In this document: positions 1 to 64,000 of the stretch, piece by piece | Layout: the number at the start of each line of letters is the position of its first letter | How positions within the stretch are numbered: the stretch's first letter is position 1 | Source: Lunularia cruciata | Lineage: Eukaryota > Streptophyta > Marchantiopsida > Lunulariales > Lunulariaceae | Assembly (NCBI GenBank): GCA_948567375.1 | Contig: OX419760.1 | Span: 22,382,001-22,446,000, forward strand | DNA length: 64,000 nt | Reading direction: 5' to 3' | Position numbers and translations under genes: made by a program | Notes under the pieces: model-generated | Database searches by the model: none | Told to the model about the DNA's origin: nothing | Seen by the model: only the letters and a program-made list of their open reading frames with translations

Positions 1-210
1 GAGCGCTGACTGCGTTGCTTACGACCCGGTTTGTGTCCCGGTTATCATTTCTCATATAGACTCCATTTGGGGCTTAGCCCCATTCTACCTATTTTGTCTC
101 ACGGCTTCCCATCCTTCGTGTTTTCTACGCGATCGCCCTTTCCCGTTATCATTTCCGTTTGCATGTTCTAAAGGTGAAAGGTCCAGACCCTGCTTCCGCA
201 CGCAGGGTCC
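1..210. other. Left edge, no gene recognised; small hairpin
   Basis: I see no recognisable coding sequence here. Positions 186-193 and 202-209 form a perfect 8-bp inverted repeat around an 8-base loop. In a plant nuclear context this is probably incidental. The base composition is like the genic flanks and unlike the AT-rich mobile DNA that starts near 3500. Confidence 0.4.
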
Positions 211-558
211 TTATTGATATTGATGCAGTCGGCCAGATTTATATCTCAAATGACGGAAAGAGTGTGGTACTTCCCCACCGTAGTGTAATCTATAGAATTG
301 AGCTGAGGTGAGCTCTGGACAGGGAAAGTAACAGGGAGGAGGAGGCCTTTGAGTTCCGGTCTGTACGTTGACATAGTCAAAACGTACGACCGAAACTGCA
401 ACCTTAAGAATGGAACTTGTCAACGTGTAATCCGAATCATATCCATACTTTAATTCATGATCTTTAAGAGGATCACCCAATCTCCGGCCGTGTCGGCCTT
501 TACTATTCCCCTGCCCCGGAGATCCAACTGAAGCACGATCTTTCTGTTGATTTGCCAA
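211..558 (-). CDS. Unassigned open reading frame, possible exon
   Basis: An open frame of 115 codons on the minus strand, in DNA of genic composition. The first half is hydrophilic and rich in Gly, Lys and Arg. The second half has a Pro-rich stretch. I recognise no domain, signal peptide or membrane segment. A possible splice donor and acceptor lie inside it, so if it is real it may be part of a spliced exon rather than a complete gene. It lies downstream of the chitinase on the same strand, with about 470 bp between them. It could equally be a chance frame; length is the only support. Confidence 0.15.
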   Translation of the reverse strand: MANQQKDRASVGSPGQGNSKGRHGRRLGDPLKDHELKYGYDSDYTLTSSILKVAVSVVRFDYVNVQTGTQRPPPPCYFPCPELTSAQFYRLHYGGEVPHSFRHLRYKSGRLHQYQ

Positions 559-805
559 CTACGCTACAACTAACTACGCTTTTTATTTTTAATCAGCCAT
601 GGATGTGCGCAGGATCAATCGTGACATATGCGACAGCAAACTTACCGACATATCTCACCAGATTGGCCCTGTCAGGCTTCGAATAAGCTTTGCGGAAACT
701 AACATTTGAAACTGATGGCATTCAAGAGAAATAGGTAAAGATTTGCTCGGATGTTACAAGCCAGTGCGGTCCATTCTTCCAAAGAAACTGACTCCACTGC
801 TGAAC

Positions 806-811
806 TTTATT
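806..811 (-). terminator. Possible polyadenylation signal of the chitinase
   Basis: The minus strand reads AATAAA here, about 217 bp after the chitinase stop codon (1028-1030). That is a plausible 3' UTR length. The hexamer alone is weak evidence. Confidence 0.3.
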
Positions 812-1027
812 GTAGCAATGTCAACTTTTAACAACCACAAGGACAATCAAAGTTTCTCTAGCTGTAGGGAAGCTTTGACATGACATGTCCGGTTCCTTTC
901 CTGGTCGAGATAAAGCTGATCAAAGGCTCGGACTGGGTTTACCAGTCCTCATCACAAATTTCAGTAATCTTCAATATTCATGATCAACTAAATCGTTAAA
1001 TTTCTTTGTACTGGCTTCAGTTGAAAG

Positions 1028-2329
1028 TCACCCGTAAGGTGTCATTTTGTCACAATTCAGATAAGGACCATCGAAGGTCTTCAGTAAAGCGGTGCGCTCC
1101 TTAAAGTATGTAACACGGTTAGTGGCCTGCTGTGTGACCTTCCCACATTCAATTCCTCCGTTTATAATCAGAATGGTCATGCCAAATCCGGGATACCTGC
1201 CAGCTTTCTTATCTGCCTGGCTTGGCTTCCACTTCCCGACCAGAACATCATGAACTGAGGGAATACCACCTTCGCGTTTCTTGGTCCAGAACCAAAGAGC
1301 AGTTTTGAAGGCTAGGACGGGATCCTGAGCAACGAGATCCGGCTGTGCCAAAATATCAGTGCCGATATCTTTCGCTGCGGGACCGTAGTTGAAGTTCCTG
1401 AAAGCGTAGACATGTCAGTTAATATTGTTTCCGTAGAATATTGACTTCAAGACTCAAATTAAACATGGCACACTCCTTTTCGGCAGGGTAAAAAGCGAAT
1501 CGACGGAAATAGTTTCCTTGAAGCGAATGCAGAATGGGAACTCTCAGTTACAATTAAGGGAAAGCGGTCCCCATACTCCCTACAGAGTACGGCTTGGAAC
1601 GACAGAAATTACTTTAGTATTCACTATGGACAGATTTATCAAGCAACCGAAATTTGTGCTCACCAGCTTAGCTGAATTGGGCCGCGTCCGAAGTACTTCT
1701 GTCCTGGAGCACACGGGTATTGGGTGTCTGTGGTATCGCAGTAAGTGTTGGACTGATCAATTTCCCTTATGTATACCAGCCCTGTATTGGCAAATCAGTT
1801 AGTCAGAGGAGTTAGGCGTGCAAGGAGAATCACAATGTACAAGCAGTCGGATTGGAGATGTGGATATAAACTGTAAGTTGTTTGCCAAAGTAAGGCTGAT
1901 GTGTTCACCTGCAGTTTCCTGTTGTAGGTGGGCGGCGAATGCAGCTATCTCTCTCAACCGTACTAATTTCGGCCCTTCAGTTCCAAATTTCTTGAACTGG
2001 TTGCCAGCCAAAATCAGTGCATTGTAGGTGTAGAACCTGTTCCGATCTGGAAATAGCGTTTCGAATAGTGATTCACTCAAGACCTTGTCCAGCCCACTCG
2101 TGCTCACGGCTGGGGGACTAGGTGGTGCAGGTGGAGCACCACATTGAGACTGGCACCCAGTACCACAGTAATCACTGGTGGTACCGCAGAATCCAAATTG
2201 ACTGCAACAAAGACCGTCGCTACACAAAGTGTCATTCACATCCCTGCCGCAGGTTTGAGCTACTGCAGAATGCAGCGTAGATACAACTAGTACTAGCAAG
2301 GCCACCCATGTCGTTAGGCGTTTCCCCAT
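1028..2329 (-). CDS. Secreted family 19 chitinase with hevein domain
   Basis: Endochitinase that cleaves beta-1,4-linked N-acetylglucosamine in chitin, normally outside the cell or in the vacuole as an antifungal defence protein. Three exons join in frame to 302 residues: 2329-1909, 1781-1664 and 1397-1028, all with GT..AG introns. Residues 1-24 are a signal peptide. Residues 27-63 are a hevein-type chitin-binding domain with all eight cysteines, followed by a short Pro-rich hinge (65-78) and the GH19 catalytic domain. Glu138, in the QET position of the family's HET motif, and Glu147 in YIRE match the acid/base pair. Only nine residues separate them, as in class IV enzymes that lack the loop found in class I. 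The splice inside the Trp codon before the NYNYG-type motif (here NFNYG, 181-185) is the usual GH19 position. An earlier in-frame Met (2401) would precede the signal peptide, so I chose Met at 2329. The gene looks intact. Confidence 0.93.
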
Positions 2330-2487
2330 TTGAGCGCTATGGTCGTTCAACTCGTTGGAGTTCTTATAATTGAGCTCTCCTGCTCGACCTGACTTCACCA
2401 ATGTAACTTATAAAATTGCCTGCTGCCCTTCTTGTTGCAAAAGGTCGTATAATGCTTTGCATGGAAATCAGAGAAGGGCAGCAGCAG

Positions 2488-2496
2488 CATATATAC
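2488..2496 (-). promoter_or_regulatory. TATA box of the chitinase gene
   Basis: The minus strand carries TATATA about 160 bp upstream of the chosen ATG. This would place transcription start near 2460 and give a 5' UTR of about 130 bases. No other strong TATA lies closer. Confidence 0.5.
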
Positions 2497-2499
2497 AAA

Positions 2500-3480
2500 G
2501 TTTGCGAGCATGTTCGGTTCTCCTCGCATCTGTGCACTGCTACTCGGACTTCCTTCTCTTTCTTCCTAGCTTTGTGCCAGTCAACACTGAGTGCTCATGA
2601 GGACCTACAGCTGACCTTCAGCCGGGTCTTACTCGTTCCCAGGATCACGACTCGGGCTAATCCTCCTGCTCCTTCTAGTGCGCTTCCCCCTCGCCCTCTC
2701 TGGGCTCCTATCTCCAGGCGAGGAGCTGCAGGGAATTCTCTTCAGAGCGTGAGGCCACCACAAGTTTAGAACCCGTCGAACGACCTCCTTCATTCACATC
2801 CGACTGAAACTCTTCTCGACCCCCGTGTCCACCCACGTCTTTAAAGCTTAACGAGCCCACAACCTTTCGCTTTCTAATCAATTAAACCAGGACTTCCAGA
2901 ATTCTCTATATATCTGATGAATATTAAACCGCTACCGGCTTAAAGCTCTTTGCAAGGAGGGAATACTGGTGACTATCTCTGTGTACTGAACATTCCACTC
3001 TTTTCTGATGAACTTTAGTTAGCAGAAAGATATGTGGGTTAGACCAGTCATATGTTTTAACCAATCGCAGGACTTGTGAACTAGTGTATAGCGCAGAGAG
3101 GAGACACGTTGTCATATCGTTAGTAGCTAGCATTGACCCCAAGAAGCTTATATGGAGATACATTAGCAGGATACGTAATCTGGGCAAGAAAGGATGTTGA
3201 AATTGTGAAGAATCTTACACCTGGAGAGCTAAGCCCAGGTAAAGCGACATTACCTCGAGACGGCGGCACTGTTTCCTGGAGGGAAATTGACTTAGGTTCA
3301 AGTCAATCAACAATTAAAAGTTGGGCGAACTCAAGTATCGAATTTCTTCGAGAACCACCGACAAATGGTGATCTTAAGTCGGCTGCTTTAAGTCTGCTGA
3401 TGAGCGATCCCATGAACGGGAGGAGAGGAGAAACGGGAGGGAGAAATGGGGAGAGAATATTCTAGAGTGTTAGAGAGCTT
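2500..3480. other. Upstream region, no gene recognised
   Basis: Genic-type composition. It contains an open frame of 110 codons on the plus strand at 3133-3465, hydrophilic and with a Gly/Arg-rich end, that I do not recognise. There is no domain, no clear splice partner and no start context that convinces me. The region probably includes the promoter of the chitinase and possibly part of another transcript. Confidence 0.35.
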
Positions 3481-4283
3481 ATCCGCTTACCTCACCTGAG
3501 TGAATAGTCTATTTAGTCCGACTTTCAATTTTGGTTCCATTTGTGCCTAGATTGAAGGCTATGATAATTGAGCAGAAAGTTATGAGTATTTCACATTAAG
3601 AGAATGATTACTTCACATTGAGAGCGGTGTGTTGGAGAATTTTCATTTCTAATCTCTTGGTATTCACTTGAGTTGCATGATAATTTAGTTCTAAAATGAG
3701 ATGGAAATTGAAAATTATAGAAGTTTATATTTTCAGGGTTTGGAGAGATGGTATTTCCTCATGTGAGTTGGGATGTGAGGGGAAGTGGTTTTGTAAGCAT
3801 GTGGAGATATCGAGAGGAGCATAATGTAATACAATCATTATTCTTGTGCTAGCCATGGCTATACTTCCCATGTGGGTGTGTTATTGGCGCCTTACCTTGC
3901 CAAGGGTAAAGACCCATGTGTGAAGGATGCACAAGGATTATGATTGGATCACTTGGGAAGCTCATGTGAGGCAAGTGATCACATAGACAGCAATGACACT
4001 CAAGATTACATATGTTTCTTCTATCCTTTCCTTGACCGTTCTAAGGATACCTATCGAGTCATGACAGTGGTTAGCATCTCAAGCGTGTTGTATTTTGGGG
4101 TTATTTGAGACTGATTTTCCATGTCCACATCTATTCCATATGCTACCCCGTACACTCCATGATGAGTTTAGAAAAGCTTTTTGTCTACCACTTGATTGTT
4201 TGGCATGTGATCCCTTGGATGAGTTAGCATGGTTCTTATTCCTCTTACTCCTTCGATGGTTCCTTCATTATGCTAAAGGGGGA
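3481..4283. other. AT-rich entry into the mobile-element region
   Basis: Composition changes near 3480 to AT-rich DNA with few CG dinucleotides. I recognise no coding domain. The last bases (4275-4283) are a purine run, AAAGGGGGA, directly against the start of the B-family LTR. This is where a polypurine tract would sit if a second B element once lay to the left. It could be chance. Confidence 0.3.
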
Positions 4284-4728
4284 TGTCATACCATTTGTAG
4301 CATTGTACCTAGATTGCTCGGACTCTAGAGTAGTGGTGTTGTTAGTCGGAAGTATTTTGGCAGTTACTCATAGACTACTTATGACGGTCAGATTTCATGT
4401 TTGGTGTATTGACTACATGGTGGGGCCTACTGTCACTTGCACCATTTGCACCGTCGGGTGTGCTATCAGCAAGACCATTAGGGTTAGAGACCTAGGTCAA
4501 GATCAAGGGGTATGCTTTTGAAGTGCAACTCCAGAGAGCTCACTTCTCTAATCTTGAGCGTTTGTGTTCCTGGCTATGGTGGACAAAGGCCAACGAGCAG
4601 CACCTGAAGTCTCTTAGGTAGAGTGGGTGTGGCTTGATTGTAATTAGTGCCCAATTGTTGGCAGATTATTGAGTGATAGGTCAAGTAGATGATTAAGTGT
4701 GATTTGAGTTGTGAACAAATTGATTACA
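4284..4728 (+). repeat. 5' LTR of B1 (core form, about 445 bp)
   Basis: Starts TGTCATACCA and ends GATTACA. It matches the 3' core at 26794-27224 over its whole length, and further copies at 31887-32337 (plus) and 33392-33840 (minus). The shared internal block starting CCTAGATTGCTCGGAC is the easiest to see. This copy lacks the about 115-bp block X that precedes the core in the 3' copies. The following leader starts TTAGAGAAGTG; I could not identify a primer-binding site. Confidence 0.75.
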
Positions 4729-6050
4729 TTAGAGAAGTGAAGTCAAAGGGAAATTGGGTGCAAGTGGTATCTCCAAGACTTATCAATCGTTGGTAGCTCA
4801 ATCGTTGTTCAAATTTGTATTGAGATGGATCGTGTGTAGATGCTCTTTTGAGTTGATGCAAATTTGGTAGTGAAGCAGACACTGTGTGGAACCGTTGGCC
4901 AAATTTCCCTCAAAAGAGAATGAATTTCAAATAATGGTGTTCGTTTTGAGCTTAGGAGGTGAAAGCAAGATCAATTTAGTGCAAATTGAGCTTGAAGTGC
5001 AACATTGAAGGTAGAGTTGTGAACCCACTCCCATGAATTTGTGATTTGGAGAATCTCATCCTTCTAATTTGACCTTAGTGGAGATTTAGTGGAGGATTTG
5101 GTAATCAGCCAACTCTAGGGATTTATGTTAGATTTTACATCAAATTTTGGTTTGAGTTGGAGGAGGTTTGCCAGATTTGGAGAGAGTTCAAAGTGGCAAG
5201 AAGAAAAGCTTCTTCTGGGTGTTTAGAGGCTTTGAGGCATATGGCTATGGGCTATGAGAGGCTACAAAGGCCTAGAAGGACCAACAAGCTAGCTTGTTGG
5301 CGTGAGGTTAGTTAGTTTATAGTTTTTGGTCATTTTTTTAGACTACAAAGGCTAGAAGGACCAGCAAGCCAATTTGTTGGCATGAGGCCAGCTAGTTTAG
5401 AGTAGTTTTTGGTCATTGTTTGGCAAAATCTATCCATCTTGCTAGATTTTGCGCAATAGGGTTTGAATCCTAGATCTCTAGACTGATGCACTAACCAACT
5501 GGTCCACCTTCTTTTGTTGTCCTAGTGATTGTTCCACTAATATCTATACACCTTTAGCTTTGGCTAGGAGAGACAATTTGATGTTATTCTTGGTGATCCT
5601 AGTAGCTTAGGAAGTAGACAACTCCTATTATGTTGAATGCCAAATGGTGGTAGAGTCAGTCCAATGTTGAGTAAAGAGATGGAGTGTTTTCATTTAGATT
5701 TTTTATGATTGGACCTCCATTCTTGGCTTCCTATTTGTGCACCATGTTTGTGTGAGGTGCCTTGACTTTAGAGCATTGGTGTTTTGGTGTGTTCTCAATA
5801 GTGAGACTAGAGTGATGAATAGTTAGACTACCTAAGTTTCTCTTTGGTGAGACAAGAAGTGTTGATCTACATACCATGAGAGTGCGTGCGTGTTGTAATG
5901 TTAGGTTATAGGTTGCCCTTTATCCTAGTGTAGTTTTTGTTGAACTACATTAGTGGGTGATGTTTGGTTGGTAGTGTTAGCACTTGATGGTGATTCTTGG
6001 TGGGGTATTAACGGTGGTTGCAGTTTACAATTTCTAGTTACTTTGTCACA
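4729..6050 (+). other. B1 untranslated leader
   Basis: Long non-coding leader between LTR and gag, also present in B3 at 32338-32555 and 41605-42997. Points of note: a tandem duplication of about 80 bp (units starting 5262 and 5343), a perfect 20-bp palindrome at 5281-5300 inside the first unit, and a tRNA-like sequence on the minus strand near 5455-5512. B3 has only one copy of the 80-bp unit but carries a different 349-bp duplication further on. Confidence 0.6.
5455..5512 (-). other. tRNA-like sequence in the B leader
   Basis: The minus strand reads like the D-arm to T-arm part of a tRNA: a box A-like CAGTTGGTTAGTGC and a box B-like GGATTCAAACCC at tRNA spacing. The same block is at 42050-42112 in B3, where box B reads GGTTCAAACCC. 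I see no acceptor stem, so this is not a tRNA gene. It could be a remnant of a tRNA-derived SINE carried in the leader. Confidence 0.35.
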
Positions 6051-7440
6051 ATGGAGTTCTTTGGGGATTCTAGAGGAGATAGCATTGCAGTATGAAATGG
6101 GTTTACTCGGAGTGGTGTTAGATATCATCTTGCATCTCAAGTCCCAATGAGAGAGGAGATTTACTCTAAGTTGGAATTTTTCCCAAGAGTTGATCTAGTT
6201 GTGAGTGCACTTGGTGTGTCCGCACCATTGTTGTGGGACATGGACAAGATTTGTGGGCTCTCCAAAGGCCCCAAGCATTACTCTAGTACAATGGGTACCA
6301 TTGAGTTGGATGACTTCATCCAAGAGTTTGATAGTTGGTGTGATCTATAGCAGATGTGGAACTCGGCTTTGTTCACACCCTTCGTGGCATGGAAGGGGTT
6401 GTTTCAACACATAGAAGGTCCACCAATGGACGACTATCATGCGTTCAAGAGAGCTCACTTGGAGGAGATTGATCTATGGAGACAGTAATAGTCTCCAAAC
6501 TATGTCTCCATCACTTTAGGCTCAATTTTTAGGGGTAGATTGGCAACACCCATGAGTTCTAGCTCTAGTAGTATCGGTGAATTTATTGGAGATGGTGCTA
6601 CTACAAGTGGAGGTACCACTACAAGAGGTGGTGTAGTATCCCATGGTGGAGTTCTTCCAATGTTTGAGGCAAACCTACCAAGGAGTGCAGACTAACAAGT
6701 TGAGGAGCTTGCAAGAGTTCCAATGGACTGTTGGAGAGAGCATATTTGAAGCATACACTCGCATAAGATGGCTGATCAGTTTTACTCAAGGAGTTACTGA
6801 GGTCTAAGTAGTCTTGTTTTGGTATGGGATACTAGATAAGAAGTTGCAATGTAAAGACTGTGATGCTACATTGTTACAAGCTACTTTTTCTACTTTGGTA
6901 AGTGGTCTTTATTTGAGCAAATTGGGCTCAAAATGGTGGAGGAGAGAGTGATGAAATTTGGATTTGGTAAGGAGAACTCATACACAATTGTTACTTCTTC
7001 CAGAGTGTAGTAGAGTACACCATGCCATGTTGGTTTTTTAGGACAAGGTGGACAGCTCAGATCTTATGGAGTGAGTGGATGGCCTAGTGTAGCTAGACCT
7101 TTACCTTCATTTTTGGGTTAGTAGTAACCAATGAGTGGTGGTGTTGCTTGTTGGACTTGTGGTGGACCTCACCACATGAGAGAGTGCACTTAGGGCAATG
7201 GACCTAATACCTCTAGTGCATCTCAGCCAACATAAAGATAATGTAACCATTGCCACAAATTTGGTCACTCTAGTGATTGATGCTTTGACCTACACTCAAA
7301 GTTACAATGTTGCAAGAGTGCTATGGCAAGTAATAAAGGAGCTCCAATTCATGGAGGACAAGGTGGTAGAGGTGGTGGTAGAGGATCCACACTTGGTAGG
7401 ACTGCAATACCTGCTCTTACTTTTGATATAGCCATGGCTA
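6051..7440 (+). pseudogene. B1 gag with two zinc knuckles (broken)
   Basis: Structural and nucleic-acid-binding protein of the element. It probably starts at the ATG near 6051 (MEFFGDSRGD), matched by a similar start at 42998 in B3. The middle part (6690-6960) contains a retrotransposon gag-like stretch, LRSLQEFQ..VGES..EAYTR, with a close counterpart in B2 at 41182-41400. Two CCHC-type knuckles follow. At 7149-7189 the spacing is CX2CX3HX4C, one residue short of the canonical form. At 7242-7283 it is canonical CX2CX4HX4C with a TGA in place of the residue before the last Cys (TGG to TGA). B2 shares the second knuckle and its stop. Several TAG codons break the frame. Confidence 0.65.
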
Positions 7441-7829
7441 CCTAGATTGAGCAATTGGAGCAAAGATTGGCTAGCATAGTCATAGCTCAGAGGAGATCAG
7501 ATTCAGGTGTTGAGACTTCCACCTCATATGTTGGTGATAGAGATGTCTTGGACTTCATGTGTGGAGCAGCATAGGTGGATGCATCTATCATAATGACTAG
7601 GAGTGCAGTACATGCTCCAAAGCCTAGAGGAGCATTAGTGGAGTTGGACCCACAAAGAGGAGAGGCTGATAGACATATCAAACTTTCCCAGTCAGGTTTA
7701 TGGTAGGCAACAACAGCTAAATTGGAGGAGTAGCCAGCCTTGAGCAAGTGCGGTTTACACCTAGAGTTATCTTATTGGATAACCAAAGGGGGATTTTTTG
7801 TTTTTTGGGACCTTTATGGAAGGTCTATA

Positions 7830-8200
7830 CACCATAGAAGGTCTTACTAGACTTTGGTGTGCAGCTCTTTATGTCGGGGAAGGTTGTAGTTGTTGGTCTG
7901 GAGTTAAGGAAGACCGATGTAGAGAGGTGTCCATTTCAGATCCAGACATCTCTAGGGCTGGTTCTACATAGTACATCACATGTGGAAAGCTTGTTGTTAT
8001 GATTCAGCCTGGTCATCCAATTGATAGCTCTATGGTGAGAGCTCAGGCCATTGCAACAATAGTTGAGTTATATGATGTGCTAGTTTGTGGAGCATTATTA
8101 TACCCCATGGGTTTCAATATTGAGTATCAGGAGGATGCAGCCTCCTATAGACAAGTTGGCAATCAGGTGAGGAATAAGTATGTCACCTACTAGTACGCTT
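7830..8200 (+). pseudogene. B1 aspartic protease domain (broken)
   Basis: Retrotransposon protease that would cut the polyprotein. The active-site strand reads LLDFGVQLFM, where D-S/T-G-A is usual. Asp is kept and Ser/Thr is lost. The stretch QPGHPIDSSMVRAQ and the later YDVLVCGALLYPMG continue the fold downstream. B2 has the same region at about 38850-39250, with Asp-Ser retained. It sits between gag and the methyltransferase domain. Confidence 0.55.
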
Positions 8201-8439
8201 TAGAGTGGTAGTCTTGGCTCAGTATAGTTTGAGACCATGGCGGCATTAGTTTGAGCTTTCAGTGGTTTTGCTACTTGGCCTAGTGACTTATTGGAAGAGA
8301 ATGCCCATGCAAAGGATACTCCATTACTAGAGGAAATCACTCAAATTTGATACATGAGTGGGATCATTCCACCCACCTTGGATTTTCCATGGTGGAGTTC
8401 AGAGGAGACATTGCAACAACATGCGCATCAGTTGGTGCA

Positions 8440-9660
8440 ACATGCTTGGAGTGGAGCCTTTGTACCACCAGAGGCCAAGGTGAGGATGAGCCTTTGGAGT
8501 TGATTACCTTGACTCCTTTGGACATCACACTCATTGCTTGGTAATATCCAATAGATGAAGTATGTATATTGGAGTTATTTGGTGAGATTAGCATTGGACT
8601 AGTTGCAATACTACAAGTGGATATACAAGTATAGAGGTACTTGTATATAGAGAGAGATGAGACTACTAGACAAGTCTCTCTATATCATGTGGCACACTTG
8701 GCCTATTGGTGTCTTGAGTTATTATCATTGTCATTAATCAAGGGTTACTAAAATACCCTACCAACAAACATTCCCTTGTTGGTGGCACACGATCTAGAGA
8801 GACATGGTCCTATTCATTTGGTGATTTCCAGATGGCCATGTTAGAGATATACATGTGTTGGCCAAGGTCTAGGTCTTTAGGATCTCCATTCTGGTGTGTT
8901 TGGGAGATGTTACATATACTACAACATCTCCAAGTTCATTAGTCTATTTCACCAGCTTACATTTTAGAGAACATTCCTTTGATGGGTGATTCTTGCACCT
9001 AAGGTGGTGGCAAGTACACATTAGGTCCATTCTTGGATGGGACTTGCCATGTTGTTGGATGCAACTTGAGTGGGATCACAAGCTCATCATCTTTGTCTTT
9101 AGTGGACAAACCTCTTACTCAAAGAGGTTCTACAACGTGCTTATGATGGGATTCAACAACTAGACCACCTCACTATTAATGACATCCTAGATATTGAGCT
9201 TCAAATCATATGACGGTAGTGGTTGATAGGTCACCTATGGTAGTGTTGAACCTAGTTGGATAGCCTTGAGCTACTTTTCCCACACTTATGAGTTTCTTAG
9301 GCTCTCCCATAAATTTCAAGAGGGAGGTCTTCGACTTGATTGAGACTCATAATTATAGTAGTTGGTACACCTCAATGTCGATGAGAGAGAGCAAAAATTG
9401 GGCTTTGCACTGGTATTATCGTTATTCCAATAGTATCAGAGGCATCTAGGAGTAAGATGTTAGGTCAGGCTATGGACCTTAATTTTTTGACCCGGATTGT
9501 AAGCCTTGGCTTGGCAGAGCAACATAGGATGCGCTTGATAGCCATCACCACTTGGACACTTGTGAGCTCTATGCCTATTGATACAATTCAGGCACATGTT
9601 GGGAGCAATGGACCGAGTGGACAAGCTATTCTTGGGACATAACCATTGGCTACTAGAGAG
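8440..9660 (+). pseudogene. B1 C5 cytosine DNA methyltransferase domain (broken)
   Basis: A domain of the family that transfers a methyl group from S-adenosylmethionine to carbon 5 of cytosine. Motifs occur in canonical order. Motif I, at 8566-8601, reads LELFGEISIG where FGGxGxG is usual. An acidic motif II-like strand, YIERDETTRQV, follows at about 8632-8670. Motif IV, at 8833-8844, has the catalytic Pro-Cys of the PCQ motif, with Gln as TAG, followed by a Gly-rich GQGLGL. Motif VI, at 8967-8990, is ENIPLMGD. The motif VIII region, at 9073-9114, is SQAH.....WTN, with the expected arginines read as His and Cys. Then come TINDILD, FPTLMSFLGSP, a DEREQKLGF segment near 9385 and motif X, LGQAMDLN, near 9460. 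Two or more frameshifts and several stops make it inactive. B2 retains motifs I, VI, VIII and X in the same order. Confidence 0.78.
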
Positions 9661-10119
9661 AGTGGTCTACTTGGAGTCCATCCATGTGAGCATGGTCTAC
9701 TTTAGCATGGTCTAAACACCCTTGGTCTACTTGGGATGTAGCTAGAGGACATATGGAGCTTGCAGCCAGAGTGGTGGGAGATTTTCACATGGAGATTGGG
9801 AGCTCTAGTGGTTCAAGGCATGATACAACTACTCCCAAGGACCTAATGTAGCAACTAGTCAGTACGTCTTCCACTCCTATATTAGTTATAGAGGATTACT
9901 TGGGAGCCAAATCTATGACCCAAGCTTACAAGAGAGGAAAGATAGAGAGTTTGGTGGTTCTTGAGGAGCTACACAAGTTGTTTTGCCTTCAATATGAAGG
10001 TTTTGGGTGCTCTGAAAGGACCTAGTATTTGGATTGAGTTAACTAGCAATACACTAATTTTCTTATGTCCTTATCAATGTAGTGATATGGAGAGAGCATT
10101 GATTTAGAGCCAAAGTAGA
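9661..10119 (+). other. B1 linker between methyltransferase and reverse transcriptase
   Basis: Decayed coding sequence of the polyprotein, with a counterpart in B2 at 36970-37560. It includes short imperfect repeats of a unit meaning roughly LLGVHP/HGLL (tggtctacttggagt, tggtctactt, ggtctacttgggatg) at 9662-9740. I recognise no domain. Confidence 0.4.
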
Positions 10120-11270
10120 GACCTTTTTGAGGTTGGTTTGGTGGAGAGTTCACATGGAGAGTATGCATCAACTAAGGTGATGCCAGCCAAGAAAGATATG
10201 CATGGTAACTAAATAGATAGGTAGATGTGTGGAGATTATCATCCTATCAACCAACAGACTAGGGTTGATCGGTATACCATCCCTACACTAGAGGAGATCT
10301 TTGATGTGATTGGGTATGCAAAGGTCTTTAGTACTTTGGATCTTTGAGTAGGATATCATCACTTGCCAATTAAGGAGGAGTGTAAGTCCAAGACAAAATT
10401 TTAGGCTATTGATCCTCATGGCAAAGATATGTCCTATCAATGGAGGTTCTTAACATTTGGGTTCAAGAACACTTATATCAAGTTCTAGAGGGTCATAAAC
10501 AGGGTCCTAGTTGGATTATATTTTGCTCAATGTTATATTGATGACAATTTTTGTCCATAACACTACTATTATGGAGCATGAGAGACATTTGTTGGAAGTG
10601 TTTGAGAGGTTGAGATCTCATGGACTCAAATTATATCCTAGGAAGTATAGATTCTTCCACAAGAAGGTTGAGTATTTGGATCACACAATCTACCCTAGAG
10701 TACTTGGTGTTCAACAGACCAAGGTAGAGGTTATTGCATGGATTCCTTGGCCTATAGATGTGAGTAGAGTGCAAGCATTCCTTGGGTTGGTAAACTTCTA
10801 TCATTGCTATGTTAGAGGATTTAGTGCCATTGTCACGGCCTTGACAAAGCTGACCAAGTTAACATAGGAGTGGTGATCGGGAGATGAGCAGGAGAGATCT
10901 TTTATAGAGCTCAAGGAAAGGTTGACATCTGCACCTATTTTGAGAAGACCAATCAGGGGACAACCATTTCAGGTTCACACGGATTGGAGTATGTTGGGGC
11001 TTGGAGCAATGCTCATCTAGCATGATGATGAGGGGAAGGAGTTTGTGGTGGCCTATGCTAGTTTCTCCAACAATTCAGCAGAAGCAAGTATAGTTCCTAT
11101 GAGAGAGAGTGCTTGGTAATAATATGTGCAATAGCATATTTACAATGTTACCTATTTGGTAACCCCTTTACTCTCATCATTGATCATCAGCAACTAAAGT
11201 TGTTGATGGAATCCAACAAGCTTTTAGGGAAGCTTGCATGATGGGCTCTAATTTTACAAGAGGATGATTT
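10120..11270 (+). pseudogene. B1 reverse transcriptase and RNase H (broken)
   Basis: Copies element RNA to DNA and removes the RNA template. Reverse transcriptase motifs in order: VMPAKKDMHGN near 10180, MCGDYHPINQQT near 10225, the YTIPTLEEIFD region, STLDL near 10330, the FLTFGFKNT segment near 10450 and the active site YIDD near 10535. The thumb region ends in FLGLVNFYHCYVRGF at 10777-10826. RNase H starts at about 10970 with VHTDWSMLGLGAML, keeping the first catalytic Asp, and continues to DHQQLK near 11190. TAG and TGA stops are frequent. B2 carries the same region at 36050-36960 with active site YIDDI. Confidence 0.75.
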
Positions 11271-12637
11271 CATGATTATTCATAGACCTAGATAGACCAT
11301 GATGCAGATGGGTTGAGTAGAAACCCATATCCCAACCAACAAGATCAGAATGGAGCACGTTGGTATGGTGAGACACATGAGGAGATAGTGCCAAGTTGGC
11401 ATGCATCTACCTTTCTTTGCATATTTTTTGAGGCTTTGGTGGTATTTCTTTCATTGCATAAAGGAGGATTTATTGAGGTCATAGATCTAGAGAGTGGAGA
11501 TAGTAGGACAATTCAACAAGAAATTCATGATGATCTCTTAGTGATGGACTATCTTTGCATTGGTGTTGTGGGTAGCACAATTGGAGCCAAGGAGAGAGAA
11601 TGTGTTCTTCATTGAGCTAGATGGTTTAGATTGGAGGAGCAGAAACCTTCTTTGTGTGTGGGAGAATGGTAGAGTGCGAGTAGTACCACTTCCATCTTAG
11701 AAACCATAGTTGGTACTTCATGCTCATGAGGAGCTAGGGCATTTTGGAGTAAAAGTGTACATATAGTTTACTCTAGAGTCATTATTAGTGGTGCGGTATG
11801 CAGACCAATGTAGAGCGATTTGTTGCCAGATGTGTGGTTTGTGACCAAGTTAGAATATCATTCAGTGTTCCTACACCACAATTACACCCATTACCTATCA
11901 TGGGGTTGGGTTACCTTTGGATTTTGGACTTTGTTGGACCTTTACCGTTGACTATGAGACATCATCAATATGTTTTGGTGGAGCACTTCTCCAAGTGGAT
12001 TGAGTTCGTGGTACTTCCTGATACGTCTTGTGAAGAGATGGCTTCCTCATTCTTGGATTGAGTTCTTAGTCATTTTGGTGCACCAATTGAGGTTTTGATT
12101 GATCATGGTACAAGTTCTTGGAGGAGTTTTAGGTCTTGTGTGACAAGGCTTTGATTGATTATTGTACAACCTCTTGAGATCACTTTGAGGTAGATGGCTT
12201 AGCATAGAGAGTGGTTTAGACAATGAAGAGAGGATTGCAAAAGTATAATTTGTAGAGAGGCCACTTGGGAGATTGGGATCTCCAATTACTTTGGTTGGCC
12301 ATGGGCTATCAATTCAGCTAGCAAGCCTCCTTAGCATCCTTCTCTCCTTACTTTTTACTCCATGGATGTGATCTATTTTTGCTTGTAGATACTACTATAG
12401 TTGTGGACTTGGATGATCTAGATGTGTGGATGAGCGTATGTTCTCAACATGCAGAGATCTTTTAGAGAGTGATGCCGATGGCCTTTGAGAACTCAATGAT
12501 TGCTCAACATAGGGATACCTTATGTTATACTACCATTCAAGGACGAGGTTATAGATCCTCAATCCGTCAATTCTATCTAGGTGACTATGTATATCTACAA
12601 CAATCAGCACCAATGATACTTGATGTTTCTATAGGCA
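11271..12637 (+). pseudogene. B1 integrase (broken, split by element A)
   Basis: Would insert the DNA copy into the genome. The HHCC zinc-binding part is visible around 11720-11850 (HAHEELGHFG, then CVVC). The core starts at 11930 with LDFVGPLP, followed by YVLVEHFSKWIE and, near 12095, LIDHGT (the second acidic residue). The third catalytic Glu is not clear. The C-terminal part (12340-12637), with GDYVYLQQSAP, stops abruptly where the LTR of element A starts. Its continuation is at 26213. Confidence 0.7.
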
Positions 12638-13323
12638 TGTAATACCCATTCATGCATGTATGTGTTATTGTGATACTTAGTTTGGTATTATAAGTACTTC
12701 AAAGATATTATTTATATAAAGATAAAGGGTGGTTTTATATTAGTCATGATAAGCTAAAGATAGTCATAGCTAAGATAGAGGGACCTTACTTTAGAGGAAG
12801 TGGAAAAGATGAGGATCACTATTTTGGGTTCTAGTGTGTTGACTTGGTATTATTCTTAGGTATTTGGCTTTGAAGAAAGAATTGAGAACTCTTGGGCTCA
12901 CAAGCCTTTTGTGTTGGATTCTTCTAAAGTCCAAGGATAGCCAATGTGAAGGAATCCTTGACTTAGTAGTAGGGTCAATATAAGATCATTAGGAGAATAT
13001 TCCCATGAGTATAGATATTCCTTTAGCTTTTTGACTTTATTTGACTTTTACCCTAATAACTTGAGTTACTCCAATAATTTATAACTTTAGTACATAATTA
13101 TTTCACAAGTATATAAACTAAGGGTGAGGAGGTACTCATCATCTTTTTATTTGCAACTATCTCTCTCTCATATTGAGTTCTTTAGTGAGTAATGTTTTGA
13201 GTCTTGGAGTGTTAGCCTTGGAAGAGTACGATGGAGTTGGGGTTCTTTGCCTTTTTAGCCTATGGTGTATTACCATAATAGCCATCAGAGGTTCATCTTG
13301 AGTGAGAGACAAGCCGGCTCACA
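12638..13323 (+). repeat. 5' LTR of element A
   Basis: TG...CA LTR of 686 bp, starting TGTAATACCC and ending GGCTCACA. It matches the copy at 25523-26212, and lone copies at 53398-54086 (plus) and 40347-41038 (minus). A TATA box (TATATAA, 13110-13116) precedes a pyrimidine-rich start region. Confidence 0.85.
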
Positions 13324-14238
13324 TTTTTTATTCCATGGCCAGGACCTCTCTAGAAGGCAAGATAATGTTCTACGTACAATCTTTATTAGACAGAAGGAGG
13401 TTATGAGAGCTCACTTGGAGATAACATTAGGGGAGGAAAGATCAAAATTTATGTTAAAGAACCAAGACCCATTTGTATACCATGTAGTTCATTATGATAT
13501 CTTTGAGGTGATATTGTACATCTTGTACAAATGAGAGGATTTGGAGAGATTATGTGAGGTGTATTGTAGATTTTGGGGATTATAGTGATTTTGGAGATTA
13601 TAGTGATTTTGGAGATTATAGTGATTTTGGACAGAATCTCAAATTTGAGATCTAGACTTGAAATTTTTACACATGACAGCTTGAGTTATTTTGCAATTAG
13701 TACACTTGAAATTATTATGAAAGCTATTATAAGCATTGAGCTAGAATTTTTGAAAGTTGATATGGTAAATTACTCCAAACTACATGTTCTCTAGAAATTT
13801 GTACAGAGTCTGAAATTTCTTCAATTTTCAATAGATTGTTTTGAAACTTTCCAATAAATTTTTGTGCATTTTATCCTACCTTTTGGTCCAAGAATTAGAG
13901 AAAGATCATTCTTGTCCAGGGAGTTATGAGTTTTTAAAGTGAGGGGGTGGTTTTCAGACCAAATTTGAAATATGTGTGTTGAATAGAAAGATACCTAGGG
14001 CAAATGGCTTGATGAAAAGATCTGGAATTTTTCAAGGGAAGATGCCTTTAGGTTTTGATCAATTTTACAAAATCTTAGAGTACTTTGACGTACCAACTGA
14101 GAGAATTTAGTGATATTGTGAGGAGGGGTCAATTTTGTAGAGTTGAGATCTCATGCACGAGGAGTGTGAGAGCAACAAAAAGCATATTTGAGTGTTTAGA
14201 CTCATCTTGGGAATATAGAAGGTCACCAAGAGTGAAAA
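13324..14238 (+). other. Element A leader with a 19-bp minisatellite
   Basis: Non-coding, AT-rich leader. I found no convincing primer-binding site just after the LTR. At 13573-13632 the unit GATTATAGTGATTTTGGAG is repeated about three times in tandem. Confidence 0.5.
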
Positions 14239-16440
14239 TTGAAGCTATGTAAGGTTCTTGAATTAAAGTTGAATTTAAAGAAAAGAGAGTTTAGAATAGA
14301 ATTTGAAAAGAGTGTAAAAAAGATCCAAAAGAATACACTACATGGAAGAAAGAGTGAGTCTAAGTGTTTTTTATGTGGAGAGAAGTGGCATAAAGCAAGT
14401 TCATATCCATTGACCTTTGAGAGCAAGAGATTAATGGAAAGGAGAGGTTTACTTGACTTGGGTTTGCATGTTGAACATTCTTTAAGAAGATTAGGAGGGA
14501 GAAGATCTAAGACCAAGGAGTTGTGTGAGGTTTGTGGCGTGGAAGGACTTCCAAAAGGACATGAGTGTAGTGGAGTAAAAGCACTTTTGGAGACTTTGGT
14601 GAAGGATCTAGGAGGGATTATTAGTATAGCTACATAAATATTACCACTTTCATTGGCTAGTTCTCAAAATTAGTGATGGAGATAATCTTTCAACTTATGG
14701 ATAAACTATTCATGATAGTTTGATTAATATGCATTCTAGGATTTGATGTTGCTATAAAAATCTTGAAGAAACTTGAACCTTTTGTGTTCTCTAGGATGAA
14801 TTACTCTCAAATGGTGTTAGTCATGTACATACTCTATTAGTTATATAGTGAGAGAGAGAAAAGAAAAGAAGAAAAGAAAAGATTAAAAGAAAAGAAAAGA
14901 TAGTGAGGGGTTAAGATAAGGAAACCTCCAATTTTCTTTGGCAAGGATGGAGAAGATGTGGAGCCTTTTATGAGAGACTTCAAGAGAGCTTGCATAGGAA
15001 AAAATGAAAGGAAAAAGAGTGAGGGGCCTCATTATTACCAGTTTTCTTTGAAGATGCAGCCCTTACATTGTATGAGTGGGAATACCAAAAGAGAGATGAG
15101 AGATGTGCAAGAAGAGTCTTGGAAGAGTTTTACTTTAGCACTCATTTAGAACTTTCTTCTAGATGAGAGTTATGAGAGATTGATGAATGAGATTATCTTC
15201 ATCAAACAAGGAGATGGAGAGAAAGTGAGAGTCTATGTAGAAAGAGTGGAGAAGTTAGAGTCTAGATTTTTCATAGTGTTGAGGAATGGTGGGGATGATG
15301 TGACGACTACTATGATTGGCATAGGAGCCATGCTCACCAAGAATTCTATGGGATGGCTGAGACCACAAATACGAAGCAAGGTAAGATATGAGAAACCTTC
15401 CAAACTTAAGGCTATCAAGATTGCAATTTGTATGGAGTAGAGTTTGGAAGGGGATGAGAGTGATTTGGTGGTAACGGAGATTGTGCATCCTCCTCAAGGC
15501 TACAATTATGGTGGAAATTCTAATACTTTGTGGCAAGGGTTGCACCACAAGTAATATTTGCTTCAATTCTTGCACCTCTACCAAAAGATCCACTTCAAAC
15601 CATCACAAAACAACTGGCAAATCTCAAGATCAACATAATGCAATTATGGGAGAAAAGAGAGGTGGATCAGAATGTGAGGAGAGGTCCTAAGAGCTCTTGA
15701 AACTATCCATATAGAGGAGGCCACCAACCAACAAAAATTTTAATGAAAGAAATTGTTTTGGTTGTGGAAGAAGAGGTCATATCCAAAGGAACTGCCCAAA
15801 TTCCACTTACCATAGAAGAAGGAGCTATGAAGGAGCCAATAGAGGGAAAGAGGGAGGAGGTGAAACTCAAGTGGATCCTAATCCAAAAAAATGTAAGGAG
15901 ATAGTATCCATAGATGTGGTTGAGAGCAATTATGAGAATGAGGAGTGCTCAAACTCCAAAGGTCTTAATTTGGATGTTTTAGCACAAGAGAAGAAGAGAG
16001 CTCATTTTGCAAAGGATGTATGCTCTTCTCAAGGATTTCCTCATAGAAAGGATACTCCTATGCCTACTAGGAGCACTTGCACTAGTAGCTCAAACACCAT
16101 CAGCAACAAAGACTCCAAGGAAGAAGTTGAGGATGGAGGATTTATTGATCTCAAAGCAACAATGGAACTACAATGTGTTGGAGGATTTTGGTAGTCACAA
16201 GGATAACATTGTAGTGGGCCAACTGATTGCTTTGAATCCTACCTTGGAGAAGGAGCTTAGATGTGGTTTAAATTCTATAAGGAGCAAGAAGAAGAAGAAA
16301 GCAAAAGTTCCAGTATCAATGGGTTTGGTGGATGCCAAACCAACACCATGGGAGGCTTGTGAATATGCCTCCAAGGTTGAGGTGAGAGTGAATGGTCACA
16401 ATATCAAGGATGCACTTGTTGATGGAAGATTATAGTGCAT
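14239..16440 (+). pseudogene. Element A gag region with zinc knuckle (broken)
   Basis: Decayed gag. A hydrophilic N-terminal stretch with a Cys-rich segment (CFLCGEKWH near 14370, later CEVCG) is followed by a purine-rich repeat tract at 14851-14901. A capsid-like part begins at about 14948 (FLRDGEDVEPF-type start, broken). A canonical CX2CX4HX4C zinc knuckle, CFGCGRRGHIQRNC, lies at 15754-15795. The following Lys-rich and acidic segment to 16440 probably leads into the protease, whose active site I cannot see. Confidence 0.55.
14851..14901 (+). repeat. Purine-rich simple repeat
   Basis: GA repeats followed by AAAAG-type pentamer repeats on the plus strand, inside element A. Confidence 0.7.
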
Positions 16441-17159
16441 GCAATGTTAGAGAAGTTGATGAAAAAGTTGGGTATGATACCCTCAAGACCTTCAAAATTT
16501 ATAGTGAGCATGGCAAATAAGAAACAAGTTCAACAAGTAGTGGTGATGGATAAGGTGACAGTTTCAATTATGTGAGTTCAAAATCTCATGACTTTCCAAG
16601 TCTTGAAGGATTCAAGCTATGATTTTCTTCTTGGGAGGCCATGGTTGAGAGCTACATACATAATTGATTGATGGCACAAAGATACTTGAGGATTGGATCA
16701 TCAAACCATAGAGTTATAGTTCATGTTACTAACACCACCAACACTTCACAATCAAATACACCATCTTCTCATTATTGGGAATCAAATTCAAAAGAAGGAG
16801 CTTCAAGAGTGGACACAAGCATGGAAGAAGAGACTTCCATGGAGGAAGATGAATCTAAATCTGATTCAGGTGTGTATCTCTTGTGTGCTATGGATTTTGC
16901 ACCTAAGCTAGAGGTTTTAAAGGACCTAAATAGATCACCATTGACACTTGAGGAGATAGAGAGGAGGTTATCTACCCTCAAGTATGGTCCAAATGTTACC
17001 AAGGAGTAGAAGGTGAGATTTGAGGAGCTTTTTTGCAAGTTCATCCATGCTTTTGCTTTCAAGTACAAGGATCTAAAGGAAGTCACCTTGGAAGAGCACA
17101 AGATTAAGGTGGAGTCACATGCAAGACCAATCTACCAAAAAGTAACGTTGCATTAGTCC

Positions 17160-17607
17160 ACCAATATCTTTGGTTGTGAAAGAGAAGATTGATAAACTCA
17201 AGGAGGCCAAATGTATCTCTGAGGTGGAGAATTTAAAATGGGTGTCTCCAATTGTGATTGTGAAGAAAAAGAATGGTAAGATTTGAGAATGTGTGGATTA
17301 CAAGAAGCTAAATGTTGTTACTATAACGGACTATTACCCTTTGCCATTCATTGATGAGATCTTGGAGAAGAATGTAGGTCATGAGAGGTATAGTTTTGGA
17401 GATGGTTATAGTGAGTATAACCAAATCAAGATTGCACTAGAGCATCAACAAATCACCACATTCACCACAGCTTGGGAGATTTATGTTTTCATGGTCATGC
17501 CTTTTGGGCTTTGCAATGCTCTAGCCTCATTCTAACATTTCATAAACAAGGTGTTTGAACCTTTCATTGGGAAATTTGTGAGAGACTTCATCGATGACTT
17601 TTGTTTC
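17160..17607 (+). pseudogene. Element A reverse transcriptase, 5' part (split by element C)
   Basis: Motifs in order: WVSPIVIVKKKNGK near 17240, CVDYKKLNVVT near 17290, YPLPFIDEIL near 17340, MPFGLCNALASF near 17500, and the active site FIDDF at about 17590. The sequence stops there and resumes at 24218 with FYGSKEEH, because element C inserted exactly after the active site. One TGA and one TAA break it. Confidence 0.75.
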
Positions 17608-18363
17608 TATAATACCAAGGGTTAGCCATATGATCTAGATGTTAAATTTGGTTTGGTAACATCTAGAAAGATGTTATACATGATGGTCAAAATAGATCAA
17701 ATAGAAGTATCACCAAAAGAGTACTTCTACTAATAGGGCAAAAACCAAAATAGACTTGAGAACCTTAGAATCAATAGCTAGACATATGATTTGAAGGTGA
17801 GAATTGGTTTGGTAACATCTGGAAAGATGTACACATGATGAACTAAATAGATCAGAAAGAGGTATCACCAAAAGTGGACTTCTACTAATAGAGTAGGAAC
17901 CAAAATATGCCTAAAATCTTTGAAGGCAATTTTAGAGGCCTAAACGGATGAATTAGGCCTTGAAAATGTGTAGATTCCCCCCCCCCCCAATACAGCAGAA
18001 AGGTTGGCCTTCCCTCCCCCTTGCTTTGTCTTGTCGAGAGCTTTCCAATGGTACCTTACGTGATTTTGAGATTCCTACAAGAAGATTCTCTAAAAGATTC
18101 CCTCCGGTAAAAGCTTGTTTGACCAACCAGAGAGGACCTAGACCAGATAGGACCTAGACCAGATAGGTCACACATCCAAGTAAGTAATCCAAGGGTGGAG
18201 CTTGCTGACATGTCACCTATCTGTGCCTCTAATCCTATGGTGGAGCTTCCTTGGAGGAGATCCTCTTTGTCTATATAATAAAGAGAAGGTGATCCCTTGG
18301 GGCATCAAATGTTTGAGTGTGCAATCTGTGTTTTCTCTCTTCTCTTGTCCTCGGAGTATTACA
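17608..18363 (+). repeat. 5' LTR of element C
   Basis: 756 bp, starting TATAATACC (TG mutated to TA) and ending TATTACA. It pairs with 23482-24217. The two differ by a few percent, mostly transitions. This copy also has a longer C run near 17980 and a 16-bp tandem duplication near 18133-18165. Both copies carry an internal duplication (segments starting near 17651 and 17805) that the related LTR of element D lacks. A TATA box is at 18272-18280. Confidence 0.9.
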
Positions 18364-18364
18364 A

Positions 18365-18375
18365 TGGTATCAGAG
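18365..18375 (+). promoter_or_regulatory. Primer-binding site of element C
   Basis: TGGTATCAGAG one base after the 5' LTR. This is the complement of the 3' end of initiator tRNA-Met, the usual primer for plant LTR elements. Confidence 0.85.
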
Positions 18376-18947
18376 TGAGTGTTCTAGTCCAAGAGAGTGG
18401 ATCACCCCTCTTGGAATAACACGAACTACTAAAACTGAGTAATTTGAGGTGGAAAACATTGAGTAATCGCTAGACTTAGGAAGGACTTGAGAGAGCGGAT
18501 GGGATGGATGCGCCGGGAAGACAATTTCCCGCACCTAGCTTCCATTTTCAAACCCATTCCACATCAAGGTTATGTACATCCAGCGTGAGCAGATGAGGGT
18601 ATCACTAGTTTATCACTTTGGTGCGGAATTCATGGATAGAGTGATGAACTCACCAAACCCGATGATTCTACCTATGGTGATATATGATAGAGAGTGGGAT
18701 TTGATGATCTACATTCTATTATAATAATATGGATATGAATGTCCCAAATCCTCTCCCTTTCAACACTCAAGTAGAAATCCGTTATGTAGTGAGGCCGAAA
18801 GTGATGTTTAGAGATTTTGTGGTTAGGAATTTTGCTGAGGAGTATTATCAATGAGTGATAGCTTCTGAGGTCCCAATGGTAGTTCCGATAGTTCGTGCAC
18901 CTTCCACAATGATTATATTGACTCTGTATTGAAGTAGATGTTAGCAA

Positions 18948-20090
18948 TTGGGTGTTGCAAGAACCATGGATCCGCAGTTGCAAGAGTTGGTGCAAGGAAT
19001 GCAAGGGATGCTGAATGAATTTCGAGAGATTAAGATGACCATGGAGACATTACAAAGTCAAGTGCAGATCCTCAGGAACGATCAAGCCATGCAAGGAGAA
19101 GAGCCGTCTCAAAATCCAATACTTGCAACTGAGGTACTTGGAGAGGCACCCGTGCCTACGAACCCTATCAACGATGAAGCCACATTGCTACTCCGGATGA
19201 AGAAGACCTGCAACATTGAGGCTTACAAGGGGCAGCGTACAATGGGAGTAGTGGAAAATTGGATCTCGAGAATGAATTGATATTTCCGATTGTTCTCAAT
19301 AGAGATCACAGAGCATGTTGCAGGCATGTTTTCATGTGGATACTTGACCGATAAAGCTCTCACATGGTATGATGCTTGGGAACGATCCATGCTGGCCAAG
19401 AGAAGGGAGGTCACATGGACAGCAATGCAAGAAGGACTGCTGAAGAATTTCCAATCGGTGGATTCTGTGCAAATGGCTCGAACCCGACTATGGGGATTGA
19501 GACAGAAGAATAACGTACAAGAGTATGTGGAGGCATTTCTGGATCTGCAAGTCACAATTACCAACATGAGTCCAACAGAGGCTCTCAACAATTTCAAACG
19601 AGGGTTGAAAGAGTGGATTCGCCAAGAAGTCATGGTGCAAAACCCTCGCACGGTATTTGAAGCCATTGCTTGTGCGCAGAGAATAGCAATAGCATTAGGT
19701 GGAGGTGAAGGAGTAGTTCCACCTCAACATTATCGGGCAGAAATGTTACACATGGGTGGACCAGTACCGTGGAATTGGGCAACCTTCGATTCCAGGATTG
19801 AGGAGCACAACCGCTTCAAGGGGAGCGGGGACGGGTAGAAGAACAAAGAGATGGAGTCCCACGAGGAGAAGGGACTCAAGGAGACAACGCCATTGTTACA
19901 GTTGTGGCCGTATTGGGCACATATCTACCAATTGTCGCACTTGTTTCTCTAGAGGCCCTCGGCCTTCGTATAGGCGATCTTTGAACAACATGGAGAGGCA
20001 CATTGAAGAAGAGGAGGTGGAAATCACTTTGGAAAACAAAGATCGCCAGTAAATGTACCTTGCGGCCTTACTGGCTCAATAAGGAAGTAG
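18948..20090 (+). pseudogene. Element C gag (nearly open, broken)
   Basis: Capsid and nucleocapsid protein. An N-terminal coiled-coil-like segment (18960-19110) is followed by the capsid region with LTWYDAW near 19360, then a canonical zinc knuckle, CYSCGRIGHISTNC, at 19894-19935. The capsid lies in one frame and the knuckle in another, shifted near 19830. The protease and pol downstream are back in the capsid frame. In element D the knuckle is in frame with its gag, so the shift in C is damage and not programmed. A stop lies at 19278. Confidence 0.8.
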
Positions 20091-20147
20091 AGAAGCAAGG
20101 AAAGGAAGAAGAATAATGCGCAAAGATCCCAAAAGGTAACCTCACAA

Positions 20148-20492
20148 TTGATTGTCGTGAATGGAATCCTAGAAGGTAATCAAGTGAGAGTATTAATAGA
20201 TCCGGGAGCAATAGAGAATTTCTTGGCTCGCTCTATTGCAATAAGATTGGGAATGGATCTAGAGAGAGATGGAAGTGAAGAAGTAGAGTTACCAAATAGG
20301 CAAACAGAGAGGATTCAATCATTACCTAGACGGGTAACCCTCTCTGTAGGAGAATATCAAGAAGCAATTGAGTGGCGAGTGATACAATTAGCCTGTTATG
20401 ATGCAATTTTAGGCATACCATGGATGGAGCAGTACAACCCAATGGTGGATTGGAGGAAGAAAGTAGTACCAATGGTCAATCATTGGGGTTAA
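20148..20492 (+). pseudogene. Element C protease domain
   Basis: Retropepsin-like domain. The active site reads VLIDPGAIENFL: the catalytic Asp is present, but the Ser/Thr of D-S/T-G-A is Pro, which should disable it. The second hydrophobic strand with the Gly (AILGIPWMEQYNP) is present at 20404-20442. Confidence 0.75.
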
Positions 20493-20639
20493 AGAAAATA
20501 ACACAAGCAGAAACTGCCTCTATATGTCGTAGGGATGACAACTGTCTATAAGACCAATAGATGTTTTATGGGTCTAATAAGAGAAGTCTAGAGTGCACAA
20601 CTCGCTGGAAAAATTCCTGAGAAATTGAAGGATGTGGTG

Positions 20640-23467
20640 GATGAGTTTCAAGATGTCTTTCCCAATGATCTACCTTCAGGATTACCACCTAAAAGGTGAG
20701 TAGATCACAAAATAGAGACACTCCCGGGGAAGACACCTCCTTGTAAGGCCCCATATTGCCTATCACCTCATGAGTTGGAGGAGTGTAAGACTCAAATTGA
20801 GGAGATGCTATAGAAAGGGTTCATCCAACCTAGCATATCACCATATGGGGCCCCTGTCTTGTTTGTGAAGAAGAAGGATGGTACAATGTGCATGTGCATT
20901 GACTATCAGGGTCTCAACCAGCAAACAATGAAGAACAAATACCCCTTACCTTGCATGGATGACATCTTTGATCAACTCCATGGAGCGAGATACTTCACCA
21001 AACTGGACTTGCGGAGCGGTTACAATCAAATCCGAATTGCAGAGGAGGATGTGTACAAAACTGCCTTTTGAACCAAGTATGGCCACTTTGAGTATCTTGT
21101 GATGTCTTTTGGCCTCACCAATGCGCCTGCCACTTTCATGAGCCTAATGAATGACATATTTTGTCCATACTTAGATAAGTTTGTTATCATCTTCTTGGAT
21201 GATATCTTAGTATATAGTAGCACAATGACAGAACATAAACAACATCTACGAGAGGTCCTCTAGATTCTAAGATAGAATCAGTTGTATGCCAAAATCTCAA
21301 AGTGTGAGTTTGGCAAGTCTGAAGTAGACTACTTAGGGTATAGAGTAAGTGCAGAGGGCATTCAAGTATTGACAAATAAAATAGAGGTCATTCAAAAATG
21401 GAGTGCTCCAGAAGATCAGACTCAACTTAAGAGCTTCTTGGGGTTGACGGGATTCTATCATAGATTTGTCAAGGACTTCTCCAAGGTTGCACAGCCTTTA
21501 ACGGCACTACTTGGCAAGGGGAAGAAGTGGACATGGGGAACCGCACAAGAGTTGGCCTTTCAAGAATTGAAGGCCGCCTTGCTACATGCACCAATCTTGA
21601 AGTGGTATGATCCAAAATGTCCAATCAAGTTGGCTACATATGCATCAAGCGTAGCAATAGGAGCAGTCCTACAACAAGAGTGGCATGACGGATGGCATCC
21701 AATTTCATATTTCTCTTGAAAGTTGTTACCGGTAGAGCGCAACTATTACACCACAGAACAAGAAGAGTTGGCCATCATTCTAGCAACCAAGCATTAGAAG
21801 CATTACCTAGGCAAGAAGGCATTTGTAGTAGAGACAGACCACAAACCTCTAGTCTACCTTGAGATGCAGAAGGATCTATCTCGTTGCCAAATTCGGTGGG
21901 CAGAGTGGCGACAACACTTCAACATGACAATCACCTACATGGAAGGTAAGAAGCAACTTGCAGATGCATTCACCCGCATGCCAATGGCCAATAACTTGGT
22001 GGCAGAGGTTAAGATTAACCCTAAATTCTGGCAAGAGATTCTAGCTGCTACAAAAACTAATCCACAGATTGTTGAAGCGCAATCGTCCAAAGGTGTCACC
22101 TGCACCCAAGGACTCACCTTTCGGGATGGCAGATTATGGATCCCAAATGTCCCAGAATTACACACCACCATTCTAGTAAAATGTCATGATTTGGCCATTG
22201 CAGCTCATGTCGGAGTAGACAAGACCTTGAATGCAGTCAAGCAACATTATTATTGGCCCAAGATGAGCAACAACGTGATGGACTATGTGCGTAGCTGCCT
22301 ACTTTGTCAACAGAACAAAGCTTCTAATCAAGCTTCTACAGGGCTCCTTCAACGTCTCTCCACTCCTACCCAACGTTGGGAACAAGTGAGTATGGATCTC
22401 GTCTGTGAATTACCCAAGACCACCTCAGGGTTTGACTCCATTGTGGTCTTTGTGGACCGGCTCAGCAAAATGATTCATGTACGCCCTACCACCAAGGAGG
22501 TGACCGCTCCACAACTAGCTCAACTATACTTAGATGCAGTCTTTGCTCACCATGGCTTGTCTAGAGTACTCATCACCGATAGAGGCACCCAATTCACCAG
22601 TTTGTTTTGGCGAACACTCTTTGGTTTCTTCAAAACCAAGTTGGCCATGTCTACAGCTTACCACCCACAAACAGATGGCCAAATAGAGCAGGCTAATCGC
22701 ACAATTGAAGACATGTTACGTGGCTTCACCTTAGAAGAGCAAGAGAGGTGGGACACCCTACTACCATTGGTGGAATTCGCTTACGACAATTCAGTGAATG
22801 CCTCCACCTAGGTCACTCCGTTCTTCCTCATGTATGGTGAGCATCCCTTCACACCTTCTAGCTTGATGAAGATCCGTCTAGTGACTACCAAGGTTGATGC
22901 AGTCAACACATTTGTTTCTAGAATCCAACAAGGTGTGGAGAGCGCCAAGCATAGGTTACAGATTGCACAAAATTGACAAAAAAAGTATGTTGATGCACAC
23001 CGTAGGCACATGGAGTTCAATGTTGGAGATCAAGTGTGGCTATCAACAACCAACCCCACATTAGTTGGATCTCGTAAGCTCAGACCTTGTTTTATTGGGC
23101 CTTTCTCGATTCTTTGTCGCATTGGCGCTGTGGCCTATCACCTTGAGCTACCACCACACATGAAGATCCATCCAATGTTCCATGTCTCCCTATTACGCAG
23201 ATATGCTCCTTGATCAGGCCAAGGTCCTTCCACACAAGACATTCGACCTTGTCCGACACTCATTGATGGCACAGAGGAATATGAAGTGGAGCAGATTCTC
23301 CAAAAGCGCATGCGTGGTACTTGCCATCCGTGGGTGGAATATCTAGAACAATGGAAAGGTTACCCCCTCTATGAAGCAACCTGGGAACCCGCTGCTAATT
23401 TGGCACATGCACCGGTGTTGGTGCAAGCATTTGAGCAAGAATTGCACAACGAGGACGTTGCGTCTTA
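20640..23467 (+). pseudogene. Element C reverse transcriptase, RNase H, integrase and chromodomain
   Basis: A pol reading frame in one phase throughout, broken by about ten stops. Reverse transcriptase: [19 protein letters not shown] near 20860, [21 protein letters not shown] near 21110 and the active site FLDDILVYS near 21195. In RNase H the first catalytic Asp is replaced by Tyr in TYASSVAIG near 21637. Integrase has the zinc-binding CHDLAIAAH and CLLCQ, then the DDE triad: SMDLVCELP near 22392, TDRGTQFT near 22576 and QTDGQIEQAN near 22675. The chromodomain at 23268-23420 has YEVEQIL, WKGYP and TWEP, keeping the aromatic positions used to bind methylated histone tails. The stop at 23466 precedes the polypurine tract. 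Confidence 0.88.
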
Positions 23468-23481
23468 AAAGGAGGGAGGTC
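23467..23481 (+). promoter_or_regulatory. Polypurine tract of element C
   Basis: AAAAGGAGGGAGGTC immediately before the 3' LTR, where second-strand synthesis would be primed. Confidence 0.75.
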
Positions 23482-24217
23482 TATAATACCAAGGGTTAGC
23501 CATATGATCTAGATGTTAAATTTGGTTTGGTAACATCTAGAATGATGTTATACATGATGGTCAAAATAGATCAGATAGAAGTATCACCAAAAGAGTACTT
23601 CTACTAATAGGGCAGAAACCGAAATAGACTTGAGAACCTTGGAACCAATAGCTAGACATATGATTTAAAGGTGAGAATTGGTTTGGTAACATCTAGAAAG
23701 ATGTTACACATGATGGACTAAACAGATCAGAAAGAGGTATCACCAAGAGGGGACTTCTATTAATAGAGTAGGAACCAAAATATGCCTGAAATCTTTGAAG
23801 GCAATTTCGGAGGCCTAACGGATGAATTAGGCCTTGAAAATGTGCAGATTCCCCCCAATAGAGGAAAGATTGGCCTTCCCTCCCCCCTGCTTTTTCTCGT
23901 CAAGAGCTTTCCAATGGTACCTTACTCACGTGATTTTGAGATTCCTACAAGAAGATTCCCTAAAAGATTCCCTCTGGTCAAAGCTTGTTTGACCAACCAG
24001 ATAGGACCTAGACCAGACAGGTCACCCATCCAATTAAGTAATCCAAGGGTGGAGCTTGCTGACATGTCACCTATCTTTGTCCCTAATTGTATGGTGGAGC
24101 TTCCTTGGAGGAGATCCTCTTTGTCTATATAATAAAGAGAAGGTGATCCCTTGGGGCATCGAATGTTTGAGTGTGCAATCTGTGTTTTCTCTCTTCTCTT
24201 GTCCTCGGAGTATTACA
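23482..24217 (+). repeat. 3' LTR of element C
   Basis: 736 bp, starting TATAATACC and ending TATTACA, then the target duplication ATTTC. It has a shorter C run than the 5' LTR and lacks the 16-bp duplication. Confidence 0.9.
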
Positions 24218-25522
24218 ATTTCTATGGGAGCAAGGAGGAGCACTTTGAGCACCTAATCAAGGTCTTGCAATGCTTGGATGAAGCAAATGCATCACTCAAC
24301 CCAAATGAGTGCATTTTTGGTTGTGAGGAGGTCTAGTTTTGAGGCACATCATCTCCAAGGATGGAATAGCAGTTGATCATAAGAAGGGAGGAAAATCTCA
24401 TACCTTCTATTCCTTTCAAGCTTGACAAAGTTACACCAATTCTTGGGGATGGTTGGGAACTATAGGAAGTTTAGTTTCTCATTCTCCAAAAAGGCTTATG
24501 CATTGACCATCTACATGAAGAAGAGTGTAGAATACATGGTGATTTTTTAGGACAAAGAAGCTCTCAAAGTTTTTGAGGACTTCAAGCAATCCCTTGTTGT
24601 AGCTCCAATTCTTGCTAAACCTCCAATTGGAGTAAGCCTTTTATCCTCTATATTGATGATTCCAATGTAGCTATAGGATGCACTCTTAGTCAATTAGACC
24701 AAGATAGGTATGATCATCCAATAGATTATGCTAGTAGGCAGATAGTTTTAGTAGAAAAGAATTACTCTGTCATGGAGAGAGAAGGGTTGGCAATGATATT
24801 TGGTCTCAAGAAGTTTAGACACTACTTAATTGGAGGTAAAGCCACAATTATCACGGATCACAAGGCTTTGAAGTACATCTTCAACAAGCCTAATGTAGAG
24901 GGGAGACTAGCAAGGTAGATGATACTCTTGTCTGAGTATGACTACACCATTGAAGGTAGGCCAGGGAAGAAATATCAAATGTTGATTTATTATCTAAGGC
25001 CTATGATCATAATGGAGATGAGCCAGTGGATGATTCCTTCTTGGATGAGGAGTTCATGACAATCTTAATCACTCAAGAGGTTCCAAAGGAGTACAAGGAT
25101 ATTGTAGACTTTGTTACAAGAGGTAACTACCCAAGGAGGTGATGCAAAGAAGTCAAGGAAGGATCAACTCATGGAATTGGAAGAGGAAAAAGTAGTTGCT
25201 ATGGTCTGAGTAGAGCAAGCCCAAAGGAAACTAAAGGAGAGCTATGAGGTAAGGCAAGAAGAAGGTGGAGCCTTTCAAAGAAGGTGATTAGGTAATGTTG
25301 TTTGATTCTATTCAATCAAGAGAGTGCAAAAGAAGTTTTTGCTTGAGTACTTTGGACCTTTCATAGTGGAGAAGGTATAGTGCAATTACACATATGATCT
25401 CAAGGAGTTATGAAGAAGACACTTTGATAGGATTAACCATGATAAGTTGAAGATGTATCATAAAAGGTAGAGAGACTTTACTTTGAGGACAAAGTGAAAT
25501 CTTAGTCCGAGGGTAATGTAAA
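24218..25522 (+). pseudogene. Element A reverse transcriptase end, RNase H and pol tail
   Basis: Continues element A after element C. The reverse transcriptase thumb starts FYGSKEEHFEHL. RNase H follows from about 24640: YIDDSNVAIGCTL with the first Asp, YASRQ, ITDHKALKYI near 24855. After 25010 an acidic stretch leads near 25140 directly into a tail with FGPFIVEKV and HDKLKMYH. The integrase zinc-binding and DDE core are absent, a deletion of roughly 1 kb judged by the family layout. Confidence 0.7.
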
Positions 25523-26212
25523 TGTAACATCTATTTGTGCATGTATGTGCTATTGTGATATTTAGTTTGGTATTGTAAGTACTTCAGAGATATTATTTAT
25601 ATAGAATTAAAGGATTTTTTTATATTAGTCATGATTAGTTATAGATAATCATAGCTAAGATAGAAGGGACCTTACTTTAGAGGAAGTGGAAAAGAGGAGC
25701 ACCATTATTTTAGATTCTAGTGTGTTGACTTGGTATTGTTCCTAAGTGTTTGGCTTTGAGGAAAGAGTTGAGAACTCTTGGGTCCACAAATCCTTTTGTT
25801 TTGGATTCTTCTATAGTCCAAGGATAGCCTATGTGAAGGAATCCTTGACTTAGTGGTTGGATCAAGATAAGACCACATGCTTAGGAGAATATTGTTATGA
25901 GTATAGATATTCCTTTAGCTTTTTGACTTTATTTGACTTTTAGCCTAGTAACTTGAGTTACTCCAATAATAAGTAACTTTGGTACATAATTATTTCACAA
26001 GTATATAAACTAAGGGTGAGGAGGTACTCATCATCCTTTCATTTGCAATATCTCTCTCTCATGGAGTTTACTAGTGAGCAATGTCTTGAGTCTTGGAGTG
26101 TTAGCCTTGGAGGAGTATGATGGAGTTGGGATTCTTTGCTTTCTTAGTCCATGGTGCACTACCATAATAACCATCAGAGGTTCATTCTAAGTGAGAGACA
26201 AGCTGGCTCACA
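25523..26212 (+). repeat. 3' LTR of element A
   Basis: 690 bp, starting TGTAACATC and ending GGCTCACA, colinear with 12638-13323 and diverged from it by scattered transitions and small indels. Host B1 sequence resumes at 26213. Confidence 0.85.
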
Positions 26213-26680
26213 AGCCGCACTATCTTGAGGATTTGAGGTTTTGCCATCTGGAGTCCTTGTGTTAGAAGGATGTGATGGTGTTGTTTGGAAGGATCATGTA
26301 TGCATTTGTACGCCATTCCACCTCTCAAATGTGGATGGTACTATGGACCCAAGCTTAGCACTTGTATAGGCAACCTTGCGGTGTATGTTATGCAACTCTT
26401 TTGGAGGAGCTGCTACTATGTTAGTGTGTGAGAGTTGTTCAAGAGGATGGCATATGGCATGTTTGACTCCTCTCATGGTGATTCCTCAAAGACAATGGTC
26501 ATGTCCTAGATGTACTTGACTTATAGCTAGTTCATCCTTTGTATGGTATAGATTGCAGACATGCGACTAACAATGGGCCTTGATAGCACTTGGTCTCTTG
26601 ATCTTTGCCCACCATTATAGCATATACTTGGAGTAGATGGCTATCTAGAGTTAGAGGGACCTAACCGCCAACTAGGGGAG
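26213..26680 (+). pseudogene. B1 polyprotein end with C4HC3 PHD finger
   Basis: The end of the B1 pol protein, displaced from its integrase by element A. A stretch with LPSGVLVLEGCDG and NVDGTMDPSLA leads into a complete PHD finger at 26382-26513. Its spacing is CX2C, X11, CX2C, X4, H, X2, C, X13, CX2C, with Trp two residues before the seventh ligand, as in canonical PHD fingers. All eight ligands are intact. PHD fingers usually read the methylation state of histone H3 Lys4, so a role in choosing or reading chromatin is likely by family. One TAG lies just upstream. A TGA follows two codons after the finger, and a TAA near 26567 is shared with B2. B2 carries the same finger. Confidence 0.85.
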
Positions 26681-26682
26681 CA

Positions 26683-27224
26683 ATTGTGGTACTTGAGAGT
26701 GCATGTATGACTTATGTGTGAGTTGTGCTTCTATAGTGTGTGATGTTGACAGCAATGTATGTTGTGTAGTGATGTATATATGCATGACAACTATCATGCT
26801 ACTTGTAATGTTGCACCTAGATTGCTCGGACTCTAGAGTAGTAGTGTTGGTAGTTAGAAGTATTTTGGTAGTTACTCATAGACTACTTGTGGAAGATCAA
26901 ATTTTGTGTTCAGTGTATTGACTACATGGTGAGGCCCACCATTTTTACCATCAAGTGTGCCATTAGTGGGACCGTTATGGTTGGAGACCTAGGTCAAGAT
27001 CAAGGAGTATACTTTCAAAGTGCAACTCTAGAGAACTCACTTCTTTGATGTTGAGCCTTTGAGTTTTTGGCTATGGTGGACAGAGGCCAATGAGCATCAC
27101 CTAGAATCTTTTAGCTAGAGTAAGTGTGGCTTGATTGTAATCAATGTCCAGTTGTTGGCAGATTGTTGCATGACAAATCAAGTACTAATCGGATTGAGTT
27201 TGATTTGAGTTGTGAACAAACTCA
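26683..27224 (+). repeat. 3' LTR of B1 (block X plus core)
   Basis: After the purine tract comes block X (26683-26793, starting ATTGTGGTACTTGAGAG), then the core (26794-27224) that matches the 5' LTR at 4284-4728. Directly after the core, block X begins again (27225-27343, ATTATGGCACTTGAAAG). The X-core-X arrangement is not explained by a simple pair of LTRs. Confidence 0.6.
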
Positions 27225-27343
27225 TTATTATGGCACTTGAAAGTCCATGTATGATTTATGTGTGAATTTCATTTCTATAGTGTGTAATGTTGATAGCAAT
27301 GTATATTGTGTTGCAATGTATATATGCATAATAGGGATGTATA
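27225..27343 (+). repeat. Second block X abutting the B1 3' LTR
   Basis: About 115 bp matching 26683-26793 and 33263-33391, joined to the LTR core with no spacer. It ends where the non-LTR relic begins. Confidence 0.6.
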
Positions 27344-30060
27344 AGGCATAGAGAGGTGGTTGCTAGATTTCATCAATTTTGAGTGGGAGATTGGCCTGCC
27401 CTACAAGAGGAGTTAGTTAGGGATGCACATTTTAAAAGATCAATTTTACCATAGGATACCACAAGTCCACTTGATTACAATGGTGTAGGACATTGTGTTA
27501 GGCAAGAGAGTTTAGTAGAGCAGCACAAGCACTACACACTTTGTCTATGGCTAGTCCCACAAATGAGACTATCTCTTCTCTATGCTCACTACATCATATG
27601 GCAGAAGAGGAAGTACCATTAGAGATCTTAGACTGTCAACTTGAGTAGCTTTTTTGTCTTCATAGGTCACTTTTTGCACAAGCATTGTGCACTACCACTT
27701 GCCTCTTCTCAAGAGGCTTCTCAATAGTGGTATATGAGCATCTTAGAGATTTCTTTTCAGAAAATGATCCTTTTAGTGGATTTACCAAGCTATTTTAGGT
27801 GTCTATAACAATAGCAAGGAGAGATATTCCTATGTCAATTAGTTAGGTGTTAAGGGTTAGTCAAATTCTCATGATGGAAAAGAGCACAAGGGCATTAGAC
27901 AGATTGCTATTAGAGATATCTTTTTGTGCTTGGTTAGCCGCACCATTGTCCTTCAACATCGATCTCACTTTTGAGAGCACCTTACTCCACATCAGTTTGG
28001 AGTAGCTACACTTGGAGGTTACAACATTATTTCTCCATGCATCATGGCACTCTTAGGTATCCATCCGGAATGGGTTGTCCTACAAGTGGATATTGAGGAT
28101 GCTTGATAGCATCTTTCAAGCATCCATCTTTAGAGAGCTTAAGGAGGCCAGTGGATCCTTGGCAAGTCTCATTCCTTATGTCTGGTCATTCTATAGGTCT
28201 CCTACTTCCCTTTTCTACCAGCATGGGTGGTCACCAAAGGGAGTCATTATCTTGGAGTTTGTTGTTGGTACATGATATGGAAATCCTTTAGGGGTACCTT
28301 AGTTTGTCATGCCTTAATTTAGAGCCCTCTTATCTACTACTTTGGCCATGCCATGTTGTTTATTTCCCTCATTAGCAGATGATACACACCTCATGGGCCC
28401 CATAGATCAGATTAGGTAAGCCTTTGATCACTTGACAACCAAGTTACATCTTGTAGGCTTGAGAATCAAGGTATCAAAGTGCAGAGCATGCTCCTCTTCA
28501 AGTATCCCTCCCCATATCGAGCTTCCAAAGGGGTGTGTCACATTTACAAATGGACTATGTATTCTTGGAGTGCCAATAAGATATGAGGATTTTGTCACAT
28601 GCTTCTTAAGCATTGCTCTTGCAAAGAATATTCTCTATGTAGATGACCTTCCTCTACTAGGAGATCCATAGGTAGTACTTGGTATATTCTCCTCTAGTTT
28701 ATATCCCATTGTCTAACTTACCTTCTCCACATGGTTCCCCCTTCCTTGACTTTCCTATCACGTCCAAGAGTTTTTGATAAGAGTGTTATGGGAGTCGCTG
28801 GTGATATCATTAGACCAAGGACATTTGAGTGTGTGATGGGGGATTTGGCATGTAGACAAATATCTCTATCAATCTTGTGCAAAGGGGTAGGCCTATTATC
28901 TATGGAGGAGATGGCACCTATAGCATTTTTGGGTAGTTGTGCTCTCTTGGCACCCTTACTTTCCTTCCATTTTGTGGTTGCTAATAGGCTAGTTTTGGAG
29001 GCTTATGTGACCAAGGGGAAGGAGGGGTATTTTTCTCTATATATTATTGTGGTAGACAAGAGATGGTATATCTATGGGCATGAGAAAATCTTCCATCCTT
29101 TGCTTTACTACCATCAGATTGGAGCAAAGTTTTTTGATCTTTCTTGATGGAGCAACAATGTCAACATATACTACATTCTCTCTTAGTTGACTCATCCATT
29201 CCTTGGGCCACTAGAACATATCTTCACTCTTGCTCCGGAAAGTGTGCAGGCTCTTGAATCCTAGCTAGATTGTGTATTAGGGAATTTTGACTAGCACTAG
29301 CCACTTTCTCTACAATGATGAGGTTCTACCTAGGTTTGGTTCACCTGTCTATATCTTCATTACTCACTTGTGAGTGTGGTTCTACACTAGATGTAGCAGC
29401 AGTCTATATGACATGGTGTCCTTATGGAGAAGAGAAGATAGCTATCCATGATGCCATCAGCAATATAGTGTTTGTTATGGCACAAGAGAGTGGATATCTT
29501 GCTTCAAAGGAACATTCATATTCTTTGCAGACAACATGTGTCAAAGTAGACTTATGCTTGCTTGCTCCAAGATGATCAGGTGATAGTGGTAGATGTTGTG
29601 GTTGTAGACCTTGTGCATGATGCAAATTTGGAGGGAGTGATTACTCATCCTCCTGGATGGGCGGCAAGCAGAGCAGTAGGACACAAAAGTCTCCAAGTAT
29701 AGAGGTATGCAACAAGGTCACCTCTTTGTTCCTCTAGCCTTGGAGTTATCTCAAGCAATAGACATGGCATTTGACACATTCGTGAGGGAGTACATGAGAG
29801 CTTATCATATTAGATGCTAGGAAGTACCACTCTCACTCTCATACTTTGTAGCATACTTTAGACAGCATGTGTCTATTGCTCTACAAAGAGCATTTGGCTG
29901 TTGCAATCCATTGGAGAGCAATCACTCAAGGTGATGCTAATTTGGATGCTCTAGTAGTTTGTAGACCTTATGACTTGCATAGCTTGGATATCTTAGGTGT
30001 GGTAGGGCAGATTTCTCATATCGATACTATTGGTGCCTAGCCTCCCATTCTATCTCTTTT
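27344..30060 (+). mobile_element. Relic of a non-LTR-type reverse transcriptase element
   Basis: Decayed coding sequence with no LTRs that I can find. The reverse transcriptase core includes WVVLQVDIEDA near 28070, FRELKEASGSLASLIPYV near 28128 and the active site LADDTHLMGP at 28370-28402. Then follow ILGVPIRYEDF near 28563 and a long downstream domain with an IHDAISN..VMAQESGY stretch near 29440 and a VVVDLVHDA stretch near 29600. The frame changes many times. The flanking arrangement and terminal poly(A) are not visible. A second relic of the same family lies on the minus strand at 54100-55600. I do not know a clade name for this ADDTH-type family. Confidence 0.6.
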
Positions 30061-31822
30061 GTCTTTCCCTTGTACAACTTGATGGGGTGGGGTCTTCCCA
30101 TCCTAAATGTGTTTTATGTGGTTACCTTATCTCTCTACTTTAAGCGTCAAAGACCGGATGATCCAGAGTCACATTTGTTGCATTGTCACCTAAATTTTAA
30201 AATTAATTGATGAGCTCATTGGGAAAAAATACTATGCTAGACTTTGCTTTGAAGGTACTGTAGTATACATTGTCATAATAAGAATCATACTATAATAGAG
30301 CCCGACATAAAACAAAGATGTGATCAAGGGGGAAGTGATATGGAATCAATGATTGATTGCACCAAAACCAGCTGGGTATTGGATGTGGTCAACTCAATGT
30401 ATTTAATAACATTAGAATATGTTATGAATCTACATTTATGTGTCAACTGGTCTGTAAAAGTGAAAGGTGAAGGTAAAAGTATATAAAAGTTCCATATAAG
30501 ATTAGAATGTGATGTATAATAGTGGTATGTGTGTATTAGGAGATTCCTTTTTCTGTGTTTTTTAATTATAAACTAGTTATTTCTAAACTAATTGTATATG
30601 TCTTGTATGTTTTAAGTTTTTTTAAATATTTATGGATTGTTATATTACTATTTATGATTGCAGAATTAGCCCTATTGGATGTTTATGCCAACTTATAGCT
30701 CTCTAAGTCATTCTCTTACTAATTTCATTAAAAAAATAAAAATGTCTGCAAATCATTACAGCACCTCATACCACGAATCAATTCCTAGGATCTTGGAATA
30801 GAACCTACATTTACAAACAATTGTTAGTGCACATGGTCTTGTAAACCCCGTTTGAAACCCAAAAAGCTAAAATCAAGAGTTGAAAAGAAAAAAGGAAGAT
30901 AATACATTATCCAAATCAGAAATAAATAATTTGGAGAATTGTTCTAATTTAAATGAATCTATATGCAGTAAGGCAATGTTAGTAATAAGATCAAACTCAA
31001 GCATTTCATTCAAGTCCTTGATGATCGTATAAATTGTAACAGAAGATATGTTGAGAGCTTGGGTTGAATCCAATCATCTTTGTATTACTAATACCCTAAA
31101 AGATTTGTATTACAATTAATTCTTTACCTTTCTCTAACAGATTTCATCGGGGAAAAGTATCAAATGAAAATGAAAGATACTAAGCTTTGGATGTGCAAAT
31201 AAGTTTTATCATTATGATTTTTATAAAATAACTCTTAATTACTCTAAACCCAATAACTCTTATCTTACTCTAAACCTTGGAATACTTTGTTTAAACATTC
31301 ATTCATAAGAGTTATTCAAGCTGTGAAGTCAAGCCACGTGCATCTAATTGCAATCTAATTCAAATCAATCTCATTATGTAAAAAAAAAAAAAAAAAAGGT
31401 TGAGATTTTGGGTAAGAGTATATAAAATTATATTCTGAATCTAAAGATTGAAGACCCTGACTAAAGTATATTTAGCATTTTGTTAGAGCTAAAATTATAA
31501 TTTTTGTTCGATAGAAGGTGCAGAATATTGTTATGGAGGTTTGGGTAAGGGTGAAATTCTTTGCACGAGAATATGACGAGTGAAGCAATAGCTATTATTA
31601 TTTCTGAGTGGAACAACAACCACTATACTAAAAGAAGCTTTGGATGCCTTTGTACCTTCTTCATTTGAAGTGTTTGGTTAGCTATACCACAAATTTTATG
31701 CAATTTGAGATTCAATATTAACAATGGAAATCATAGTATTTTCATAAGCAAATGAACATCATCTATTATTAAGGCATATAATTCACTCTCAAAAACACTT
31801 AGACATTGGCCTTATATTGAAA
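30061..31822. other. AT-rich stretch without recognisable genes
   Basis: No domain is seen on either strand. A purine run, AAGGGGGAAG, near 30328-30337 could be a worn polypurine tract. A run of 19 A lies at 31380-31398. The open frames are short and of low complexity. Confidence 0.4.
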
Positions 31823-31886
31823 TGAAGTTGGAATAGATGCTTCTTTTTAACTACAATATGTTCCTCTATTTGAAAGGTAGACGTTA
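31823..31886 (+). repeat. Left copy of a 65-75 bp direct repeat flanking the B3/B2 block
   Basis: AAATGAAGTTGGAATAGATG and the next 45 bases match 43370-43434, with perhaps one in five bases changed. The repeats lie exactly outside the B3 LTR start and the B3 gag end. Confidence 0.6.
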
Positions 31887-32555
31887 TGTCACAACATCTG
31901 TAGCGCCAAAGCTAGTTTTCTCGGACATTGGAATGGTAATGTTAGCAGTAATAGGTATTTTGGTAATTACTCATGGAATAATTTTTGACAGTTTGATCTC
32001 ATGTTAGGGTTACTAATCATATGGTGGGACCCACCATCACTTGCACCATTTGCACTATTTGATGTGCCATCAGCAGCGCCATTAGGACTGGTGAGCTAGG
32101 TCAAGTAGAGGAGTATACTTTCAAAGTGTAGCTCCAAAGAGCTCACCTCTTTGATATTGATCTTTTGAGTTCATGGCTATGATGGACAAAGATTGGCGAG
32201 TGTCACCTAGAGTCGCTTAGCTAGAGTGAGTGTGGCTTGACTGTAATCAATGCCAAATTTTTGGCAGATTGTTTAGTGAAGGAGTGAGTAAAGATTTGAT
32301 TTGAGTGTGATTTGAGTGGAAGAATGAACTGACCACATCATAGAGGTGAGAGTAAGGGGAGAATTGAGTGCGGGAATGGATGATCTTGGTGGTATCTCCA
32401 AGCTTGGTTGATTGTTGATACATTTGATTGTGGTCCTAGATTTCCTTGAGAGTGATCATGTGCAGAAGCACTAGCCAAATTTTTGAGAATTGAGTCAAAT
32501 TGCAACAATGGGTGCTTGATTTGAACCCAAGGATGTGAAATCAAGATTGATTTGT

Positions 32556-33083
32556 TGTAATATTCTAAGGATAGAACTCCTAAGAGAATTACAAGAGAAG
32601 AAATACAAAGCTTCAGCACTCAATACTTTGATGCCCTAAAGGAGCACCTTATCTTTATTGTATAGCAAAGAGGATCCCCTCAAAAGAAGCTCCACCCTTG
32701 GATCAAATACGTGGATGGGTGACATGTGAGCAAGCTTCACCCTTAGATTAGTTGCAATAGTAGTTGCAATTATAGTAAACTCAAAACAACATGGGTAAGG
32801 TACCATTGGAAAGCTCTCAATGAGACAAATATGAGGGAAGAAGGCAATGCTTGTTATACCAAAGGAGAGGTAATCTTTCCATTTTTTAAGTTTGATTCAT
32901 CCATTTAAGCCTCAAAATTGGTTTTAAAATTTCAAGGTGTTTTTGACCTTTGTCCTATTAGTAGAAGTAATCTTTTGGTGACACCTCTATCTAATCTAAT
33001 TAGACTATCATATATAACATCCTTCTAGATATTACAAAGCCAATTTTCACCTCTAGATAATATGTCTAGCTAATGGTATTACA
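32556..33083 (-). repeat. Lone LTR of the D family
   Basis: Minus-strand copy (TGTAATACCATTAGCTAG at its right end, TATTACA at its left), colinear with 52365-52980 but somewhat shorter. It sits in the B3 leader. Flanks TTTGT and AGTGT are a weak target duplication. No internal D sequence is attached, as expected after LTR-LTR recombination. Confidence 0.7.
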
Positions 33084-33391
33084 AGTGTGAATTGAGCCTT
33101 TGAGTTCTTGGCTATGGTGGATAGAGGCTGATGAGCATCACCTAGAGTCTCTAAGCTAGAGTGGGTGTAGCTTGAACATATTCAGTGCTTGATTGTTGGT
33201 AGATTGTTGAGTGAAGGATTGAGTATAGATTTGATTTGAGTGTGATTTGAGTGGAAGAATGGATTAATTACATTATTGTGACACTTTAGAGTTCATATAT
33301 GACTTATATGTGAGTTGTGTTATAGTATATGATGTTCATGTTGTTGGTTGTTATGTTGTTGGTTGTGTAGCAATGTATATATGCATGAAAA
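33084..33391 (+). repeat. B LTR fragment and block X, plus strand, facing B2
   Basis: 33084-33262 is the second part of the LTR core. It is followed without spacer by block X (33263-33391), the same core-to-X junction as at 27224/27225. Next to it the B2 LTR core runs in the opposite direction from 33392. The two core ends therefore form an inverted repeat around X. Confidence 0.6.
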
Positions 33392-33952
33392 TAATTAGTT
33401 CATTCTTCCACTCAAATCACACTCAAATTAGATCTATACTTAATCCTTCACTTAACAATCTATCAACAATCAAGCACTGATTACAATCAAGCCACAACCA
33501 CTCTAGCTAAGAGACTCCAAATAATGTTCACCAGCCTATGCCTACCATATCCAAGGACTCAAAGGCTCAAAATCAAAGAGGTGAGCTCTCTAGAGCTTCA
33601 CTTCAAAATTATACCTCTTTGCTTGACTTAGGTCTCCACCCCCAACGGCATCATTGATGGCACATCTGATGGTGCAAAGGGTGCAAGTGATGGTGAGTCC
33701 CACCATGTGATTAATAGCCCTAACATGAAATTGGACCACCAATAAGTGTACCATGAGTGACTACCAAAATACCTATGATTGCCAACACTACCATTCTTGC
33801 ATCCGAGCAAACTAGCTTTGCCATTACAAATGTTGTGAAAATTATCATGTGTATATACATCACTACACAACATGCATTACTATCAATATCATAAAGTATA
33901 GAAACACAACTCACACATAAGTCATACATGAACTCTAAAGTGTCACAATCAC
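33392..33952 (-). repeat. 3' LTR of B2 (core plus block X)
   Basis: Read on the minus strand: block X at 33952-33841 starts TGATTGTGACAC right after a polypurine tract (33963-33953, AAGGGGAGGGG), then the core at 33840-33392. This copy gives the best view of the start of X next to a purine tract. Confidence 0.7.
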
Positions 33953-34124
33953 CCCTCCCCTTCGTTGGCAATTAGGTCCATCTAACTCTAGAGAGCCATC
34001 TACCCTAAGTATGTATTATGCCCTGTGGTAGGCAAAGATCAGGAGGCTAGGTGCTATCGAGCCCCATCATTAGTTGCTTGTCTGCAATCTACACCCTATA
34101 AAAGGTGAACTAGCTATATGTCAA

Positions 34125-34262
34125 GTACATCTAAGACATAACCATTATCCTTGAGGAATCATCATGAAAGGAGGAGTCAAACATGCCATATGCCATCCTC
34201 TTGATTAGCTATCACACACCAACATAGTAGAAACTCCACAAGAAGAGCCACATAACATACAC
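34125..34262 (-). pseudogene. B2 PHD finger
   Basis: The same C4HC3 finger as in B1, reading CMLCGSS, TMLVCDS, SRGWHMACLTPP and a final Trp-x-Cys-x2-Cys. One ligand of the third pair is replaced by a TAA, and further stops exist. The upstream stretch APCHSPNIDGTIDPSLALV matches B1 with no insertion between it and the integrase, which proves that the finger belongs to the pol protein. Confidence 0.8.
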
Positions 34263-34429
34263 TTCAAGCATGCATGTACTAGTGCTAAGCTTGGGTCTAT
34301 AGTACCATCAATGTTTGGGGAGTGGCATGGTGCACAATTGTACATGTAGTCCTTCTAAATAATACCATCACATCCTTCCAACACAAGGACTCCAAAAGGC
34401 AAAACCTCATGCACTCTTGACATAATGCA

Positions 34430-35480
34430 ACATGTAGTAACATCAAGTGTCATGGGTGCAATCTATTGTAGATATACATATTCACCTAGATGAAATCAAT
34501 GAATCAAGGATCTATAACCTCTTCCTCAAATAATAGCATAGAGTAAGGTATCCCTATGCTAAGAACTAGCTAAGTTCTCAAAGGCCATTGGCAGCACTCT
34601 CCAAAAGATCTTTGCTGGTTGAGAACATGCCCCCTCCCTCCCCCCACCCATACATTTGGATCATCCAAGTCCAAAACTATAGTAGCATCATGACAATGGC
34701 TAAAGGTAAAATCTGGATCTTGTCCATAGAGTAAAAAGTAAAGAGAGAATGATGCTATGGAGGCTTGCCATCTAAACCAATAGCCCATGCACAACCACCA
34801 TAATTGGAGATCCCAATCTCTTAGTGGCTTCTTTGCAAACTATACTTATGCAGTCCTTTCTTTACCATCTAAACCACTCTCTTTACTAAGCCATTTGCCT
34901 CATGGTGATATTAGGAGGTAGTATGATGATCAATCGAGGCCTTGTCTCACAAGATCTGAAATTCCTCCGAGAACTTTGTACCTTGATCAATCAAAACCTC
35001 AAATGGTGCACCAAAATGACTAAGAACCCAATCCAAGAACAAGTAAGTCATCCCTTCAATAGACTTTTCAAGAAATACCACCAACTCAATCCACTTGGAA
35101 AAGTGCTCCACCATAACCAAAATATATCAATGATGTCTCATAATCAATGGTAAAGGTCAAAAAAGGTCCAAAACTTAATGCTAACCACTCCCATGATAAG
35201 TAATGGATGTAATTATGGCATGGGAGCATTAAATGATGCTCTAACTTGGTCACAAATTATACATCTAGTAACAAATTATTGTACATTGATCTGCATACCG
35301 CACCACCAATAATGACTCTAAAGTAAGCTATATGTATGTTTTACTCCAAAATATCTTAACTTTTCATGAGCATGATATACCATTAGTGGTCTATGAGATA
35401 GAAGTGGTACTACTTGCATTCTATCATCCTCTCATACACAAAGAAGGTTTTTTCTCTCCAATCTAACCCACCTAGCTTTT
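34430..35480 (-). pseudogene. B2 integrase (broken)
   Basis: Counterpart of B1 11690-12637. The core stretch ILVMVEHFSKWIEL is visible around 35050-35100, and the region with LDDPNVW is around 34650. It continues directly into the PHD-bearing end. Confidence 0.65.
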
Positions 35481-36049
35481 TGAAGAGCATGATATATCTC
35501 CTTAGCACAATTGTGCCACCAATAACACATGTGCAAAGATAATCCATCATTAAGATATCATCATGAATGTCTTGCTAACCTGTACCAATATCTCCACCCT
35601 TTAGATTTGTGACCTCAAAAACTCCTCTTATATGTGCTAAGAGAGATACCACCAAGGCCTCAAATAATATAAGATAAACGCATGCCAACTTGGCACCATC
35701 TCCTCATCTGTCTCAACTTGCTAATGTGCTCTAGTTTGATCCTACTGGTTGGGACATGGGTTTTTTATCAACCCATCTACATCATGGTTCACCACTCCAA
35801 GTCTATGAATAATTGTGAAATCATACTCTTATAAAATTAGAGCCCATTGTGCAATCTTCCTTCAAAGCTTTTCATACTCCCATCAACTACTTGATTGGTT
35901 TGATGACTAGTGATGATAATGAAGGGGTTACCAAAAAGATAACATCAAAAATGTGCTATTGCCCATATTGCTCCCAAGCACTCTTCCTCATATGAGCTAT
36001 ACTTTGCCTCCATTGAATTGTTGGAGCAACTAGCATAGGCCACCACAAA

Positions 36050-36960
36050 CCCCTTCCCCTCATTATCATGCTAGGTGAGCACTACTCCATGCCCAAACAT
36101 ACTCTATTTAGTATGAACCCAAAATGGTCATCCTTTGATTGGTCTCCTAAGAATAAAGGCAAATGTTAACCTCTCCTTGAGCTCTATAAAAGCTCTCTCC
36201 TGCTCATCTCCCCAACACCACTCTTTTGTAAGCTTGGTCAGCTTTGGCAAGGCCTTGGCAATGGCACTAAATCCTTTAACATATTGGCAATAGAAGTTTG
36301 CCAATCTAACAAATGCTTATACTTTGTTCACATCTATAGGCCAAGGAATATGAGCAATAGCCTCTACCTTGATTTGTTGAACACTGAGTCCTCCAAGGTA
36401 GATAGTGTGACCCAAATACTACACCCACTTGTGGAAGAATCTACACTTCCCAAGTTGTAATTTGAGTCCATGAGATCTCAATCTCTCAAACACCTCTAAT
36501 AAATGTCTCTCATACTCTTCCACAATAGTGTTATAGACCAAAATATCATCAATATAGCACCAAGGAAAATCCAATCCTACTAGGAACTTGTCTATGACTC
36601 TCTAGAACTTGGTAGTAGTGTTCTTTAACCCAAATGGTAAGAACCTCCACTAATATAATACATCCTTGTCATGAGGATCAATAGCCCAAAATGTTGTTTT
36701 GGACTTGTCCTATTGATTGATTGGCAATTAATGATATCTTGCTCAAAGATCCAAAGTACTGAAGATCTTTGCATGCCCAATCGTATCAAAGATCTCTTTT
36801 AATGTAAGCATGGCATACCAATTGGCCCTAGCTTGTTGGTTGATAGGATGGTAATTTCCACACATCTTCCTATCTATGTAGTTTCAATGCATATCATTCT
36901 TGGTTGGCATCATTGCAACTAAAACATACTCTCTATGTGAAATATCTACTAAATAGCCTC
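36050..36960 (-). pseudogene. B2 reverse transcriptase and RNase H (broken)
   Basis: The active site reads CYIDDIL at 36538-36558 on the minus strand, the usual Ty3 form; B1 has YIDDN. Surrounding motifs follow B1 in order. RNase H, with a VHT-like start, lies near 36100. Stops and frame changes are frequent. Confidence 0.7.
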
Positions 36961-37559
36961 AAAAAGGTTTCTACTGTGGCTCTAGATCAATGCTCTCTCC
37001 ATGTTCCTATATTTGTAAGGATGAAAAAAAATGATATATCTCTAGTAAGCTCGGTCTTAATACCAGATCCTTTCAAAGCACACAAATCCTTCATATTGAA
37101 AGTAAAACAACTTGTGCAGCTCCTTGAGTACCTCCAAACTCTTTGTCTTTCTTCTCTTGTCCAATGTCTTGCTCCCAAGTTTCCTCTGTAACTGATGTAG
37201 GAGTGGAAGACACATTGACTAGATATTACACCAAGCCATTGGAATTAATAATGGCATTCTTCCAACCACTAGAGTGCACATCCTCATTGTGGAAAACTCT
37301 CTTTGCATTGACTGCAAGCTCCATATGTCCTCTAGCTACATCCCAAGTAGACCAAGGGTGTAACCCAAGTAGACCATGCTCACTTGAATATACCCCAAGT
37401 AGATCACTCTTGCTAGTAGCCATTGGTTGCATCCCAAGAATACCCTACCTACATTGCTCCCAACATGTGCCTAAATTGTCTTGATAGGCACAAAGTTCAC
37501 AAGTGTTTGAGTGGTGATGCCTATCAAGAGCATCTTATGTTGCTTTGCCAAGCCAAGCT

Positions 37560-38800
37560 CACAATCCATATCAAATTATTCAAGCCCATAGCTTGACCCA
37601 ACACCTAATGCTTGGATACCTCTAACACAACTATAATAGTGGTAATATTGGTACAAAAAACCCATTACTCACTCCCTCTCATCGGTGTTGGACTCTACCA
37701 ACTATTATAATTGTGAGTCTCAAACAAGTCCAAGATCTCCCTCTCAAAAAGCATGGGAAATTGGAAAACTCATAAGTATGGGTAAAGTGGCTCTGGGATA
37801 TCCAACAAGGTTCACCACTGCCATAGATGACCTATCAGTCACTTCCACCATTTAAGATTGGCATTCAACATCCAAAATGTCATCAACAATAAGGTGGTCT
37901 AGTTGTTTAATTCCATCATAAGCACATTGTAAAACCTCTCTATGAAAGAGGTTTATCTACCAAAGACAAAGACAATGAACATATGATCCTACTCTAGCTG
38001 CATCCAACAAAACTACAAGTCCCATCCAAGAATGGACTTGATGTGTACTCACCACCACCCATGTACAAGAATATCCATCAAAGAGATATTATCCAAAATG
38101 TACGTAAGAGAAATGAACTAATGAACCTAAAGATATTATAGTATACATAACATCTCCCAAAACATCAAAATAGTGATCTTGTAGACCTTGACCTTGGCAA
38201 GCACAAGTATTTCCTTGACATCTTTATCCATCTAGAAATCACCAAATGAATGGGCCCATGTCTCTCCAAATCTTGTACCTCATCAAGGAAATGCCTTCTA
38301 GTAGGATCTTTTGGTAATTCTTGACTACTAAGATCTATAACAACTCATGATACCAATGGACCAAGTGTACTACATGATGTAATGACTTGCTTGGTAGTTG
38401 CCTTTCTCTCCATATACAAGTACTTTTGTAATCATATACTTGTTTGTAGTATAATAGCTACTCTAGAGTTAATCCCACCAAACAACTCCAATAGATATAC
38501 TCCGTCTATTGGATACTACCAAGCAATGAGTGTGGTATAAAAGGTGACCAAGTAATAGACTCCAAAGGTTCATCCTTATATTGGTCTCCTAGTGGTACAA
38601 AGGCTCCACTCCAAGCCTATTGCACCAATTGATCTGCATGTTGTTATGATGCTTCCTCAGAACTTCACAATGGAACATCCAAGGTGGATGGTAATGATAT
38701 CACTTGTACAGAGTAATCTATTCTAGTATTGGAGTATCCTCTGTATAGGTGTTTCTCTCTAATAAGTCACTAGGCCAAGCAATAGGATCACTAATAGCTA
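37560..38800 (-). pseudogene. B2 C5 cytosine DNA methyltransferase domain (broken)
   Basis: Colinear with B1 8300-9660. Motif I at 38468-38500 reads LLELFGGIN, closer to the consensus FGG than B1. Motif VI near 38070 reads DNISLMD, for ENIPLMGD. The motif VIII region at 37951-37990 reads GSYVHCLCLW, where Arg codons appear as Cys (CG to TG). Then comes DHLIVDDILD, and motif X near 37600 reads LGQAMGLNNLIWIV. The motif IV region keeps SRW, but the Pro-Cys is lost to a local rearrangement. Confidence 0.72.
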
Positions 38801-38849
38801 AAATTGATGCCATGGTCCTTGACTATAGTGAGCCAAGACTACCACTACT

Positions 38850-39250
38850 AAAACATATTGGTAGACAACATACTTGTCCTTCACCTTACTACTAACCTAG
38901 TCTATAGGAGGTTGTCTCCTCTTAATAGTTAATATTGAAACCCATGGAGAATAACAATGCTTTACCAACTAGTACATCATATGACTTTGCTATTATCACA
39001 ATGGCATGAGCTCTCACCACAAAGCTATTAGTTGGATGACCATGCTAAATCTGGACAATGAGTTCTCCACATATGATGTATTGTGTAGAACCACCCCTTA
39101 GAGATATCTAGATCTAAAATGGACACCTCTCCACATTGGTCTTCCATAACTCAAGACCAATAATTGTAGCCTTCTCCCACATAAGGAGCTATATATTAGA
39201 GTCTAATAAGACACTCTATGCTATAAAGAACTTCCCTAAAGGTCCCACCA
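38850..39250 (-). pseudogene. B2 protease region (broken)
   Basis: Minus-strand LLDSN near 39205 matches the LLDFG active-site strand of B1, followed by IIGLEL and KTNVERCPF as in B1. Confidence 0.5.
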
Positions 39251-40103
39251 AATGGAAAATCCTCCTCTTTTTATCCAATAAGACAACTCCAAGTGTGAAC
39301 TGAGCTTGTTCAAAGGCAAGTCTAGTGGATAACTCCTCCAACCTAGTTGTTATTGCATGCAATGAACTATTGGTTGTTGAGTACATCTCATGCTCCTCAA
39401 CCAAGTCAGCTCCACTATCAACCACCTGTACTCTAGAAGCAAGAACCACATCATCCCTACTCTCATAAAGTGTGGAAGCCAACCAAAATAGTGGAGTTGG
39501 GTCAACTTCCAATGTAAACATGTCACTGGTTGAGAACAAAAGGAAGCACATAATCAAATGAGCCACTCCCAATATTGTGCTAGACTCAATTTCTGTAGTA
39601 GTAGATGTCTAACTAGCATCTAGTCCATCATGAACCCCATCACCACCTACCACACCTACACTAGGATGTCTAAGAGCTATGGATGCCATTTATAGTGCCT
39701 TAGAGAGTATGAAAGATTGTGGAAGTTTGACATGTCTACTAGCTTTTCCTCTCTATAGGCCCAACTCTAATGATGCTCCTCTAGGATTTGGAGTATGTAC
39801 TACACTCCTAGTCACTACAGTAGATGCATCTATGTTACTCTACCCATAAAGTTCAAGATGTTTGTATCACCAACATAGGAGGTGGAAGCCTCAGCACCCA
39901 AATCTGATCTCCTCTAAGTTATGGCCATGCTATCCAATCTTTGCTCCAACTGCTCAATCTGAATAGCCATGGTTATATCAAATGCAATGGTAGGTATTGC
40001 ACTCTTACCAAGTGTAGTTTCTTTACCACCACCTTGTCCTCCATGACTTGGAGCCCCTCTACTCCCTGCCATAATAGCCCTATTGCTTTGGGTGAAGGTC
40101 AAA

Positions 40104-40145
40104 ACATCAATTACTAATGTGACCAAATCTATGGCAATGGTCACA
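40104..40145 (-). pseudogene. B2 gag zinc knuckle
   Basis: CX2CX4HX4C knuckle, CDHCHRFGHISN then Cys, with a TGA just before the last Cys at the same place as in B1 (7278-7280). Part of the gag C-terminus, separated from the rest of B2 gag (41040-41600) by the lone A LTR. Confidence 0.7.
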
Positions 40146-40346
40146 TTGTCTTTTTGTTGGCTATGATGCACAAGAGATACCATGTCTATTGCCTTGAGTG
40201 CTCTCTCTCTTATGGTGAAGTCCACAACAAGTCCAACAAGCAACACCACCAATCATTAGCTATTGTTGTCTTGAAAATAAAGGCAAAGGTCTAGATGCAC
40301 TAGGATTTCTACTTGTTCCATAAGATCTAGGCTACCCACATTGCTC

Positions 40347-41038
40347 TATGAGCCAGCCTGCCTCTCACTCAAGATGAACTTGTAATGGCTATTATGGTAG
40401 TGCACCATGGACTAAAAAGTCAAGGAACCCCAACTCCATCATACTCCTCCAAGGCTAACACTCCAAGACTCAAACCATTGCTCACTAGAGAACTCAATGA
40501 GAAAGAGATAATTGCAAATGAGAGGATGTTGAGTACCTCCTCACTCCTATTTTATATACTTGTGACATAGTCATGCACCAAAGTTACTAATTATTGGAGT
40601 AACTCAAGTTATTGGGCTAAAATTTGAATAAAGTCTAAAATCTAAAGTAATATTGATGCTCATGGGAATATTTTCCTAAGCATGTGGTCTTATCTTGACC
40701 CAACCACTAAGTAAAATATTCTTTCACATGGGCTATCTTTGGACTATAGAAGAATCCAAAGCAAAACAAGTCTTGTGGATCCAAGAGTTCTCAACTCTTT
40801 CCTCAAAGCCAAACACTTAGGAATAATACAAGTCAATAAACTAGAATTCAAAATAATGCTGCTCATCTTTTCCATCTCCTCTAAAGTAATTTTCTCTCTA
40901 TCTTATCTATGACTAACTTTAGCTAATCATGATTGATGTAGAACTATCATGTATTTCTATATAAATAATATCTCTGAAGTACTTCTAATATCAAACTAAA
41001 TATCACAATAGCACATATATACACAAATGTGTATTATA
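40347..41038 (-). repeat. Lone LTR of the A family in B2 gag
   Basis: About 690 bp, minus orientation. The right end reads TATAATAC where TGTAATAC is expected, and the left end TATGAGCC where TGTGAGCC is expected. B1 is uninterrupted at the corresponding place (about 7050), so this is an insertion into B2. A five-base duplication (AGAAC/AGAGC, minus strand) is plausible but not exact. Confidence 0.8.
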
Positions 41039-41039
41039 G

Positions 41040-41600
41040 TTCTTGGAAACCAACATGGTGTGATTCACTCTGCTACACTCTAAAAGAAGTAACAACTATG
41101 GATGAGGTCTCCTACCAAATCTAGATGTCACCACTCTCTTTTCCACCATGTTGGGCTCAATGTGCTCAACCAAACTAAAGGCTACTGCCAAAGTAGGTGA
41201 GGTAGCTTGTAACAATGTAGCATCATGTTCTCTACATTGCAAGTCCTTGTCCAAGATCCCATACCAAAACTAGATTTCTTGGGCCTAGTAACTCCTTGAG
41301 TGAAACTGAACATGCATCTCATGCAAGTGTATGCCTTGCTTAGACTCTCTCCAACCTTTGGTTGGAACTCTTGCAAGCTCCTCACCTTGTCAATCCACAC
41401 TCCCTGGTAGTTCTACCTCAAGCATTGGAAAAACACCACCATGGGATTAAATCCCAGTATTGCACCACTTCTTGTAGTGATACGTCCACTCATAGTAGCG
41501 CCATCTCCAACTAGTGCACGTCCACTAGATACACCAATGCTACTAGAGCTAGAACTCATGGGTACTACTAATCTACCTTTAGCAACCAAGCCCAAATTGA
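41040..41600 (-). pseudogene. B2 gag, first part (broken)
   Basis: The minus strand carries a Ser-rich stretch, VPMSSSSSSIG, matching B1 near 6550, then LRSLQEFQPKVGESLSKAYT near 41350, matching B1 near 6700. The gag start itself is missing, since the element is cut at about 41600. Confidence 0.6.
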
Positions 41601-42049
41601 AAAATTGGAGGTGGATTTTGGAATTTTTCCTCTTGAATTAGGGATTTGGAGATCCACATCTTCTCAATTTGGTTTGAGTTGATAATTAGTGGAGGATTTT
41701 GCAGTCAATCAACTATCAAGGAGGTGCATTAGATTGGCAGAGGTCTATATTGGAGGTTGAGTTGGTGGAGGTTGTCTAGAGTTGGAGGTTGCCCAAATTG
41801 CCCTACCTAGTGCTCAAGTTAGTGAAGCTTGGCCAGATTTGGAGAGGGTCAAATTGGCAAGAAGAAATGCCACATTTGGCATTTAAAGGCTTTGAGGCAT
41901 GGGCTAGAGAGGTTACAAAGGCATTCCAACAAGCCAACTTGTTGGTGTCAGGCTAGTTAGTTTAGATAAATTTTTGGTAGTTTTTGGTCATCATTTGGCA
42001 AAATCTATGCACCCTTCTAGATTGTCTAGAATCTAGATTCTAGGTCTAG

Positions 42050-42112
42050 GGTTTGAACCCTAGATCTTTAGCTCCTAGACTAGTGCCCTAGAAAATTGGT
42101 CCACCTTCACTT
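42050..42112 (-). other. tRNA-like sequence in the B3 leader
   Basis: Counterpart of 5455-5512, with a box B-like GGTTCAAACCC on the minus strand and a worn box A-like part. Shared position in two B copies means it was present in the ancestor. Confidence 0.35.
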
Positions 42113-42197
42113 GTTGTACTAATGATTGGTTGACTAATACTTGTACACATGTAGCTTTGGCTAGAAGAGCCATTTTGATCCCACCCTTGGTGATCTT

Positions 42198-42896
42198 GGT
42201 AGCTTAAGAATAGGTAAACACTCATATTATGTCAAATGCCAAATGGTAGCTGAGTCAATCCAATGTTGATTTATGAGATAAAGAGTTTCATTTAGACTTA
42301 TTGTGATTGGATTCCCTCCCATCTCTACTTACTATTTGTGCACCATGTTTGTGTGAGGTGCTCTGACTTTAGAGTGTTGGTGCTTCGGTGTAATCTTGAT
42401 AGTGAGGTTGGAGTGATAACCAATCAGACTATCTATGTTCTCTCCAATGAGCCAAGAAGTGATGACCTGCAAACCATGAGAGAGCATGTTTTGATGGCAG
42501 GTTATAGGTAGCTCTTTCTCCTAGTGTAGTTGTTGCAATTAGAGTTGGTAGCTTAGGAATATGTAAACACTCATGTTATGTCAAATGCCAAATGGTAGCC
42601 AAGTCAGTCCGGTGTTGATTAATCAGATAAAGAGTTTCATTTTGGCTTCTTGTGATTGGATTCCCTCCCATCTCTACTTCCTGTTTGTACACCATGTTTG
42701 TGTGAGGTGCTTTGACTTTAGAGTGTTGGTACTCCGGTGTGCTCTTGATAGTGAGGTTGGAGTGATAACCAATCAGACTATCTATGTTTCTCTCCAATGA
42801 GCCAAGAAGTGATGACTTTCAAACCATGAGAGAGCATGTTGTGATGGTAGGTTATAGGTAGCTCTTTCCCCTAGTGCAGCTGTTGTAGTTAGAGTT
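42198..42896 (+). repeat. 349-bp tandem duplication in the B3 leader
   Basis: Units 42198-42546 and 42547-42896, both starting GGTAGCTTA and differing at scattered bases. B1 has a single copy (from about 5604). Confidence 0.85.
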
Positions 42897-43369
42897 ATAT
42901 TAGTGAGTGGTATTTAGTTGATGGTAGCAGTTGGTGGTGATCTTTGCTGGAGGTACTTGTGGTGGTTACGGTTGCAATTTGAGTTATATTGTCACGATGG
43001 AGTACTTTGAGGATTCAAGAGGAGATATTGTTGTATTACACAGCAAGTTTACATGGAGTGGCAATCGGTATCAGTCAATATCTCAGATCCTATTAAAGTA
43101 GGATATTGACTTTGATTTGGAGTTTGATACAATAGTTGATTCAAATGAGAGTGCACATGGTGTGTTTGCACCGTTGTTGTGTGACATGGAAGAGATTTAT
43201 GGGGCCTCCAAAGGCCTTAGATGCTACTCTAGTATAGTGGATATCAATGAGTTAGATTACTTCATCTAAGAGTTTGATAATTAGTATGATCTACAATAGA
43301 TGGAGGACCTGACTTTGTTCACACCCTTCATAGCATGGAAGCACTTGGAAGGTCCAGATGATAAATGAA

Positions 43370-43434
43370 GTTGGAATGGATGCTCCATTCTAAGTAAAAT
43401 ATGTTCCTCTATTTGAAATGTATACCTTATCATA
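43370..43434 (+). repeat. Right copy of the direct repeat flanking B3/B2
   Basis: Starts AAATGAAGTTGGAATGGATG. See the left copy at 31823. Confidence 0.6.
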
Positions 43435-43830
43435 CAATTTGGCATGTATTTCTTTATTAACCTTGTTTTTAAATATCTAGGTATATAGTTTTAATTATAT
43501 TTTTTTACCATGGACTTGACACCCATCTTATAAGGCTCTACAAATACTTCCTTATTAACATTCATTGATATCTTTCATTGTCTAGTTCTTATTTCTCTCT
43601 CTATAATATTTTTATTTTTATTTTTATTTTTTTAGAGCTTGGCACTCATTTTGTAAAGCTTGGTGCCTTTTTATGCCATCTCTTTACTTTCTTACTCCAT
43701 TTACTTTCCATTTTATCTTACTTCGAGTTGACTGAAAGAATAATTACAAAAAGTATAAGATGGTGCGCTCATTACTATGCAAGATTAAAGGAAAGTAGGA
43801 CTTGGAAATTGAGATCCAAGTAGCCGCCTG
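43435..43830. other. AT-rich stretch with TTTTTA repeats
   Basis: No gene is seen. A short TTTTTA/TTTTTAT repeat tract lies near 43608-43633. The composition changes to genic type at about 43830. Confidence 0.4.
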
Positions 43831-44905
43831 GTTTAGCGATAACTTGATTTTTCAAAGCTCGAATGTGGATATGGTAAAATCGTCAGGCGCTACATCCTTC
43901 ATATTTTTCTTTCTCGATATATGTCTATGTCTCTATTTGTAGCCGGAGACAAAGATCAGATATTTCGACAGGCAAGAAGTCATACAATGATCAATTTTGA
44001 TGGCGACCTGCCTGGAACTGTAGTGCCTGATTAAGATAGTCAAGATTGCCAGGTACTCGATTATACTGTACATGTTCCCTCTATCAGCAGTGTAATCCTC
44101 TAAGAAACGAGAATACAATATCAGATTGACCAGATTGGAGAGACATACAGTGTCATCCTGAAAGACTGTTTCTCATGTTGCCCTGGATCTGAATACACGA
44201 GATTGCTTTCGCAAGAAGAAGGTACAAGATACTCCGCCTAGTTTAAGTAAAGATTACTTGAACTAGTTCTAATTCATACCAATTTGAGAATAACCAGCAA
44301 CAGTCGTCTACAAGACCGTGGTAGTTGAGGAGTTTCATGTACGAGTACATGTAACTTCTATTCTTTGTTGCTTCTTCTGGATCACCCATCCATATGTCCG
44401 AGGAACGGGAGGGAAGGAATTTCCTTGTCCCCACTAATGTTCGATTTCCAAGAGAGCAGAACACCTTGTACACCTAGTACCGGAACAAGAGATTTAGATG
44501 ATAGTTATCCAGTCTCCCTGGTCCCGCTATTATCGCTCATAGTGAGAGTCACGTGTCTACTCAACTCGTTCTCCTTGTGGGAATGATTCTCGTACGTGTT
44601 TGGGACCACTCGAACCGCAATATGGAAAATGGCATCTACAAAATCAGGACCTGCGTTCTCTTCATGTACTGCTCATGCGGGGTCTAAGGTTTAATCATGA
44701 GTCTAGAAAAAAGTAAGGAATAGGGAAAGGAGGCTCTGTCCGATCAGGTGGTAGTTTGATCGATGGCCACAGGGAAAGTTAAGGTAAATCTGTAAAGCGC
44801 TTGAATTGACTGATCATTGGCATGCTTCTATCCATTCTGGGATCAAAGGTCTCCACTTCCCACAGGTCCATCATAGTTCAAGCACTTCTAAATAGTTAAT
44901 GTACA
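43831..44905 (-). other. Possible 3' part of an unrecognised minus-strand gene
   Basis: CG content and complexity rise here relative to the neighbouring repeats. A minus-strand open stretch (44473-44243, ending in a TAA) follows a possible acceptor and could be an exon of the gene suggested at 44910-45216. A further open stretch lies at 44118-43933. I recognise nothing in either. Confidence 0.2.
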
Positions 44906-44909
44906 GTTC

Positions 44910-45216
44910 CTATTTTCTCTGCTCACAGACGTGCTCGGCTCGGACTAAAATGCGCAACCAGCAACTCATTGATACTGGCGAACTGTAGGTTCGAGGGAGT
45001 ATGTTCCCCGTCAAGAAAGCAAACGTGATGATCATGAGAGAACTTTCCAGACCCTGTTCCACTGTTTGAGAGTATTTGAGGATCCGAGAGATCTGTGCTC
45101 CCCACGTGGAGACTTGCGGATGTGAGTTGAACTTGTGGAGATTCAGATTGGCAGATTTCGTCAAACGATGCTTTGTTATCACTACAAGACGGTGATAAAA
45201 CTTCAAACTTTGCCAT
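44910..45216 (-). CDS. Possible first exon of an unrecognised gene
   Basis: An open frame of 97 codons starting at an ATG at 45216, hydrophilic, Ser-rich and acidic, without a signal peptide or domain that I know. A consensus-like donor (CTGTGAGC) lies near the end, so the true exon could stop a few bases before the TGA. Upstream on the minus strand, a TATATTA near 45455 and a pyrimidine-rich stretch resemble a promoter. It stands in an island of genic composition between two repeat regions. It could be a non-coding remnant. Confidence 0.25.
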
Positions 45217-45483
45217 GTTTTCTTGGTAGATGATCTTTTGAAAAGCAGTGAGGTGTCAGATTCATCTCCAGGGATGGACTAATATAAGTGATGATCTAAG
45301 ATGAGTGTACTTTTTTGGAATTATTCTGGAAGGAAGGAACTGTCGACAGTAGGACCAGGTAAATGTATCCTCAACGTTCCGAGTTCTTGTACTTGTGCGC
45401 GACTCTTTCTCCCTCTTTCCCTGTTGAAGACACATGCAAATATGCATAGCATTTAATATACAAGGAATAAAAAAAGTGTACAA

Positions 45484-46603
45484 AGCATTTCTTTATATTT
45501 CCTCGTATTGCATGTCTAGTATTATGACATGAGGAATGGAATACCTCCAAGCTAGTTGAAAAGTTTACTCGATTTTTGTAAGTTCAAGTTCTTCCAGCAA
45601 GTAAAGGCCAACCAGCCCAATAAAATACCCCTGAAGAATGGGAGAAAAGGAATACAAGCACACCAAAAAGCGCAAATGAGGAGGAACTGAAAACTCTAGA
45701 AAGGTGGAAAAAAGGCTAGAGAACTAAGCCCTAAGATGTGTAAAGTAACTTACACAAGAAATAAGTAAAAAGAGAAAAAAATGAATCCATAATTGAAAGG
45801 TAAGGTAGAGATCCTCCAAGGGTATGTTTTGCAACTCTAAGGGGAGTGAAATGAAATTGGAGCATACACTATTGATGCCAATCGATGAAGACTTAGAGCT
45901 TGTGATTTCCATAGGAAGATAGAGACCTTCTGCCGTAAATAAGAGGTAAGCATGGTGGGTGAGAAAGCCAAGGTGCCTTTCCTTTATAGTGAGCCACATG
46001 TTGCCTCTGGAAGGAGATCATCAAATCTATGATGAAGGTGGCCAAAGATCTCCGCCACTAAGGGGACAAAGTGTCAGAGGCAAGCCGTGGGGCATAGTGG
46101 TCCTTTGTCTCCTTGGTGGTAATGATTGTTGCAGCTCTTGCTTGAATGCTAGCGTGTGCCAAAGACCTTGGTCAAAGTTCCACCCACTTTGACCATCATC
46201 GCCACCACCACATTATGCAACATACGTTGGCAATCCTTAAAAGTGATAATATTTGTCCCCACCTTTCAATAAGGTGGGCTTGGTGGGATCATTCATCACT
46301 GAATCTGAACTTATAAGCAAGTAGATCATAGGATTGGGGGCACTACATCTCTTATAGCATCATGAACTCTAGTATCTCTCCTCTCATGGCACATCATAAG
46401 ATGTGGATGCACTCAAGATCAAATGTAGAACCCCACATACATTGGTCCGGTGTGCCCAAGAGTGTTTGATGTGGCAGACCTAGCCAAAGTCAAAGAGCCA
46501 TGGTGAACTCCTCTTATGTCAATCAAAGGGGAAGTGTGAAGCCCAACTCTAACATCCTTCCTATCGTAAGAGAGGATCCTAGCTCTATCGAGTAAAGGTA
46601 TAT
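45484..46603 (-). other. Unclassified repeat-like region, possible LTR fragment on the minus strand
   Basis: Low-complexity purine runs (45600-45800) and a minus-strand CACTATAAAGG (TATA-type) near 45980-45990, followed by a long mixed sequence. I see no coding domain. It ends at the 5' LTR of element D. Confidence 0.25.
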
Positions 46604-47254
46604 TGTAATACCAATATCTAGACATATTATCTAGAGGTGAAACTTGACTTGGTAATATCTCAAAGGATGTTGTATGTGATTGGCTAGGTAGATCAGATAG
46701 AAGTGTCACCAAAAGAGTACTTCTACTAATAGTGCAGAAGTCAAAAATAGCCTGAAAACTTCAAAGCTAATTTTAGAGGTCTATATAGATGAATTAGGCC
46801 TCAAAAATAGACTGATTCCATCTCCCTTTGAGAGACAAGGCTTGCCTTCTCTCCCCCTGCTCCCCCCACCCCCAAAAGATTTATCTCATCAAGAGCTTTC
46901 CAACGGTACATCACCAATATGATTTTTAGCTTCTTACAAGAAGATTCCTTAAATATTCCTTTTCATCAAGCCTATTTGACCCACTAGATAGAACAAGGAC
47001 CAACATGCCACCCATCCAAGCAACTAATCTAAGAGGTAAAGATCACTAACATGTCACCAATCCATGTATTTGATTCAAGGGTGGAACTTCCTTTGAAGGG
47101 ACCCTCTTTGTTATATATTAAAGAGAAGGTGTTCCATTAGGGCATTGGAGTATTGAGTGTGAAGCTTGCATTTTCTCTCTTGTATCTCTCCTGGAGAGTT
47201 CTCTTGTCCTCAAAGTAATAATAGAATAATTATTATATCATATCATATATTACA
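46604..47254 (+). repeat. 5' LTR of element D
   Basis: 651 bp, starting TGTAATACC and ending TATTACA. It pairs with 52365-52980. It has an extra AT-rich segment of about 35 bp near its end (47217-47250) that the 3' LTR lacks. It is related to the element C LTR but without the internal duplication of C. Confidence 0.82.
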
Positions 47255-47859
47255 ATAATAATGGTATCAAAGTAGGTGTTTTAATCAAGAGAGTAGAACG
47301 CCCCTCTCGGAAGAACATTGGCTATTAAAATTGAGTAATTTTGAGAGGAAAAAACATAGTGCAATTGTTAGACTTGGGAGGTATCTAAGAGAGAGGATGG
47401 GATGGAGGTGCCTAGAGGAAAATTTCTTACACCTAGCTGTCCATTCTTGAATCCATTCAATATCAAGCTTATGTACATCCAACTCGAGTAAATGAGAGTA
47501 TCTCTCATTTATCATTTTGGAGCAGAATTCATGGACACAATAATGAATTCACCAAACCCGATTTCTACCTATGGTGGTATACAAAAAAGAGTGGGATTTG
47601 ACAATCAACATTTAGTTATGATGTTATGGATCTGAAAGTACCAAATCCTCACCTTTTCAACACATAAGTAGAAATCCATTATGTGGTTAGACCAAAAGTG
47701 ATGTTTAGGGAGTTTTTAGTCTACAATTTTGGTGAGGAGTATTATCAATGAGTGATAGTCCCAATAGTTCATGCTCCTTCCCAAGTGATCATATTAACCC
47801 TCTTTGAAATAGGAAGTAACAATTGAACATTGGCCGTGTGTAGGAATCATAGATCCGCA

Positions 47860-48850
47860 ACTACAAGAGTTCATGCAAGGAATGCATGAGATGTTGAATG
47901 AGTTTTGGGAGATCAAGATGACCATGGAGGAATTGCAAAATCAAGTACGTACCATCAAGAATGATCAAGTAATGCAAGAAGGAGAGCCATCTCAATAACT
48001 AACACCAACAATCAAAGTACTTGGAGAGTTACTCATGTTGATGACACCAATCCTAGTCAACAATCAAGCCACATTGTTACAACGAATGACAAAGACGTGC
48101 AACATCAAGCCTTAAAAGGGACAATGTTCTATAGGAGTAGTGCAAAATCGGATTTCAAGAATGAATTGATACCTTCAATTGTTCACAATTAAGATCATTC
48201 ATCATTCTGCATGCATGTTTGCATGTGGGTACTTGATCAATAAAGCCCTCACATGGTATGATGCTTAGGAACAATCATTGCTGGTAGAAGGAAGAGAGTT
48301 CACTTGGACAGCCATGCAAGAAGTGCTGCTCAAGAACTTCCAATTTGTGGATTTTGTGCAAATGGCCCAAACTCGACTCTAGGGGTTGAAGCAAAAAAAT
48401 AGCATACAACAATACATAGAGGCATTTCTTGATCTACAAGTTGCAATAATTGATATGAGTCTGATTGAAGCTCTTCAAAATTTCAAAAGAGGATTAAAAG
48501 AGTGGATTTGCCAAGAGGTAATGGTACAAAATCCTTACATTATGTTTGAAGCCATTGCTTGTGCTCAAAGAATAGCAGGTGCGCTTGGAAGAGGTGAAGC
48601 GATAACACCAATGCAAAATTATCAAGCTAAGATTCACCACTTTGGTGGACCAATTCCTATGGGATTGTGTAACATTCAATTTGGAGACCAAGGAGCAAGA
48701 CCTCTCCAAGGAGAACAAGGATGGATCAAAGAAAGGAGAGAAGGAGTCCTACGGGGAAAAGGGGCTCAAGCAGAACAATGATGCTTCTACAATTGTGGCT
48801 AAATTGGGCACATAGCCATCAACTTTTATGCTTTTTGTCTTAGATACCTT
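47860..48850 (+). pseudogene. Element D gag (broken)
   Basis: Colinear with the gag of C. The coiled-coil-like N-terminus lies near 47860-47960, capsid segment LTWYDA near 48250, and the open part at 48386-48781 matches C 19515-19838. The zinc knuckle at 48783-48830 has lost residues (a stop inside it, and the last Cys read as Phe). Capsid and knuckle share one frame here. Confidence 0.75.
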
Positions 48851-49039
48851 TGGCCTCTATACAAGCAACCTCTGAACCACATGGAGAGATGAATCAAAGA
48901 GGAGGATGTTGAAATCACATCAAAAAATAAATATCACCAATAAATGCACCTCGTGGCCTTATTGGCTTGATGGAGAAGAGTAAAAGCGGGGATGAAGAAG
49001 ATGAAGTGCAGAGGTGGAGGAAGAAAAACACATAATTAA

Positions 49040-49500
49040 TTCTCATAAATGGAGTCCTAAAATGCAATCTAGTGAGAGTGTTGATAGACCTTGGAGCAAT
49101 AGAGAATTTGTTATCTTGCTTTGTTGCAATAAGATTGGGGATGGAACTATAGAAGGATGAGAATGACAAAGTAAAGTTACCTAATGGTCAAATAGAGAAG
49201 ATTGAGTCATTACCTAGAAGGGTAATACTCTCCAAAGGAGAGTATCAAGAAGCAATCAATTGGCAAGTGATATAGTTAGCTCCTTCTCATGCAATCTTAG
49301 CCATGCCGTGGATGGAGCACTACAACCCCATGGTGGATTGGAGAAAGAAAGTAGTGAGAACTAGTCAATGGAAGATCTTTGGGGTTAAAGAAAGACCACA
49401 CAAGCAAGAGCTGCCTCTTTATGGCATAGGTATCACATCTATTGGTAAGATAGATAGATGTTTCATGGGTCTAATAAGAGAAGTCTATAGTGCCAAATAA
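49040..49500 (+). pseudogene. Element D protease (broken)
   Basis: The active-site strand reads VLIDLGAIENLL: Asp kept, Ser/Thr replaced by Leu. The second strand, AMPWMEHYNPM, is at 49297-49330. C has a different replacement at the same residue (Pro), so the two mutations arose separately. Confidence 0.65.
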
Positions 49501-49539
49501 AATGGACAAATTCTTGAAAAATTGAAAGATGTGGTCATT

Positions 49540-52350
49540 GAGTTTCAAGATGCCTTTTTGGATGAATTACCTAAAGGTTTACCACCAAAAAGGAGAATAG
49601 ATCATAGTTCTTGGGAAGACACTTCCTTGTATATTGACTATCACCTCATGAGTTGGAGGAATGTAAGGCTCAAATCAAGGATATGTTGCAAAAGAGGTTT
49701 ATCCAACCTAGCATATCACCATATGGGGCTCTTGTATTGTTTGTGAGGAAGAAGGACGGAACAATGTGCATGTCCATTGACTATCGAGACCAAATCAACA
49801 AACAATGAAGAACAAATACCCATTACCTTGCATGGATGGCTTGTTTGATCAACTCAATGGGGCAAGGCACTTTACCAAACTTGATCTATAGAGTGATTAC
49901 AACCAAATCAAGATTGCGGAGGAAAATATATACCAAATGGCCTTTTGGACAAGGTATGATCACTTTGAGTACTTGGTGATGCAGTTTGGCCTCACCAATG
50001 CTCCAACCACCTTTATGAGTTTGATAAATGAAATATTTTGTCTATACTTGGATAAACTTGTTATCATTTTCCTTGATGATATCTTAGTCTAGAGCAAGAT
50101 AATGATAGAGCACAAGCAACATCTACAAGAAGTCCTCCAGATTCTATGATAGAATCAATTGTATGCCAAAATACCAAAGTGTAAGTTTTCCAAATCTAAA
50201 GTAGACTACTTAGGGCATAGAGTAAGTTCAAAAGGTATCCAAGTGCTAATGGATAAAATAGAGGTCATTCAAAAATAAGGTGCTCCAAAATATCAAACTC
50301 AACTCTCAAGAGTTTCTTGGGATTGATGGGGTCTAATCATCTATTTGTCAAGGACTTCTCCAAGATTGCACAGTCTTTAACACCACTATTAGGAAAGGGG
50401 AAGAAATGGAGAACTAAACAAGAATTAACCTTTCAAGAGTTGAAAGACACATTATTACATGCACCAATCTTGAAATGGTATGACCTAAAACATCCAATCA
50501 AGATAGCTATAGATGCATTAGGTGGAGCAATAGGAGCAGTCCTACAACAAGAGTGGTAGGACAAATGGCACCCAATTGCATATTTCTCTTATAAGTTGTT
50601 AACGGCAAAATGCAACTATCACACCTTTGAACAAGAAGAGTGTGCCATTGTCCTTGCAACAAAGCATTGGAAGCATCTTGGTGAGAAGGCATATGTGGTA
50701 GAGACAAACCACAAACCTCTAGTCTACCTTGAGACACAAAAAGATCTTTCTTGTTGATAGATTTGGTGGCCAAAGTGGAGACAAAAATTTAACATGACAA
50801 TCACATATGTGGAAGGCAAGAAGCAACTTGTAGATGCATTTACCTGGATGCCAATGGCAAACAATCTGGTGGTGGAAGTCAAGATGAACCTTGAATTTTG
50901 GACGAGGATTCTTGCTACTACAAAACTTGATCCATAGATTATAGGTGCTCAATAATCCAAAGACGTCACAAACACCCCAAGGACTCACCTTTCATGATGG
51001 TAGGTTATGGATCTTGGATGCTACAGATCTAAGAACCACCATTCTAGCAAAATGTCATGATTCTACCATTGCAAGTCATGTTGGAATGGACAAGACCTTG
51101 GATGCAGTCAAATGCAAACACCATTACTATTGGTCCAAGATGAGCAACGATGTGATGGAATATGTTTAGAGCTTCCTACTCTATCAAAAAAATAAAGGCC
51201 CTAATCAAGCTTCCACATGACTCCTTCAACCCTTCCCCACTCCTACATAACATTAGGAACAAGTAAGCATGGATCTAGTTTATGAATTGCCCAAGACCAC
51301 CTCAAGGTTTGACTCTATTGTAGTCTTTGTCAACAAACTCACAAAAATGATTCATGTGCGTCCTACCACCAAGGATGTGACTGCCACACAACTAGCTCAA
51401 TTGTACTTAGATGCAATTTTTCCTCACCATGGCATGTCTTGAGTGCTCATCACAAATAGAGGCCCTCAATTCACTAGTTTGTTTTGGAGAACACTTTTTG
51501 GTTTCTTTTGGTTTCTAAACCAAATTATCCATGTCCACAGCTTACCATCCATAGACCAATAGAAAAATAGAGAGGGAAAATCACACTATTGAGGACATGA
51601 TCTAGGGTTTTACCTTAGATGAGCAAGAGAGGTGGGACACCTTACTCCCATTGGTGGAATTTTCTTACACAATTTAGTGAATGCCTCCGCACATGTCATA
51701 TTGTTCTTCTTCATGTACAAATAGTATCCTTTCACACCTTTGAGCTTGATGAAGGTTTGTTTGATGGCTACCAAGGTTGATGTAGTCAACACTTTTTTTT
51801 CTGGAATCCAACATGGTGTAGAGAATGCCAAGCACAAGTTGCAGATTGCTCAAAATTGAAGAAATCACTATGTAGATGCACATTGCCAACACATGGAGTT
51901 CAATGTTGGAGATCAAATCTGGCTGTCAACCACCAATCTCACTTTAATTGGCCTTCATAAGCTCAAACCTTGTTTTATTGGACCTTTCTCCATTTTTTGT
52001 TGAATTGGCATATTGGCCTACCACCTCAACCTATCGCCACACATAAAAATCCATCTAGTATTCCATGTTTCCTTACTATGAAGATATGCCCCTTGATTGC
52101 CCCACTTCTCTTCCATCCAAGAAAGTTGACCTTGCACAACCTTCATTGATGAAACAAAGGAATATGAAGTTAAATGCATTCTCTAGAAACACATCCATAG
52201 TACTTGCCATCCATGTGTGGAATATCTTGTACATTAGAAAATGTACCCATTTTATGAGGTAAAATGGGAGCTAGCAGCCAACTTGACCAACATACCGATG
52301 TTAGTTCAATCTTTTGAGCAATCGCTTTGCAACAAGTACATTGCATCTTA
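49540..52350 (+). pseudogene. Element D reverse transcriptase, RNase H, integrase, chromodomain (broken)
   Basis: Colinear with the pol of C. Reverse transcriptase has FLDDILV near 50075. RNase H keeps the first Asp (AIDALGGAIGAVL near 50505) that C has lost. Integrase has CHDSTIASH near 51054, SMDLVYELP near 51270 and worn DDE residues. The chromodomain remnant at 52150-52290 has YEVK, CHPCVEYL and WELAANL. Frameshifts and TAG or TAA stops occur throughout. Confidence 0.78.
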
Positions 52351-52364
52351 AAAAGGGTGAGGTC

Positions 52365-52980
52365 TATAATACCAATAGCTAGGCATATTATCTAGAGGTG
52401 AAAATTGGCTTGGAAACATCTAGAAGGATGTTTTGTATGATGGGCTAGGTAGATCAGATAGAAGTGTTACCAAAAGAGTACTTCTACTAATAGAGCAAAA
52501 GCCAAAAATAGCCTAAAAAACTTCAGAGCCAATTTTAGAGGTTTAAATAAATGAATTAGGCTTCAAAAATAGAAATTTTCCATCTTCTTTGTGAGAGATA
52601 AGGCTATCATTCTCCCCCTCCTCTCCCCTCCCCCTCCTTTGCCTCATGAAATATCTCATTGAGAGCTTTCCAATGGTATCTCATCCACGTGATTTTGAGC
52701 TTCTTACAAGAAGATTCCTTCTTGTCAAACCTATTTAACCAACTATATAGGATAAGGACCAACATGTCACTCATCTAGGCAACTAATCTAAGGGTGCAGA
52801 TTGCTTACATGTCACCAATCCATGTATCTGATTCAAGGGTAGAGGTTCCTTTGAGTGGATTTTCTTTGCTATATAATAAAGAGAAGGTGCTCCTTTAGGG
52901 CATCGGAGTATTGAGTGTAAGGCTTGTGTTTTCTCTCTTGTATCTTTCTTGCAGAGTTCCCTTGTCCTTGAAGTACTACA
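52365..52980 (+). repeat. 3' LTR of element D
   Basis: 616 bp, starting TATAATACC and ending TACTACA, preceded by a purine run (AAAAAGGGTGAGG). Confidence 0.82.
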
Positions 52981-53397
52981 CATATTGATGAGGATGCTAG
53001 AAAGGGTATGAGTATGCATATGCTCACTAAGCTCCACCTAAATCTTCCTAGAGTCTAGGGAAACAAAGTCCACAAAGAGGAAAGTGATGTAAGTGTTGGT
53101 CTTGGTAACAAATCACAAGCCAATTTAAGAGATGCCTAGAAAGTATAAGTGTTTGAGTCAATTGTCATGATAAGTGGCAATAAAAGAGGATGCCTCTTGT
53201 GTAAGAACCTATTTGCCAAAAGAGGAGCCACTAAGGTCCAAGCTCTTAGGTAAGTTGTTGGTGCAATAGCTTCATGTGATGTGATGTCATCCTCTTAAGA
53301 CTATGAGAAGAGCTATTTGCAATTGTTGTTTGTCACTTAATAAAAAAGGGAGCATATAAGGCCCTAAGAGTATAGAGAAGGTATGGCACATATGACT
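52981..53397. other. Repeat-derived sequence between element D and a lone A LTR
   Basis: Broken frames on both strands. I recognise no domain. It may be the far end of the minus-strand non-LTR relic. Confidence 0.3.
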
Positions 53398-54086
53398 TGT
53401 AACACCCATTTGTGCATGTGTGTGGTATTGTGATATTTAGCTTGGTATTACAAGTACTTAAGATATATTATTTATATAGAGATAAAGGATGGTTCTATAT
53501 TAGTCATGGTTAGCTAAAGTTAGTCATAGCTAAGATAGATGGGACCTTACTTTAGAGGAAGTAGAAAAGATGAGCACCACTATTTTGGATTTTAGTGTGT
53601 TGACTTGGTATTATTCCTAGGTGTTTGGCTTTGAGGAAAGAGTTGAGAACTCTTGGGCCCGCAAGCCTTTTTGTTTTGGATTCTTCTTTAGTCCAAGGAT
53701 AGCCCATGTGAAGGAATCCTTGACTTAGTGGTTAGGTCAAGATAAGACCACATGCTTAGGGGAATATGCCCATGTGAATGGATATTCCTTTCTAATTTTT
53801 GACTTTACTTGACTTTTAGTCTAGTAACTTGAGTTACTATGGTAATTAGTAACTTTGGTACGTAACTATTTCACAAGTATATAACAAGGGGTGAGGAGGT
53901 ACTCATCATCCTTTCATTTGCAACTATCTCTCTCATTGAGTTCTCTAGTGAGCAATGTCTTGAGTCTTGGAGTGTTAGCCTTGGAGGAGTATGATGGAGT
54001 TCGGGTTCCTTGCCTTCTTAGTCCATGGTGCGCTACCATAATAGCCATCAGAGGTTCATCCTGAGTGAGAGACAGGCCGGCTCACA
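53398..54086 (+). repeat. Lone LTR of the A family
   Basis: 689 bp, starting TGTAACACCC and ending GGCTCACA, colinear with the LTRs of element A. No A internal sequence lies on either side. No clear target duplication. Confidence 0.85.
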
Positions 54087-55620
54087 TACTATCAAAGGAC
54101 CATAGGTGTGGTAGGAGAACTATTGTGGGAGGCTATATACATGCCAAATAGGATGCTCTCAAGACATAATATCAAGAAAGGAGAGAGTAGGTCATCTATA
54201 TGTTCCCAAATTAAGGGATAGATGGGTATAGGTAGTAGCTTGAATTAGTGTATCTGAGATATAAGAGCTACAAAATTCCTCATCTTCTCCAAGAGTGGAG
54301 CACAATACCCTTAAACCTCCTATTGGGAATTGGAATCCTGATGTGAAGTCAAAGGAGATGAGGATTGTATGTGGGCTCTAGACCTTGTATTTATGAGTCT
54401 ACACTTGTAAACTAAAGGTCTTAAGACTAATTTGAAAGCCTTCATTGCTCATACTACATCTTCTACAAGGCCCAAGATGTGAGTATCATCTCATAAGGAT
54501 GGAATGGCATGTGTAAAATGCAATGCCACCTCATGCAAAGTTATGTAGTGAGCTATGGCACATAAGGACCTTCCCAAAGGATCTCTCTAGCATGTATCTT
54601 TTGTAGATGCTAACTGAGTGAAATCTCTTGTGCTACTATGGTGGTTGTACAACAACAAGTGTCTCAATGTTATAGAATGTATATACAAAAGGAATCAAGG
54701 AGTGGATTTATTCCTCTAGTGAAGAAAGTACTCAAAAAAATATTGGACAAGAAATGGTATTGAAGGCATTTGAGACATCCACTTGGACGACCACTCCATT
54801 GAGAGGTCCATGGAAGCTCTAATGTTCACAATAACCATCTCATAACCACCTAGTATGGATATTATATATTGATAAGTAGACAAAAAAGATGAAAAGGAAT
54901 GGCAAAACTATATACAAATGGTGTGTGATACTAAATGCAAGAAGACATCTCCTATAGCTATGGGATGCATACCATATGTCTCCTTGGATAGAGCACGAGA
55001 TGAGATGAGATGCACCAAAAAAATGAGCACCAATTGAGGGCACCAAACCTAAGGTAAGAAACTAGTAGAAAGCAAAGAGAAGGGAGAAGCCTTAGTTTGG
55101 CAAGTTAGCAGAGAGACAATCTTGTAAATGCTCAAAAACTAGTCTTGAAGGATCACCTACCAAGAAACATGGAGAGTGGAGTAGAGCTTGAGCAAAGAAG
55201 AACTTTGTAAGTTGTAACTCCTTATCTGAGTGGTAATCATAAACAAAAGAAAGAAGGTCATATGTGGTTGATGGATGGAGTTCATGTAAAGTAGAGAGAG
55301 TATCAATGGGAAAGGATGTTGGTCTAGAGGGTGAGAGTGCCTAAATTGCTTGTTGATACTACCCTACTTGTCCTAACATCAAGAACAACATAAAAAATGA
55401 TGCTCTAGAAGTGGAGGATGAGCTTGTGTGGCCTTTATGATCCATCTAGTTGTTGTTTGTGCTGGGATGGTGTACTTCTCTTATAAAGTAGGCCAATTTC
55501 CCTATAGAAACTGATGAATTTGAGAGGCAATCTCATGATGTCCGGATGCACCTCCATGAGCAAGAAGAAGCAAAGTCCACTGAGGGAAGAGAGCTAATAG
55601 AGTCCAAGTAGAGATACCTC
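54087..55620 (-). mobile_element. Second relic of the ADDTH reverse transcriptase family
   Basis: On the minus strand, VVVQVDVSNAFNTIS near 54795 matches VVLQVDIEDA of the plus-strand relic. DDTHILG near 54470-54500 matches the ADDTHLMG active site, with the Ala codon now a stop. The rest is badly broken. Element boundaries are not visible. Confidence 0.5.
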
Positions 55621-57003
55621 TCTCCTAATCATTTGCCAAGATAGCACATAAGAGTATGGAAATTGTGGAGCACACTAGATGGTGGAGGGGCATCAGGATT
55701 TTAATGTACATGCAAGAATGTGGTAGGTTTGGGAGTAGAGCATGAAGAGGGTCCAAGGAGTGGAGCCAAGAGTAAGAGAATGGTGACTCTTGTAGTGAGA
55801 GGGATAGGACATGAGGAGGATCTAGAGAGATAGGTTGCAAATTGGCCTCATTCAATCTGCACCATTCAGAAGGAGAAAGAAAATAACCCTGCTCGTAATG
55901 CTCCTTATTCCAAACTGCTGCAATTGCTTCCTGTCTTTTTTCTTCTCTCAATTGTAAAAATATTCCAACCAGGTCAAATCCATTGTTCCATGCACTCTGG
56001 CATGGCGTAGTGTCCCAATCTACAAATCTACATGACAGTCAATCAATCATGTAAGGTGAGAAGAGAGCACTATCACCCCTAAATCTATCTTACAAAAATA
56101 TCCCAGGACCAATTGCTACTCTAAAGGCAATCAGAGTCCTACTGTCAGATCAGAGTACTCGTGTCAATCAGAAAATGTGAGAAGTGATCCCACTCTATCT
56201 ATCGCCTCTGTGGAAAAAGTGCTCCTCTAAACGTCAGAAACTCTATAATCTCAATTTCCATTACTCGTGAGAACCCGAATTTGCTGCACGTGAGGACTTA
56301 GTTGCTTCCAGAGCCTTTGAACAATTTTACCACGACTAGAGCATGATCCAAATGAAAAATCTAACAAACTCAAAAACAACTGCGATGACCACCCCGTGTG
56401 AAGCAAGTTGAAAGTCCTCTATTGTATTCTAGACTCTTCTAACATGAACAATCTTACGATCGTGCTTGATGGAAGTATTCAGTTAAGTCCTCTCTTCAAT
56501 TCTCAAGTCATGGATAACGTACTCAAGTCAAGGAGTGAGCAACGTCAAATTGTCCACCAAAGCTCAAGGCACAGCACCATGCTAAATGCTTTCTTGCTCC
56601 CGAATCCCACCACATTCCCTTCCAAAGCAGCGCTAAGATCATTCTTTCTTTGTTATCGTGGTAGTCAAGTTATCTCAAGCGTAGTACAATGCCATACACA
56701 TCTTCCTATCTAGCAGTATGCTATTCAGCACTTGATTTTCAACACAAGCTAGTATGCAGGTTCTAAGCTAATGAAAAACTTGATCATGTTGCATGGCCTT
56801 GCTTCTCCATACGGGTGCTCAAACTTCTTGAAGTGCACGGGTAACTGGAAAAGGGGGGACAAAGACCCACGGGACAGGGCTTGTAGATTGAAGGAACATA
56901 CCGCTCTACTCGAACCCTTTAGGCCGTAGTCTTTGCCCCACCATCGCTTATTCAAAACGGAAACATCTATTTTCACAACGTCACGAAACAACTATGTCAC
57001 TCA
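55621..57003. other. Transition out of the repeats, no gene recognised
   Basis: Composition becomes genic from about 55900. A minus-strand open frame (55951-55625), starting MREEKRQEAIAAVW, straddles the boundary and is not recognised. A plus-strand frame (56408-56713) also looks incidental. Confidence 0.3.
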
Positions 57004-57037
57004 CATCACGATGGAATGAACATCACGATGGAATGAA
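57004..57037 (+). repeat. 17-bp perfect tandem duplication
   Basis: CATCACGATGGAATGAA twice in tandem, nine bases before the larger duplication at 57046. Confidence 0.9.
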
Positions 57038-57045
57038 CGATCTAC

Positions 57046-57273
57046 TCTCTCAAATGTAAAACCTAAATACTCTGATCCTAATTCTGCCGCGTGTGCTAGG
57101 TACAAACCCTAACACCTATAGTAGAGGCACATACTATCTCAATACCACATGTACTACTAAGCATCTCTCAAATGTAAAACCTAAATACTCTGATCCTAAT
57201 TCTGCCGCGTGGTGCTAGGTACAAACCCTAACACCTATAGTAGAGGCACATACTATCTCAATACCACATGTAC
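57046..57273 (+). repeat. 109-bp near-identical tandem duplication
   Basis: Units 57046-57154 and 57164-57273 differ by one inserted G. A 9-base spacer lies between them. The near identity indicates a recent event. Confidence 0.95.
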
Positions 57274-59291
57274 AGTTACACATCTGAAAGGTACTTCCAA
57301 CATCCACCAGAGTGCTTACTGCTCAACAGGTCATCGACCTCTTTTCAACATTATGGAGTTTGCAACCTACGAGATCTAATAAACAATTTAAAGCTGAGAA
57401 TCCCACTAAAAATATATCTGCATTTTTCCATTGACCCGTGAAATGAAAATCTCGGGAATTTTACCGTCGCATGGTCTATAGTTTCTCTTTCTCCTTCATC
57501 TTTTCACATTCACATTCATGATGCATCCAAAATGACTAGGAACAAGTGAGTGTTACCTACCGTTAACAGATGACGAAGAGGTTGACAAACACATACTCGA
57601 AATTGCAAGATTAATCACAATCCAAGGACTTTGTTGACGGTGTTCAAACCGTGATGTAGGTTGTTCTTCATCCGTGCATGTGTTCCCAAAACTCGGAGCA
57701 TTGGATGTGGGAAGATAAACTGTCAGTCTAATTTTCCCGTTTGCATTTGGACTCAGAACGAATGCATTTTCGGTGCACTCTTAGATCCTTTTGTCTTTAC
57801 GGTAAGACCAGTAGGGTCACACAGTGAACGTATGGGACAACTTGTCTCTCCCTTCGAGGGGTTGACATTCCCAACTCCAAGGCTGAGATAGGCTTAGTAT
57901 GCAAGCTACCCACATGCGAATATAGACCAAACTCGATTCATAAGAAATTAGATTACGAAATGACTCTATCCATCAAATTTTGGACGGTAAAGTCTTGTAA
58001 AGCGATAGTCAAAGACGACCCCGCAAGTTAAACATCTCACAATCGTAGTTTTCAATCTCAATTTTGCTGGGCTAAAATCGATCTAAAGCGACTCAGTCGT
58101 GAGATGTTTCAAGTTACGAAACTTTTCAACGACTTCTGCCTCTGTGGAGCATGCATCCTTCCCTACACAAGTCATCCTGGCATTCACACCGCTGAAAGTC
58201 TCCGGAAACCTTCTATATACTGCGTGTGAAAATTGATTAAACAGAAAAGAAATACTTTCCGAGATGGGCCAAGTTACTCTGTTCAAAGAATCTGGAAGTG
58301 GATCTCTTATCAAGCAAGCAAATATCATACAGAAGGGAAGTGGCATAAAATGACGATAAGTGTTCAAAATTCATAATTAATTATCTGAGGATGATAAAGG
58401 TGAATAAGGGGAAACGTGAACCAAATTCACAAGGCTCGTTTGCCTTAGTGGTATATTTTAGTGTAAAACAACTGTGAACATGAGCTTAAACTTGTGTTAG
58501 ATATCAGTCTCTGGCGGTTGTCAGACCAGGACATGATGAACTTGTTCATGTAATCGTAACCTGAGTAGTTCCGGAAACAGGAATCGACATAATTTGCATT
58601 CCTTTGTGGCACAAGCACAAGCCCAGCATGTCAGGCGGCTTTTGCTCCCTCCAACTTGCTACGGTAGTTTGAGAGCAGATGTAAGTCATCTGATACACCT
58701 TATGTAAGACTCTTAAGGGGCATTAAACACAAGCGAGCAACACGTTCGACCCGTGAGAAGCTTCAATGTTGTAAAGACATTTGGGATGCTGCTTAAAATT
58801 TCTTGGAATTCAGCGACAGAATCCCCTGCCACTAATGCTACTTGATTTGATTTACAATCAGGATAGCGACATTGACCACCTTTACTCTCATTACGCCTCC
58901 GGTGGGCCAGAGGATGGACTATTCTTACTCTACGTAAGACGCATATCCATCTCTGGTCTGAGTTACAAACTAAGAACAAGTGACAACTAAAGAATTTGCT
59001 ACTCTCTCTTAGGGAACGAGTGCGTCACGAACGTAAAGTGCTCAGGACGATCTGATCGCCACACACTTGAAGCCGAGTGCGAGTGAGTACTCACTTCGAG
59101 TTGTTGATACAATGCTGGCTCATAAAATCGTCCCAAGGTCGTTTCCTGAACTGATATCATGGTATGATACAAATAGTGACCAGGCTTGACTTACTAGCTG
59201 AAAGGGAGAGCTCCTGTGCTGAAAGAAAATCTCCCACCTTCGCCACAAAAGAACTTAGAAACCTTCGCCATTGAACTCGTGGCCGCACTTG
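57274..59291. other. Region downstream of augmin 3, no gene recognised
   Basis: Genic-type composition. Open frames at 57661-57891 (plus), 58083-58367 (minus) and 58713-58979 (minus) show no domain that I know and no clear splice partners. The right end must contain the 3' UTR of the augmin gene. I found no convincing AATAAA. Confidence 0.3.
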
Positions 59292-62200
59292 CTACGATTG
59301 CAAAGCTTTAACACGGACAGTAAGTTCTCGCACTAAGCTTCGTAACCGTTCCGGATTGGTAAAGAAGTCCACAAATACCTGCCTCTCCCTTCCGACTTCG
59401 TGAGGATGATGTTTCACAATCTGCAGGGGGGTATCGATAACTATTCAAATTAATAGCAGAAGCTCAACATGGTAGAGAATCAAATCTCATGCACATACCC
59501 CTCCCTGATCGACCTTTCTTGTTGGAATGGCCATTTTCACCCTTGAGTAAAAGCATAATCTAGTCTATTAGCTCTCGCTGTTTCTGTTCTGGAGACAAAG
59601 ACTGAATTGAGCAAACCAGAACAGTGTTTGTTCAAAAGCCTCTGATTCCAGGTGATCCTATCAGTACACAATGGATAACCGTAGTGCATCAGCTTAAACG
59701 CAACAGGGAATTACCTCGGCTTTCTCCCTGTGCTCACGAGTAACTTCTTCGATTGCTGCTGAAAGCTGCGAGTTGACCTTTTCCATCTCCGCAAGTTCCT
59801 TCATTAAGGGCTGCAAGTTCACCGAGCATCTAATTCATCAAAGAATAAAGGTTCCTAACACTCCTGGCACTGTTAGGCAAAACTAAAGAGCAGTGAAAGA
59901 CGAAGATGATTCCGGAATAGAAACAAAGACTTGGCACATACCCAGGGACTCAAGACAGGCTGTGCTGTCGTCGAGGAGGCAAACAAGAGCTGTTGCATCT
60001 GGCGTATAACGTCACATCTGTCGCATACGACACTAAAGTTCAATACTGATAGCTATGACAATACTGATACAGTTCACAACTGCAGATTACGAACCAACCT
60101 AAAACGCTGTTCGCTTCATGTGCTACTAAGAGAGCATGCAGCCAGAGAACTTAGCTGTGAGAGAATCCCCTTTAGAAGACTTACAAGTCATTCAAGCATT
60201 TATTTTTGTCCTCTGGTAAAGAGTAGCTCATTTCAGCCTGTAGAGCCTGTTTCTCCGTCTGCAACTGCGATATTTGCTGGACAAGCCCGTGAGCGGATAC
60301 ATACATCCGAGAACCTCCTTGGTCATCTGCAATGCACAGAAACCTTGCTCGTCACTCCATAAGCCGTGTGCAGTTTCTTTGCGAGGAGAAGAGGCGGCTC
60401 AGACACCTACAATCCAGTCCAGGTCATCATGGTATAAAGGGATGTCATCTCTGAAACTCTCAAGTCAACCTTACATGCATGTATGTTGAGTATATCTCGC
60501 ACGCGATGAAGGAAAGTATCCTGATCATCCACAGCTCCTTGCTCATTCGTCTCGGCAGCAGCATTTGTAAGGGCCGTGTAACGTTCCTGCCAGATTGGAA
60601 AGAAAAGAAAGACGACACAGATACAAAGAACCAGGAGTGAGCTTCACAGTTGTAGAGACAGTCTCAGATTCCTGCGAGGCAGAGGTCTGACTCTGAGTCC
60701 TGTAAGGCCTGACTTAAAGCGAGGTTTACGGTACTTACAATCCGTCCAATTGTGGCATGGCTGAAACCTTGCAAGTCTGTGTCGATTAATCTAAGAAGTT
60801 CATAAGCTCCATTCATCTGCTTTCTCTCCAACTGACAGGCAAATTGGAGAAACCGGTGCCTTGCCAACTGATCTGCAAGAAGGCCAATGAACTGCACGCA
60901 GTATCAACTCTAATAAGAATTTGCCACAGTAGTTTTATGACAGCTGGAAAAGCAGGGGAAGACAAATAACCAAGAAGGAAGATCATGTTGGCGACAATGC
61001 ACAAACACAATGTGAACAATATGCAGGTGATAAGTGGTTGCAAGAGGACATCACCTTCTTCTGTTGCGAGATATAGTACTCTTGTCGCATGACTTTTAGG
61101 TCGTAGTCTCCTGTATTGCGTGACACCAGGCCAGTTTGACGTGTATAATCATTCGCCACTAAATAATCCTTTGGTCATCCGGAAAACTAAAAGCAAGTCG
61201 TTACATGATACATAGCATGAACGGTAGTGTTGCTCACCTGTTTCCCTAGACCGTTCAGGCATATCATGAGATAATCTTGCGGTTGTTTACTTGAAGTTTT
61301 CAGGACAGATAACGACAACTCTGTACTGGTTTCCGAAAGATACAAGGATGAAGGTTTCATCCTCATACTAGCGGGTTGGTGCCTTAAAGGTAAACGGAAG
61401 CACAGCTCTTAAAGACCCTCACCTTGGAGAATGTAGGTGTCTTGTAGTTGCGCAAGCTCCCAACAAAGACTCGGAACTATCTGCAATATGTGCAAATCTA
61501 CCAGTCAAATTAACACAACGCGGGAAAGAACGTGACAAGAGCTGTTCTAGTCCGGGATAGAATCAAACCTCACTCAAGAGCTTTTCCTCTGACTTGGCAA
61601 GGGTGTAAATTTCATTCCCGACTTCAGTGTGCTTCCGTCTGCAATCCAGATGCAAAAAAGTTAAAGGTGATGATAAAGACTGTAAAACCCAATTTGAAAA
61701 AGCATTTCTTCGACTTCCACCTCCTTTAAGCTTATAGCTCGCATCTAAATTTCTTTTGAATTGAAACAATGCCTCCTGCTTTCAGTAACGAAGCTTCCAC
61801 CTACTTTCAGTTGATCCGAGATTATTTTGATCTAGTGCACCAAAGTCTGTCTGAGTCACTGTATTTAACAGGTACAAACCTGAGAGAATTCATATCGGAA
61901 TGGATATGGTGCTGGTCTGCAGATGCTTGACCCATAGCTGCTTGAAGTACCGCTTGCTGCTTGGCATTCTCCACTTGGGCTTCTACCCATTGCCTTTCAC
62001 TCACTCCAAAGCTGAAGAATAAGTAGAGGTGACCGTAACATTAGTTATAACACTAACGTTGAAATACAGGAAATGCCACGAATAAGGAATCAAGGATTTC
62101 CTCTCTGAAAGTAAGTCTGATGATGTCAGATGGAATAAGCACATTACATGGAACGAAGGCGTTGAAGCTCTGAAACTCGACTGTTGTACATTTTCTCTGA

Positions 62201-63763
62201 GTCTCCTGATTGTTGTAAAAGGTGTGTTACGGTACAATCAAAATTGACCACGTCAACAATGCAATCGAATGTGTACTCTGTTTCAAGAAATTTACTTTAA
62301 GGACTTCCAAGTCGTTATTCAACTTCCAATGCAACTTCGAAGTCTCAGTACATGTATGCAATACAAAATCAGACAAACAGAGCATTACTAAATACTGAAA
62401 CCAAGCAAGATTGGATTGAAATCGTTTGAAGGTTTGATTACTTCAATCGTTGCATAGTTAACGATAACTTGAACTTCGCAAAAGGTGGGCCAAAACAGAC
62501 GTCCCAGCTTGAGGTGCACGCCCTCTTTTACAGTAAAGGGAAACCTTAGCATGGGTACTCTCATATGGTCCAAACCTAAGGGGACCCACTTAAGAGTAGT
62601 GATTCTTTCTGACTAGAGAGACCGTCTTCCTACTTGGTCTCTTTTCTTGTAATATTTTGCGATGGCCATATTTCTTATTAATGTCCTGCAAATAAGACAT
62701 AAAGTTCTCATGTTTTGCTGACGTTATCTCATTTGCACAGTGCCAAGTGACTAAAATTACAACTAAAATTATAATTCTCGAACAATCAGGAAACCTCCTC
62801 TCGAGTCACCTCTTAGGATTACAAGATATTTCTAATCTTCCGAATCTATACTGATATATTCTTCAATTCCCACAAGTGGGCAGTCTTCTTATTACCGAGC
62901 CTATCTGACATTATGTGATAAGCAAAATAAAGCACTAGTGCGTAGAGGTTCTAAGTAAACTACCTTAACGCTACAAGACATCATGCACACAAGGGGATCT
63001 CTTAGAGCCTAAAGGTAATTGACCGTACCTTTGGTGTTGTTATTCTCATCCTCAAGACTTCCCCACGAGCACTTGGATTGGCCTTCCTCGGCGACAAGTC
63101 GAGAAGGACCCTGCACCCAAACAACTTCGCTATCAAGATTATGCTAGCTTGAACCCATCGCTACGTTGATAAACTCGTACAATTATCTACCGAGATATGT
63201 ATGACGAGACTAAATGTTTGGGCAATTAGATTGATTAAGCATCATTTCTAGTGCTACAGCTGGATATAGATGTTGTTTCCATAAACAGGAACCAGGGATT
63301 GGCCCTTACCACATCGAACTGTTTGACAAACCAGTCATTTAGAGCTTTTGTACACGCCTGATCTTGAGAAGTGAATGTACGGAAATCCGCGAAAGAGAGA
63401 TAAATTCCTTCCTCTGGGGCATAACTCAAGAAATCAGATGTCAGTCATATGGCTCCTCAGGTGTTTCCTGATTCGAGTGCGACAAAAGAAGAAGGAAGCG
63501 GAGACCCGTGCACAGTCAGGTTATTTTCTTAACAGAATAAATATAAACCACAGCCCACAGCCCCGTGGATTCATATTCGCACGAAAAGTTTGCAATCTCA
63601 AGAGAAGAATATACCCCAAAGCCCCCGTGAATATCCATACAACCACGATAAAGACTGCAATTTGTATAAGAAGAAAAGAAGACGTCCTAACCTTCACCAG
63701 AGTGGTAGTAAGATAGGTCACGAGCCGATGAAGATATTTTCTCCAGCACTGCGTTTAACTGCG
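59292..63763 (-). CDS. AUG3: Augmin (HAUS) complex subunit 3, 5' end beyond the window
   Basis: Subunit of the eight-part augmin complex, which recruits the gamma-tubulin ring complex to existing microtubules so that new ones branch off in spindle and phragmoplast. Fourteen exons are visible, all GT..AG and phase-compatible: 63763-63692, 63413-63310, 63110-63029, 62205-62148, 62011-61880, 61638-61569, 61480-61423, 61110-61055, 60891-60739, 60586-60475, 60326-60185, 60017-59942, 59810-59715 and 59420-59292 (stop TAG). They encode 445 residues. The plant family is about 617 long, so some 170 N-terminal residues lie past 64000. Landmarks are LSYYHSGE (63707 region), [86 protein letters not shown] and VFVDFF.NPERL. 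The protein is mostly coiled coil. No lesion is seen. Confidence 0.93.
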
Positions 63764-64000
63764 CTGACATATGGGAAATGAGAGCAGAAGTCGTTCGAAG
63801 AACGGGGGATCCAGAACGCATTAAGTGCATATGAAGTGCATATGAAATATAAGCATGAATGTGTGCAAATCAACTGCACTGGCATAATTAACTGCATGAA
63901 TAACTCTATCGCATGTATGAGTTGACGAGTGATTTATGAAGCCACGAGCTGATGTCAATCATTTCCTTAAAAACTTGATCTTATTTTTTCACTAGAGAAA
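63764..64000 (-). other. Intron of augmin 3 running off the window
   Basis: No coding sequence fits upstream of the exon that starts at 63763. The acceptor there is CTCAG-like (GTCAG). The next exon must lie beyond the right edge. Confidence 0.6.

What the first reader, a model, noticed from the sequence alone, without database searches (positions are those of the whole stretch)
8440..9660. A Ty3-type retrotransposon that carries a C5 cytosine DNA methyltransferase
Between protease and reverse transcriptase, B1 has sequence that shows C5 methyltransferase motifs I, IV (Pro-Cys), VI (ENIP), VIII-like (SQAH...WTN) and X (LGQAMDLN), in canonical order and at plausible spacing. Seen directly in the translation. 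Known of the family: these motifs bind S-adenosylmethionine and form the catalytic pocket. From memory, methyltransferases captured by retrotransposons have been reported in some algae and protists; I do not recall a description from a plant of this kind. Inference: the element could have methylated its own or host DNA, perhaps to hide from or maintain silencing.
Basis: partly seen in the sequence, partly recalled or inferred. Interest (0 to 1): 0.92.

Follow-up and report, generated by a model that had tools for sequence, protein, structure and literature searches.

The report
Methyltransferase-carrying retrotransposon family in liverwort
The window holds two decayed copies of an abundant jumping element that carries its own DNA-methylating enzyme, here in what appears to be a liverwort, a kind of element reported before from algae and dinoflagellates but said in print to be missing from land plants.

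Summary
Window 8378-9702 (+) and 38694-37453 (-) are decayed copies of a DNMT3-type C5-methyltransferase inside a Ty3-type element. Read alone, neither hits PF00145, but younger copies in the same genome do, and solved-structure searches rank DNMT3A/3B first. Anatomy: gag - protease - methyltransferase - TAG-CARYYA stop - RT - RNase H - DDE integrase - PHD finger. Repeats are split (A1 ... B1-A2-B2), with TGTC...GACA ends and 4-bp target duplications; window copy 1 has this layout, interrupted by a 13.6 kb nested insertion. The genome has 1,261 exact 5' junctions. Relatives occur in Marchantia, Sphagnum and metagenomes; the sampled element methyltransferases form one clade apart from the host's DNMT3, so capture looks ancient. 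Catalytic residues are conserved and inherited changes look constrained. Closest known: KnitGypsy-Dnmt3 of Klebsormidium. What looks new: the land-plant host, PHD finger, leaky-stop motif, and split repeats shown together with DDE-type target duplications. Most likely role, inferred: methylating its own cDNA or insertion.

The parts
4280..4283 (.). target site duplication GGGA, left copy
   Evidence: GGGA directly before TGTC of A1, repeated at 27334-27337
4284..4715 (+). A1, 5' terminal repeat of copy 1
   Evidence: 79% identical to repeat A of copy c12; 80% identical to A2 of the same element
4727..5965 (+). untranslated leader of copy 1
   Evidence: blastn to the c12 leader, 71% over 1301 columns
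6039..7694 (+). gag, decayed, with the CCHC knuckle region
   Evidence: tblastn to L010 ORF1 residues 32-593, about 70% identity
7736..8151 (+). protease region, decayed
   Evidence: tblastn to L010 ORF1 residues 726-864
8378..9702 (+). DNMT3-type C5-methyltransferase region, decayed, motifs I-X in canonical order
   Evidence: tblastn E 1e-129; less decayed relatives hit PF00145 and DNMT3A
9849..9857 (+). TAG CAACTA, stop with CARYYA context between methyltransferase and RT
   Evidence: TAG CARYYA at this place in 19 of 20 copies examined
9898..12636 (+). RT, RNase H and integrase, decayed
   Evidence: tblastn to L012 ORF2 residues 16-935
12637..26212 (+). nested LTR element inserted in copy 1 (terminal repeats 12637-13323 and 25522-26212), itself holding another (17606-24219)
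   Evidence: direct repeats 88% and 91.5% identical
26235..26516 (+). PHD-finger end of the integrase ORF of copy 1, displaced by the nested insertion
   Evidence: 82% identity to L012 ORF2 residues 943-1037
26683..26787 (+). B1 repeat of copy 1
   Evidence: 90% identity to repeat B of c12
26794..27226 (+). A2 repeat of copy 1
   Evidence: 75% identity to repeat A of c12
27227..27333 (+). B2 repeat of copy 1, right end of the element
   Evidence: 80% identity to repeat B of c12; end read
27334..27337 (.). target site duplication GGGA, right copy
33411..41613 (-). copy 2, more decayed: gag part to A2; A2 33838-33411, B1 33949-33845, PHD within 34630-34124
37453..38694 (-). methyltransferase of copy 2
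   Evidence: 48% identity, E 2e-92
31887..33388 (+). third, internally deleted remnant: A1, leader start, part of A2, B2
41590..43356 (+). fourth remnant: leader and start of gag

Best explanation
An old lineage of Ty3-type retrotransposons that captured a DNMT3-type cytosine-5 methyltransferase long before the present copies arose. Shown: gag, protease and methyltransferase lie in one frame; a conserved in-frame UAG-CARYYA separates them from RT, RNase H, integrase and a C-terminal PHD finger; repeats are split A1 ... B1-A2-B2 and insertions carry 4-bp target duplications. Inferred: the stop is leaky, so the methyltransferase is made at Gag dosage and packed with Gag; it methylates cytosines, probably CG, of the element's own cDNA or of the chromatin where it integrates; and the PHD finger steers the integrase to chromatin with unmethylated H3K4. 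New copies would then arrive already marked or in silent chromatin, which lowers the cost to the host and lets the family persist.
For: Domains. Nearest solved relatives: DNMT3A E 4.5e-10 by sequence; by fold, the 50 rows listed are all entries of DNMT3A, 3B or 3C, several in complex with DNMT3L; Ty3 RT and H3-type PHD fingers. Catalytic residues over 64 element methyltransferases: Cys of motif IV 61 of 61 (3 rows have a gap there), Glu of motif VI 64 of 64, Arg of motif VIII 63 of 63. Selection: in the methyltransferase, changes shared by two or more copies have omega 0.28, changes private to one copy 0.69 (Fisher p 0.02); RT 0.21 and 0.46. Stop motif 19 of 20. Split repeats and target duplications. 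Sampled element methyltransferases on one side of a branch at 100/99, apart from host DNMT3.
Against: No activity is shown. The Klebsormidium relative's domain gave no methylation in yeast, a result its authors call inconclusive (PMC5890265, section 10). The decay of window copies is CG- and CHG-biased, which host enzymes alone could cause; nested elements, in which the family's ORF1 finds no match, show a like bias on few sites. CpG depletion of young copies (o/e 0.46-0.51) is no stronger than in the rest of the window (0.48). Selection counts come from copies picked for PF00145 matches and open frames, so they lean towards intact methyltransferases; the RT contrast alone is not significant (p 0.13). 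Readthrough at UAG-CARYYA and H3K4me0 reading are carried over from memory of other systems.
Confidence: 0.6

Rival explanations
1. The methyltransferase is real and under selection but acts on host chromatin in trans, for instance silencing competing elements or foreign DNA, rather than on the element's own DNA.
For: The PHD finger could bring the polyprotein to chromatin; a defence role for retrotransposon methylases is suggested in PMC6338049 (passages seen).
Against: A trans benefit is hard to select in a family of more than a thousand copies; nothing here shows an effect on other elements.
Confidence: 0.15
2. The domain keeps its fold and nucleic-acid binding as a Gag-linked structural or chaperone part, and methylation is not what is selected.
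For: It is placed on the Gag side of the stop; proline before the catalytic cysteine is kept in only 38 of 62.
Against: Cysteine 61 of 61 and motif VI Glu 64 of 64 are kept; a purely structural role would not need them.
Confidence: 0.12
3. A recent, liverwort-specific capture of the host's own DNMT3 gene.
For: The host genome has canonical-order DNMT3 genes.
Against: The sampled element methyltransferases from liverwort, moss and metagenomes form one group that excludes host DNMT3 and DNMT3A (100/99).
Confidence: 0.04
4. Chance motif resemblance in decayed Ty3 sequence.
For: Window copies alone give no Pfam hit.
Against: Open younger copies, PF00145 above cut-off, DNMT3A sequence and fold matches.
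Confidence: 0.01

Closest known systems
KnitGypsy-Dnmt3 of Klebsormidium nitens (de Mendoza et al. 2018, PMC5890265; abstract, sections 9-11 and passages seen)
   Same: Ty3/Gypsy domain set, intronless non-rearranged Dnmt3-type methyltransferase, repeats arranged as in DIRS elements, evidence of purifying selection.
   Different: The host here appears to be a land plant, with over a thousand copies. Here the methyltransferase lies on the Gag-protease side of an in-frame stop, while the paper places it in the Pol polyprotein. PHD does not occur in the paper's main text; its figures and supplements were not seen.
SymbioDIRS-Dnmt3 (same paper, passages)
   Same: Dnmt3 domain in a retrotransposon with repeats A and B arranged as in DIRS elements.
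   Different: Tyrosine recombinase there; DDE integrase, TG...CA ends and 4-bp target duplications here.
Chromoviruses (Ty3/Gypsy with integrase chromodomain; recalled)
   Same: Chromatin-reader domain at the end of the integrase.
Host DNMT3 and DRM genes
   Same: Same enzyme fold family; DNMT3 has the same motif order.
   Different: Host DNMT3 lies on the other side of the tree's main branch; DRM has rearranged motif order (L002).

Membership tests
C5 cytosine methyltransferase (PF00145) | PF00145 above curated cut-off and motifs I, IV, VI, VIII, X in order | tested here: met
   L006, L008, L010 ORFs 30-36 bits against cut-off 22; motifs. Window copies alone: no hit.
DNMT3 subfamily | Nearest to DNMT3A/3B by sequence and fold | tested here: met
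   in the tree the element group lies beside, not inside, the sampled DNMT3
DRM | Rearranged motif order (X before I) | tested here: not met
   Order is I-IV-VI-VIII-X
Ty3/Gypsy (Metaviridae) | RT-RNase H-integrase(rve) order, Ty3 nearest, TG...CA ends, short target duplication | tested here: met
Ty3/Gypsy (Metaviridae) | Two equal full-length LTRs flanking the body | tested here: not met
   5' end has A only, 3' end B-A-B; 0 of 39 listed B|A junctions lay 300-600 bp before any of 100 listed A|leader junctions
DIRS/Ngaro | Split direct repeats A ... B-A-B | tested here: met
DIRS/Ngaro | Tyrosine recombinase, no target duplication (the latter recalled) | tested here: not met
   Pfam finds rve and H2C2, no PF00589; 4-bp duplications in 6 of 7 copies and in window copy 1
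KnitGypsy-Dnmt3 kind | Sequence kinship of RT and Dnmt3 with the K. nitens element | not tested
   No row named Klebsormidium appeared, and no other source was available
Chromovirus | Integrase C-terminal chromodomain | tested here: not met
   PHD finger instead
Active DNA methyltransferase | Methyl transfer to DNA | not testable with these tools
   needs an enzyme assay

The most novel reading that the evidence does not exclude
It would home to chromatin lacking H3K4 methylation and mark its own new copies, and it would have done so since before mosses and liverworts split. It would also use a Ty3-type DDE integrase on a DNA end formed inside the repeat (at GACA-GC-TGTC, the B|A junction of a circular or two-repeat intermediate) rather than at the repeat ends.
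Probability: 0.3. Interest if true: 0.87.

Novelty: new variant of a known kind. Interest (0 to 1): 0.72.

Why it matters
Retrotransposons are main targets of cytosine methylation, so one that carries its own DNMT3-type enzyme in over a thousand copies of a plant genome turns the usual arms race round. [quoted passage not shown] the Marchantia and Sphagnum proteins and this genome show that bryophytes have them. Marchantia is a laboratory model, so whether such an enzyme marks its own copies becomes directly testable. The element also links a DDE integrase to split repeats, an arrangement that the 2018 paper notes in one figure legend for Klebsormidium.

Tried and rejected
Rejected: chance motifs; recent capture of the host gene; membership of DIRS (target duplications); conventional equal LTRs; a permuted A-B-A-leader class expected if a two-repeat circle were cut at either B|A site (0 cases among the listed junctions), which leaves the exact route to the A ... 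B-A-B form open. A tRNA primer site next to A1 was looked for by eye only (ATCAGAG, weak) and is not claimed. CpG depletion in young copies (o/e 0.46-0.51, CHG 1.12-1.18) was weighed as a sign of self-methylation and dropped, because the rest of the window has CpG o/e 0.48. A scan of viral contigs with P0022 found nothing. A first text pattern for the stop context found only the window copy; alignment was used instead. The AlphaFold model of a metagenome relative is weak overall (mean pLDDT 50.5; blocks of the methyltransferase core mostly 60-90), so only its methyltransferase part is used.

Limits: genome-wide junction counts are of exact matches only, and only the first 100 places were listed; copy counts from protein searches are lower bounds. 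One search scored only the 7,988 candidates sharing most words. The methyltransferase tree used 39 of 64 element rows and 20 of 121 other rows, host DNMT3 included, plus two rows typed in. The private/shared counts used 14 of 19 methyltransferase copies outside the window; the 5 with more than one stop were dropped. Host identity is inferred: nearest named proteins are from Marchantia, a 112.5 kb contig looks plastid, and size and Ty3 abundance fit Lunularia cruciata (580 Mb, PMC9985172 passages); not proven.

Full report
What was checked. The window is G000:C10:22382001-22446000 of a 566 Mb genome in 74 contigs. A protein from a less decayed copy in the same genome (L010) aligns through the region at 56-80% identity, and to the minus strand at 38694-37453 at 48%. 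Pfam sees nothing in either decayed piece but scores PF00145 above its cut-off in open copies. A PF00145 search of the genome scored 123 of 2,161 candidates, all above the cut-off, most of them at about positions 48-120 of the model; at least four others look like host genes. A search with the methyltransferase scored 106 of 14,468 first-look candidates, all at 96% identity or more over 390 aa or more; 12 of the 106 are listed with a frame of 1428 aa or more and no stop in the match.

The element. Seven copies with flanks were read. ORF1 holds gag with two CCHC knuckles (by eye), protease and methyltransferase. ORF2 follows in the same frame after one stop in all seven and holds RT, RNase H, H2C2-rve integrase and a PHD finger at the very end (on L012). 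The stop is TAG followed by CARYYA in 19 of 20 copies examined, including window copy 1; the exception is window copy 2. UAG-CARYYA is the tobamovirus-type readthrough context (recalled, not from a call). If it works here, the methyltransferase is made at Gag level and RT-integrase at a fraction of that.

The repeats. In these copies the 5' end has repeat A (about 450 bp) and the 3' end has B1-A2-B2 (B about 108 bp). c10 keeps only 77 bp of A1, and c15 lies among related copies. A1 and A2 are 97.3-99.1% identical in five copies and 88% in c15. Ends are TGTC...GACA. Perfect 4-bp target duplications stand at six of seven copies; c15 shows none (read by eye). Window copy 1 has the same layout with GGGA on both sides. 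B1 and A2 meet in GACA-GC-TGTC in most of the seven (GT for GC in c13 and c15). Exact genome-wide counts: A|leader 1261, A|B 1484, B|A 514. In the listed part of C1, 0 of 39 B|A junctions lay 300-600 bp upstream of any of the 100 listed A|leader junctions; of 28 A|leader-to-B|A pairs 7-12 kb apart, 23 were 8.8-8.96 kb apart, and 22 B|A junctions lay 443-451 bp before an A|B junction. 51 of 100 listed A|B junctions had no exact A|leader partner, as expected for solo A-B remnants or for partners that have mutated. A G-rich tract lies just before B1, so a conventional reverse transcript would end in B-A repeats. The integrated form is then what one gets by cutting a two-repeat molecule inside one repeat. 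The permuted alternative was not seen among the listed junctions, so this part of the mechanism is unexplained.

Kinship. The methyltransferase matches DNMT3A first among solved structures (E 4.5e-10), then DNMT3B, with HaeIII (6e-4) and DRM2 (0.01) far behind. A model of a 66%-identical metagenome relative (P0003) gives entries of DNMT3A, 3B or 3C in all 50 listed Foldseek rows. One search gave 41 relatives: 14 named Marchantia polymorpha (57-70% identity), one Sphagnum fallax (48%), 26 without an organism name. One search gave 23 rows, 22 of them new, none with an organism name. Two main domain orders occur: protease-MT-RT in bryophytes and P0063, and RNase H-MT-integrase in most RT-bearing metagenome polyproteins; P0038 and P0041 have MT before RT. 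PHD was found in 32 of these 63 proteins, many of which are partial. In the methyltransferase tree the 39 element rows form one side at 100/99, apart from DNMT3A, two host DNMT3 genes and 19 other proteins, and the RNase H-MT-integrase order is one group at 99/91. The RT tree also keeps that order together, at 100/99. Simplest reading: one old capture and one relocation. The RT tree leaves the branching among the MT-before-RT rows weak, and Klebsormidium is in neither tree, so the published view of an independent capture there is neither confirmed nor overturned. The Sphagnum gene model lacks the motif IV stretch.

Selection and decay. Among 14 of 19 methyltransferase copies (5 with more than one stop dropped), changes private to one copy are 26 synonymous and 56 non-synonymous (omega 0.69); changes shared by two or more are 23 and 20 (omega 0.28), Fisher p 0.02. 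Protease shows the same contrast (p 0.007); RT goes in the same direction but not significantly (p 0.13, half-counts rounded). Copies were chosen by PF00145 match and open frame, which biases towards intact methyltransferases. Pooled pairwise dN/dS is 0.37 for the methyltransferase, 0.30 for RT and 0.52 for integrase. The window copies have lost C to T (or G to A) at 43-49% of CG and 37-40% of CHG sites against 10-15% of CHH, taking copy c09 as reference. This is what long CG and CHG methylation leaves behind. Nested elements decay with a like bias, on few CG and CHG sites, so host enzymes suffice to explain it.

PHD finger. By whole-chain score the best solved match is CHD4 (two PHD stretches); of the five alignments shown, the best single stretch is KDM5B PHD1 (51.5 bits), with KMT2D, KMT2C and PHF12 also shown and DPF3 and PHF21A close in the table. 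Several PHD fingers of this kind bind H3 unmodified at K4 (recalled). Animal DNMT3 also carries an H3K4me0-reading ADD domain (recalled), so the pairing in one polyprotein is suggestive, not shown.

Known or new. KnitGypsy-Dnmt3 is the closest described kind. PMC12344493 (passages) repeats that retrotransposon DNMT3s are known from streptophytes and dinoflagellates. PMC6338049 (passages) says they are not present in land plants such as tracheophytes. Searches for bryophyte, liverwort or Marchantia cases, for follow-ups on Klebsormidium, for split repeats with Gypsy and for PHD with Gypsy integrase listed no title or abstract start that describes this family; apart from the papers named above I saw listings only, plus passages of PMC6453930 and PMC9985172. 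Only open-licence papers are held, so this is not proof of absence. The Marchantia proteins of the family carry names such as hypothetical protein or names taken from domains.

Noticed in passing
L035 (C7:31984500-31991700) and L036 (C1:51663500-51670400): Two host loci with canonical-order DNMT3-like genes split by introns, beside a DRM-like gene (L002) and a CMT/MET1-like exon (L003) (by eye).
   Followed up: partly
P0022 and P0037, C-terminal ends: Beyond the PHD finger these metagenome polyproteins have a further domain with DPW and SP motifs that looks, by eye, like an adenine-type methyltransferase; Pfam gives no hit there at E up to 0.1.
   Followed up: partly
P0063: One metagenome polyprotein has the bryophyte order protease-MT-RT-integrase without a stop, and branches first within the element group as the tree is drawn.
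   Followed up: partly
window 1799-2407 (-): An open frame with a signal-peptide-like start and a chitin-binding-like cysteine pattern, probably a host chitinase gene (by eye).
   Followed up: no
window 12637-26212: Nested LTR elements inside copy 1, with Ty3-type RT at 20.7-22 kb and 24.4-25 kb; their terminal repeats also show CG/CHG-biased decay on few sites.
   Followed up: partly
genome, A|B junctions: 51 of 100 listed A|B junctions have no exact 5' partner, so solo A-B remnants may be about as common as full elements.
   Followed up: no
G000:C74: A 112.5 kb contig with a RuBisCO large subunit gene and rps7-, ndhB- and rpoB-like frames (by eye), evidently the plastid genome.
   Followed up: no
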